From Amyelois transitella (Eukaryota > Arthropoda > Insecta > Lepidoptera > Pyralidae): a stretch of DNA of 64,000 nucleotides. The position numbers and the translations under genes were made by a program. The stretch's first letter is position 1, and every line of letters begins with the position of its first letter. Below are positions 1 through 64,000 of this stretch, piece by piece. The notes under the pieces were generated by a model, which saw only the letters and a program-made list of their open reading frames with translations, made no database searches and was not told where the DNA came from. The stretch lies in contig NC_083507.1 in assembly GCF_032362555.1 (NCBI RefSeq), positions 2,173,001 through 2,237,000 of the forward strand, in the 5' to 3' direction.

Positions 1-2413
1 CAAAATTGCATAATATGGTCCATGATCGTGTACCTAACTATCCAAAATACGTTTAAGTTTATTCAACTCATTAGGTTATAATGTATATAAATTTCATGAT
101 TAAACATACATCATTAAAATATTGAACGTCCAAGCCGTAACTAAAACAACTAACAGTTTCCAAAGCATGAAATTAAAAATCGTGTTTATCTAGTGAAAAA
201 ATGCTACGGGAGCCGTACAGTGTGTTTGTTTATAATTTTTAATATTCATTATGAGTGTGAGAAGGTATCGTGTATACAATTCGGGAGCCTGCGACGCCGC
301 AGTCATAAGTTTTCAATGCATAATGTGCTTCTGTAAATGTCAGTCACTTTTTAAATTCTTTGGAGATAATTGTTGTCTAACTTTTATGTTGCTGCAAATC
401 ATCGTTTAGTTACTTTCTTTTAAGTTTCGTCAATTTAAAACTATTATATAATTTGAATTAAGGTATATTGATGTTCCTTACAACAAACAAGTTACATTTA
501 GGTATCAGAAATTGTGCTTGCACCGCCTATATCTAAATATAGCTGCTTACGTCTCAAATGAAACGCAACCGTGGGTGTGGTCGAATGCAATAAAAAAAAG
601 TTTATTGAATAATATTGCATATGAATGAGGCTAATGAGGTAAGACTGCAGCAAAGCTTTAAAATAATTGTTGAAATTTGTGACAACAGTATTTGTACACT
701 CAGACAACTAAATATACATATTTTTAATTTGTCACAATAGTGTGTATCAAATACATGCATGAAAACTGTTATAAATGATGTAAATAAATAACAGTAATAA
801 TTACCTAGAGATTGAAATATAAAGCTTTGTTAATGAAATTTCAAAAAGTTTTCAAAAAAAATAATTAAAAATGTATGTGCATTGCTTTAAAGTTCTTAGC
901 AAAATGTGGACATATGAACTAAGGTATGTATGAGAATGTTATTACGACAAGATAATTTCCAAATATCAACATAAAAGCATTATTATGAAATCTCAAATTC
1001 CCTATAGCTTAACCCTCCTCCAAAAGCGACGGCCTTAACCGCTGGACATATTTTACGACGTATAAAATTCAGTTTACGGTCCATCAAGCCGCTTATGAGA
1101 AACTATTCAAATAATTGAATATACTTTCCAATTTGTGTAAGTTTCCGAATGGGATGTTTGTCACAATGTTTATGAACTAAATCATCTTGTTTGGATTAAA
1201 ACTCATCGCATTTTAGTAAATTTTTATGACACTTCTCATTTTGCTTCCAATTCTAATCAGTGAACTTTTGTGACCGAATCGTAAACAATAAGTTGATGCT
1301 GTTACAAAAATTATATTCATCGACTAAATGTATACGTCATTTTAATTTTAATCACGAAATAAAAATGAATCCTGTTTTATATGGGTCTGCTTCCCGAATA
1401 ACTCAATATACATTTATAGACAGTAAAAAATAGAAGTTTCCTAATCATTTATTGACAATGCTCCTGCATGCGAAGACTTCAAACCGATCATAGAATAGAA
1501 TAAAAGAATAATGAACTTAAAGATGATTTACGAAAAGCAAAGTCGGCAATTCGTACGAACATTAAAAAATAAGTAACATGCGAGTTAAAATAACAACAGG
1601 TTCGGGCAATTAGTGGCATTGACCGGATTGAACCCGCGTTCCCAGTTCCCACCGCGGCGTGCTCAAGTGGCGCGCATCTGGCGACAACACATGCGCCGGC
1701 GCAGGGAAGAGGGTGAGAGTGATACGCAAATGTGTGGCTCCTCAATGAATTCAATTTTGATTTGTAGTAGTTTATTTTGGGAGACGCAATTTATTTGGTT
1801 GTACATTTATAGACGTTAACGATATAAGTAGTAGTAGCAATTTTATTTTGTTGTATTTAGGAGGAATGTCAAGTTTTATATAGGTTCTTTGTATTTCTTG
1901 ATCTATGTCATCGATAAAAATTAGATTTATTTTATTGTTGTATGTTCGTCTGGTTAGTTACTTTATTCTACAATCAATTTTACACCTTAATCATACAGCG
2001 TGCACGCGTTTTTTTCTTAGCTCTTATTTCTTATACCTAACACAAATCGTTGAATAAGATCTAAATGATGTCACGAAGTTAAAAAAAATACGATCAAACC
2101 CGAATGATTTTGCTTAGTAATGGCAGCAACAATTAAGGCTTTTTTATGATATTAATAATCATAGGTATTATTTGTATTGTCTTTTGAGTTCCGAGGTCGT
2201 AATTCTAGCCTAAAGGACTGTGTGAGTTATTGAATGGAGATAAAAAACTTGGCTCATGTCATACGAGTCATGAATAAAACATTTAACAATGTCTATTGTT
2301 GTACTGGACACGCAATGGGATTTTGAAACATTTTGAATATTCTTTCGCTCGCATTGGTCATCGGTATATACGAGTATCATTTCTCTGGCCAGATATTGTC
2401 ACAGTACATTATA
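1..2413. other. AT-rich DNA without a recognised gene
   Basis: I see only short, low-complexity reading frames on both strands. A GC-richer patch at about 1613-1740 contains a tRNA B-box-like stretch on the minus strand, but no cloverleaf could be built. Nothing else stands out. Confidence 0.5.
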
Positions 2414-2590
2414 ATAGAATAGAATAGATTTATTTTCAAAATTGGATGCAACGTATCACTTATTGAAGTTACATCACGTATATCTAATTATAACTACTAT
2501 CGCTTTCAAAGCGCATGTGTAGAAGAAGCGGCCGAACAAAGTACTCGTACACTGCAGCATTTTGCACCGGACGTCAATTTACAAATATAG
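2414..2590 (+). repeat. interspersed repeat, family C
   Basis: This segment matches 55320-55480 (same orientation) and 23140-23208 (opposite orientation). The shared core runs from a short AATAGAATAGATTTATT-type start through a block containing GCGCATGTGTAGAA. No coding capacity is visible, so it is probably the end region of an unidentified mobile element. Confidence 0.6.
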
Positions 2591-5500
2591 ATAAATTTCT
2601 GTTTCAATAAACTGCACTGAATTTGCATTTAGCTGACTTCAAAGACTTACAAATCTCATAATGTTAAAGATTTTACAGTCGGCTATCTTACCTGGCATGA
2701 CCCTGCTAACACCCAAAGCCTCCTTCAGTTAATTTGATGACATTGATCCAACTCTAGAGCCAGAAAGAAACTTACTACAAAATCCAACCAGCAGGAGGGC
2801 TGTTGCTAACAACAATCGTAAATCACACATAAATTCTTAAAATAATAAATTAATAACAATTTACATTAATAATCGGACATAAAAATCCAAAATCTGTAAT
2901 TGTTATTGGCCGTCCGAGACGTAAATTCTCACGGAGACATTAAAAATAACTAATTAACATGCGAGGAATTAAAAGTTTGTATTAATATAAGTGGTTAATG
3001 CCTTATTACTTCGTTGCTCATCATATGGACATAGAACATGGAAGGAACAGATCTAAAGGTAAGTACTTTCTTATGATAGTGACAGCTGTGAAACTGCGTC
3101 CTTTAGTATTTCTAGGTTATATAAAAATGTCAAAAAATTTGAAGTTCGAGAGAAAAGTTCCGCGAAAAAGCTACAAAAATGTTTTCTCCGTCGTTAATAT
3201 AAAAGTTCACAATCAGGCTGTAAACAAAAACTTAAATTATTAATGGAACAACTTTTAGCGTTATTTCTATACTAACTGTATTCTGTGATATGTTCTAAGG
3301 AAAAGTACCCCGCTAAGTACACGACGTAGAGTTAACCGATTTTTTTAATTGATTTAATTCGAGCTGTTTTATTTCCTCAAATGCGTCTTCTCCAGTGAGA
3401 ACAGTACCAGGACTTACGTCAGGATTATGATGACATGCTGTTTCATTATATGTTTTGTCTTAATAAGTATCCTTCTTATTGATGGTAAGTGACATTTCTA
3501 AATACAAAATTAAAATCTTTATTTTTGTATTAAGCAAAGTTACTCTATAATAAATATGTTGTTTCACAATTTAACATTTACAAACATTTGCTATGAAACA
3601 TTTATTGGTATGCTTTTTCTTTTTTATTGAACCGGAACTCAGTTAATATCCAAAACTTGTATAAATAATAAAATATATTTTTTCATCTTGGCCAGAGATC
3701 AAAACCGAGACCTTGTGACCCAGAGCAAGCACTTTACCACCATGCCATAGACGCAGCATTCTATGCTTGCCTCATATCAATGTCTTTAAAGATAAATCTT
3801 TCATCATCAAATTATTATTATGTTTATTTATACCGTTAACCAGTCTTAATACATCTATCATCTTTCATCGCCTTGCACAATATTTCTGTCTCACTTGCAC
3901 ATTAAAAACGCGTTATAGGTTTCAGCTTCCGTTAAATTTAGTTCAGATTCAGTCCAGTTAAGTTGCGAGTCGACGGGCGAGTCGATCTACTTGTATACCT
4001 ATAAATATTACGTATATACAATATTCAAAACTCGCGCTGAAATAACCGGACATACTTAAGAATACTTAGAAGGCTAATCACAGGTAATAATTGAGCTTTA
4101 AAGGCACCAATTGAAATCACAACCCTTCATTAAGAACCACACTAATCTCTAAATGCAGAAAAGTTTTGTTGTTTGTTAGTCCAACGGTTTCTTTACAATG
4201 CATTGACGATGGTAAGTGAAGAATTCTGTTTGGTTTCCTTCCACCCTAAAGTTTACTGGAAAAGACTGCTTTGTACCATTGTATTTTTTTTCACTTTCTG
4301 GACCCCGTCATAACTGTATGACGCCATGTTTTTTTCGCCATTAATCCATTGGGATAATTTTCTTTAATAGCGCTTGCTTGACCAATGTGAATTACTCACG
4401 TTCCTCCCATTGAATTTATGAACTTGTAATAAGGTTAGCAATATACTCATAAATAATTTGCATTCAACAGTAAATTAAAGACGATATTTATGATACAACT
4501 TACTGATTTGCGCATTGAATCTTCTTACCTCCATGGTTTAAGGGTTTAATAGATAGATCAACTAACGGACTAAAGTTTGACTCACTCAGGTACAAACTTT
4601 ATGGTTAGGGTTCCATAAAAAAAAAGAATTTACTGAATTTCTTTACTGATGCTGACTAACTTGTCTGGGACTAGGGACTACCTATAGCAGCTGCGTAGAC
4701 GCGGTTTTTTGGTTCATCTTTTATTCCGGGTTTGGTATGTACCGGTATTTTTTAAAGAATTAATTTTAATTACCTAGACATATTTTTCTTTCATAGTACT
4801 ATGAAAAAATCAATTATTTTACTTATTCTATACCTATACTACTTTATTTACTCGCACAAGTACTTGTACGAGAAAATAATTGATTTTAACAACGGTAGAG
4901 GTAACCATTTGTTATCAATTAAATAGGTAATAAAAATAAAAATATAACTAAATCCGACTGGACATTTTTTGTAAATGTAAATGTTTGTACTTCATCAAAA
5001 AAGTACACTACTTCATTGATTCTGAAAGAACGACTCAACAATAACAATGACAATCTTATATCCATTATAAAAACGTATAATTTCAAAACCGAAGTACTTA
5101 CAAAAAAAAAGGGTCGCTTCATACAAAACAAAAATCGATAGCACCAACGAACATCAACAAGTTGACCGGATGACAGATATGCGTTGCAAGAGAGAGATAG
5201 AGGATAGTCACGCTAATGAGAGAAAGGGAGGCGTGCCATGCAGCTGCCGGTGACGTCACAAGGGCTCAGCATAGTCGGATGCGCTGAGGCGTAGTGGAAA
5301 GAATAGCATTATAACTAGACTTGGGTCATGTTTCTACGTGCACGTGGTTTTAAAAGTTCTGAGAATATCATGAGGAGAATTTGAATGAGATTTAGGTATG
5401 GCAAAACGACTGACGTAAAACATTGATTACGGAAATCTAGATTATTATTAATTATTGGTCGTAACAGATGGCTTAACGATGATATTGAGATCCAATGACA

Positions 5501-5766
5501 GAAAATACCACGAATAATTTGAACGGACGATTACAATTCCTGGACAAAATATAAAAAAAAATCAAATACACACAAGAAAACGTTCTTGCAGTCACGTCAA
5601 TTTTGGGCACTAATAACAATGATTGTAATGTTGTTGATCTAGTAAATAAATGCATGAAAAAATAGAAGAAATTATTAATTTGTATTGAAATTTTAATGTA
5701 ATTTTAGATTAGATCAATGAGGTATCATATTTGTCAAATACTGCCTAAAGTGTAAGTACAATGAGT
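2591..5766. other. AT-rich DNA without a recognised gene
   Basis: No supported exon was found. A GC-richer patch near 5160-5300 holds a CRE-like TGACGTCA at 5251-5258, but no adjacent gene explains it. A possible tRNA-derived repeat is listed separately. Confidence 0.45.
3691..3750 (-). repeat. possible tRNA-derived SINE remnant
   Basis: On the minus strand a TGGTGGTAAAGTG segment resembles a pol III A box. About 35 bases further on, GGTTTTGATCTC resembles a degenerate B box. It does not fold into a convincing tRNA, so it is reported only as a likely decayed tRNA-derived repeat. Confidence 0.25.
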
Positions 5767-5856
5767 TGCCTAAAAAAGAAGCCTTTTACGACATCCATGG
5801 GAAAGAGATGGCGTGGTCCTATTATTTTTTGTATTGGTGCCAGGAACCACACGGCA
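5767..5856 (-). mobile_element. SINE-A, head-only fragment
   Basis: It contains the family's 5' head read on the minus strand, from TGCCGTGTGGTTCC (here with one substitution) through the GGATGTCGTAAAAGGC block. The middle and tail are missing. Confidence 0.7.
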
Positions 5857-6925
5857 CTATATATGTATGGATAAAGATTATACATTCATACTATTATGAA
5901 TAGAAAAACAGACCAAAATAACGGCTTCCAGTTCTAATCTCAAAACAATTACAGCCATGTTTTCTCCAGAAAGCACGTACTAATCAGATAATGCAAAACA
6001 CAAGGTCTAATTAGCACAATACTTGCTTTCTCCGTATCATTGATAAAATGGGAATCCCTACTGGCAACACTTGCAACGATGTTGCTAGATAAGCAAGAAC
6101 AATTATCGTGATATTTTATCCTGTTCGTTATCAATATCTTACCGTGACCTATCGTACTTTACTTTAGTTATAAATTATGAATATTCTAATGATAAAATAT
6201 AAAAAGTAATAATATTTCGGATGGGTACCTACTATGAGTTCAACCTAGTAATATAAGATTCTGTTAATTAGATTTAGTTATTTTTGTATTTTGTATTGTA
6301 TGTACTAGATAAATGCTATGCCAGTGAACTTCACAAATAATACCTAGGGATTGAAATTCAGTGCTCAACAATTTTTGGATGAAAGAAAATTAACTTCTAC
6401 AATTTTAACATCAATCATGTTATTAAATTGCATGTAGTCACTAATCCTAAAATTAATTTCGAACTTACAAGTGTATAAAATTGTTTCCACTTAACGAGTT
6501 TCTTTATCAATTTATCATTTACATAAAATAATTTTCAAATAAATAATATCAATAACTTAACATTTTTCATCAAATCAATAACTCTTTTGTGCATATAAAA
6601 ATAGTCAGCAGGTGGATTCAATAAATTTCGGGCGTATAATGCTATGTCAGAGTTACATATACATATGTTTCACATTGGGCGAATAGATGTGAGGCATGCT
6701 GGATATTTATATAAAGAATAAAGAACCAATTTCATCAATAATAAAAATAATTTGAGAGAAATTGGAAGGAACATCATTTTGAATCGACAATTACTAAAAA
6801 AAGATACAATAAAAAACGGCCTGGAAATGCCTTTCCAACTCTTTAGCTTGCTAAAGAAAATAGATATTTGAAGGGTTTGTTACAAAGATAATATTATCAC
6901 TTGTTTGTTTAAGACTTAATATTTC

Positions 6926-7165
6926 ACATATAATCACGTCTATATCCCTTGCGGGGTAGACACAGCCAAGAGTCTTGAAAAGACTGATAGGCCACGTTCA
7001 GCTATTTGGGTTAATGATAGAATTTAGGTTCAAATAGTGACAGGTTGCTAGCCCATCGCCTAAAAGAAGAATCCCAAGTTTGAAAGCCTATCCCTTAGTC
7101 CCCTTTTACGACATCCATGGAGTGGTCCAATTCTTTTTTGTATTGGTGCCGGGAACCACACGGCA
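6926..7165 (-). mobile_element. SINE-A, near full-length copy
   Basis: The 3' tail (CACGTCTATATCCCTTGC on the plus strand), middle and head are all present in order. The flanks carry similar stretches, acttaatattt at 6914-6924 and acttaataattt at 7167-7178. These look like a target-site duplication and support retroposition. Confidence 0.8.
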
Positions 7166-7813
7166 CACTTAATAATTTTTTTTATATAATAGTATGTATT
7201 ATATGAAAACACTGTCCATTTATAAAGTAACGTAAAATTTTAGAAAAAAAAGTGTTTGTTGTATTCATGCCACTAAACTCGCCTCTCTAACTTGTCTAAT
7301 GTAATATTTATAGGCAGTCTAATTAATCATGAACCCAAATGCTGGGCAAATCGGATTAATAGGCCCAGTGATGCTGGGTACCGGCGGATTCTAAACTGTA
7401 TTTTACGACCATAATTTGTCTAACATCTAAAGCTATTGTGGCACCGCCACTTTAATGGTGATGTTATTTTTCAAGATTTTTTAAATAACGTTAACTTAAA
7501 ATTTAATAAATTTTGATAAGAAGAAATATGTGAAAAAGTAATTGCAATATTTGGAAAGGATAACTTGTTAAATCAATATGGAGGACTGGACAGTGTGTAA
7601 AGATTATTTTGAATCGCGAACTCAGCGCCCCGAAATACATATCTTGTAGGATATAAATGTTTATCTAAAAAACTGAAAAAAATGGGATTCAAATTTAGAT
7701 AAACCTTTTACACATTTCACGTCATAATAAAAAGCTGTTTAGCTTTTATAGTATTGTCATGCTAAGGGGACAGACAATAAGTGGCCAAGTTATACTTCGT
7801 TTTAGTTCAAATA

Positions 7814-8073
7814 ACATACACACATATCGTCACGTCTATATCCATTTCTGGGTAGACAAAGCCAACAGTCTTGAAGAGACTGAAAGGCCACGTTCAGCTG
7901 TTTGGCTTAATGATAGAATCGAGATTCAAATAGTGACAGCTAGCTAGCCCATCGCCTAAAATAAGAATCTCAAGTTTATAATCCTACCCCTTAGTCGCCT
8001 CTTACGACATCCATGGGAAATGAGATGGAATGGTCCTATTCTTATTTATATTGGGGCCGGGAACCACACGTCA
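7814..8073 (-). mobile_element. SINE-A, near full-length copy
   Basis: Head, middle and tail modules are all recognisable, with scattered substitutions including a changed base in the terminal ACACGGCA block. An internal 62-codon frame is part of the repeat and not a gene. Confidence 0.8.
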
Positions 8074-8475
8074 CTCAAATAAATAAAAAGAAATAATGCA
8101 TCTTTCCCATTACTTTCAAAAGCAAACACCTTAATGTAAAATAAAATAGGTAATCAACAATTGTTATCTGTTCCAACACTCCTAATTAGCTACCAGCTTT
8201 GAAACTGGTCTGTTTCCAAAGCATTATCGGAATGAAAATGCATTAATGGACATTAAAATAATCTTTATAAAGCCTTCGGCACTTCAAATTTGAGCCGACA
8301 AATGAAATATGGCCAACCCACTCACTTATACTTATAATGAGACTGTATTAACATTCAAATGTTACAAAATTGTGTCATTTACATTTTTATAATAACAATA
8401 TCAACAAGTTTTTCGTCATAAGTTTTGGAGTTAAACCCAATAAGCTAAAATATCATCTATGTATTGGAAACATGT

Positions 8476-8525
8476 AGTCTCTGCCTACCTCTCCGGAAAA
8501 AAGGCGAGATTTTATGTATGTATGT
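8476..8525 (+). mobile_element. RTE-like LINE, 3' tail fragment
   Basis: The segment matches the 3' end of the LINE at 37741-41172: CTGCCTACCTCTCCGG, then a GCGAGATTTTATG block, then TATG repeats. It is a severely 5'-truncated copy. Confidence 0.6.
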
Positions 8526-8736
8526 CATCTAAAATAAGTAATTATTAAAACAGAAGTTCAATTTAGCATACATATAAGTAAATTAGTCAAATATTGGAAA
8601 AATAATAAAGAAAACAGAACACCATGTTGATAAGAAGGAACCTATTACGAACTAAGAAAGTATTTTGGAAATTGATTGACAAAGAGATAGCATAAAGTAA
8701 GTTTGAGTGGCTGAAGGTTCTTAATCTAGAAATTAT

Positions 8737-8993
8737 ACATACATATAATCACGTCTTTATCCCTTGCAGGGTAACAGAGCCAACAGTCTTAAAAATACTG
8801 ATAGGCCACGTTCAGCTGTTTGGCTTAATGACAGAATTGAGATTCAAATAGTTAAAACTTGCTGGCCGATCGCCTAAAATAAGAATACCAAGTTTATAAG
8901 CCTATCCCTTAGTCGCCTTTTACGACATCCATTGGAAATGAGATATAGTGGTCCTATTCTTTTTTTTCTATTGGTGCCGGGAACCACACGGCA
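8737..8993 (-). mobile_element. SINE-A, full-length copy
   Basis: All three modules are present, from the ACATACAT tail repeat to the terminal ACACGGCA head block. Small indels lie in the tail region. No clear target-site duplication was seen. Confidence 0.8.
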
Positions 8994-9537
8994 TATGATT
9001 CCAATACTAAAAATTACATACAATCCGTCTATCCAGCTCAATAAGAGACGCTTGACTGATATGTGATCATCGTTCAGAGCTAACGACAGACGCTGTTCAG
9101 CTGACAAATGACTGACTACTAGTTACCATCCATCAGGGTGAAGTTAAACTCTGAACTTTGCTTCAATAACATTGCTCAATAATAAACCATTTTTGACCAT
9201 GCAATGTGTTGCGTCATTTCACTAACTCTGAGCCGATGTGGACTCGAAAATAGTTAGGGGATAATTGCCTTATTATTTTTGAAGTACTGAATGGTTAAAA
9301 AGGAATATTCTGATCAAGTCAACAAAAAATATAGTAAATTGTTGACCATTTCTTTTGTTTTTTTTTCGATAATAACTTTTTTGTAAGATCTATCCATTTT
9401 TGCAAAAATTTTCATTATTATGGTATAATTAATGAAAAACCATCATGAATCATCAAAAATTGATGAAAGTTCAAAGATTTTTTATTTTCTGAATTTTATA
9501 ATTACGTTTTTATACTGATAGCCATACAAAGTAAACC

Positions 9538-9620
9538 CATTCAGCTGAACATCTCCTTTTAATCTTTTCAAGACCGTTGACTCTGTCTACCCAGCAAGAG
9601 ATATAGACGTGACTTTATGT
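9538..9620 (+). mobile_element. SINE-A, 5'-truncated tail fragment
   Basis: Only the last part of the family is present, from CAGCTGAAC to ATAGACGTGACTTTATG. The head and most of the middle are missing. Confidence 0.6.
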
Positions 9621-12600
9621 TCCAAACAAAATGGTAGAAATAATTCAATTACTGACAATTTTAAATACCTGTCATAAAATAAGTTCCATCAGGTGAAGAC
9701 AGGTCATGAATCTATCAATAACTTTCTAAATGGTATACCGACTGGGTAATTCAATCACTTTCGCAGCTATTAATCCATATACGTCTGCCAGATCTTCTAT
9801 GGGAGGAACAAAAGCATCATCTAATTAGATTCAATAGTCACGTGCAATTTTGCGGTATGGTCGACCTGCAGGTTAACATCCCAGGAGAACCGACTTTATA
9901 TTCTGGACCGGACTTAGGTAGGTAATATGTACGAATGTCAATTTTTTTTGACATTTTTGACATACAAAAATGCAGGCGACATTTGAGGGTTGAAACCTTA
10001 ATGGGAATTTAATGAAATATACAAACAATGATGCCATAAATTAAGATGATAATTAAAAGTAAGTAACTAATTGATTTACTCTAGCGCAGTCATAAAAATT
10101 TTCATATTAGTTATATTTGTCGTTAAGCCTTGATACTTGAAGACATACATACATATAGTCTTTATCCCTTACTATAGGAGCAAACAATCTTAAAGACTGG
10201 AAGGTCATGTTCATCTGTATGACAGACATACAAACATATGTCTATAACCCTTGCGGGGTAGAAAGGGCCAACAGTTTTGTGTCTATGATAAAATTGAGAT
10301 TTCAATAGTGACAGAGTTGGTAGCCCAAAGAAGCCCTAGCCTACTTTAGTTTGAAAATAAACTTTATTAAAAAGGTAAGTAGTACTTTATTCCTCAGTAT
10401 CTCTAGCGAAGGCCCTGTATGGCCCTTATGCATAATCCGGCCCTGTTAATATCCCATATAAGTCTAGCTCACAATAAGCCAGATCTGCTCAGTTAATGCA
10501 CGTAATTTAGACCCCTGAACGAGTAACCAACGGTACTATTGAACTCCATTTCTTAACCGTTGGAAAACACCCTGGGCGTTTTACAGGGATCACTAGAGGT
10601 AACATTATCTTGGTGTTCTTACATCTAACAAGCTTTGGAAGTCAATATATTTTCTTCAACCAGTGTTTAATCACAATGTGAACATCGCAGAATATTTTCT
10701 AATTTTGAGAAATTTGGTTATTCGACAGTTTGAGGAGTTTAAGTTGACATCTTATTTAAATCAATTTATTAAGGCCAAAAGTGCAATATCATTTTTATGT
10801 GACATATGTTATGTGCGATATTTATGTGGCCATTTAATTGGGTAATATTGACCGCAACGTTTGTAATTTTCCATTTGTATTTCGTAATACCACCACAGTT
10901 AATGTTAAAATAAAACATTGTATGATTTAACTAACTCAACATAAACCTTCTTAATTTAACGTATAAAATTTTAATTTATCTTAAAATGCAGCAGTTAACG
11001 TCACGGCGCATGTTTTAATTTCAACTGGTGTAATAAATAGTCCAGACATTGCGTGACTTATCTCAGTGAAAGCTCCAAAAGCTCCTTCAAATAACGCTCA
11101 TAAGAGGTCTTTAGGTGCCGCCGCAACTTAAACTATAGATTCATAAAAGAAGAATATTAAAAATAATGCTCCACCTAAATTTATTCCGGCTAAAACATTA
11201 ATATTCGACCGCAAACAATAATCTTTGTATAAATCATAGAGCCATAATTCCACTCACACGCGAGGTGAATCACAGTTCTGAGAAAACGGAAACGACAAAT
11301 TCTCCGTTCTTTTTATGTTATAAACCGGCTAAGTTAAACATGACACGGTTACCATGGTTGCCGAGTACGATTTTGTTGTTTTTGTCGAATAGACGGTTAG
11401 TGGTCGTGCGCCGAACACCTGCGCTCGCGCACCCGGCGCAAATCTCGGAGGGTGCTCCAGGGCGAAGGGATCGAGCAGGTAAACGGTCCCCAAGCCATCC
11501 CTGCGGGCGACAGACTGTTTCCAATCCAAACGAAACTGGTTTTAAAAATAATCTGTTAGATTAGTTTGCAACTGGAGAAATACTGTATGTTAATGTCGAT
11601 TTTGAGTTAGTAATTGCTGTGTGTAGTAAGAAAAGCAATTCGGGTCTCACCTCTTGCGCAACATCCATGTGTCGGGCACGTTCATAAGCGGTACCATCAA
11701 TTGCATCTCGGGCTTTGGTTCAAACCGCAACTAAGAGATACAAAAAATAAGCGCCGAATACATTCGAGGTATTAATTACAGTCCAGTCTCGGTTGTACTC
11801 GTGTATTATGTAATTAACCATTACTCCAGCCTCAGAATAATAGTTGGCAGCTATTTTATTCATTAACTTGTCATAGAAATGATATATTTTAGTTTCAAAT
11901 TTGCGTCAATGATGAAGAAAGTTTATTATATACAGATGATATCGAAGCAGAGTAATTTAGAAGTGACAAATTAAAGATAATAGATTGTGATATACTACAA
12001 TTTTTAAGTTGGACATTTCTTAAATTTAAAGCTAAACAGCTCATTTATCTCTTACATTTCTACTAAAGATAATGGAAATCATGAAATTGCCTTTTACAAA
12101 TCATTCAAAATAACATCCTTTTGACTGCTCTCACGATTAACGCTAAGGTATTTAACCGAGCAATTAAGCTGAACTTCTGGATTCAGTAGCTTTATAAATA
12201 ATACTTAAGCAATTACAAGCGAAGTTTGCCCGCAAACCAGATGGTCTGCGCTCTACAGGCCTTGTAGTTTCATTGTAGTCATTAACATGACAAGATTGCA
12301 CCTCGTCATCTAGTTACTGTTTAAAATTAAACTGCATTTGCGAAGATGTATCTAAAATGAAGTATACAATTTCATAAATGTTATCTTGCAAACTTCTTAG
12401 TTCAATTTTAACGGTTGTCGAAGCGTCATTCATGTCTTTTAAGAATTAACAAAAAAAAATGTCTAATTGCTGTTTAAAGAAGAGGTACGCAGACAATGTC
12501 GTCAAAGTAAGCGAAAAGTGACAAGTGGGAACAAGTGCAGTGTTTTATGACACCGCCGCATTGTTTACAGGCGTCGTGAATGAATCGTCGGAAACGGCCG

Positions 12601-12913
12601 CTTGACGTGCAACATTTTGCCGGATTCAAGAGTCTTCCGCACTTCATCGCTTTGTTTCCAAGTGTGGTTGACAAACCGCTTTATAACCATCGTAAATTAA
12701 GAGTAACAATCAATTGAAGGGTCCAGCAGTTGTACTATTTCCATTGATTACCAAAAACGTGTGTGGTTTGGTTGGTATGGGAAACAGCAGTTCGGTTTGA
12801 AGTACTGTCAGATGTGACTTGTTTATTTCAACTCATGTCGAGTTTTATATCATACAAATTTCTAGATTTTATTTCGGTATAAACTGAGAAATACTGTATG
12901 TTAATGTCGATTT
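9621..12913. other. gene-poor stretch with SINE-A debris
   Basis: No supported exon was found apart from the repeats listed. A GC-rich island at about 11400-11530 has open frames on both strands and splice-like borders. Neither strand gave a recognisable protein, so no gene is called. Confidence 0.4.
10144..10345 (-). mobile_element. two broken SINE-A tail fragments
   Basis: Two consecutive degenerate tail copies lie at about 10144-10226 and 10228-10345. Each begins with ACATAC-type repeats followed by the TCTATAACCCTTGCGG motif or a decayed version. The head is absent from both. Confidence 0.55.
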
Positions 12914-13107
12914 ACATACATACATACATATGATCACGTCTTTATCCCTTATGGGGTAGACAGAGCCAATAGTCTTGGAAAGACTGATAGGCCACGTTCA
13001 GCTGTTTGGCTTAATGATAGAATTGAGATTCAAATAGCGACAGGTTGTTAGCCCATCGCTTAAAAGAAGAATCCCAAGTTTATAATCCTATTCCTTAGTC
13101 GCCTTTT
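12914..13107 (-). mobile_element. SINE-A copy lacking the head
   Basis: The tail and middle modules are well conserved, but the copy breaks off inside the TTAGTCGCCTTTT block. The terminal head of about 80 bases is missing. Confidence 0.75.
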
Positions 13108-16100
13108 GACTTAATGAGAAGAAATTATACATATTGATGCTCACTTCTTTAATACAATAAATACATAAATTGATTTTTATGCTTCTTTTTAATTAAAAAA
13201 AAGGAATTCATCAAAAACAATCATAAATAAAAAACGTACTTTTGTCTTCCTCCACCACGCATGTTAATCAATCCCAAATTCTGACATGTCTTCAGTACAC
13301 TGATGTTGACTTATTTATGTTTGTTACTCAATGGGACTGATCGGGAACATCAAAGGCTGTTAATAATAACACTCATTGTACTGTCCAAGAGTAATATTCA
13401 TTTGCGGGATGAAGAAAGAACAGAGACTGAGGTCAAAATAAAATTGAGTGAGTGACAGGTGAAAAGATCCTCTTCTAGAGTGTTTATTTTCACTGGCTTT
13501 GTTCACCTGCACATTCCTGGACAGGAAAAATTATGTAGACAAGACAGTAATTACATTTTTTTGATTAACTTTTGTTTTTATTACTACAAGAACTTTAACT
13601 AACATATCAATTAAACGAGGAAAACACAAATCATATCATAAACCTGATAATATACAACGTAAAATCAGCTAAACTCCTTGCGGACATTTCTTTTAATTTA
13701 AACCATGACCATCTGACATCAAAGACCATCACTGATGTAGAATAAAAACCAGCTAATGATAAAAATAATCGAATATAAGATAAACATTCGGATAAACAAG
13801 ATCTCGTTGCAGAATCGAACATGACTCACGCTCGCATTATATTATAGTACAAACTTGTAATCAGACCTTAGGCCGAGGTCACATGTAGTGATAACCAACA
13901 TTCACACGGTCCGATAGCCCGGGTTTCCGCCAGTTCCGTCAACTTGTCGAGACCTGAACACCCGCTATCGGCACCCACTTCCGCCGGACACCGCAAACTC
14001 GTGTGATTGTTCTTCAACAGTTTGATAATGGAGCCTAGTTTTTGGCTTTCTTTTATTATAAACAAGTTCGGTTTTAGGCATTTTATTCCAATTCTTTGCC
14101 AACGTTATCGAACACAAAGTATTTACGAAAACAAAGTATTTACCCGCTGCGTCTTGTTCCACGCTTGGGATTCTTCTTTTTGGTGATAGGTTAGCAATCT
14201 CGGCATCCCAATTCCATCTGTTAAAAGTGGCCTTTTCAGTTTATGGCCCTAAGATCTGTCTACCCTATAAGACAATTTACCCTATAACTATTTATTCATA
14301 ATGTCTTCGACTGTAATAAAGCAGAAGTTGTTTAGGACCACAAATTTAATCTCATTACCTATTTATCAGATTACCGCAATAAAGACAATAGGTTTAGTTC
14401 TCACATCGCGCCATACTTGTGGAAGTCTGTCGCTGCGCTCGCGCATAACTCCCATTATTGTGGAAACGTAAGCCAGTTACGAAAACGGATTAGAATTGTC
14501 GCTTTAAAACTCACACGACACTTACGTTTGAACACAGCTATATTTCTCTTAAGTACCTATTTTCGATATTGTTTAGATTACTAGTCAGTAAAAAATAACG
14601 GCAATTAATAACAGGTTTGTCCTTGTCTTTTTTTTCGATAAATCTTTGATCAATGCTTTAGATAAATGATTTATAAGAGAAACCAAAGCTACATAAGTAT
14701 TTCTTATTCAAAAAGTCAATCACATTTTTAATATCTAAATTAGCATTTCTGTCTGTCGAAAATCTAGGTATCAAACATTACGCACTAGTAAACTTTTAAT
14801 AATCCAATTATAGGTGTCTGGACAGTCTCATTGCACTTATGACATGCAAATTATTTATGCACCAACAGACGGACAGCTTGATTGCTCTGCTCTATTCTCA
14901 TGAATAGTTATTCCCAATTAACAAAGGTTACTTTGAAGTATTTATTGGTCAGGATACAGCTTACGGTTTCTTGCCTAAGGCCCTTCGAAGTTTAAATGGA
15001 CATTTGAAATACACTTACTATTCGCATATTCTTCATCTTTTTCTTTCTGAGACTTGTCTACTAATACTTACTTGCCTTTAAATACTTTTACATCTCCGAA
15101 AATGTAGGTAGATCATCAAGTAATTCCTTTAAAATTTGACCCGGAGGCTAGTTTCATAATCTATTCTTGATTACATTCGCTTCTGGCTTTGAGAACCGTT
15201 ATACTATATCTCCAGTTTTCGACGGCCAGCATAGAACAATGAGCATCGTATAATAATCCATCATGCACAATAGATAACTGATCATTATCTTCTTGTAATT
15301 CTATCGCAAACACACTGAGCTTTACTGTAGATTAAATTTAATAGAATTGATTAATTAAGGACAGACATCATCTATCAGTTCATCAATGGCTATCCAACGA
15401 GAAGAAAGTGTTGTTTCTTGTGTTGTAATTAATATTTTCCTTATAATTGATAAGATCGTACATTCCAAATCGGAAGTCAACCGAGGATAAAATACCACAT
15501 CGTCGAAAAATACCTTTATATCCTGAAGATCTGTAATTGTTTGGATATCTGAAGTATCCTGCCAATTATTATTGATTTTTGTTGAATTATCATCTTCATC
15601 TTCAAATGCCAATGATTCCGAACAAAAGAATTATCAACGATCAAATCTTAATTTCTTTTGATGCCTTTCGCGTTCCGCATTAATTTTGCAACTCTTATTA
15701 TTAAGGTACTTACATAATGAAAAGTATTGTATGTTATAAATACTGACACTAGATATCTAAAACCTGTTATGAACATGTAATTGCCCACGCGCATAATGTA
15801 TCAAATATCGCAAAAAGGGAAAGAATGTAGCGAATATCATTTTTGCAGGATTTGAATAAATATAAGAACCTATATAATATATTTTCGTTAAATATGCAAG
15901 GCGTTTGTAATTGTGAAATCACAAATTCAGCTCAATAAGCTTCGAACTTTGAGGTATTTTGAGAGATTGAGATGGATGCCAATAAAGAAATTAAATCGTA
16001 CATGAGAGACAGAACCCTCTGATTTATAATTTGATCTCATTTAGTCTAGGTCTCACGATAAAACGGGCAATACAGTTAGCTAGATCATTATAAGAGAAAC

Positions 16101-16943
16101 TAGTATTAAACTACACAACTATAGTTTTCCGATAGGCGGTCACTGGTACCGACGCTTCGGGCCCAACCCATAACACCCATAGACTGGTTTATCTAAGGTC
16201 ATCCGAGCACTTTCCACGGATATCGCCTGCACACGTGTGTTAAAACCAATTTTGTGTCAATTAGCATGAAATCGACATTCGGAGAGGATTGCTTTGTTTA
16301 GACTTTTATCAACTTAAGCTTTTAGAGGCTAATGTGTAAAAGAAATATGTGGATGATTTGGATAATGTTAATGAAAATGTTGAGAAAGTAATGGTAACAC
16401 CCACACCTTATTTAATTATTCTAAATTTTCCATTATTGATACACATTTACTTGATTAGGGGTTAGTTTAAAAGAGTTAAAAATGTCATCTACGCAAAATA
16501 TTCCGACATTTTGAGCTCAAGAAACGTGCAGTACTCGACCTTTTTTCTAAGATAGATATCAAAACTCAAATAGAAACCAGACCAAAGGTCAGAACTGTAA
16601 CTTACCTATTGATTAACTGAATTTAATATTTAATTCTAACATGAGACCGGCGATAATGAAGTGAACTAAAATCTAGATATTAATCAGGCAGACAATGAAG
16701 AAGTAGAAAATGGTAAAGCGGATCTTAATGCAGTAGTTGTAAAGTTTAAATTTGATATGGGAATTTAAAGTTGGATATGACATGAAGTGCGATGAATAGC
16801 CGACCACTTTCCAGACTAGACAGATCATAGACGCTGATCGTCATAAATCGACAAAGAGCTAAGTGGCTTTCACGGTTTGGGAAGGCCGTAGTCCTTCCGC
16901 TTTTGCAATAAGGGGGGATCGGTGTTCACTGGACAGGTTTGTT
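13108..16943. other. gene-poor AT-rich DNA
   Basis: No confident gene. A patch at 13868-14162 and an 86-codon open frame at 15355-15612 (minus strand, no ATG start) look partly protein-like, but matched no family I can name and are not called. Confidence 0.4.
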
Positions 16944-17197
16944 ACATACATACATACATATGGTCACGTCTATATCCCTTGTGGGCTAGACAGAGAGAGA
17001 ATAGTCTTGAAAAGACTGATAGGCCACGTTCAGCTATTTGGCTTAATGATAGAATTGAGATTTAAATAGTGACAGGTTGCTAGCCCATCGCCTTAAAAAA
17101 TAATCCCAAGTTTGTAAGCCTATCCCTTAGTCGCCTTTTACGACATCCATGGTGTGGTCCAATTCTTTTTTGTATTGGTGCCGGGAACCACACGGCA
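16944..17197 (-). mobile_element. SINE-A, full-length copy
   Basis: The ACATACATACATACATAT tail repeat, middle and complete head are all present. A 68-codon frame across it is translated repeat. Near-matching ACAGGTTT stretches sit on both sides, but the right one is offset by about 20 bases, so a target-site duplication is not claimed. Confidence 0.8.
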
Positions 17198-20100
17198 CAG
17201 CTATAATTTATTAGCTACACAGGTTTTGTTTTAAGTACTATTTACAGCATCTTGCCGAATCGTTACTTAAGTCTGTCATTTGAAGAGATCTATCACAATT
17301 ACAATTATTAAAATCGTTTATTTTATTAAGGTAAAGTTATGTAAATGTAATAACATGCCATTGCCATTTAAATAATAATAATAATAGTAGGTAAAGTAAA
17401 TGTAATAGAAAGGTAAGCGCTTCGGTCACGCTAAAAAAAGCGTCGTGTTCGTAATTAATTCTATTTCAGAAATGTTCAAATGGGATTTGTAAAATTCTTT
17501 AAAGATAGTCAATAGATAAATTAATGACTTACACCCGTTTTAAAACTTCAATTAAAAAGCTCGTAGAAAACAAAGGCGCGCCGAAAGAAGGTCATATGAG
17601 AATAATAAATAATTCCAATGCGCATTCATCACACGTATGGCTAATTAAAGGAATAATAGACCATCGTTTTGATATCAAGTTAAGATTCACAATAGATAGC
17701 AGAGGTAAGTACTGTGATGAAAATTTTGTAGACAGAATACTTATTAAAATTTTACTAAGTCAAAAAGAGCAATATGGACTTTAAGTGCTAGCTATAAGGT
17801 TTAATATAAGATATGGAGATGAAATCATTATGGTGTGGGAGACTTTCCAGACATTTGATATGTTACCCACAAACTGTTCAGCTTAAAAGATAGACCATAG
17901 TACTGACCTATTTCTATTCAAATAAGTATCATCAAATTTCAATATGGTATTGGTTTTACTTCTCAAACCTCAGTAAATATTATTTTTCTTGTAGTTATTT
18001 AAGTGTGGCTAGTGATATTATAATTTAACTAGCGGCTTTTGTTGCCGTGGGAATTAGTAATATGTTATTATTCAGTGATTTTATCCAAGATCTACATACA
18101 GTAAGTTATAGTAATCACTCTTTGATTTTAATTTTTAGCGTTGCATTTAAACTGTTTATGAATATTACAAGTGACCACGGATCATTGTAACATGATTCGA
18201 AACGTACGAGATAAAATAAAGGGAACATGCGTGCGCGTTTAATATCTGTATTATTTATAAATCAATTATCAAATAAATATCTTAAATCTACAATTTTCGC
18301 TGTATTTTGATGCAGTCACCGACGCAACTAACATCTTTGAAAGATTACCATACCGTATTCAATGCAATCATCATAAAATAAATTGGTATCTTCAAAACCA
18401 TTTTGCACTCGAAATAGCTTCGGATGCAATCCAGATGCCGTGTATTTATCCATTCTTCATTTTTGTATCCCCAACACGCTTGCCTGAGGCTCTGTTTGGT
18501 GTTCGTGACACCGGCGCGGTGACTGGCTTATTATTAAAGCAAACGAATGAACGGACGGACCGATAACCACTTGCGCATATTCATACGATACTGTGTAAAC
18601 ATTACTCTCAAGTTCGTGTACAGTCATAACTAAACACAAATCCCTAATACGAAGCAATAGGGCTTAAAACGCATTGGGGCCAAAAATGTGACCGGTTTCG
18701 GTTCAAAATTTTAACTTTGAAAGTGCATCTAGCAACAGTTGTGTGAATCGATGAAATGTGTCGTTTTGAACATTCGAAGTTTGAAGAGAAGTAAGAATTA
18801 ATTTAGTTTCTTTTTCTCCAAGAAATCGATAAACTTGCATAGAAACATTTAAAACATGTCGATAAAGCAAAAGAAGTAAATAGGAATCGTGGCAACTGTA
18901 AATACATTTGTCCATATCTTGATCCCGAAAAAGGTATTATTACACGTATGGATGTAGGTAATCATGTTAATCTTCCATTTACCACTCTATAGATGGAACT
19001 TAGATTGCAAATATGCATACAGTTCTAGAAACATCAACAGTTAGATGAAAACAACATTAAGACAAGCATTCTCAATGCAAATATCATACGTTCAGGAGAT
19101 ATAAACCTCGACAATGCAGCACCCCAGCCATCTTATGTAGTGTCAAATATTCAGCCAGGAGATCCTTGGTTATTCCGTTGTTTGTACAGGCCTGCCCTTG
19201 TTCAAACACGGACCCCACGGATGAGAGACTGGTTACACGTTAGATTTACGAGTCTCAACTTCAAGTTTTAGATAAGCTGAATATGGAACGGGTGTAATCG
19301 GAGTTATTTATTGGCAGAAAGTTTTCACAAGAGCTAGAAGGGTTGTTTTAGAAAGATAAGTTATGATATATTAGGTATTGAGATTCTATGAAAAAACTTT
19401 TAACTACACTCTTTTCACTGATTGGCTCGTTACATTTATAGTTGTGAATTGATTTGATAAAAGGTTATCTCCTCTTTCAAATAAATTGACATTTTTATTT
19501 AGCCTATTTTGTGTGTGGCGTTAAGGTCAAACGGCAGGTAAGACAGATGAGAAATAATTTACAGATCCATGAAATACCTTCAACCTTTATTAGTGGACTA
19601 GTTTAACAATATTAAGAGGGCGTGGGTTTAGCTAGACACGAGTAGCCACCAGAGGAAAGCAAGCTACTTAGTGAGCGCTGTAGTAGTCCAAAGGCCAAAA
19701 ACCAAAGGCCTGGGGCGCGCGCGGGTACTTTTATAGGGCTCCCGGGCCGTGAAGAGGGGCACAGGGGAGACACGACATCCCATGTGTCCCACAGATAGGC
19801 AAAGGCCTCCCCTTTCTCCCTCCACACAATTTGACAACTGATTTCGTTAAATATACGTTACAAAGATGGCCATGTAAAATTACTAATAACGTATTAAGCA
19901 AACAAAATTCGCAGTAAATCTTCATTAGGCACACTTGTTAATGCGCATTCGTGTACGAAAACAAAACAATAGACAACTTTCGCATGAGAAACTAACATTT
20001 CCCATACAATACTGTAGCGAATGCGTAATAAAAAGTGCGCGTTTGTCTCAGCCCGCGGTGATGTAAAAAGCCTCAAAAACAATTATTTTACATAATACAC

Positions 20101-20247
20101 CCGCATGCTTAGTGGCGACAACTCTATTATTTTTGTCCCCGAGCTGAGCCGCGGCATCGTCTAAACGAAGATCTTATTTTGGTTTTACTTGCAATACGAA
20201 ACTGCGGTTAGGAGCCTAGAAAAATTTATAACGGTTGTTGCAACTAC
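17198..20247. other. gene-poor stretch with one LTR-like block
   Basis: No supported gene. An 86-codon frame starts at 17524 and contains a strong donor-like GGTAAGTAC at about 17704, but no partner exon was identified. A GC-rich block near 19560-19840 is listed separately. Confidence 0.4.
19560..19840 (-). mobile_element. possible solo LTR or promoter remnant
   Basis: On the minus strand there is a GC-rich segment, then a TATAAAA box (complement of 19729-19735), then an AATAAA signal (complement of 19587-19592) about 140 bases downstream. This order fits the U3-R-U5 layout of an LTR. No internal retroelement region lies next to it, and exact ends could not be set. Upstream, a GAGGCCTTTGCC stretch resembles sequence common in lepidopteran LINEs, so the origin is uncertain. 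Confidence 0.3.
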
Positions 20248-20527
20248 TAGTGCCGTGTGGTTCCCGGCAGTGCTGTGTGGTTCCCGGCACCAATACAAAA
20301 AAAGAATAGGACCACTCCATCTCGTTCCCATGGATGTCGTAAAAGGCGACTAAGGGATAGGCTTATAAACTTGGGATTCTTCTTTTAGGCAATGGGCTAG
20401 CAACCCGTCACTATTTGAATCTCAATTCTATCATTATGCCAAACAGCTGAACGTGGCCTATCAGTCTTTTCAACACTGTTGGCTCTGTCTACCCCGTAAG
20501 GGATAAAGACGTGATCATATGTGTGTT
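20248..20527 (+). mobile_element. SINE-A, full-length copy with 14-bp target-site duplication
   Basis: The copy is complete, from TGCCGTGTGG to GACGTGATCATATGTG. It is flanked by a perfect 14-base direct repeat, gttgttgcaactac, at 20234-20247 and 20528-20541. The first 20 bases of the head are duplicated at its start. The direct repeat is direct evidence of insertion by target-primed reverse transcription or a similar process. Confidence 0.9.
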
Positions 20528-20541
20528 GTTGTTGCAACTAC

Positions 20542-23139
20542 CGAACCTGTGCTTTATGCAACTGAAGTTAAGAAAGGCAATGACATTGTAAGCGCTGTCA
20601 TTTTAAATGGTCTTCGTTTCGAAGTAAGGATAGACAGTAAACATGCATGGCACATGACAATTCTACAAACATTTGCTTCGCGTAACAGCCGCGCGCAATG
20701 ATTGTAACATGCCGTAGTGTTTGTCAAGTCAATCTTTCGCTATGAACATTATTATATTTATTGTATCATTAGTGGAAATGCCCTTTGCTTTTGTTACACT
20801 AAGAATAATTAGGAGGTTAGTAGAAATTAATTTGTTAAGATTAAGCTTAGGTTATATAATACGTCACAGTTGCAATCAATTACTTACATGCGAAGCGCAT
20901 GTTTTTAAATGGTTTTGCTGTGTTGAAAATTAAAAAAAAAACAGAAAGCATCCTTTGCTTTGTTAAGCCGGCATAGTTAAGAACATAAGATTTTTATGAA
21001 ACCTGTAAAAGTTTACAATTTAATCGCAGATTTGAAAGGAAGCAATGGTAATTGCATTTATACGATTTAATCGGTATGAAGAGCGATTGTGGTAAGGCTT
21101 TACGACTAATCCAATTATGATAATTTTTCGCTTCTTACCTACCTTTGTTTTCAAATTATTTTATTGCCCGAGAACAGTTAAAAAATTATTTTGTGAAAAG
21201 TCTGTAATTAAACTTTGTCTTTTATGTTCCTCAAACTATCGAGTAAGTAGTAAACCATTTATTTAAGAAAACTCTTATAGTAACGGAGGTACAATATAAC
21301 ATTTTGAGGAATGTTATTGCTTCTAGTAAATCACTATTGGAAATAGTCTGTTCAAAAGTGTTTCATGGACGTCTTACTGCCAAAAAAGGCTATATGGCCG
21401 GCAAATTGTAGAGAACGCTTTAGACCGATAGCCATAGACAAACTCGGTTGCGTGTGGTCCGGATACTTTAGCCAAAAATGGTAATGTATCTATAACTAGA
21501 CATTAATGATATTTAATCTCAATTCTATCATTAAACCAAACAGCTGAACGTGGCCTTTCAGTTTTTCAAGACTGTGTCTGCCCCGCAAGGGATATAGACG
21601 TGACTATATTTATGTATGTATTAATGATTGCAAAAACCCTTTTAAATTTGTTATTTTGTTAGAAGCAGTATTAAAATATGGTAGTTATATGAACAGTTCT
21701 TTTATAATTTTATGTCTTTACTTAAAAGAACATACACATATCACGACTCCCTTTACGTTAACCATGCCTTATGTATATAATAATGTAAATAACAAAAATA
21801 TCCCCCTGTCAACATGTTAAAAACAAATTCATTACGAAACCATAAAAACATTCAACGATTCTCAAACACTATTATGGCGTTACCGAGAACAATTCCCAGT
21901 TGCAACTCGATTGGTTGAAAACAAGGCATATCAGGAGCCAGCTCATGCAAATATTGCCACTTTTACCTTCCAAATAAGGACCATAAGAGGAGAAAACACA
22001 ATTTATGATACGGTAAGCACATGACCACAGAATCAAGTGAGAAATTGCCGAGTTTTAGTTGAGATTTATTCATGACAAGTATAGTGACCTCATGCTGGAC
22101 AATTGCTGAGGCAATTGACCATTAATTGGGCCTGTTCATAAAATTGGGACGACGATGTTGTTCAAACATCGAGAAATAAGCAATTCGATAGCTTAATGAA
22201 ATCGTTGTGTGATTGTCACGGATCGCTTAAGTGATTTTGAAGTCAGTCTCATAGATTGTTATTTTAAGATTTTTAAAAAGAAGGTAATTAATAAACTCAG
22301 GCGTTAAAACGGATGTTAAAGTAACAAGGTCTTAAAATAACTATTGACATGCTGTACCAAAAGATTTTTATCCACAAAATTAGATTTATATCCAATGGTA
22401 AAAAAAAATAATCTTTTTTATACATTACATTGAAATTTTGTAGAAACGAACAAAAAACAAAGCAAAACCCTTTTCTTAAAAAAAAATTACTTACGAAGCC
22501 AAACAATTTTTTATCTGTGCGCATTAAGTTTCACTTTACTATTATCAAGGGCTTAAATTTTATTCGGCCATTGTTAAATCTTGGTGTAGTTACAGGAAAA
22601 AGCACAAAACAAAAACTACTTAAATCAAACATCAGTTAAAATAAATTCATCGTTGAACTGAGATTATCGCGTCGTATTGCTTTTTGGTAAGATAAACTTT
22701 AGATTTAGACCTGGTACTGGACACATATAAACTATTTTATATAGAAAAGGGTATCTAAGTCAAAAAGCATACAAATTTCTGAATTTCCAACAATAACGCA
22801 TAACTTTCTCTCAATCACTTGGCTTTAGGATGGAATATCTTAACGCAGATATAACCGTCTATGATTAAAATTCAAAGGTTCCAGCACAGAAATCGTGTGG
22901 ATAAGCTTCGAATACTAATTCTTCTATGGACAATTGGTATTCAACAAGCTTCACGCCGACTGGCTTCGTGGATGTTTCGGATAGAATTTGAGAGGTTTTA
23001 TCTACAAAGTCCGGTATTTTCAGATAACAAACAATTTTTTTATAAGCGAAATTTCTTGATTTGCTGATGATGTTCAGTTTCCTTGCAAAAATAACCCGTG
23101 GAGACAATGTAGTAGGTAGTAAATATAATTACTTACAGT
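20542..23139. other. AT-rich DNA without a recognised gene
   Basis: Apart from a truncated SINE-A copy at 21511-21630 I see nothing supportable. Overlapping open frames around 22861-23107 on both strands may be remnants of an old element. Confidence 0.4.
21511..21630 (+). mobile_element. SINE-A, 5'-truncated copy
   Basis: The copy starts in the middle module (AATCTCAATTCTATCATT) and runs to the tail, GATATAGACGTGACTATATT with TATG repeats. The head is missing. Confidence 0.7.
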
Positions 23140-23208
23140 TGAAGTGATGTGACGTCAATAAGTGATACCTTGTATCAAATTTTGAAAATAAATATATTCT
23201 ATTCTAAT
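23140..23208 (-). repeat. family C repeat fragment
   Basis: This is the reverse complement of the start of the family C repeats at 2414 and 55320, including the AATAGAATA and TTTCAAAAT blocks. Confidence 0.5.
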
Positions 23209-23954
23209 GCAATCTACGTTTCTTTTGTCTTTATAAGCTAATTGATATGGAATTTATTAATTATGTGGTAGTATTGTTAGCAATTTGAAGAGGATTAGCA
23301 ATATCTATTTAAGCAGTTATTGGTATTAATCTAAAGCAAGCAGATGACAGTTTTAAAGCGTTACAAATCATGGTTAACGCAATGTTGTGTTTTCTTTCAA
23401 TGTGAATAGTCTGCAAATCAAATCTACATTCATAAGTTACAATGTTTTAAATGATAAAACTATGAAAATTGTTTGAAGTTTAATACCCATTGAGAATGTT
23501 TTAATGCTAAAGCGATGAAGAATAGCCAGGTGAAATGATACACTAATTATCAAAACCTAACATAGTAACAGTAGTTATATACATGCAAATGCTCCAATTC
23601 CTAGAAACGCATAACGATTATACGCTAATCTACTTGGGGGAAAGGTGAGTCGATGTCATAGCCGTAAAACAACGGTCTCAGGTTGCACATTCGAGTCCAA
23701 CGTCAACAAACGCGGTACAATTAAAAAACATTAAAAATGCGATGCGTTGACTTCACTCCAGTTTTTAAAACGACTCGTTTCACAAGTTCGTACTGTGAGA
23801 ACCAAGGTAGAACTTGGTATAAACCGACCGGTTGCGATATGACACCGATACACGCAAGCTCGCTGACACAAGGTGCTTTTTCCCGCGTCAGCGTTACCTG
23901 CCCAGCCGCGCTTTCATAAGCTTGGCGCTGCCACTAGTCTTAACTATCACTCAC

Positions 23955-24051
23955 CTTCGACTCCTTGGATCCTGGCTGCTACCGTCGACAGCAGCACAGC
24001 TGTGGCCAGCAGTCTAATCCCATAATCCGGTATAAAGTTTCTCGACCACAT
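23955..24051 (-). CDS. orphan first coding exon with signal peptide
   Basis: On the minus strand an ATG at 24051 opens 32 codons followed by a consensus donor (GAAG|GTGAGT), leaving the frame in phase 1. The peptide starts MWSRNF, has a hydrophobic core IRLLATAVLLSTVAA at residues 12-26, and ends RIQGVE, which fits a cleavable secretory signal peptide. Sequence 5' of the ATG is CpG-rich for several hundred bases, unlike its surroundings, as expected of a promoter and 5' UTR. The downstream exons must lie to the left, beyond a long intron. I could not identify any with confidence, so the protein is unknown. It could be a secreted or membrane protein with a large first intron. Confidence 0.45.
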
Positions 24052-24600
24052 TTTGTAGCACAACATTCACACATGGATCACACACATTTGTTTTACTTCT
24101 GCTGTCGTTAAACCACTCAATAAATCAACACTCACGGAACTAAATGTAAGAACTGACACTTCATTTTGTTTTTGAACTGTTGTTACGTCGAAAACATTGC
24201 GGAATTTGTCATTTTAGCGGTAAAACATTGTTCGAAAATAACGTAAAGCCCGGTAGGAACATGCGCAGCCGCGGCTTGCTCGCATCTGACGGCTTTGTTC
24301 GTAAATACACAGCGTACGGTAAATCAAAATGGCGGCGGGCGCGCCTGTGTGCGTGCGCGCAGCTTGTTACTCGACAATATTTGCGATCTAAAGCTTTTTC
24401 ATTGTTTATAGTAATAGATTTTTGTATTTTACCTATGTTTAGTTAATATTTATGTCATTACTATACAGAATTTTGTCTTAAACACCGTGAGAACACAATC
24501 ACTCACACATTGAAATATACGCGAAGGAATGTTGATTCAATGGAGAAATCAAGCGATTCAACTGCGCCTGCAGCCAATGGCGAGCTTTTGAACTTTATCG
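24052..24600 (-). promoter_or_regulatory. CpG-rich promoter-like region
   Basis: A GC- and CpG-rich island at about 24240-24370 stands out from the AT-rich background and lies directly upstream of the orphan signal-peptide exon. It contains an AAAATGGCGGC sequence of the YY1/Pho-binding type. This is an inference from composition and position; no TATA box was identified. Confidence 0.35.
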
Positions 24601-25059
24601 TTTCTCGTGCGCCAGACAGATGGCGCTACGATTATTATTACCTACTTTACGGAGGGGTGAATTAATGTTTTCGTTTCCTAGACATCGGTAATTATCATTG
24701 CAACGGTAGTGACGATTATTTTGCATCAAGTTATCGTTATTTATGTAATAATGTTTAGTGTTTAAACTCTTAATAGGTAAACTTAAACACAATAAGTACT
24801 CTAATGATTTGTATATTTGCTAGATGACTGTAGATAAGTTAAAATATTAGTGTGTCGATTAATTATTTAATAGTTACAAATGTCAATAAAAAGGCAATAA
24901 AACAAGACTATTTCCGATTACTTATGAAAATATCTGCACGTAAAATGTACAACAGATGAACTAAATAGGTACGATGTGGCTTTAAGATTTAGCTGATAGG
25001 TGAAGTAAAAAATTAAAATACACTGGCCTATAATTTTCATAAGTGGTGTGAAAAGTAAA

Positions 25060-25142
25060 CACACATATCACGTCTCAACCCTTACGAGGTAGACGGAGCA
25101 AATAGTCGCAAGACTCCAATGTCATGCTATATTCAGATTTTG
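25060..25142 (-). mobile_element. SINE-A, decayed tail fragment
   Basis: It retains the ACACATATCACGTCT start and a diverged GGTAGACGGAGC block, then loses similarity before the middle module. Confidence 0.5.
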
Positions 25143-25910
25143 TTACCTATTCAGTGACTTATGCACGCCAGGAATGTAGAAAACAGATAACAGAACAGAT
25201 AAAAAAAATATAACATTTAATTATTTGAAAGCCCGATCCAAAAGATATCTAATTAAATTAGTAAACTTTATGTACTAAAGTAATTACAAAGTACATTTTT
25301 TTTAAAATTCCTGCCTTTCCTAACCTGTAACCTCGGATATTAAACTATATATAATTCAAAAAAAACAACACCTCGAAATCGGACGAGCGATTGTGTGTAT
25401 GTAGCAGAGAAATAAACATACAATTTATAGAGGTATGCTCAAAAGATAAGCATTGCCATTCAACGTGGCAATGCTGCCAGCCTTCTGGGCACTTTACCTC
25501 AAGACTCCGATCTGCTGGGACTTGCATTTTTGTTAATAAGTGTAAGTTTTTTATTTAGGCTTATTTGTAGTTTTATCTTTTAGTTTTTAATAATTAATTT
25601 ATTTTAGATTTATTTTAGTCTTATTAAGGTAACTTAGGTACAATGTGTTATAATAGCCGGGAAACAAATTAATTTTCTTGTCATGTCATGTTCATTCATC
25701 ATAAGATAAGTACCGAATATTTACAATTAAGTTTGCTAGCGATTGTGTCCCATACAGCGTGTGTGCTGGCCCGAATTTTCATTTCTCATGCGAAAAACAC
25801 ACGAAAATGTTGCCAACAAAAATATGTTGGATCAATAACTCCCTGGCGACTCAAGACGCCTCGGAAGACGCCTTAAAATTATTATAAACAGTCCCAGTAA
25901 CATTAAAACA

Positions 25911-28900
25911 ATGGCCACTTGTTACCAAAAACATCCATTTGAGATCGAGCACGAAGATCGTCTCACAACTATAAACACGAAAATATTTGAAATCAAAAAG
26001 AAAATACAATTGTCAGGTGAGTAAAATGGTGGACTCAAAATATTTTCATTGCTTTAATAATTTTAATACTTTGGCCCTGGGTGACTAGTGACTTTCTCTT
26101 GAGAATTTATGATGTGCCTCATCATCCTCCTACTCCTGGGATTAGTCCGAAGCCACTACATAGAGGTAACCACAATCCAGAATTGGGTATATTAGATATT
26201 TTATTTACACGAAAATACTCTTGTCTGACCTCCACAACCTTATGCAGGGGTTTATAAGCATATCCCTTAGTCGTCTTTTACGATAACCCAGGTGTCATAA
26301 AAGGCGATTAGGGATAGGAAAGAGATGGAGTGCCTATATATTATTAATAGAATATTGTATTGGTGCCGGGAACCACACGGCATTCTTTCCAACCTAATTA
26401 CTCGTACGAGATGTAAAGAAGATTTGAGAGAGAGCAATAATAACTATCCATATGAAAACACATAATAACTTTCAGAGGGTCAAAGGAAGTCGTGTTATGA
26501 AGAGAACGAGCAAGAAAAGCAGCAAAACAATGACCTCATAGAAACCCTTAAGAAGGAAATTAAACTGAGGCTTGATGAGTTAACAAAAGCCAAAGTTGTG
26601 ATTGGAGAAGAAGAGATACAAGTGAAAAAGTACTTAAATGATGTATGTCCTGTAGGAAATAAGACTAGTGATCAGGTAATGCTACCATTTAATAAGCATG
26701 TTGCTGATATGTTTAATTTAGTTACGTAAAAAACCATCTGATTTCTAACAGAGAAAATACTAACTATTATAGTGGATGTCATAGGAGGCGACTGGAACAC
26801 TGAAGAAGCAAAACCGTCCTGATTAAACATGAACGTTAGATTACCGCCTACTCCATGTATGAAAACGCATTCGTTGACATCATTACAAAGGGTTTACATA
26901 TTACTGCTTCTGTGAAGTACAGTCAACTGTAAGAGGCCACTACTGTTTAGGTTTCCATTAACAGGTGTTAAATTTTCTCTGTCATTTACTGTACAAGTTT
27001 ACCTGATAAAAGATTCTTTAACGTCATTATTTTTATAGATAATACATAATCTGGATCTAAAAGTAATAGAACAGAGGAAGCTGTTGGACCTACTCAAGTA
27101 CGAGAAACGTAGCAAGAAGAATAAATTGCATAATTTGGAGAAAGAATACGAACATTTACTCGTAGAAAATACGAAAGGTGAACTCGTGAAGTCGAAATCT
27201 AGCACCAGAGCCAGAAAGGTATATATATATATATATAAGTATATATGATAGCATAGATATATTAGATAGCTTAAAGCACGACTTGTATTCCATCGAAAAT
27301 TCACATGGGATAACAGCGAAAATCGTAATTATAATTTGTTCATGACAATATTTAAAAAAAAATATATTGGATTCCTTAAAGCCCTCGAAGTTAAGATTCA
27401 TAATTCATAAATTTTTGCCAGACAGAATTTACAAATAGTTGGTACATTATAAGTAATCACAAAAATCTTTTTTAGAAAACTTCCCACTTGGAAAATGAAA
27501 TTCACAAAGTTCTCATTCAATGGACTGAAGCTGAACTCGTGAAGAAAAAATATTTCTCCATCAGGTAAGTTATGATTTTTTGTGGACACTAACTTGATTA
27601 CTTGGCTTGAAAATTATAATATCGAAATTGTGACTTCTTACAGACAAGCTCTCATAGACGATTCGGTCAAGTTTGAAAGCTCACTCACGCTTATAGAAGA
27701 CGCATTGAAAAAACAGAAGGAGGAGATAGGTAAACTTGAGGTAAGTTTTACATCAACATCATAAAACTGCAATAGAAAGGTAAATAGGTACTACAATTGT
27801 CAGCTGATAGACTTTCATCAAACATTCCTTACAATAATTTAAGTAGGTTCCATTTGGTTTCCGGAACTTTAGGATAGTAGGACAACTTTATCTTTTATTC
27901 ATAGATGTCGTAAATGGCGATTAAACGAATAAGCACATTATCAAATGCAAGTTTGCATGATTTTATTTCCGCGTATATTTTTTTCGTAACTGGTTTTGAA
28001 ATATGGAAAATCGACAAAAAAAAATGAAAAAAAAAATGTTCCTATCTAGTTTCTAAAGATCAGATAAGAGTGTGCATTAAAAGTGTAAAAGTATCCCACG
28101 ACGGATGAATTGCAATCCTACTGAACGTGGTCTTTCGGCCTTGTTCCGCCGTAGGAGATGAATACGAAATATTATATGGTTGAAGCAATAAATATTAATA
28201 TTTAATTAAGAAAATCCGAGAAGAAGCAGCGGAGATGCGCGTGCGCGCTACAGCTGCCACGTCAGTAGAAGCTGAGCGCGCTCATGATGCAGAGCATAAC
28301 AGGACTCAGGAGAAGGCGTACTTCGCGCAGAGGTTCGCAGAGAGGAAACGGGAACTCGAGAAACTGGAGAAGAGGATATTTCCTCCACAAGGTGATAACG
28401 ACACTAAAACACAAACATTTTTCAACAATTTTTGGGGTACAATAAATTTTTCACAAGAGTCAATTTGCCATGTTCAGCTGAATGGCTTAATGTTAGAAAT
28501 GAGATTCAGATATGGTAATAAATTGCCAGCCCATTGCTTCAAAGACGAAGAATTTTATAAGATTTTTCTAGACTTAATTTTACTGATAAATGAGTAAACC
28601 TATAAACATATACTGAGATATTTTTTTAGGAACTGACTTAAGAACCCACTTGCCTAAACCGGTTCCCAAAAAAAAAAAAAAATATTCAAAAAAAATGTTA
28701 AGGCTTATAATAATTTTTACAGCTCGTGTGGTTCGACAAGAATCTATAAAGTCTGATGAAGGTGAAATTGTAACTGAAGAAGAAACAGCTGCTGTTCAAA
28801 TGGAACAAATTTTCCAAAGACTCATGAAACTAACAGGTTAGTTATAAATAATTTCAATATTTCACCCGTAAAAAAGCTTAATTTGTGCCACAAGATAAAC

Positions 28901-30875
28901 ATGCCTTTTCCTTTTGTACATAAGTAAATAAAATAGTGCTTTAAATAGTATTTAATTTTGTATAGGAAGTAATGCAATTATTAGATTATTCAAATGCCAA
29001 AACAATAACCACCTATGACTTTATTAATTTTATCTCCCAAAGAATGAACGTGTGTTATTATGTTATTATAACCGACAACAAGACTCCAACTGATGAAACA
29101 ACATATTTTAGGAGCAAACGAAGCTGAAGAAGTATTCGAAAGGTTTCAAGGTCAACGCGAAACGAGCAAAAGGCTGAACTACCTCCAGCAGACCATCGAG
29201 GAAGAAAAGTTACAATTAGAAGAAACGCAGACCACACTCCTATCGGAACTAGAGGCGTTCAAATTCGCTTCAGTCAAAGATAAGGATGAGTACGGGATCA
29301 TAATTTAGAATTTTTAAGATTTCTTCATTCAAATTCAAATTTTAAGATTTACGTAAGAGAAATGCCATTTTTTTTTCATGACTTGCCAATCTACGTAATT
29401 TATCTTTCAGAGGCCAGCATGGAAAATTTTGTATTAAAGACCGATATATTGTTGCTTTCATTTCAGAGGACAAGAGCAAATAAACGATTTGAAGGAAGAG
29501 ATAAAACAAGAGAACGAGATTCACGAAGAGCTGCAGAAGCAGCTGGATGAACTAGAAACATTACTACTGGAGATCAAACGTCTGTTGTATGATCTCTGCA
29601 AACTTTTAGATGTAAGTTTTCTCTCTCTATTTAGTTGCAAATGCCTTGTTTTCACGAGAATATTGTCATTAGCCAATATCATCTAAACAAATTTGAAACT
29701 TTACAATGAAATTTAAACTAGAGACCGGCTTCTAAACTTCCAGGTGATACCAGATCCTCCAATACCAGAGTGGACAGCAGAAGCCAGGGATGTGCAAGAG
29801 TTGATAGTGGTACTAACCGTGCGTTATGAGAAAGCGGTCACCAGGGCAGGCGAGATCCGAGACAAACAGGGGGGGGAGTCTACCACCATCGTCATACCTT
29901 CGAACGTGAGAACATTAAAATATTATAGGTGCAAATCTATGTGCGGTTTGCATGCCACTACATCGGAGTCTTGATCAATGACATACTATTGATTAACAGA
30001 AATTTTGAACATACGAAAGTGGGATAAATCCGTCATCAGGATTCCGTAAGATACAATACGATTTCCTATTATATTTAAACCCAAATATTTTGAAATTGAC
30101 ATAACGACCAGTTTTGAACCAAGGAAGTTTTTAGTCACCACTGAATGCAAGATGCGTCGTGGCGATCGGTTGCATTTCATTATAAGTAATAACCTTATAA
30201 AACAGAATTCTTGGTACAAAGGCCCCTCAATTATTTGTGCCAAAGAAATGCCTTGGCTATATCACCTCACGCGTCTTTTATGGTACGCCTCTATACTCTT
30301 ATTGGACAACCAGATTTGATTGAACCAGATTGTGCAGACTTTTTAATATTTCAGCCAACAAGCCGTCCGCAATCCTCGGTAGCCGGGTTGAGTACCAGCC
30401 AAAGCACGCCCAAAGAGACTGAGAAGATCGTGCCAACTTATAAAGAACTAGTCACTAAGGAACCGGTCAAAGCCCCACGTAAGAATTACTGCATTTTTTA
30501 TTTGAACTTTAATATAGGCTTATGGCTATCCTGGTAGTAAGCGGTGACTGACCGTGCTACTCATGGCTACCCGGAATTCCGACAGGAAACGAAAGATAAG
30601 GGGTTTTAATTCGGGGGAAACTTCTTTTCCATTAATAAAATAATTAAAAACTGTTAATAATACAACTGTATGCGAATTTCTCAACAATAACACAGCAAGG
30701 AGTTTAGTTTTATAACGTTCCGTCTCTGATTTATTCTGTACCTTCTTTACTTTGTCCCACAGCCTCTGACGAAGAAGAAGATATACCCTCAAGATGCTAC
30801 TTAAAACGGCAGGCTCAACTCATCATTGACACCAAATGCAGAAGAAAGGGATTCAGGGCCTTTCCCAGGAAGTAA
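25911..30875 (+). CDS. coiled-coil axonemal protein, ODAD3/CCDC151-like
   Basis: Twelve exons join in phase with GT/AG borders: 25911-26016, 26476-26642, 27039-27218, 27476-27564, 27644-27740, 28211-28391, 28723-28836, 29112-29289, 29467-29611, 29744-29905, 30355-30478 and 30763-30875, giving 551 residues ending in TAA. The product is almost wholly Lys/Glu-rich heptad coiled coil with short breaks. One is a proline-containing VIPDPPIPEW segment at the start of exon 10, and the C-terminus is basic. Length and pattern fit the outer dynein arm docking complex subunit CCDC151/ODAD3, which anchors dynein arms on axonemal doublet microtubules. ODAD1 or CCDC63 are alternatives, as I judged this from memory of the family. 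In an insect the product would act in sperm flagella or sensory cilia. SINE-A pieces lie in the introns. Confidence 0.65.
26250..26382 (-). mobile_element. rearranged SINE-A head in intron 1 of the ODAD3-like gene
   Basis: The head module is present, but its TTAGTCGTCTTTTACGATA block is followed by an inverted partial copy (GTCATAAAAGGCGATTAGGG). This forms a small imperfect hairpin before the rest of the head continues. Confidence 0.6.
28430..28610 (-). mobile_element. decayed SINE-A in the intron after exon 6
   Basis: Diverged middle-module sequence is recognisable (GTTCAGCTGAATGGCTTAATG, then GCCAGCCCATTGC). It is much older than the other copies. Exon 6 read without splicing stays open into this repeat until a stop at 28597. 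Confidence 0.5.
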
Positions 30876-31796
30876 CTGAATATATGTGAAAAAGTTCATT
30901 TAGTCCACCCACAGATGAAATTTTAAGGTGGACTGAGAGAGAAGAAACTACAAGGAGCAATATTAACCCAATATTGTTGTTTAATAAATAGACGTAATTT
31001 TTCAATTTAGTTTTTTATTCGCCGCTTCAACAGCCCTCAACAAAATTATTGAATAGATAAGTTTAATAAAACAAATGATAGTTTATGTCACGTCATAACC
31101 ACAAATCATAGTGATATCGTTGATATAATAACACCTTACACATCTCAATTGGAGGTAGCACCAAAAATCTGCAGACATAGACGATATGATTGTTTTTGAC
31201 ACGACAAGGGGGAAATTTGGTTTGATTGTTTATACGTCCCCAAGTTATCTATGTTGTCGTTGTTAAGCTAATAACTTTAGGAGCGACTAAAATGACTCCT
31301 CTGATTAGTTCATCTAAGAATGACTTACCCCTAACCAGATTTTGTCATCGTCGTCAAAGTACTCGGATCAGCAGTTATTAATTTTGTGTTGTGGTCGAGC
31401 GTAAACCAAGACGTCTGACTGGTTTAAAATGTTGTCAAATTACGATCCTGCTCGATCCTTTTGTAATAAAAGAAAAATAATTTCCCTACCCTAGCATATC
31501 GCTGTAGTGATCAACTGAGTGAAAACCGCGGGCGTTTTACCGTAAGGCACAGCTATTACCTACTTAGCTTGCTCCATGGATCTGTCTACTTTTGATTATA
31601 CCACCCGTTGACCAGACCCGACGCTTGGTACGGCAAAGTCGTAAACGGGCTGTTATTTCGGCATTCAGGTATCGTGCAGAGTTAATATGTTAAACAGTAA
31701 AAATAGATTGTATTTAAGAAATAAAATTTATATTGTAAACCCATATAAAAAAGACGGTAACACTCAAATTTAGAAAACTCTTACAAAACTTATAAT
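30876..31796. other. intergenic spacer with poly(A) signal
   Basis: The spacer separates the ODAD3-like gene from the minus-strand Arg-rich gene. An AATAAA signal at 30983-30988 probably ends the ODAD3-like transcript about 110 bases after its stop. No gene is seen in the remainder. Confidence 0.5.
30983..30988 (+). terminator. poly(A) signal AATAAA
   Basis: A canonical hexamer lies about 108 bases after the stop codon of the ODAD3-like gene, with T-rich sequence downstream. Confidence 0.6.
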
Positions 31797-32315
31797 TCAA
31801 CGACAGCGACGTCTGCGACGGCGACTACGGCGGCGTCTTCGGCGGCGGCTGCGCCGGCGACGGCGGCGGCTGCAGCTTCGACGACGGCGGCGACGGCAGC
31901 TGCGGCGTCGGCGACGGCGACGGCGGCAGCTGCGGCGTCGACGGCGGCGGCGACGGCGTCGACGGCTTCTACGGCGGCGGCCACAGCGTCTCCGTCGCCT
32001 GCACCTATCCACAGGCTCGGCGGATCGCGAGAACGACCGACTTCGCATTCGGTTCTCTCCATTCTCGTTGTTCGCGATCTTATCCTTCGACTCTGGCTTC
32101 TTCGTGCCCTGCACGGCCTGTTCGGACCGCGTCGCGTGCCGGCGCGCCTCGGCCGCTCGCCGCCTCTTCTGCTGCACGTTCACGTACCCCTTCAACCTCG
32201 CCGTGTACCGCGGCGACGTCTCTGTCTCACTACGCTTCCTGAGAAACACGACGACGTCATCATTCAGCTTTTTCTTCTTCTTCTCCTCGTCGTCCATGCC
32301 GCCGCTGGACGCCAT
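31797..32315 (-). CDS. Arg/Cys-rich protamine-like basic protein
   Basis: A single-exon frame of 172 residues starts at ATG 32315 (MASSGGMDDEE) and stops at TGA. The frame is open further upstream, but only from a GTG. Residues 11-17 are acidic then lysine-rich, residues about 20-100 are charged and hydrophilic, and residues about 104-172 are runs of Arg broken by single Cys and Ser, ending in RRCR. Arg runs with interspersed Cys are typical of protamines and protamine-like sperm nuclear proteins that compact DNA. SR-type splicing proteins have alternating RS, which this is not. The repeat also stays open in another frame as an Ala-rich frame, so repeat expansion has shaped it. It lies between two probable axonemal genes, which suggests testis expression by inference. 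A repeat-driven spurious frame cannot be excluded. Confidence 0.5.
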   Translation of the reverse strand: MASSGGMDDEEKKKKKLNDDVVVFLRKRSETETSPRYTARLKGYVNVQQKRRRAAEARRHATRSEQAVQGTKKPESKDKIANNENGENRMRSRSFSRSAEPVDRCRRRRRCGRRRRSRRRRRRRRRRRSCRRRRRRRRSCRRRRRRSCSRRRRRRSRRRRRRRSRRRRRRCR

Positions 32316-32836
32316 CAGCTCTCGTACATCGCCGTCAGCGAAAACGCAAAATTTTGGGTTTATTAACAAATTCACACAGCCATACGCGACATGTCGCCTT
32401 AAAATTTTCTGTTTCAGAAACAGAACGTCAACTGTGATAGATGATAGTTTTACTTTTATTAGTGAAAGCCAGTTGTTTCTATTTTCTACGTCTAAATTTC
32501 ACTCTATGAAAATAGTTAAACAAAATTTGATCACATTGTTCAGCCCCTCTATAATCTTTCTCTTTATCTTAGTTTATAAATTCCTTGCACCGACTGCTCA
32601 TGATATGGAAGTAAAGATGAGAAAATTCTTTAAACATATCCCTTTCTTTTAGTCAAAAAAGGTTTAAAATTCCCTTAAACCTGAAAATTGAAAAACTTAA
32701 AGCTGAAAAGTTTAAAAAAAAATAGTTTTGTCAAATATTGTCAAAGCAAATTAGTTTTATGAATGTTTGTAATTAAATTTTACTATAGTTTTGGATATTA
32801 GTATTATGATATTGTAGTTACGATAAATCAGAAATC

Positions 32837-34643
32837 ATGTTTTGCCCGCACAAGAACTCTTACCTCCAGCTAGTATGCGCCATGAACCCGCGAGTGATCA
32901 ACAAGGCTGTTGATCAGGCTATGGAGAAATCAGAATTCGACCCTCATTGTGGTTAGTTTAATCTCTACGACAAAATAGCGTTAAACTTCAAGATTGGTGT
33001 ACACACGGTACCAACGAAGACCAGAACATTTGGCACACGCGTTCTTTTGATGATGTTCGTCTAGACCTTCGCCTTTCTATTCACACTCTCCTTGAGATAT
33101 ATTCGTTTAGTTAAACTTTTAACCTTTTCATCATCATCATTCCCAACACTCTCATCACCACCACGCAACTACACTAAACTAGCGACCGGCCCCGGCTTCG
33201 CACGGTTAGATATAAACCTGACTTAGACAACCCTAAATCCAAAATTTCAAACAAGAACAAAATCCGTCCACAATTTTTAGATATAAGCGCATACATACGA
33301 GTGACTTGACTTATATTATGTTTCTAATTACAGACCAACCAGCCGCCCAGCGGCCGACGTCTATGCAACCATCATTATATGCGCCCCACGTAGACATAAC
33401 CCGAGCTAGAATGGGGTTTGGTCGCGTTGGTCTCAGGATCATCAACAGGGAACTGCATTCCGAGGACGACTTGGTGCAATTACAGGCCATACATACTGTC
33501 CTCGATCAGGTATTTTAGTGCCTCTGGTATAAAAAGTTGGTATAACAGCGGTGTTACATGAATAATTAAACACAAGAACCTGTATTCATCAAAATTCTGT
33601 TCTTCCGGCAGGTACAAATATCTGAAAGCGCATTATTTTTAATAGATCTCCACGTCGTGTATCGCATTATAGATCTGATGGAACATCGGAATCCTATAAT
33701 CAGAGAGAAAATTTGCCTGATCCTGACGCACTTAGCCACCTACTACCAAGGGCGGAAGCAAATCATGTCACGGGCTATCATTATTGACAACCTTCTGTGG
33801 CTGATCTTAAGAGACAGGAAAGAGATAAGGTTCGTAGCGGCAACAACCCTCAAAACTTTAGCGCGAGACAGGTGCTCCTGCGAAATTATCATGAAACATG
33901 AGAAGATCGTAGAAGACCTACTGAAAGTGGTCAAAAACGAGCACTCTGGCATCGTACTGATACATCTTCAAACGTTGACTTGCTTCGGTGAATGGGATCC
34001 TGCGAGGTTGCTCAAAGCTAACGCCTTCCAAATCATGCTGACTCTATTCACGGATAGAGATACAAAAATCATCAGTGCCGCTATGGACTGTATGACTCAA
34101 TTATGTAAGGACGATATAGGAAAGATCCTTGCAGACGAATACGATATTACGTTTTTTTTACGACCGTACCTCATGAGTACTAGTGTGGAAGTCATCATCA
34201 GCGCGATAAACCTGATGGCTTATACCACATTGACGACACGGTCAAAATGGCGTGCTAAGGAATGCATGAGACTGCCAAAGAGGTTGGTGGATTTATGTCA
34301 CACTCCGAACAAGCCCGTTCTACAGCTCGGAGCTATGCAAGTCCTCATGAATCTGTGCGACATGCCAGACATCCGCAATCATATCAAGATGAACATGGAC
34401 AAGAATGTAAAGGCGATAAAAATCAGGGATCATGAAGACTGGGACGGTACAACTGAGACGAGCAGTTATGGGCTTGAAACTGGACATAATTACAGGACCA
34501 TGAGCATTGAGCAGGTGGAAACTATTAAGAGCGACTTCGGTGATAATGCATTGGCAGTAAACGTGCACAGTTACTTGAAGAGGCTGCATGAGCTGAAGGC
34601 GCGTCTGATATTTGCGATCCATAAAAAGTCCTATAGACATTAA
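32837..34643 (+). CDS. armadillo-repeat protein, RSPH14-like
   Basis: Three exons join in phase: 32837-32951, 33334-33509 and 33612-34643, giving 440 residues. A segment at residues about 55-95 (DITRARMGFGRVGLRIINRE and onward) corresponds to the conserved N-terminus of radial spoke head 14 (RSPH14/RTDR1). It is followed by repeated two- and three-helix armadillo/HEAT units (LTHLATYY, AATTLKTLARD, AMDCMTQLC, AINLMAYTTL, AMQVLMNLCDMP). RSPH14 is an armadillo protein linked to the axonemal radial spoke and sperm motility. The predicted protein is longer than the human one (about 350 residues), with an extra N-terminal exon and C-terminal tail. The start ATG is the first in the 5' exon; an additional upstream exon is possible. 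It is convergent with sws. Confidence 0.75.
33040..33200 (-). mobile_element. LINE fragment in intron 1 of the RSPH14-like gene
   Basis: The segment GTTCGTCTAGACCTTCGCC and the following CACTCTCCTTG block match the C-terminal coding region of the LINE at 37769-40879. It is old and diverged. Confidence 0.4.
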
Positions 34644-36520
34644 AGAATTTATCAAAACTATTTCTATCTCGCTTGTGCACTGACTGCAATATCAGAGATA
34701 GCACGATAAAAAAAACACTATAAGGGTCTTCGATCGAAAGTAATTATTGGTGTTGCCAAAATCTATTATTTATAACTTTTTAAGTGGTTGGAAACAAGAG
34801 GTGATTGAGGGGTTTTATAATGAAAATTATTTATGTAAGCATATATTTTATTGGTTGAAATTAATCAAAATACATTATACTAATTGAGCTAACGTTTGGT
34901 TTACATTTTGTGCCTTATTGGCAGCCTTAGATTAAAGCTATATAATCAGTCGTGCATACACATTCTCATATAAAAAGTACATATGTTTTCTTTGCCAACA
35001 CAAAAAAAAACGATCATTTCAACATAGAGGTCAAAAATATGAAAAACTCGACTCAGTAATTTTCTCTAACTGTAACATCTTGTTTCATTCATTAAAATTA
35101 ACATTTTTATTCACATCCCTTCTTAAAAGTATGAATTAAATAAGGCTGGCTATACATAATGTCTGACGTACTAGAACATTCCATACATACAAATAAGGCA
35201 TTTAAATAACTCTTAAAAATAATATTATTAAAATAGTTGCATTGATGTTTTCTAAATCTAATTACCTATAGTAAGTACACACAATGACGAATATAATGTG
35301 TAATATAATGTAGAATTATATATATTTATTGGCTAATATCACCTATTTTCGACTGAATCTAAACAAAGCTTAATTACTTATTTGAATTCACTGTAAATTT
35401 TACACACACATATTTTTTTATGTAAATAATCCCATACCTTTACGGTATCCCGTTCAATGTGCCATTGTAGTTTGATTTCTATCAGAAATGACTTTCAATA
35501 TTATCGCATGTTGGTAGAAATAAACAAAGGAGGGAAAAGCACCAACTGTAATAAAAATAATCTCGATTTTTGCCTGAATTGTTATAGTTTTCTGTGCTGT
35601 TCATTCCCGCAACTTTCCACGCTCAAAATATTAACTTGAATGTATGAATTGTTTTCAGTTATAATTATACTTGTACAATATTAATTTCACTTTAATCACA
35701 GCATATTGAATATACACTACACACACACATAGAAAATACAATAAAAAAACTAACGAATAATATTTGTGAATGACATTATTAAAATTATTTTGCATTGTGT
35801 TCGCTATCTAGATGAAATAAAATATAAATAATAGTTGGCATGAAATAATAATGGAAATATTAGTCTCCTTTACTTTAATTACTACGTATAATTAATTATA
35901 TACTGACTATAAAATTTACAAAAACTGACCGCCTTTGTCATAATTTGTTAGAATCCTATTAAGATAAGGGTTATTCCAATATTTTTTGCTATTTAAAAAT
36001 TAGTTCAATCAACATGTTGAACTGTTTGTTTGAGATTCAAAAGGTACAAAATACCAATGTACCACTATGCCAAATACACATATTATGCCAAAGTTGGAAT
36101 TGCACTAACATTTACTCTTTCCTAGTACTTTTGACTCGAAGCCTATTTTTCAATTGTAAAAAGATTGTTCTAACACCACCGGGTAATCTTTGGCAGTACA
36201 TTTTAACATTGTCTTTCTTTTACTTGTAAAAAGTTAACAGATAAACCTGACACCCCTATGACCTTGTTACCTTTTATCCTGTTCATATTTTTGTGCTCCA
36301 GATTACAAATATTCATCATCCTAATGTGTTCCCGTTTGCAGTTAGTCAGAGCTCATGATCTTACTACCTAACCTAGATAATTTGGCGAAGTTGCGTTTTT
36401 TTCCACCAAATGACTATCAACATTCTCTTTTAAACTATATATATATATACATTAATCGCTGCAACTCTCAGTAAGTACGTACTCGTACAGGGCTTTGCAC
36501 AGGTCGTGCAAAGTTGGGTC
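34644..36520 (-). other. convergent 3' region of sws and RSPH14-like gene
   Basis: AT-rich DNA with no coding signal. It should contain the sws 3' UTR. An AATAAA on the minus strand (complement of 34847-34852) is a candidate end, and another lies at the complement of 35325-35330. No clear AATAAA follows the RSPH14-like stop codon on the plus strand. Confidence 0.35.
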
Positions 36521-36628
36521 TCACCTGCCGCCCCTCTTGTTTAACGGGTCGTAAAGCTCCGCTTCAGAGTCGATTTCGTCTTCGGACAACGAGAGGGAGC
36601 CACCTACGCGGCGTGTGCGCAGGCCTTC
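36521..36628 (-). CDS. sws: sws terminal exon 14
   Basis: The acceptor TTACAG precedes GAAGGCCTGCGC, and the frame runs 35 codons to ...NKRGGR and TGA at 36521-36523. It is Ser/Glu/Asp-rich ([17 protein letters not shown]), like the acidic C-terminal tails of insect NTE proteins. The AGGTGAGA at its end is also a donor match, so a further exon is possible. Confidence 0.6.
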   Translation of the reverse strand, partial: EGLRTRRVGGSLSLSEDEIDSEAELYDPLNKRGGR

Positions 36629-39600
36629 CTGTAATTGAAATTTTAATTTATTTTGTTAATACGTTGCATCACATTAGAATTAACACCGTTTTTGACAGAT
36701 CTACACATTTTTTTTATCATATTGTAATAAAAATTACGTAGGCAAGTCAAAGCCAATCAGAGGCCTCGTCACTCGATGGACTTTCACATACCACATTGTA
36801 AAATATTTATAGTAACATAAACCAAATGAGCCAGGATAATTTAGAATACAGGAAATTTTTTATCCAGGAGATAAATAATAATTTGTATTTGACTATCATG
36901 GGCCGCTTGCGTCATAAAAATTATATAGAACATCATGAAACATTTTAAGCCGCTATCGGTGTTTTATAACGATTAATTAAAATAACCTTTGCATAAGAAT
37001 ACATAATCTGAGAGGTAAAAATTAAGAATATGCGAAGTGACCTGCGACTAGAACTTTAAGTCTAAGAGATACAATTTTTTTTGTGAAGAAATAAATTGAT
37101 AAATTGTTCGGCGTGTAAAGCACAGCTACAGCTAACAAATGGATTTTTTAAAAAAAAAGAACTGCCGTGAAAAACTGACCAAATTTGTTTGAAAGTAACG
37201 CTTTCAGAATTAAGTCGACCTATTGTGCTGTTCAGTGCGATATGAAATATAAAAAATTAAAATAAAATTAATACTTTTTTTATTGTTTTAAAACTTTATG
37301 CCATAAGGCATTCTCTACCAGTCAAACCTTTAGACCAAACTTAATGTGTGTCAGAATGGCGGGTGTACCTCACGGATTTTAATATCTGTTTTGGATTAAA
37401 AACGTACCTGATGTGTACTTCAGTGTACCTATCCTAAAAATCTGTGTACCTCCTTCTATGTAAAAATATTTCAATCTATAAAGGTCACATTCTGAAATCA
37501 TACATTTAGCTTTTTCTTACATTATTACGAAGATCGTCATAACACTCCCATCGCTTGCCTCGGAAGGATACCTACATAAAACTATATACTGTAGTAATGA
37601 ACTAGAACTAGATCATTTATACATAAACATTTTGTTGTTGATATATGTTAATTATAATTTGTATTGTGCAACTTCTTTTCTGTTTTGTTCAGAATGTGTC
37701 ATAACTGACCAGTTACAAAAAAAAGAAAAATAAAATTTTAACATACATACATACATACATACATAAAATCACGCCTCTTTCCCGGAGGGGTAGGCAGAGA
37801 CTACCTCTTTCCACTTGCCACGATCTCTGCATACTTCTTTCGCTTCGTCCACATTCATAACTCTCTTCATACAAGCTCGGCGGTTTCGGGTACTTTTGAC
37901 CTGACCCTTTACCAGGACGTCCTTAATTTGATCAAGATACGTTCGTCTAGGTCTTCCCACTCCGACCTTTCCCTCCACACTCTCCTTGTATATCTGCTTA
38001 GTCAACCTGCATTCATTCATCCTCTCCACATGACCGAACCATCTTAACATACCCTTTTCTATTCCTGTAACTACATCTTCTTTCACATCACAACATTCCC
38101 TTATCACGCTGTTCCTTATCCTGTCACTCAATTTCACACCCATCATACTCCTTAACGCTCTCATTTCCACTGCATTTATTCTGCTTTCATGCTTCTTTTG
38201 CCATACCCAACTTTCACTCCCATACATTAATGTCGGGACCAACACGCCCCTGTGCACAGCCAGTCGAGCCTTTTTGGATAGTTTCTGACTGCTCATAAAG
38301 GCATGCAAAGCTCCATTCACCATGTTCCCCGCGTTCACTCTCCTTTCAATATCACTATCATACTTGCCATCTGATGTAAACTTTGATCCTAGATATACAA
38401 ACTCTTTCACTTGCTCCACTTTTTCTCCTCCAATCAAAATATTACATGCTGTCATTTCTTTCTCCATTTCAAAAACCAGTGTTTTAGTTTTACTTACGTT
38501 CACTTTCATTCCTTTCTCTTTTAAAGCTTCATGCATACAGTTTACCATCTCCTGTAACTCCTCCGCTGATGACGCCAGTATAACCTGATCGTCGGCATAG
38601 AGCAGACATTTGACGAGTAACTCATTCATCCTTAATCCACTTTTAGACTCTTTCAAATCTGTCAAACAGCTATCCATAAATAGGTTGAACAGCCACGGTG
38701 ACGCAACACATCCTTGCCTAACGCCTTTCTCAATCTTAAACCACTCAGTGTGCGCTCCGTTTATCCTGACACAAGCACTCGAATCCTCATATAAGGATTT
38801 CAGTGCTCGTATTAAGAGACTGCTCACCCCATGCATAGAAAGTGCTGACCACAATTCATTCCTCTCAACTCTGTCATAGGCCTTTTCCAGATCTACGAAT
38901 GTGCAATAGACTTTTTGACTCTTGGCCAAAAACTTTTCGGCTATGCACCGCAAGGAAAAGACCTGATCAGTACATCCCATTCCCTTTCGAAATCCCGCTT
39001 GAGCATCCCATATTTTGTCATCAGTTTCATTCCTGACTCTATTAATCAATACCTTAGCATACAATTTGCCGACGACGCTAAGCAGGCTTATACCACGATA
39101 ATTTTTGCAGTCCAGCTGTGACCCTTTTCCTTTGTAAAGTGGCACGATAACAGCCTTACACCAATCTTTTGGTACTCGGCCGCTTCTCCAACACAAATTG
39201 AAAAGGCAGTACAACTGACTAGCTACTACGCCTTTTCCTGCTTTAAGCATCTCGACCGACACTCTATCACACCCAGCAGCCTTTCCCGCTTTCATACTCT
39301 TAAGTGCTTCCACAATTTCGAACATTTCAATTTCGCCTTCCATCTCATTCTCTTTTTCTTCGCTATAGCAGAAATCTTTCTTATTTCCTTCCTTTTTTTC
39401 AAATAAACTTTCAAAATAGTCCTTCCATATCTTTAGTACACATTCTTCTCCTTTCACAACGCTACCATCCTGGCATCTGATCCTAGTCAGCTCTCTGGTT
39501 ATAGTATTTCCTCGGGCTGACCTTACGGATTTCCAGAATACTTTCAGATTTGACTGAAAGTCTTCTGATAGCCTTTTATCAAAATCCTCTTTATACTCTT

Positions 39601-42600
39601 CTTTCTTTCTAATCACAGCTTTCTTAACCAAATCTTTCATTTTCTTATATTCCTTACGTGCTTCATTCACATCTTCATCTATAACCTCTTGCATTCTTAA
39701 GTTAGCTTTTGCTGCTAACAAATCCAGCCATGCTTTCTTCTTTAATCGCACAAGTTCTTGCACATCTTTACTCATCCACGCATTTTTGTGATTTTTTCCT
39801 TTCCTTCTTCTACTTACACCACACACTTCAACAGCTACTCTCACAATTCTTTCTTTAAATTCCTTCCATCCATCTTCAATATCGCTCATTTCCTCTAAAT
39901 CTCCAAATTCATCCTTCAGTCTATTAATATACTTCTTACCTACATCCATATCTTGCAAATTTTCTACTTTTACTCTTTCCAAAGCGCTGGTTTGCTCCCT
40001 TACCCTGTGCCGCCAGCGATTGAAGATACCCCTTATCCGGGATATCACCAGTAAATGGTCCGAGTCAATGCCAGCACCGCGATATGCACGGGTATCCAGC
40101 ACTTTGTTCTTCAATCTTTCATCTACAATCACAAAGTCTATCATACTTTTTAAAATACCTTCCACTCTTGTGTAGGTGTGGATCTCTTTATGTTGAAACA
40201 TTGAGTTCGACACAAAAAGATCCCACTCTAGACAAATTTCTAATACACTTCTTCCATTATCATTCACCTTTTCGTCACCAAACGCACCAAGCACCTTTTC
40301 ATATCCATCACGCTTTACACCCACCCATCCATTAAAATCACCTAACATAATAATCTTCTCATTTGGCTTGGTAACTTTCAATACTTCTCTTACACTATTC
40401 CAGAACTCCTCGTTTTCGCTTTTTGCTGATGTTGTACCCCTCGAACCCACATCCCAAGGTGCATAAACACCTAGAACGAAGATCCGAGTGATTCCAACTT
40501 TCAGCCTAATCCATAGAAGACGAGGGCTGACACACTCATACTCATTCACGCACTCAGCCATTCGTGCAGAAAGAATTAGACCGACCCCTTGACAGCCTCG
40601 GCTGGTACTGGAAATTCCAGACCAATACGCCGTGTAAGGGCCGTGCTGCGTCGCGTCGCATCCTTTCCGCTTCGTTTCATTCACGCACAACACATCCAAA
40701 CGTCTTTCATCCATCATCTGGCATACTTCCTCAATCTTATCCTTCATTCCTCCTCTTACATTCATCGTCGCAAAGCGGCTTTCAGCAGACCGCATACCGC
40801 TCCCGCCGGGAACGAGACGTGATGGGGTGCGGACACCATCGCCGCCATCTAGGTGCTCTTTCAAAAAATTTGCATCCATGCGATTCCCACGAGACGCTAG
40901 GGAAAAATTTTGTCCGCCCCAGCAGAGCCCCGCATGCCAGGGTAAGGCTAGCCATTACCTGGGGGTCGCCCAACCCCATGGCGGAAGTGGCACGCTCGAG
41001 ACTAGGCTCGCCCCTAGCCATGCATCCATCGGCGCGGCAGACCTTAGATTGGCAGGGATTTACATTAAAGAGGAATCCCAAGTCTATCCCTTAGTCGGCT
41101 CTTACGACATCCGTGGGAAAGAGATGGAGTGGTCCTATTCTTTTGTAATGGTGCCGGGAACCACACGGCAGTTAGATTATTATTATATAAAGATTATATG
41201 TCTTACATAACACACAGATTAATAATCACACAAAGGTATACATTACTTGACAATGTTTTAAATTGTCTTATCAGTCAATTACTCCTAATTACTTTAATAT
41301 TTTCAGATCAATGATATGATTCCTAAGAATAAAAATTTTAACATGAAAAAAAAATGTTTTTTTACATTTTCTCAGCACCCTTAATATTTTTTATTTATTT
41401 AATATTTGTTTCTGCAGGTACACAAGAGGTACCAAATCTACAAATACAGTTAACTTACCTACATATGCTAACTAGAAGTACACCCGCGGTCCTGACGTCA
41501 GGACCGCGGGTGTACCTATTTTATTAAAAATCTTTACATAAAAGGAGGTACACAGATTTTTAGGATAGGTACACTGAAGTACACATCAGGCACGTTTTTA
41601 ATCCAAAACAGATATTAAAATCCGTGAGGTACACCCGCCATTCTGACACACATCAAACTTAAGACTAAATAACAACTGAAATTAAAGTAAAGATAATAAC
41701 CAGCTGTTACTCACGAATTCTTCCTCTTATGTTAGTTATGAGTTCAACTATCTTAATCACCATAAAAATCTGTTTAGCCGGTAGAACATTAAGACAAGAT
41801 AATAGGTTATATTTATTTATGTTGTTAAATGTTGATTGTACATTGCTAAGTCGTATAACAGTTTGTTTTTTTTTTGTGGAAAGAAGTGTCGAACATTTAA
41901 ACCACCAAAGCCTTTTAAAATGAAGCAAGAAAGAATTAAACAAAATAACAGTTGGTTTTTTTTTTTGTGGAAAGAAGTGTCGAATATTTAAACCACCCAA
42001 GCTCTTAAAAGTGAGGCAAGAAATTAAATAAATAGTTTAATGTTAAGCCTATAGACAACGACATCTGGTGTTAGAAACGATAATTTTGTGAATAATGTTA
42101 AAGTATTGTGGAAACCACGGAGCATGCAGTTCGCCCTTAAAATTTTGTTTAATTTTTATATTTATTAACTGATCTGTGGGCTATGTAAAAAACAAAATTG
42201 GTATCTAAAAAATTTTAAGAAACCATTAGATTTAGATATATTACAAAATTAAATAAAAATGGTGTTTTCTTATTCATTTTCAAAATGTAAATATGATGCC
42301 ATGAACCATTTTCTCATTCCTGTATTGCGAATTTTCGATGAGATCATTTCGTGACTCAATATGGATTGAACATGGTTGGTTGCTTTTTATGTCAACTTAT
42401 TAATTTATATAATTTAGTAGATAAACACAAAGGCCATACGACCTTATCTAATAGTAAAACCGAACTCATTTGAATATTCGTAACAGTTAAATAAGGTGCC
42501 AATGCGTGTTTACGCGTCAGTCATCTCGCAACTCGCATAATAATAAAACTGATTAATTAATTCATATGTTTAACACCTTAATTAACCACTCTCACACTAA

Positions 42601-45600
42601 CGTATCCAAAACTGAGATGCATACCTAATAGAAAATCATTCTAAACTCACAGATCAGTTAATAAAAACCCTCCACCCAAAGACGGCACAACCAAAAAAAA
42701 AAAAAATTAGAAAAAAAAAACCGTGAGAAACCCAAACTACTCGTGCACTCAGTACGTGTTCCGCACCAGTTCTGTGTCGCTGATCCACGCCGCGCCGTCC
42801 TCAACGCTGGAAGACATCTATAAACCAACACATGCTAAAAATCACCAATACTATCTACTTGTATTCTGTTATATGCCAAACGGTTGAAAGTGGCCTATCA
42901 GTCTTTTTTAAGACGGTTGGGGCTCTGGCTAAACCGCAAGGGATATAGACGTGATTATATGTATGTAAACACAATCTGCTTGTAAAGTTTTACTTTTCTT
43001 TAAAGGATAGTTCACAAGATACGCTTTCTTTTATGGTTTTCAAGAAATCAAGAATTATTGTTTGTATTAATACAAACGTAATTTCAGTTCCATTTTTGAA
43101 TGATTTGATGAAGTTTTCCAAAAGCATAGAAATTTTTGCTTCTTTTTTTTTATATAAAATTTTCTTGAGATCATAGATGTAAATTATTATGATATATTAC
43201 CCTTAAAACCTACTAATACCCTTAAAAAAGCGGAATAGCGTACATCTTTAATCTACCAAAACCTCACTGCAGTACTACCATAATAAACTACAAACTATAT
43301 ATACATAGGTCAAAGCCAAATATCACTCAATGAAATCATCACGATAATATATATACAAGGTAAAAAGACTCGCGAATGTTACATGCTATTTGTGACAAAC
43401 TGACAAAGCACGAGCGAAACTACTTCGCATAGACAACAGAAAATGGCCATTAAAAGTGTAGATAAAAATTAAGGATTACTGAAGTCAGAAAAGTCCAGTT
43501 TGCAAAATAGTCGCGACACGATCGCGTGAAACAAAACAAAAACGTATATCTCCATTCCGGGGAGAATTTAAACTCTGGTCAACTATGTTTTCTTTACCGT
43601 AAGATCATCACTAGTTCATCTTACGGTAAGAGAAAACATCGTGAGGAAAACTGCACCTTCAGGTAACTGGAAGCCAAATCCAATACGGGTAAGTATCCCC
43701 TGCAAAGGTTGCGGAGGTCAGATGGGAGTCGCTTCGTGTAAAAACCTGACTCACCCAATCTAGGGTCCATGGTAGAAGGCGTACCCCGGGCTCCTGAGTG
43801 GTGAGGATGCAACCGGGACTGAAAGCCAGGAGGAAGAAGATAGTGATAATTTTAGCTCCCTTAGTAACTACTCGTACTTTGGCTGCTCAGTCAGTCAGTC
43901 AGTAGCATTTCTTATAATTTATAAGGTAAAAAATAAGCCTGTCTTTCTAACTACCAGCTCTCCATCCTAAGGAAAAAGTTATTTTTTTTTTATTATTTCA
44001 TTGACTCATTAACTAACCTCTAGTATCCCAGCACTGGGCTCCGAGGCGTACCCCTCGAAGTGTCTCTGGTCCTCCTCATAGTCGGAAGATGAAGGAGAAT
44101 CGTCCATATCGTGACCGGTGCGGACCGAACAGACCATCTGAGCTAGGTCCGTGAATGTGTAACTGTGAAGGCATTACATTAAATTCATAAAAATTAATAT
44201 AAGACTCGCCACATAAGTGAGAAACATAGCTTGAACAAGATTTCTCGGTGGAATCAGATGATCGTGCTCTCAGATTTTTATCACGCAGTATTTGCACTAA
44301 GCTCTGAGAAACACACATTTCTCGCATTTTACTAACTCTTAAGCATGATATGCTTTGAATGGTACCAAATCAGATTGGTTTAACTTTCGTTCACTCACTC
44401 GGTCACTGACCTCCCGCCAACTGTCCCGACGTTGTTCCTAGAAATATCCGACGCCGTAACTGTACTTTAGGTATCTTCTCGAATGACCCGTACCTAACTT
44501 CAGTAAGGTTCAACAAAGTCAGTCTACTCACTCAGTCAATGACGGCTGAGCGTCAGGTTTCCTTCCCTCAGTAGCGGCGCCACTGACGCCCCCGCCGCCG
44601 CCGCGACGTTGCCCCTCGAAGTAGGCAGCGCCGTGTCTGTAGCCAACTTCACGTATCTCGTCGAACGAGCCGAATTGTAAAGTCTTGTACGCGTCGATTG
44701 GCGGGCGGATGTACTCGCAATAGTCCGAGTTTTTCACTTCCTGCGAATAATTTATATTAGACTTCAATTAAAAAAAAAATAAAGGCACTACCATAATTCG
44801 AGCGAGGTTACTTTCAAAGGGACTTCATAAAGGTTAGATTATGACGGTTGCAGGTCATGGAAGTCACTTCGTATTTACCTTAGTTACCCATTACAACATC
44901 GTGGTCATAAAGCAAACTCCGAGCTCCTTTCCAAAATTCCCAGCAGGAGGGCGAAGTCTTGTTATACATTTGACTACATGTCTTCTTCCTCCTGGCTTAA
45001 GTTCCCGTTGCATCCTCACCACTCTGGAGAGAACCCCGGGGTATGCCTTTGACCATGGACCCTGGATTGGGTGATTCAGGTTTTTAAACAAAACGAAACA
45101 CGTCTGTCCTCCGCCACCTTTGCAGGGGAACCTAACCCGTATTGGATCGATCATGATTACACATTCCGCTGCCTGAATGTGGAGGTTTCCTCACGATGTT
45201 TGCCCTCGCCGTAAGAGCATCAGTTAGTATACAAACGGGCACGTTACCGATTCGACCATCGACGCTCTTAGACTACAAGTATCTAGTACAAAAAGGAGAA
45301 AATAAGAAAAATAGTCAAGTTCGTACCTCTAACTGCCTATTACAGGACACGTAGGCCAGTCGACTCTGTATATCAGGCAAATTGGGTACTTTGACAGGAG
45401 TCGTGAAGGGGTTCCATCTGAAACAAACAACGTTATGTAACCGATTATTATTATCGTAGCTCCGATGGTAATGGAACGTTGATATCTCCTATCTTTTTCT
45501 AAGAGATGAAAAGAACGGATAGGGAAAAAGGTAATAAGCCTTATTATCTCTGACGTGCCGTGTGGTTCCCGGAAAAAAAAGAATAGGACCACTCCATCTC

Positions 45601-48600
45601 GTTCCCATGGATGTCGTAGAAGGCGACTAAGCGATAGGCTTTTAAACTTGTGATTCTTATTTTAGGCGATGGGCTAGCAACCTGTCACTATTTTAATCTC
45701 AATCCTATCATTAAGCCAATTGCCGAACCTGGCCTGGTCGGCTCTGTATACCCCGCGAAGGATATAGACGTGACTATATGTATGTATGCGTATGTCTATA
45801 ACGGAGGGGCTTACCAATAGAAAGATTAGGCAGAAACAGATTTACCTTTTCCATAGGAGCCACCAGCCGGACAGGTCGTCACCATAATTGGTCAAGTCCA
45901 CATCGTCTTGGGAGCCAACGTCGATCGCCAGGATATGTTTAGCGCCTAACGATCTCATCACATCAGCTGAAATGTGTGAAATGTCATTGTAGCAATAGAA
46001 AAAGTTATGAGTGAATTTTAATATTTATTTCTTAATTCAAAATGGCTGATTAGCAGTAAATTACTTGAAGCAAATTATAATCTATTTTTGAAAATGTTGC
46101 AATGCTTCTGGAAAAAGGTAACGTCCTCTAATTTCTTTTTAAAAATGGTCTCAATTTCTCGAAAACCTAGGAAATGACATTTTTATTTCATTTATACCGA
46201 CAAGAACTAAGTAATCCAGTAATCATAGAACTGAAACCTGTAAGATAAATCTTGACCTCTGTGACAGATGTCAATTTTTTTTTTAATAATTACATTAAAG
46301 TTATCGTTCTATCCTACTGCCACAGTAATCAAGCTATATTTTACAGCGAGTTATAACATACCTGGCACATTATTAACATAACACCCGTCCAACAGCAGGT
46401 GGCCATCTTGCGGGTCGCAAATTGGCGGGAAAATGCCGGCGATGCTCATTGACGCCCTGCAGTAGCGCCACAGGCGACCTGATGGGGTGCGATAGCGTAG
46501 AACCGAGGTCTAGGGTTCGAGCTCCGCAGGTTGCCATCACTTACCGTTGTGAGTGTAAATGTTTTGAATGATTGTGATTCAGTTCTTGGTCACGATAGAA
46601 GGAGAAGAATTATTTGATTGATGCTGCTAATGCTTTTGGGGATACTTCTAGTTAATGTACAAAACACTACAATTTACTGAAATCGAATTTTCTTTAGCGG
46701 CGTTGTGCGCTATTTGTGATGGTTAAAAATGTTTAACTCGCGCCAGGAAACGTGACCTGATCTAAAATTCGTAAGATTTTCTTCCGATGTCAGCATACAC
46801 AAAATAATTTGTTTTATTTAATATTCAAGTTTTTATTTCTGTCGGCACTGTCGGAGTGCAACCCGCTATTTTTTAATCTCATTACTCGTTACAACTTATT
46901 CGACTCAAATGTTTTTTCGACTTGGTTCAACCCTTAGTCAATATTAACAGAAATAAAAACAGTTGGACTTTTTTTGTCATTTTCTAAAACTAATTTTTAG
47001 TCTTTTTGGCTGCATAGAACAAATGTTTTGAAAGTTGTCAAAAAAACATAATAAAAATGCTCGTTTAAAAAAATAATCCTCTAATATCTACTAATTTAGG
47101 TTCATCTACTGATATTATGGACATGCAAACAGATTCATTAGTTTGTGATATTTAATACAATATAAACCCTAATTACTCCTTTTTATTAGATTTGTGTAAA
47201 GAAGCAGCAAAGAAGAGAATGTAGGAAGATATATTTGCGTGTTTATTAGTGTGCGAGTCTATTATCAAAACATTTACACTCAAATCTACCCTCAACTGCT
47301 GATTGGTTGTTTACGGCGTACGCGTGACGCACACATAGAATAGTGCATTGTGATTGGTTTACCTGGCAGGTTGTTGACGTAACCGCCGTCCAATAGGAGG
47401 TGGCCGTCTAGGGGGTCGCACAGCGGCGGCATATACCCGCTCAGGGACATGGAAGCGCGTATGTAGCGCCATAGAGAACCTGCGGTGCGCGTAATGCGTT
47501 AACTAACGTTCTTAATTCAAAACTTTAAATGTCTTTAACTTTTTTTAAATGTCTTATACGCGAGACATACTTATCGGCCAGTTATTTTCCATTGATTCGA
47601 GCCGAAATTAGACAAAAATTATGTATACAACATATTCATTTTTTTTTTTATTTATGAATGGTTGCTGAAAGTCTTATGACATTTTGTGTATGCGAAACAA
47701 GAAAACACACTCCATGGAGAGGAAAGTATGAACATTGAAAAGCGAGACATTTCTAAACATGTAATTTCAACACTGCGATATGAAAATAAATTTTACCAAC
47801 CCAAAATTTGCCACAGTTCATTTTTTACCTGTGAATCATTGACACCATACCATAATAAAAACAAGTGAGAGTGGAATACAGTGATAAACAGTCCTTGCTA
47901 CAGTTTTGGACATGCATCGCATGCTAGTGGACAGAAGGGAGATTCAACGTCCGTATTGAGAGCGAAGATGATACAAACTAAATGTTTAAAACATGAAATG
48001 TGTAATTATTTACCGATGAAATAATGATTCTGTAAGAAATGCTTCACAGATGCATTTTAAGTGGTGTTTTTATCAATACGTAGATAAATTGATTAACAGA
48101 TAGTGTTTCAAATTTTAATTTATATATTTGTCTTCCATTCCGATCAAAACAAAGACTTAGTTTCTAATGCTACCCGCCACACAAATGCTATTTCCGACCG
48201 TAATTATACCTACCACCATACTTAGTACACTCACCAACACACATACATCACATACGCCCTGGACATCAGCCTGACAGCCCATATAATATAATATATCAAC
48301 ATGGTAATAGGATAGAATCTACGATTGTGTTAGTAGAAAAATATAGGTTGTTAAACTAAATATAACTTAATGTGTAATACCTAACACCAAAAATGCCAAG
48401 GGAGGCGTCTAGTTACCTGTAACACAGGTCCACCTGGACCTTTTTCAGGAACTAGGCTCTTCGCAGGACTTCCATGTCATTTATAGATTAAACACATTAC
48501 TGTTAACTAGTTAGTAAGGACATTTTTGTGAAGAGCAAACGAATATTCATTATTACTTACACATAAGTCATCTGTCATGTGCCTTTGTACTGTACTGCTG

Positions 48601-51600
48601 TTTTTATATTTGTAATGTTCTCCTTTAGTGAACAATAAAGCATTTACTTACTAACTTACATAAATGTGTTGTACTTGTGAGATAGTTATGAGACTAGAGA
48701 GTGACAATTCGACGAGAAACACGTTATCGGTGCTATTTGTCAGAATCCTATAACTAATAATTAAATACATACATACATAAAATCACGCCTTTTTCCCGGA
48801 GGGATAGGCAGAGTCTACATCTTTCCACTTGCCACGATCTCTGCATATTTCCTTCGCTTCATCCACATTCATGCAAGCTTTCATTCATCGTCTCCACATG
48901 ACCAAGCCATCTAAATGTAATAATTTTTAATTATTAATTCCCTATAACTAATAATTAAATGTAATTACCCTAAAGACCGAACCCCAGATTTTAGGATTAT
49001 TCCAATCCCACCTATAATTTAAATGCGTCAAAATGTTTGTTACCACTTCGCAGTCACACAACTATAATTTATCCTTGGAAAAAACTTATTTTTTGTGAAT
49101 CCTACGTCGTAAGAAGGTCGAGAAAAACGGAAATTTAATTTTAACTCCGGCGAGAATCCGTGTGCTTATTATGTCAAACAAATCATAACATTGTAGTAAT
49201 CATATAAAAATGTATCTACCTCCTCAGAAAAGGTTTGATCAAAATCGCAAACTGTGTTGCTTCTCAATTTTCTAAGCAATACCTCAAATGTGAAATTAAT
49301 TTCAATAAATTATTTATATTACCTACACCCACTGTAGCAAATTCGCGCTAGTGAACAAAATAGCTACAATCATTTTTTTTATAAAACGAAATCACGTAAT
49401 ATAATATGTGTGTGACGCATTTTTTATGTTTTTTAATAACCACGTAAATATAATTTAAAACTATACGACCAACATCAGTGAAGCATTCTCAACTAAAAAC
49501 GGCAAACTACAATGACGGGATGACAAAGAGGAATATAATGAGATGAACTAAAAACCACACTCATGCATATACATGAAAATGATATTATTGATGATACACA
49601 ATACATACAACCATTTCATTAAAAAAAAAACACATCCAACCCGACATTGTGAAACGCACCGTTAAAGAATATATTCTCAAAAGAAATAGCGTTATTCGGT
49701 AAACCAATCACAAGCGTTCTCATTATTATTTTTTTTCGTAATGGCAACCCCAGAAGCAAATGTCGGATTCGTACAGTTAAAAAATAATACTTTTATTTTT
49801 TTCATTATAGCAATACTGTGAGGACACCAAAACATATATCTAAATTAAACATATATTTTATCAACAGGACATACAATTGGAATTTGGACATCAAACACAT
49901 AAATGCAAGTGAGTGTGGTTGTCAAAAACAAAACACTGTAGCGGACAAAATTAAATTAAAAAAAAACTGAGATATGAGATTGTGTTGTTGAAAACTTAAC
50001 ATCACGTCTCAACCTAACCATGGTACAATGACGAAGGCACTCACGTCGGAAGAAATAATCATAAACTCATAACTTATGATTTTTATTTATTGTTATGAAT
50101 TTTAGCGGTGAATTTGATTACGTAGGCTATTAGTAACACAAAATAAGATGCAAATATCACAACCCAGTGACATGAATATATTTTTTTTATAGAAAAGAGA
50201 AATTGACCATTGATTACTTGAACCTCTATACTGTTTTAAGATGCTGAAACAGAATTATACTGTTTTTTTAAATATTTTTTATAATATGGCGTGGTCACGC
50301 CTTATTATCAAAATATTTGAAACGTGCAAACGCACAAAAGGACAAGAATTACTGTATCTATTCAACAGATTTCCGACAGAAATACCAGACGCATTGTACC
50401 AACCTAACAAAGTCTCCGTCACCATAGAAATTTGAATCATATGATGGCATCGACGAATCCGCAGATAAAATAAATTTAAAAAAAACTAGCTTCAACGATG
50501 TCGTGTGAAGCCATGATAAGTAACAATAAATCGTATAAAAACCTCTTTACATCTGGTCGGCAGACTGAGGTGGAAAACTACAGATTAAATATTGTAATAT
50601 GTACTTATTTTAAGTCATATTTTGGGTGTTAAAATGGCAAAGTGCATATTTAAATAGGAGATTCTTAAATATTTATGTTTAATTTCGCCTTGTCTACAAA
50701 ATGTTTGGCGATGTGAAATTAGAACAGTTTCAGGAATAAACTTGATCCATGGGTCCTTTGGACACATTTGACTAACTAAGGTAACAACTAAATGGATAAT
50801 TTTAAATATAAGAAACTCGGAAAGTTTTATTTTTTTTTTTGTGAAAAAAAGGAGAATGATGAGAATGTCATATTATAACTGGATATTTTGTGTTAGAATC
50901 ACCCAGTTAAATATATTGCACTGCCTTAAACACCACATAATTCTATTTACCATGCATTTTTCTATACTTCCATTAAAATTTTCCGACCACAGCATGGATA
51001 TAACACAACACGGAATTATTTTAATTAACTCTTTTGGGTTAGTAAAAGTGCAAAGTAAGCGGTTAACATAATAAACACATTTAAAATCCTGTCCATGAAT
51101 GTGTTGTGTTAACGTGAAATATTTTGTGATACCCGCAAATTGCTAAAGCTTGAACAGCGACATCTGTCTGACCAATTATCTAGTGAGAAACTTGTTGCTT
51201 TTGACAGCGTTTAAGTAGTTTTGTGGCGTTGTACACAGATGTCGCCACATCACAACTACTGTCACATAGATGGCGCAACGTGGCTTCTAAATAAAAAATT
51301 AATGTGCTATTTCACACAAGGGACATATAACGAAAAGTACGGCGTGTGTTGCCAAATCTATTTAAACCACAATGCACAAATTTTATGATGTCATAGTCAA
51401 TTAACTTTTTATGGAAGCAATTTGCGGGGATAAATATCCAATAACCTTAATACACATCATATTTAGAAAAAGTCAATTTTATTTTACAGACGAGAGTGTT
51501 GGCTCACACCATCGTCGTTTTAAAAATGTAATTTGAAATACTTAAAACGATAATTTGATTGGCTTCTTCTACTGCCGATGGATACACGTGACTTCAGAAC

Positions 51601-54600
51601 TCTAACTCTGAAACTACGACATTTTACCAATTAAAATTTAAGGCTGAACATGGTAATGTTGAACTAAAATATTCAATCGTAAAATTACTTAGACGACGCG
51701 ACGATGCAATAGAGTCAACAATAAATATGATATCATTTCGGAGTTAGGGCTCTGTTAAAACTAACCTTACTGTACAAATTTGCTATCAGGTGTCCCACAT
51801 CAAGTGATAGCAACTCGATAAATCTTAAGTCCATTATTTAACCCACAACCACAAAAATGTGTTCTTTCATTATGTTATTTAACACGAATGATTTATTAAA
51901 ATACTTTTTAAGGCTGTAGCGTTTCTTCCGCGAAAATATTGTATCATTCGTAAGGAAACTCTATATAATTTATAAAAAAAAAATCAAAAACTTTTGTGTC
52001 AAAAATAAAGTTATTTAAATGTGCCTACCGCCTTAAAAAGAGATAATATCGTACACTTTCTCACGAAAAACGGATCCCACAATAACATACCACCTCTGAT
52101 ATATCACTATATCGACGTAGCTTCACACGAATCTCACTTACCGTGTCGGTGTATTCTCATACAACTGGAACTGATATCAGTGGTGACCGTAAAGTATGGC
52201 AGCCATAGATCTTCAATGTGTACGTCGCCGAATGTAGAGTGAATGGTCGCATTGAAATGGCGGCCGGAGAACATTGACGTCGCCGGGTATGTCAGGTCTA
52301 GAAGTTGTTTGCCCCATTGTGTCATTTTCTGGAAACATGTGTTGCTCATTTATGTTTAAATGTCATTATGATGAGGGAAAATATCGTTAGAAACACATTC
52401 AATGACCATGATCTAATTCTCGAATAGGGTTTCCCTATTAAAAAAGAAAAAAATAGTAATTGTTTCTCTAGAAATAAGTAGTACTGAATTTATGTTTAGT
52501 TTAAGTTATATTCTTATTTTTTTCCTTGATGTACATGAATATATAAATAAATAAAAGAATAGAACCACTTCATTTTTTACGATGTAGTAAAAAACGTCTA
52601 GGGAATAGGCTTTTTAACTTGGGATTCTTCTTTAGGCGATGGGCTGTCACTATTTGAATCTCAATTTTATCACTAAGCGATACAGTCGAACGTGGCCTCA
52701 AGTCAGTCTTTTCAAGATTGTCGGCTCTGTCTACGCCGCGAGGGGTAGAGACGTGTCCATATGTATGTATGTATGTATTTATGATAAGACGAGAATCCTT
52801 TCGTGTAGTTACAATTTTCATTTTAGTATCGTAATCCGCAATTGAGACAAATGCTAAGAATTGATGATTCCTATGTCAAAATTATATCAATGCAATATTT
52901 TACCTTAATTTTAATTGTATTCTACTAAAAAAAACAAGGTAGCGGGCGGCACTTCGCTACTTAATTTTGTATCAAAAATAAACAAACCTGCGACCATTCC
53001 CTAGCTTTCTGCGTGACCGTAGTGATGTTCCTCTCCATACACCACAGCGCCCCCATGAATGCTCCAATGCTAACACCACCCACCATGTCTATTGGTATGC
53101 CTGCCTCCTGAAAGAAAGTTAAAAAATATATATTCGAGATATTGATTTGTAATCGGAAGTAGGTACACGAGAGAACAAACATCACAAGAAACAAACCAAC
53201 ATCCAATGTACTTAGTAAGGAGATACTCAATTCGACCACATTTTTTATGGAAGTAAATTCGAAGAGTTTCATGCCAGTCACGGCAGCTCATAATGAGGAC
53301 AATTTTTTTTGTGCACTTCGGTCTTGAAGCTGCAGTTTCGGCATACTTGCGATTATTGGAATGGAAGGCTGTTTGGTTCGCGGAGTTTTAGTCACCGCGC
53401 CAAGTAGAGTGGCCGCCGCGTAGTACCTGTATGGCGCGTATCATTCCCACGTGCGCGGCCGCTGTGACCGCGACACTGGTCACCGCGCCAAGTAGAGTGG
53501 CCGCCGCGTAGTACCTGTATGGCGCGTATCATTCCCACGTGCGCGGCCGCTGTGACCGCGACACTGGTCACCGCGCCAAGTAGAGTGGCCGCCGCGTAGT
53601 ACCTGTATGGCGCGTATCATTCCCACGTGCGCGGCCGCTGTGACCGCGACACTGGTCACCGCGCCAAGTAGAGTGGCCGCCGCGTAGTACCTGTATGGCG
53701 CGTATCATTCCCACGTGCGCGGCCGCTGTGACCGCGACACTGGTCACCGCGCCAAGTAGAGTGGCCGCCGCATAGTAACTGTATAGCGCGTAACATTCTT
53801 ACATGCGTAGCCGCTGTGACCGCGACACTGGTCACCGCGCCAAGTAGAGTGGCCGCCGCGTAGTACCTGTATGGCGCGTATCATTCCCACGTGCGCGGCG
53901 CCGCGTGCTCCCCCGCCGCCGAGCACGAGCCCCACGGAGGTGCCGGTGAGCCAGCGAGCGAGGCGAGAGAAGTCTGAATGGACGTTCGCTTCCGACATCA
54001 ACACTTTGCTGTATAGTTCGCTCTGGAATTTGAAAAATTTGATCATTTTCACAAGTTACGTACATTTGTTTGAATACAAACCGATGCTCTTACAGAGAGG
54101 CGAAACCATAGTGAGGAAACCTGCACATTCAGGCAACTGGATCTGTTACCATGATCGATCCAATACGGGTTCCCATGCAAATGAGAGTCGCTTCGTGTAA
54201 AAACCTGTTTCACCCAATCTAAGATCCATGGTCAGAAGAATCCCCCGGGTTCCTCTCCAGAGTGGTGAGGATACAACCAAGACTGAGGCCAGGAGGTAGT
54301 AGAAGGAGGCAAAATTTACTCACAATCCTGTACTGACTCTTCCTCGTAAACATCCGATGTGGACACCTCACGTGATGGTGCTGGCTGACCCAGCTCCTCA
54401 TGTTCAGCCAGTGGACAGTTCCCGAGGGGTTCGGGCCGCCTTCCCGATGGAGTAACACCAGTTCCTTCTGGGTACGAATGGCTAGTCGTTCGATTTCTTT
54501 CTCTATCTGAAAATAAGGTATGAGAATTTAAAAAAAAATTTACTTACTTTATATACAAGACAATTTTAAGTGATCAAGATTATTGATCAAAGGTGCGTCA

Positions 54601-57600
54601 GATAACGTGCAATAAAAGTTACAGTATTCCGATATCCGATAAATTTCTCGGAATGAACCCATTGCTTTCATGGTTACACATTCAAATGCTTGAATGTGCA
54701 GGTTTCACACACCGTAAGAGCATCCGTTAGGTTAACAATTAAACTAATGTTGGTTAGCACTCAAACTAATGTAAATAATTAAAAAAAGAGTCATGGCCGG
54801 GGTAGAACTTGAACATGTGTACCGACACGTATTACTTGGGCATTTTATCCGGGCACCTCAACCGTTCGACCACCGTCGCTATGACGCGTTCTACTTGACC
54901 AAACGAGTCGGAGCAAGTGGACGCGAATTTGTATGTGATTTATTCAGCGAGAATCAAAGAATAGGAACACTCCATCTCTTTCCCATGGATGTAGTAAATT
55001 CTTTTTTAGGCGACGGGCTAGCAACCTGTCACTATTTGAATCTCAATTCTATCATTAAGCCAAATAGCTGAACGTGACCATTCCGTATTTTCAAGACTGT
55101 TCGCTCTGTCTACCCCGCTAAGGATATAGACGTGACCATATGTATGTTGTATGTATGTTCAGGTACTCACTTTGCCAATGCTGGGCTGCTTGTCGCCCAA
55201 AGCGACTATCAATATGCAGTCAGCTTGCCGAATACAACGCTGAGTCCACTGAGTCAAACTCGGGTCGCACTGGTAGAGAGCCACCTGGTAATAAATAGGT
55301 TACAAAAACAATTTTTATTAAATAGAATTGAATAGATTTATTTTCAAAATTGTATACAAGGGATACCTCACTTATTGACATCACATCACTTAAATCTAAT
55401 TATAACTACTATAACCGCTTCCAAAGCGCATGTGTAGAAAAAGCGGCGAAACGAACTACACTGCAGCGGTTAAAAGAAGTAACCGTCAATATTGCGGGTT
55501 TTGCGATACATTTTAGCCATGTGGTTTTCGGCAGTTTATAATAAGCCCAAGGGGTGGGTTTATTATAGCATCCCAATGGATATCGTAAAAGGAGATTAAG
55601 CAAAAGGCTAACAAACTTGGGATTCTTCTTTTAGGCGATGGGCCAGCAACCTGCACTATTTAAATACCAATTTTATTATTAGCGCCACACGCATTTTAAC
55701 CTGTACACCTTACCTACCCCTCTTGGCTCTGTCTACCCCGCAAGGTATATAGACGTGACTATATATGTATGTACTAGCTGTGCCCGCGACTTCGTCCGCG
55801 TGGAATGGTTATTTTGGGAATCATTGAAGCCCTCAAGGATGAATAATTTACCCCCGTTTTATTCACATTCTCCATTATTTCTTTGCTCCTTATAGTTACA
55901 GCGTGATGTTATATAGCCTAAAGCCTTCCCCGAGAAGTGATCTATTGAACACAAAAAGAATTTTTCAATTCGAACCAGTCGTTCCTGAGATTACCGCGTT
56001 CAATCAAACAAACAAACTTTTTAGCTTTATAATATTAGTAAGTATAGATGTACCTTGTGCTTATCCTCTTGTTGTGCAAGCCACGAACTGAGCCTATATT
56101 CGTTGTTCGGGTCCATTATAGTCAAACCGAGTAACTTCCGAATCACGTCCGAAGTAAGACGCACTGTCGGACCTGCGAATAAAAAAATAAAGATATTGGT
56201 GACGTCACTCACAACATAGTTTGACCGTTAATAATAATTTGACTATATGGACGTTTTATTGTAGAATTAAGAACCTTTTATTGTAGAATTTATTATATTG
56301 TACGTATATAATTGTTGTGTCTTAATGATAATACTCGTAAAAGAACTGTTGTTCACCCTTGCCCCAGTTTTGTATATGATCCTCTTATTGTCAGGTTGGC
56401 AGGAAGAGATCCCACTTAGGGATAAGCCCGCCTTTGTACTGTACTGTTTTTATTTGTAATGTACTCCTTTAGTGAACAATAAAGCATTTACTTACTTACT
56501 TATTTATTATAGAACTCGCGCTTATATCATCTGGATCAGAGAGGTTATTTGCAAACTTTGACAAGTCGTGTCTTAACTTACCTCTCTTTTTTGTCTGCTA
56601 ACAATTTTAAGAGCTAGAAAGAGAGGGAACAAAATACGTCTCATCAACGTTCGTGAATAAACTCGGAGCAAATGTATGACGTCACGTTGTCAAAGTGTTA
56701 GATACATTTATACACCCTTTAATTTATTTTTTATTTTTTAGTTTTATAAGCTCATTAAATACTAATTACAAAGGGAGTAGTTTTGCTTTTGGACACAGTG
56801 TATGAGTAAATTTTCTGTAATAATAGTCGGAAGTTATAAATAAAAAAACTTTTATAATCTCATCAAGTACTAATGACAAAGGGAAAACACTGAAATAATG
56901 ACGATAATTAATTAACTAAGTAAAAAAAAAAACTTACCGATGGCACACAGCGAATGGTACAGCTCATACGTAAAGGCGGTCAAGGGAACATCGTCGCTCA
57001 CAGGCACCACGGCCACCGTGGAGAAGTTGTGCTGCGAAGGTCTAGACTCTATGGTCGCCGCGCCTAGCCCAGCTGTGGGCTTTTGCCAGGAACCTAAATA
57101 AATAAATAAATGTAAATAAGTGCCGTGTGGCTCCCGGCACCAATACAAAAAAGAATAGAACCACTCCATTTCTTTTCCATGGATGTCGTAAAAGGCGACT
57201 AAGGGATAGGCTCACAAACTTGGGATGCTTTTTTAGGCGATAGGCTAGCAACCTGTCACTATTCGAATCTCAATTCTATCATTAAGCTAAATAGCTGAAC
57301 GTGGCCATTCAGTCTTTTCCAGACTCTGTCTACCCTGCAATGGAACCATATGTATATATGTATGTAATGTAAATAAATATATAAGTACGGGACAAATTAC
57401 ACAGATTGAGTTAGCCTCGAAGTAAGTTCGAGAATTGTGTTACGAGATACTAACTCAGCGATACTATATTTTATAATAAATACATAAATAGATAATCATC
57501 CAAGACCCAGACCAATCAGAGAAGGTTCGTTTCACATCATGCCGCCGACGGTAAAATCACTGTTAAATCTATACCCACTCAGCATGTAATTAGTCATTTA

Positions 57601-58628
57601 CCATGCACCTGTCATTAAATTGTGCACTATATTGGAAATGGATAATACCCAAAATCCCAACGACAAACAGCAAGTTGATAAGCCTCGTGACGACAAGAGG
57701 GAACCGTAGTTTTGTTCGCGTTGAAGAATCCTTCTGGAAGCTTCGACAGTTCTGAATCTTTAGCCGCCATTACAGTTGTCCTGTTACGGGTTTGGCTCAA
57801 ACCAATGCTAAATTAATCTTTTCACAGCTTTTATGTTGTCATTTACAATATTATTATTAGCTATTTATAGCGGACTTGTGACTCAAAAGACTGTATTTAT
57901 GAATCTGTTATATAAACATAAAAACCTTCTTCTCTCATTATCTATACTAATATTATAAAGCTGAACAGTTTGTTTGTTTGAACGCGCTAATCTCAGGAAG
58001 TACTGGTTCGAATTTAAAAATTATTTTTGCGTTGAATAGACCATTTATCAAGGAAGGCTTTAGGCTACTATACTAATATTATAAAGCTGAACAGTTTGTT
58101 TGTTTGAACGCGCTAATCTCAGGAAGTACTGGTTCGAATTTAAAAATTATTTTTGCGTTGAATAGACCATTTATCAAGGAAGGCTTTAGGCTATATAACA
58201 TCACGCTGCAACTATAAGTAGCAAAGAAATAATGGAAAATGTGAAAAAAAACGGGGAAAATTATTTATCCTCGAGGGCTTCAATAATGCCCAAAATAACT
58301 ATTCCACGCAGGCGAAGTTGCGGCCACAGCTAGTCGTCTATATATTTTAAGCACAGAAAGCTATAACTACCGTTAAATCAAAAGCCACAAATAAATCGTC
58401 TAAGAAATACGAGTAACAGATTGACAATTATCCATCGTCTCAACGCTGCCATAGACAAAACATAAAATTACCTAAAATCCTATGTCCCAGCAAGTTGATA
58501 AGCCTCGTGACGACGACGGGGAACCGCAGTTTGATCGCGTTGAACAACCCTTCTGGAAGCTTCGCCAGCTCTGAATCTCTGACCGCCATTACTGTTGTGC
58601 TGCGACGAGTCTGGGTCACCATCTCGAC
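36521..58628 (-). CDS. sws: Swiss cheese / neuropathy target esterase, C-terminal part
   Basis: Lysophospholipase/phospholipase of the NTE (PNPLA6/7) family, an ER-anchored enzyme deacylating phosphatidylcholine and lysophosphatidylcholine. Exons in transcript order: 58472-58628, 56938-57093, 56054-56172, 55171-55284, 54324-54506, 53867-54022, 52988-53107, 52142-52328, then 47363-47479 or 46362-46478, 45846-45966, 45327-45417, 44532-44740, 44018-44162 and 36521-36628. All joins keep phase and give 660 residues. The patatin domain shows the oxyanion-hole loop GGGGARG (278-284), the nucleophile Ser308 in GVSIG, and the catalytic Asp428 in LLLDGG. Upstream are the family's QPSIGK-type linker and [15 protein letters not shown]; downstream are [15 protein letters not shown] and [10 protein letters not shown]. 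The membrane segment and cyclic-nucleotide-binding-like domains must lie beyond the right edge. Introns are loaded with repeats. Confidence 0.92.
37769..40879 (-). CDS. LINE endonuclease / reverse transcriptase polyprotein
   Basis: The frame encodes 1036 residues. The N-terminal part is an AP-type endonuclease ([10 protein letters not shown] near 39, CVNETKRK near 65, [10 protein letters not shown] near 200, SDHLLVISR near 270), which nicks target DNA to prime insertion. The central reverse transcriptase shows FVDLEKAYD (661-669), [14 protein letters not shown] and the catalytic YADD at 761-764. The C-terminal domain has the LMYGSESW and [11 protein letters not shown] motifs common in insect RTE/Bov-B-like elements. 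No zinc knuckle or RNase H is evident. The stop lies inside the sequence that SINE-A shares with this LINE. The intact frame suggests recent activity. Confidence 0.85.
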   Translation of the reverse strand: MDANFLKEHLDGGDGVRTPSRLVPGGSGMRSAESRFATMNVRGGMKDKIEEVCQMMDERRLDVLCVNETKRKGCDATQHGPYTAYWSGISSTSRGCQGVGLILSARMAECVNEYECVSPRLLWIRLKVGITRIFVLGVYAPWDVGSRGTTSAKSENEEFWNSVREVLKVTKPNEKIIMLGDFNGWVGVKRDGYEKVLGAFGDEKVNDNGRSVLEICLEWDLFVSNSMFQHKEIHTYTRVEGILKSMIDFVIVDERLKNKVLDTRAYRGAGIDSDHLLVISRIRGIFNRWRHRVREQTSALERVKVENLQDMDVGKKYINRLKDEFGDLEEMSDIEDGWKEFKERIVRVAVEVCGVSRRRKGKNHKNAWMSKDVQELVRLKKKAWLDLLAAKANLRMQEVIDEDVNEARKEYKKMKDLVKKAVIRKKEEYKEDFDKRLSEDFQSNLKVFWKSVRSARGNTITRELTRIRCQDGSVVKGEECVLKIWKDYFESLFEKKEGNKKDFCYSEEKENEMEGEIEMFEIVEALKSMKAGKAAGCDRVSVEMLKAGKGVVASQLYCLFNLCWRSGRVPKDWCKAVIVPLYKGKGSQLDCKNYRGISLLSVVGKLYAKVLINRVRNETDDKIWDAQAGFRKGMGCTDQVFSLRCIAEKFLAKSQKVYCTFVDLEKAYDRVERNELWSALSMHGVSSLLIRALKSLYEDSSACVRINGAHTEWFKIEKGVRQGCVASPWLFNLFMDSCLTDLKESKSGLRMNELLVKCLLYADDQVILASSAEELQEMVNCMHEALKEKGMKVNVSKTKTLVFEMEKEMTACNILIGGEKVEQVKEFVYLGSKFTSDGKYDSDIERRVNAGNMVNGALHAFMSSQKLSKKARLAVHRGVLVPTLMYGSESWVWQKKHESRINAVEMRALRSMMGVKLSDRIRNSVIRECCDVKEDVVTGIEKGMLRWFGHVERMNECRLTKQIYKESVEGKVGVGRPRRTYLDQIKDVLVKGQVKSTRNRRACMKRVMNVDEAKEVCRDRGKWKEVVSAYPSGKEA
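40782..41081 (-). CDS. short upstream LINE frame (ORF1-like)
   Basis: This is a 99-residue frame in the LINE leader, in a different frame from the main ORF and overlapping its start by 98 bases. RTE elements often have a small frame overlapping the start of the polymerase frame. No domain is recognisable, and whether it is translated is unknown. Confidence 0.35.
   Translation of the reverse strand: MGFLFNVNPCQSKVCRADGCMARGEPSLERATSAMGLGDPQVMASLTLACGALLGRTKFFPSVSWESHGCKFFERAPRWRRWCPHPITSRSRRERYAVC
41478..41515. repeat. perfect 38-bp palindrome
   Basis: Two 19-base arms, GTACACCCGCGGTCCTGAC and its exact complement, meet with no spacer. It lies just inside the right inverted terminus of the DNA transposon and contains the GTACAC motif repeated in the termini. 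Confidence 0.95.
41857..42025. repeat. two-copy tandem repeat (~84 bp)
   Basis: The copies at about 41857-41935 and 41944-42025 share a poly(T) run, TGTGGAAAGAAGTGTCGAA and AAACCACC, followed by similar A-rich sequence. The copies differ at several positions. Confidence 0.8.
42749..42817 (-). CDS. sws: candidate alternative sws terminal exon
   Basis: After an acceptor-like TTTATAG the frame ATGTCTTCCAGC runs 22 codons to a stop (product [22 protein letters not shown]). It is in phase with exon 13, which ends in phase 0. It would replace the exon at 36521-36628 with a different acidic tail, and lies before the transposon-filled intron. Codon use and GC content differ from the AT-rich flanks. 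This is a prediction without transcript support. Confidence 0.4.
   Translation of the reverse strand: MSSSVEDGAAWISDTELVRNTY
42866..42968 (+). mobile_element. SINE-A, 5'-truncated copy
   Basis: Middle and tail only, from ATATGCCAAACGG to GATATAGACGTGATTATATG followed by TATG repeats. Confidence 0.7.
43618..43845 (+). repeat. family B interspersed repeat
   Basis: Recognisable blocks are CGTGAGGAAAACTGCAC, GGAGGTCAGATGGGAGTCGC, TTCGTGTAAAAACC and GAGTGGTGAGGATGCAACC. The same order occurs at 54081 and 58909 and, inverted, at 44983. It is not coding and its class is not identified. Confidence 0.7.
44983..45234 (-). repeat. family B interspersed repeat
   Basis: This is the reverse complement of the 43618 copy. 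It runs from the CTTCCTCCTGGC end through GCATCCTCACCACTC to CCGTAAGAGCATC, and lies between sws exons 11 and 12. Confidence 0.7.
45555..45788 (+). mobile_element. SINE-A, near full-length copy
   Basis: Head, middle and tail are present in order. The CACCAATAC spacer of the head is deleted, and part of the tail block is missing. Confidence 0.8.
46362..46478 (-). CDS. sws: sws alternative exon 9b
   Basis: This 117-nt exon has an acceptor (CATCAG) and donor (CCAG|GTATGT), entering and leaving in phase 1 exactly like exon 9a. It encodes [14 protein letters not shown], then FPPICDPQ, then [15 protein letters not shown]. The catalytic Asp is kept, but the following residue is Cys instead of Gly. 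About 27 of 38 residues match exon 9a. Vertebrate NTE has a single such segment, so mutually exclusive splicing is likely. Confidence 0.85.
47363..47479 (-). CDS. sws: sws alternative exon 9a
   Basis: This 117-nt exon (acceptor CCGCAG, donor CCAG|GTAAAC, phase 1 to phase 1) encodes [20 protein letters not shown] and [15 protein letters not shown]. It has the standard patatin DGG motif with the dyad Asp and is the closer of the two to vertebrate NTE. It lies 884 bases upstream of exon 9b in transcript order. Inclusion of both would keep frame but duplicate the active-site Asp segment. Confidence 0.88.
48589..48660 (+). mobile_element. LINE 3' end fragment (Jockey/CR1-like)
   Basis: CCTTTGTACTGTACTG, then CTCCTTTAGTGAACAATAAAG, then TTAC repeats. 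The same block ends the longer fragment at 56380-56506. This is a different family from the RTE-like LINE. Confidence 0.55.
48767..48940 (-). mobile_element. truncated, internally deleted RTE-like LINE copy with 20-bp target duplication
   Basis: It carries the LINE's 3' terminal TACA repeats and the last ~100 bases of coding sequence. It then jumps over about 120 bases to CTCCACATGACC. A perfect 20-base direct repeat starting CCTATAACTAAT flanks it at 48747-48766 and 48941-48960, showing insertion by target-primed reverse transcription. Confidence 0.85.
48961..52141. other. sws intron 8, AT-rich
   Basis: No exon or clear mobile element was recognised between the truncated LINE and sws exon 8. 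Short open frames at 50241 and 50841 on the plus strand look random. Confidence 0.5.
52557..52779 (+). mobile_element. SINE-A copy lacking the first ~25 bases
   Basis: From GAATAGAACCACTTC to GGTAGAGACGTGTCCATATG followed by TATG repeats. Several small deletions lie in the head. Confidence 0.75.
53391..53898 (-). repeat. 88-bp satellite derived from the end of sws exon 6 and its donor
   Basis: Units start at 53391, 53479, 53567, 53655, 53743 and 53831, a constant 88-base period. Units 1-4 are identical, and unit 5 differs at several bases. The partial sixth unit is the real end of exon 6 (codons for HVGMIRAIQ) with its donor at 53866-53865. Units 1-4 keep the CAG|GTAC donor; in unit 5 the GT has become TT. 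Since 88 is not a multiple of 3, reading into or splicing in a unit would shift frame. Confidence 0.95.
54081..54295 (+). repeat. family B interspersed repeat
   Basis: CCGATGCTCTTAC, GTGAGGAAACCTGCACATTC and GAGTGGTGAGGATACAACC occur in the family order. It sits between sws exons 5 and 6, about 28 bases from the exon 5 donor. Confidence 0.7.
54660..54900 (-). repeat. family B terminal part
   Basis: It contains GAATGTGCAGGTTTC, CCGTAAGAGCATCCGTTAG and then a TTCGACCACCGTCGC block, as at 45170-45265. It is diverged. Confidence 0.5.
54957..55159 (+). mobile_element. SINE-A copy abutting the sws exon 4 donor
   Basis: Head (from AAGAATAGGAACACTCC), middle and tail are present. The tail repeats end about 11 bases before the donor of exon 4 (55170). 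Confidence 0.75.
55320..55480 (+). repeat. interspersed repeat, family C
   Basis: Closely similar to 2414-2590, including AATAGATTTATTTTCAAAAT, CTAATTATAACTACTAT and AAAGCGCATGTGTAGAA. Confidence 0.65.
55563..55773 (+). mobile_element. SINE-A copy, diverged
   Basis: It begins in the head at CCCAATGGATATCGTAAAAGG, continues through GGGATTCTTCTTTTAGGCGA and ends at the ATAGACGTGACTATATATG tail. The middle has an unrelated or strongly diverged patch. Confidence 0.7.
55775..56048 (-). mobile_element. non-autonomous Helitron-like element
   Basis: Read on the minus strand it starts TCTATACTTACTAATATTAT and ends GACGAAGTCGCGGGCACAGC followed by TAGTA, giving TC...CTAG ends. A short GC hairpin precedes the 3' end. 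These termini are common in Lepidoptera. A second copy lies at 57947-58336. Confidence 0.55.
56380..56506 (+). mobile_element. LINE 3' end (Jockey/CR1-like)
   Basis: GGCAGGAAGAGATCCC, ATAAGCCCGCC and GTACTGTACTG, then CTCCTTTAGTGAACAATAAAG and TTAC repeats. This is the usual 3' end of an abundant lepidopteran LINE; coding sequence is absent. Confidence 0.6.
57120..57365 (+). mobile_element. SINE-A, full-length copy with 11-bp target duplication
   Basis: Complete head and middle with a slightly deleted tail. Flanked by aatgtaaataa at 57109-57119 and 57366-57376. The insertion lies 26 bases upstream of the sws exon 2 acceptor, where it probably displaced the original branch-point region. Confidence 0.85.
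57645..57808 (-). pseudogene. sws: decayed tandem copy of sws exon 1
   Basis: The segment matches the exon at 58472-58628 along nearly its whole length, including VMA.(K/R)DSEL and KLPEG, and keeps donor-like GGGTATT. One extra base in the ANKTT region shifts the frame, so it cannot replace the exon. It lies in the intron between exons 1 and 2. Confidence 0.85.
57947..58336 (+). mobile_element. Helitron-like element with internal tandem duplication
   Basis: It starts TCTATACTAATATTATAAAG and ends CGGCCACAGCTAG. The first ~120 bases are repeated (57950-58071 and 58073-58190). Otherwise it matches the reverse of 55775-56048. Confidence 0.6.
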
Positions 58629-58687
58629 CTAGGGAGAAATATTAACTTATTTATTTATTTCATAGATTGCAATGATTTTTTTTTTTT

Positions 58688-58770
58688 GGTGGCCATTCAG
58701 TCTATTTTAGACTGTTGGCTCTGTCTACCCCGCAAGGGATATAGACGTGATATGTATGTATGTATGTATT
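58688..58770 (+). mobile_element. SINE-A tail fragment
   Basis: GGCCATTCAGTC to CCGCAAGGGATATAGACGTG followed by TATG repeats. It lies just upstream of sws exon 1. Confidence 0.65.
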
Positions 58771-58908
58771 ATTATTTTTTTTTCAACTTAAACATCCTAA
58801 TATGAGAGACGGTGGCCGTACGTTTAAGATAAGCCGGCCAAAAATGCGCAAATAATGCGTGTACAAACGATTCGTTTCCGAGTTATGTACATTAGTTTTA
58901 TTGCTAAC

Positions 58909-59131
58909 CGATGCTCTTACGGTGAGGGAAATCATTGTGAGGAAACTTGCACATTCAGGATGTGTAACCATGATCGATCCAATATGGGTTAGATGGATGC
59001 GGAGGTCAGATGGGAGTAGCTTCGTGTAAAAACCCTGAAAAACCAAATCCAGGATCCATGGTCAAAAGCATACCCTGGGCTCCTCTCCAGAGTGGTGAGG
59101 AAGCAACCGGTAGTAAAGCCAGGAGGAAGAG
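58909..59131 (+). repeat. family B interspersed repeat
   Basis: CCGATGCTCTTACGGTGAGG to GAGTGGTGAGGAAGCAACC and CCAGGAGGAAGAGG, in the same order as the copies at 43618 and 54081. Confidence 0.7.
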
Positions 59132-59490
59132 GATTTTCATGGAATAGGCGCACTTTCTAGAGAAAACTAGATGAGTAAGTGAAAATATTTACCTAATCTT
59201 AGCCTAACTATACGGGAATGAAGTTGATTTTTACATATATTTATTTATTTATATTTACTAGCGGACCCGATAGACTTCGTTCTGTCAAAAAGATTTGTAA
59301 TATGACAGTTTTTTGTTCCTATCTATTAGACCTACATTGGTTAGACAACAGTGAACTTTATATATTAGCAATAAAGCTCAAATTGATTGTACGTATTGGT
59401 TAGAAAACGTTTGTATGGGATAAAGAAAAGGACTGTTTTTAAGGTTTTTCAGGCAATTATTTGGTATTTTTTCGCCGTTAAAACCATGCC

Positions 59491-59584
59491 GTGCCGTGTG
59501 GTTCCCGGCACCATTACAAAAAAGAATAGGACCACTCCATCTCTTTCCCACGGATGTCGTAAAAGGCGACTAAGGGATAGGCTT
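59491..59584 (+). mobile_element. SINE-A/LINE head, interrupted by the BEL element
   Basis: The intact head runs from GTGCCGTGTGG to GGGATAGGCTT, then stops abruptly where TGTTGG begins the presumed LTR. It shares the CATTACAAA and CCCACGGATG variants with the LINE head at 41067-41172, so it may be a LINE 5' end instead of a SINE. Confidence 0.75.
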
Positions 59585-62500
59585 TGTTGGAGCATATATA
59601 CATAAATAAAGAATATTAATTTAATATTTTTACACCATTTCATAGACAATGTTTAACTTTGTAAAATTAGTTTCTGAACGACAACGCGGCGGTTGTCTAT
59701 TGCATTTATATCCGTTTCCTTAATTCAAAAAAAATCACGCTAGATCTTGTGCTCGCCATAACCTCATTTCGCAAAAATATTGTCATCAAAAGAAATAAAC
59801 GGAATTACACAGGCATTTGAACCAAAGGAATCATTCATTTCAAGACCCAAGCGCCAACATACGTTGTGGACCTTCGTCGCCGCATGAAGACATAGAACCA
59901 GCGAGGTTAAGACGTCGGAGGAACTGCTGCATACATTCGGTACGGCCAGCCATCCTTCCTAACCTCGTCCCTGTGAGTTCAATCTGTGCTAATACCGTGC
60001 TTTGTTCATATTTCAGTTCTTGTGCATCGCTATAGTCAGCTTTCTGCCGTTGCTAGCATCGGCTGACGCCACAGTACGAACAGGAATATTCACAAACCGT
60101 AAGTCCTTTCACAAACAACCAAAATGAGCCTAGTTAATGATGAAGCTAAGCCTAAATCTCGCGATAGGTCTCCGTACAGTAGGCCCCCTACCGCCTTCTG
60201 TGACAAAGATAGTGAGAAGTTGACTGATTTAGTAAAAGGCAGAGGCATAATCAAAGGTCGCCTCACAAGACTAACAACCTTTATTAATAGCATAACTCGA
60301 GATCAATTAAATAGTCAAAAATGCATTGATTTAAAACTGCGTATGCAAGGCGCAGCCAGCTTACTTACTGAATTTAATAATATTCAAACAATGATTGAGA
60401 AGATAGTGATAGACTCTGATTTAGATTGCCAATTAAATCAACGAGATTTATTTGAGGATAGCTATTATAGTGCCTTGTCACGAGCTGAATACTTACTTAA
60501 CCGAGCCGAAGTCTCTGATGGCTCCAGTGTGTGTCATAGTAAAATAAAATCAATTAAATTACCTGTCATATCTATGCCTACATTCGATGGTTCATATGAG
60601 CATTGGCTCGAGTTTCGAGATACATTTATGTCTTTAGTTCATAATTCTAATGAAATTAGCGATATTCAAAAATTTCATTACCTAAAATCCTCATTAAAGG
60701 GCAGTGCGGAGTTGGTTATAGATTCTGTGGAGTTCTCAGCCAGCAATTATACTATAGCATGGGAATTACTTCTCAATAGATACAATAATAGCAGTATGTT
60801 AATACACAACCATGTTAAGGCCTTATTTACCATTCAGAAATTAACTAAGGAGTCGTACCACATGCTCAGGCGCCTAATTGATACAATACTTAAGAATTTA
60901 AGAGCTTTAAAAATGCTTGGTGAACCCACTGAGCACTGGGATACACTGGTCATATTCATAGTCACTTCTAAATTAGATGAAACTACTGAACGCGAGTGGG
61001 AGCAATATAAGTGTACTATTCGTAAACACAATGAAACTAAATCATCACTAAAGGTAGATGATCTACTCACCTTTCTCAGGGACCGTGCTGAGATGTTGGA
61101 AACATTGCAAGCCTCTCATAGTAAGATTAATCTTGATTCCAAAAAACAAACTACACATAAGGCTCAATGCAATGTCTCCACCAAGTCACAACAAAGTCGC
61201 ACTACCTATAAGAAGCCATGTTTAATGTGTTACAATGATCATGCACTGTATTCCTGTCCAAAGTTTTTGGATGCTAATATAGACACTAAACTACACTTTA
61301 TAGCTACCAACAAGTTGTGTGAGAACTGTTTACGCTCTGGACATACGTTAGAAACATGTAAGTTTGGTCCGTGTCGAAAATGTAATAGAAAACATAATAC
61401 GCTAATTCATAGTGACACGTCTAATGACGCTCAAGTAATGACGCTTCATTCAAATTGCAATAATCGTGAGCCGAGAGATGTACCGACCGCGCCCGCGACC
61501 CCCGCGGTCCCCGCGGTCGACGTCCCCATGCATCGGTCTAGCACGGCACAGGTAAACAAGCCGCACATAGATAACACTCGCTATACGTTCAATAATCAAT
61601 CAGTTAAAAGTATAAATTCTGTTTTATTATCGACTGCTATGATTGAAATAGCGGATAATCACAATAATTATCATATTGCACGCTGTCTTCTCGATTCAGG
61701 AAGTCAACTTTGTTTTTTGTCTAAGGATTTATGTACAAAACTTAATGTTACTTTAATACAGTCCACTTGTGAAATACGAGGAATAGGTAACTCGGTTACA
61801 AACTCAACACAGATCTGTGATGTTAAAATAAGATCGCGCACCGGTGCCTATTCTACGAGTTTAAAATGTTTTGTGTTGCCTTACATTTCATGTACATTGC
61901 CGGCGGTTGCATATGATCAAAACGAACTATTCATCCCTGAACATATACAGCTAGCCGATCCATTATTTTACGAGTCCCACAATATTGACATTTTGATTGG
62001 CGCAGAAATATTTTGGGATTTATTATGCGAAGGTAAAATAAGGTTACCAAATGGCCCAGTTTTACAAAACACAAAATTAGGTTGGATAATTTCAGGGCCT
62101 ATACACAGTAATACGCACAATATTGATAGGTCTTTCCAATGTAATTTTTCGCACGCTATTGAAACACAATTACGGCAGTTTTGGGAACTAGAGGAACTGC
62201 CTAAGGCTAGTCTCACACACACGGACGACGAGCGTGCTTGCGAAGAACATTTTATTAACACTACAACGCGCACAAGTGATGGAAGGTTCTGCGTACATCT
62301 GCCGCTTCAGAAGTCACCAGCTAGCCTTGGCGAGTCGTACACTCAGGCTAAAATTCGTTTTTTAGTTTTAGAAAGACGCCTCGAACGTAATATTACTTAT
62401 AAAAAATTATACACTGATTTCATACATGAATACCTTGATTTGGGTCATATGAAAAAGGTAAGTTCATATGGAACACCACATTATTTTTTACCACACCATG

Positions 62501-64000
62501 GTGTATATCGGGAGCATAGCTCTTCAACCCGATTGAGAGTAGTCTTTGACGGAAGTGCTGCTACTAGTAATGGAGTATCCTTAAATGACATTCAGCTTGT
62601 CGGGCCGCCACTACAAAGTGAACTATTTGATATTTTATTGCGGTTTAGACGATATAGGTTTACTGCGTGTGCAGACATACAAAAAATGTACAGGCAGTGC
62701 CTATTACATGAGTCACAACGCGACATGCAACTGATTGTCTGGCGGGATAATCCTTCTGAGCCTTTAAGTGTGTACCAGCTCAACACCGTGACCTACGGCA
62801 TGGCAGCGTCACCCTATCTTGCTGTTAGATGCCTCAAACAGCTGGCACTTGAGTGTACTGACCCTGATGTAAAGAGAATCATATCTGAGGACTTTTACGT
62901 TGATGATATGATCACAGGTTGGGATGATAAACATGAATTATTATCATTTTGTAACAAGACTTCAAAGTGTTTACAGTCCGGTTGTTTTCCATTGAGAAAA
63001 TGGACATTTAACTTTCAATGTGATCAGTCATCAGGTCCGTTCAGCGCAGGTAAGGAGTTAACATTAGGTGATACTGTTCAGTGCAAGACTTTGGGTTTAG
63101 GATGGTACAACACTAGTGATGAATTTTATTTTAATACGCAATTTAAGAGTGACACTAACAAGATAACAAAACGTAGTATTTTATCACACATATCTCAAAT
63201 TTTTGACCCCCTTGGTTTAGTTAGTCCAATTATAATAATAGTGAAAATATTATTACAGCGACTTTGGTTATTGCAATTAGGTTGGGACGATGTGGTGCCA
63301 AGCGATGTTCTACTTACATGGACTAAGTTTGCGAACGCCCTATCGGAACTTAACACCATTCGTGTGCCTCGTCATGTTATTAACACTACTGCTACACATT
63401 CGGAGTTACACATTTTTACCGATGCATCGCAAGTAGCGTACGGCGCTTGTATTTACGTACGCTCAGTCAGCAGTGACAATAATTCATTGGTGAGACTGTT
63501 GTGCTCAAAAAGCAAGGTTGCTCCTTTGAAGCCCGTTAGTATTCCGCGGCTAGAATTATGCGGAGCTTTATTAGGTGCAAGGCTATACGACAAAGTGAAT
63601 AAGGCACTTCATTTACAATTTAAAAATATTATGTTTTGGACTGACTCAACAATTGTACTAGGCTGGTTACACATGCCACCTAACTTACAAAAAACTTTTG
63701 TACAAAATAGGACATCAGAAATACATGAGTTGACGAGGGAACTTCCTTGGCGTCATGTAAGTGGAAAAAATAATCCAGCTGATTTAGTGTCCCGCGGTAT
63801 GTCGCTAGAAGATCTCTCAACTTCTACGTTATGGTGGGAAGGCCCGGCCTATCTTCGCCAGCCCGATTTTAGATGCGATCTGGTGCCTTCATTTATAAAT
63901 GGTTTGCCTGATGAGTTACCAGAGTTAAAATCGGGCGTGACGCTTTCTGCTGTGCCTGATAAAGTTTCCGAGTCTTCCTTGTTTCCCTTCTATAGATTTT
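59585..64000 (+). mobile_element. BEL/Pao LTR retrotransposon, 5' part
   Basis: The presumed 5' LTR starts TGTTGGAGCATATATAC at the break in the SINE-A head. The LTR and leader extend to the gag-pol start at 60124; the LTR's right end could not be set. The integrase region, 3' LTR and the rest of the interrupted repeat should lie right of the window. It is on the opposite strand to sws, probably inside an upstream sws intron. Confidence 0.75.
60124..64000 (+). CDS. BEL/Pao gag-pol polyprotein, incomplete at the edge
   Basis: The frame is open for 1292 codons with no stop and runs off the window. Gag-like N-terminus: LPVISMPTFDGSYEHWLEFR at residues about 147-166, the usual BEL capsid segment. 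It is followed by two zinc-binding motifs; the second is CENCLRSGHTLETC at 399-412 (CX2CX4HX4C). The aspartic protease has DSG at 524-526. The reverse transcriptase has CADIQKMYRQ near 850 and the catalytic YVDD at 925-928. An RNase H-like domain follows, with Asp1100 in IFTDAS and Asp1174 in FWTDST. This order is typical of the BEL/Pao superfamily. The intact frame suggests a young copy. The start ATG is the first in frame after a stop-rich leader. Confidence 0.9.
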   Translation, partial: MSLVNDEAKPKSRDRSPYSRPPTAFCDKDSEKLTDLVKGRGIIKGRLTRLTTFINSITRDQLNSQKCIDLKLRMQGAASLLTEFNNIQTMIEKIVIDSDLDCQLNQRDLFEDSYYSALSRAEYLLNRAEVSDGSSVCHSKIKSIKLPVISMPTFDGSYEHWLEFRDTFMSLVHNSNEISDIQKFHYLKSSLKGSAELVIDSVEFSASNYTIAWELLLNRYNNSSMLIHNHVKALFTIQKLTKESYHMLRRLIDTILKNLRALKMLGEPTEHWDTLVIFIVTSKLDETTEREWEQYKCTIRKHNETKSSLKVDDLLTFLRDRAEMLETLQASHSKINLDSKKQTTHKAQCNVSTKSQQSRTTYKKPCLMCYNDHALYSCPKFLDANIDTKLHFIATNKLCENCLRSGHTLETCKFGPCRKCNRKHNTLIHSDTSNDAQVMTLHSNCNNREPRDVPTAPATPAVPAVDVPMHRSSTAQVNKPHIDNTRYTFNNQSVKSINSVLLSTAMIEIADNHNNYHIARCLLDSGSQLCFLSKDLCTKLNVTLIQSTCEIRGIGNSVTNSTQICDVKIRSRTGAYSTSLKCFVLPYISCTLPAVAYDQNELFIPEHIQLADPLFYESHNIDILIGAEIFWDLLCEGKIRLPNGPVLQNTKLGWIISGPIHSNTHNIDRSFQCNFSHAIETQLRQFWELEELPKASLTHTDDERACEEHFINTTTRTSDGRFCVHLPLQKSPASLGESYTQAKIRFLVLERRLERNITYKKLYTDFIHEYLDLGHMKKVSSYGTPHYFLPHHGVYREHSSSTRLRVVFDGSAATSNGVSLNDIQLVGPPLQSELFDILLRFRRYRFTACADIQKMYRQCLLHESQRDMQLIVWRDNPSEPLSVYQLNTVTYGMAASPYLAVRCLKQLALECTDPDVKRIISEDFYVDDMITGWDDKHELLSFCNKTSKCLQSGCFPLRKWTFNFQCDQSSGPFSAGKELTLGDTVQCKTLGLGWYNTSDEFYFNTQFKSDTNKITKRSILSHISQIFDPLGLVSPIIIIVKILLQRLWLLQLGWDDVVPSDVLLTWTKFANALSELNTIRVPRHVINTTATHSELHIFTDASQVAYGACIYVRSVSSDNNSLVRLLCSKSKVAPLKPVSIPRLELCGALLGARLYDKVNKALHLQFKNIMFWTDSTIVLGWLHMPPNLQKTFVQNRTSEIHELTRELPWRHVSGKNNPADLVSRGMSLEDLSTSTLWWEGPAYLRQPDFRCDLVPSFINGLPDELPELKSGVTLSAVPDKVSESSLFPFYRF

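Follow-up and report, generated by a model that had tools for sequence, protein, structure and literature searches.

An abundant SINE-like family of Amyelois transitella shares both ends with an RTE-like LINE and is probably a bipartite non-autonomous element of that LINE's lineage

The 64,000-nt stretch of Amyelois transitella DNA analyzed here (the window; contig NC_083507.1, positions 2,173,001 to 2,237,000) carries many copies of a short SINE-like family, SINE-A, together with a full-length LINE, and raises the question of whether SINE-A is an ordinary tRNA-headed SINE or a non-autonomous partner of that LINE. Searched with a profile made from seven complete SINE-A copies, the window gave 28 matches at E ≤ 0.01; four are LINE ends and 24 are SINE-A pieces, a count that includes one head-only piece and two adjacent pieces that are possibly one copy. 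Set against three LINE pieces in the window, this agrees with the first-pass annotation, which had counted about 20 SINE-A pieces and far fewer LINE pieces. Full-length SINE-A copies lie at 7803..8074, 8729..8993, 6922..7166 and 16941..17198 on the minus strand, the last two with the same 11-nt head deletion, and at 45555..45799 on the plus strand; an old copy lies at 55516..55773 (plus). Target-site duplications of 14, 11 and 20 bp had been ascribed to SINE-A copies near 20248, 57120 and 48767, and all three duplications are present. The first two flank SINE-A copies at 20270..20540 (plus, its first ~20 nt occurring once more in front) and 57120..57379 (plus), while the third belongs to a 5'-truncated LINE tail piece at 48762..48915 (minus) and not to SINE-A. 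The other LINE tail piece is at 8465..8525 (plus).

The full-length LINE occupies 37741..41170 (minus) and runs from a 5' head (41063..41170) through a leader that makes up the remaining 5' untranslated region (40880..41062) into a single intact open reading frame of 1036 codons plus stop (37769..40879), in which an endonuclease precedes a reverse transcriptase. Pfam models matching this frame were RVT_1 (4e-41), Exo_endo_phos_2 (3.2e-6) and Exo_endo_phos (2.6e-4), with one of the two endonuclease models at its curated cut-off and Exo_endo_phos below its own; no further Pfam family was matched at E ≤ 0.001. By sequence, LINE-1 ORF2p and R2 are among the PDB relatives of the protein, and no relative was found in viral_contigs. 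The tail (37748..37804) comprises the last codons, the TGA stop, TTT and TATG repeats, leaving a very short 3' untranslated region. A very short simple-repeat 3' untranslated region directly past the stop is described as a feature of the RTE clade (PMC2887409), and the LINE has it in addition to one frame of about 1000 codons encoding an AP-type endonuclease and a reverse transcriptase with no RNase H. We refer to it as RTE-like.

The 5' end of the LINE (41170 to 41063, minus) matches the SINE-A profile with E = 4.4e-29 (nhmmer). Aligned to the SINE-A consensus, the head has 98 identical and 6 mismatched bases (98/104) and 10 gap letters in two gaps, a score reached by 0/1000 shuffles, and the homology begins at the terminal bases of each element. 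The first-pass annotation had placed this sharing at 41067 to 41172; the sharing of the 5' ~105 bases is borne out, and the start moves to 41170.

To ask whether the head is part of the LINE, we turned to other copies in the same assembly. The query contained the head, so that head-less LINEs could be missed and young full-length copies were favored; it recovered 39 further copies, 37 of them full length, with a median pairwise identity of 99.6% and an open frame of at least 1000 codons in 26/39. In all 39, at separate sites, the head is joined to the same leader, where the first pass had predicted this for most copies, and none of the copies found lacks the head. Target-site duplications were sought in 39 copies, namely the one in the window and 38 other loci, a further locus with a broken 3' part being left out. 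In 34/39, a duplication of 8-15 bp ends no more than 17 nt from the head, against a chance expectation of 1.25%; the remaining 5/39 have no adjoining duplication of at least 8 bp. Because these duplications adjoin it, the head represents the true 5' terminus of the LINE in the copies found. The LINE itself is a young family and apparently recently active.

The window copy differs from most of the others, whose duplications end no more than 17 nt from the head, in that no duplication adjoins its head. Instead, a 13-bp word is found at 37732..37744 (plus, on the 3' side and overlapping the end of the tail) and at 41332..41344 (plus, on the 5' side), and nowhere else in the window on either strand. 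This is a likely target-site duplication, as good a pair being found in 13/19,600 random trials, in which the tail window was narrower than in the search itself. The ~161 nt upstream of the head (41171..41331, minus) are therefore part of the insertion, as transduced or jumped-to sequence; their best other match in the window has E = 0.027. These extra nucleotides in front of the head might suggest that it is a SINE fragment lying beside the LINE, or a SINE into which the LINE inserted. With the identical head-leader junction in 39/39 other copies at separate sites, most with duplications by the head, this reading is ruled out for the copies found.

At the 3' end the relationship is weaker. 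Without the TATG repeats, the LINE tail and the general SINE-A consensus are identical in 27/34 columns (0/1000 shuffles), and against the young SINE-A subfamily the tail shows 24 identical and 7 mismatched bases and 2 gap letters; the tails are thus about 77-82% alike across ~33 nt, compared with 94% for the heads. Mismatches number 6/104 in the head and 7/31 in the tail (Fisher p = 0.011). Between the two ends, the SINE-A middle matches neither the LINE leader (582/1000 shuffles equally good) nor the remainder of the LINE (107/200), and the first-pass description of a matching tail and a differing middle of about 110 bases is upheld. The middle counts against a simple origin of SINE-A from the LINE, and the unequal divergence of head and tail is not what a single simple deletion of the LINE predicts, unless constraint differs between them.

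The SINE-A copies are uniform in structure. Twenty copies of a young subfamily, taken as the best matches to one window copy (16941..17198), are 94.6-99.6% identical to their consensus, and 20/20 fit the profile nearly end to end. Duplications of at least 8 bp flank 16/20, with none of that length adjoining the other 4/20, and their lengths do not differ from those of the LINE (Mann-Whitney p = 0.64). Old copies are also present, down to 71% of the consensus. SINE-A thus carries both ends of an RTE LINE, the tail match being the weaker, in a uniform arrangement of which many copies are flanked by target-site duplications.

Taken together, the data lead us to regard SINE-A, with good though not full confidence, as a bipartite non-autonomous retrotransposon of the RTE-like LINE lineage. 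It would retain the 5' terminal ~105-115 nt of the LINE and, at the other end, a form of the 3' tail that closes with (TATG)n, while a ~100-nt middle unmatched in the LINE would stand where the LINE has its coding region. The shared head would start transcription, probably by Pol II, or be required in the RNA. The LINE endonuclease and reverse transcriptase would bind the tail, nick AT-rich DNA, prime on the TATG tail and copy up to the first base of the head, leaving duplications of 8-15 bp. We infer that SINE-A is moved in trans by a LINE of this lineage and that it derives from the lineage and not the reverse; what bears on the former is the similarity of the tails and the indistinguishable duplication lengths.

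Which member of that lineage serves as partner is a narrower matter. The first pass had named SINE-A as the non-autonomous partner of this LINE and expected LINE tails to cluster with SINE-A subfamilies. The two shared ends and the lack of tRNA character stand, but the expected tail clustering is not supported: by eye, LINE tails in young copies and in decayed pieces remain LINE-type and unlike those of SINE-A. With tails of distinct types, this very LINE is only a possible direct partner, and a sister LINE is about as possible. A sister RTE family with a SINE-A-like tail would then be the true parent and partner, and the window LINE would share the head, and more remotely the tail, by common descent. 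The distinctness of the tails in both young and old copies speaks for this, while no such family was noticed among LINE pieces in the sequence fetched around known copies; we give it somewhat less than an even chance, as a narrower form of the bipartite reading whose odds overlap with it.

It is also conceivable, if unlikely, that the head moved in the reverse direction, with template switching giving an RTE LINE a new 5' end, the SINE-A head, before that LINE spread. The heads are more alike than the tails, old SINE-A copies exist where the fetched LINE copies are young, and extra or inverted 5' sequence in some copies suggests template jumps at 5' ends. However, the query favored young full-length LINE copies, and the LINE head has fixed differences of its own from SINE-A (six bases, and 2 and 8 nt fewer) and is thus no recent copy of the SINE-A forms seen. 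In a related form, to which we likewise assign a small probability, the head would be a free-standing 5' module, either a promoter or an RNA element, under more constraint than the tail and exchanged between SINE-A and LINE after their tails parted; at its boldest, the 5' end that the LINE has today would come from the element parasitizing it.

The remaining reading takes SINE-A for a conventional Pol III SINE with a tRNA-type head and only the tail in common with the LINE, and draws on precedent in the Lepidoptera. SINEs of comparable length whose tails resemble those of LINEs have been reported there with tRNA or 5S heads, namely PxSE5 (with PxLINE1.1) and SfSE1 (PMC8010984) and HaSE1 (with HaRTE1.1; PMC3272025), whose 43-bp tails are 82-84% like those of a LINE. 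HaRTE1.1 is named an RTE (PMC3272025), and PxLINE1.1 is 3.2 kb long and ends in ATGT repeats (PMC8010984). As far as these descriptions allow comparison, SINE-A differs in its head, and the 5' regions of PxSE5, SfSE1 and PxLINE1 are reported as very divergent, so that they have no shared 5' end of the kind found here (PMC8010984). The SINE-A head is the LINE's 5' end, and it gave no Rfam match at the gathering score. With E relaxed to 10, one full SINE-A copy and two heads showed no tRNA or 5S match; the full copy had no match at all, and the two heads gave two implausible chance matches each (E 2.5 to 9.6). Box A and box B scores in the SINE-A consensus were reached by 183/500 and 342/500 shuffles, respectively, and are not above chance. 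Thus no tRNA-, 5S- or 7SL-type Pol III promoter is recognizable in the head, and a Pol III SINE appears very improbable. The window contains no tRNA genes. Runs of at least four T occur in 20/20 full SINE-A copies and of at least five in 9/20; given these runs and the lack of conspicuous Pol III boxes, SINE-A is probably transcribed by Pol II.

The Bov-B LINE of ruminants belongs to the RTE clade. Bov-A2 (ART2A) is, like SINE-A, a short and abundant retroposon with units homologous to this LINE and, as described, no Pol III promoter; PMC4324840 cites Onami and colleagues for the proposal that Pol II transcribes it. As described, Bov-A2 consists of two linked monomers with an AGC-type repeat end, whereas SINE-A has a head, an unmatched middle and a (TATG)n tail. 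SINEs mobilized by AviRTE in birds contain 5' and 3' untranslated pieces of an RTE LINE as a bipartite tail behind a separate promoter-bearing head (PMC4844689), whereas SINE-A opens directly with the 5' end of the LINE. Hagfish SINE2-9_EBu and SINE2-10_EBu join RTE 5' and 3' parts without the middle, a bipartite non-autonomous type called common for RTE in the same account; they add tRNA- or 7SL-derived heads (PMC7245038), where SINE-A has none detected and an unmatched middle instead. Metulj of Heliconius is an abundant ~267-bp butterfly SINE for which, as for SINE-A, an RTE partner is suspected from the tail (PMC4016481, PMC6685494); a tRNA-like head is reported for it (PMC4016481) and, as far as described, no LINE-derived one, unlike SINE-A. 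The SINE-A and LINE pair most likely belongs to this known parasite-of-a-parasite type, with SINE-A as passenger of the LINE lineage. An abundant "SINE" is here better read as a stripped LINE retaining the LINE's own 5' end, and annotating such elements as tRNA-type SINEs can mislead when it relies only on length and tail. Copies of both elements are young enough for recent activity, which makes the role of the LINE 5' end in trans mobilization directly testable.

In viral and prokaryotic collections, searches of viral_contigs with head, tail and middle patterns and of genome_contigs with a head pattern gave no match, and a literature search with head sequence strings found no publication. Inspection by eye had pointed to a self-cleaving (HDV-like) ribozyme or a known structured RNA within the head, but Rfam gave no support and the idea was rejected. 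The best score of a predicted H-type pseudoknot in the head was reached by 10/300 (SINE-A) and 36/300 (LINE) shuffles, and the energy of the predicted tail hairpin by 95/500 and 98/500, respectively; both signals are weak. By eye, the two predicted tail hairpins occupy the same place and differ by one C-G to U-A swap, an observation on two lineages and not a proof. The head-only piece at 59491..59585 (plus) agrees with the LINE at two of three marker sites and was considered as an older LINE head, but we attach no weight to it. Its matched part stops too early to show the 8-nt difference and resembles SINE-A (92/94 bases) more than the LINE (88 bases identical and 3 mismatched, with 2 gap letters).

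The abundant short element SINE-A and the RTE-like LINE of the window are alike at both ends. A profile built on seven full SINE-A copies gave 28 matches in the window at E≤0.01, comprising four LINE ends and 24 SINE-A pieces, in line with the roughly 20 pieces counted by the first-pass annotation. Against this profile the LINE head scored E=4.4e-29 and the LINE tail E=2.6e-5. The head alignment of LINE and SINE-A has 98 bases identical, 6 mismatches and two gaps, the tail alignment without TATG repeats is identical in 27 of 34 columns, and each score was equalled by 0 of 1000 shuffles. Only the SINE-A middle differs, as this ~100-nt stretch gave no match when compared with the whole LINE. The first-pass annotation had proposed that SINE-A is a non-autonomous partner of the LINE carrying both its ends; its observation was sound and its reading good except for an extra 5' stretch, the tail types and the piece at 48767, a 3' LINE piece misread as a SINE-A copy.

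The LINE lies on the minus strand, with its head starting at 41170 and a frame of 1036 codons that opens with an ATG at 40879 and closes with a TGA whose last base is 37769, directly followed by TATG repeats. Searches of its protein against Pfam identified a reverse transcriptase (RVT_1, 4e-41) and an AP-type endonuclease, the latter through Exo_endo_phos_2 (3.2e-6, right at that model's cut-off) and Exo_endo_phos (2.6e-4, under that model's cut-off), and no further family at E≤0.001. Among 11 distinct matching PDB sequences, LINE-1 ORF2p ranked top and R2 proteins second. Lepidopteran RTE elements have the same frame, domain and tail features in the accessible text of PMC2887409, and "RTE-like" would be the safest name on these domain and layout features.

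Further LINE copies were sought in the assembly (327 Mb, 33 contigs) with a query of head, leader and some flank, for which a headless LINE would rank low. The best 40 of 2477 first-look candidates were scored, and all 40 were 96-100% identical. Leaving out the window copy, 39 were fetched, and the head stands at the start of 39/39 copies, as the first-pass annotation had anticipated, with the head included in the query. Alignment to the LINE end in one piece, or nearly so, was obtained for 37 of the 39; an internal deletion marks the copy at locus L033, and at L044 the copy breaks at base 2079 of the LINE. With L044 left out and the window copy added (n=39), 34 copies were flanked by duplications of 8 bp or more, with the end of the 5' repeat no more than 17 nt from the head, against a chance rate of 1.25%, and in 23 of those 34 the distance was at most 6 nt. 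No such head-adjoining duplication is present in the window copy or at L053, L054, L056 and L060; in three of these five (L053, L060 and the window copy) one lies farther upstream. Median pairwise identity among the 40 copies was 99.6%, and a frame of at least 1000 codons is intact in 26/39 fetched copies and in the window copy. Taken together, the head-first copies, adjoining duplications and high identity indicate a young LINE family that, among copies found by a head-containing query, has the head as its 5' terminus. Two subfamilies (L009-L028 and L029-L067) have the same head and are told apart near the frame start by a small indel and some base differences. Their BLAST identity, gaps counted, is ~96% in the first ~350-415 nt past the head, and their overall identity, gaps excluded, is at least 99.0%.

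SINE-A activity is recent too. In 307,959 bases (the window plus 59 fetched loci, partly overlapping and picked around LINE copies), the SINE-A profile had 175 matches at E≤0.001, LINE ends counted in, including 20 full-length copies whose identity to their consensus is 71-96%. When the copy at 17198 was used to search the genome, the best of 3994 first-look candidates were 39 others at 89-93%. The 20 best-ranked of these form a young subfamily, 94.6-99.6% identical to its own consensus; 16/20 carry duplications of 8-15 bp, which do not differ in length from those of the LINE (p=0.64), so that the integration signature resembles that of the LINE. SINE-A copies at 7166 and 17198 have an 11-nt head deletion in common, and by eye those at 5857 and 54956 have a common deletion fusing the GTCGTAAA region of the head with the TTCTTTTTTAGGC region.

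The earlier view that SINE-A is not tRNA-headed held. Rfam gave no match at gathering level across the window, and, with E values up to 10 allowed, no match to a tRNA, 5S, 7SL or ribozyme family for the LINE head, a full SINE-A copy and the head-only piece at 59491, for which only four implausible matches to other families appeared. Box A and Box B scores were no better than chance. Runs of at least four T on the sense strand before the tail occur in 20/20 full SINE-A copies, and of at least five in 9/20, which would be awkward for Pol III transcription; Pol II may transcribe the element instead.

The tails were expected to group together, and by eye they fall into two types, one in the LINE, even in decayed pieces (L015, L053 and L028, 74.7-80% identical), and another in SINE-A. 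Between the LINE and the young SINE-A subfamily, mismatches number 6/104 in the head and 7/31 in the tail (Fisher p=0.011), reflecting either stronger constraint on the head or separate histories of head and tail. A sister LINE with a SINE-type tail may be the true parent of SINE-A, or the head may have passed from SINE to LINE. The head-only piece at 59491-59585, beyond which lies unrelated AT-rich sequence, carries the LINE-type base at two of the three sites used as markers; it is identical to SINE-A at 92/94 bases and to the LINE at 88, with 3 mismatches and 2 gap letters. It is nearer to SINE-A overall and does not settle the direction of the head's travel, a testable question that the pair poses.

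SINE-A is a further example of an already known kind of element. In the accessible parts of the sources, bipartite non-autonomous RTE elements are said to be common (PMC7245038), Bov-A2 was proposed to be a retroposon transcribed by Pol II and with homology to Bov-B (PMC4324840), and lepidopteran SINE tails common to LINEs are known (PMC8010984, PMC3272025, PMC6685494). AviRTE SINEs carry a bipartite 5'/3' UTR tail after a separate head of their own (PMC4844689), whereas in SINE-A the LINE's 5' end is the head. In the same parts, PxSE, SfSE1, HaSE and Metulj heads are reported as tRNA or 5S, no report of a LINE 5' end common to these SINEs was found, and PMC6522560, PMC13295347 and PMC10298559 held nothing decisive.

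The window LINE is an unusual copy, having no duplication adjoining its head. In a search of both strands of the 64 kb, a 13-bp word turned up at two places only, 37732 and 41332 (equalled in 13/19,600 random trials, whose tail window was narrower than that of the real search). With the head at 41170, ~161 nt (41171-41331) lie between, a stretch missed when the insertion was taken to start at the head. L053 has a comparable 125-nt stretch upstream of its head, L060 has 26 nt that by eye largely repeat its own head in inverted orientation, and L044 repeats its first 18-20 nt as two additional tandem copies. Such 5'-junction sequence occurs in LINE and SINE-A alike, the SINE-A at 20270 having its first ~20 nt once more upstream (~20251-20271), which suggests that the enzyme switches templates or snaps back at the 5' end. 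By eye, the LINE copy of L060 is lodged within an antisense SINE-A copy, and its insertion is therefore younger than that SINE-A.
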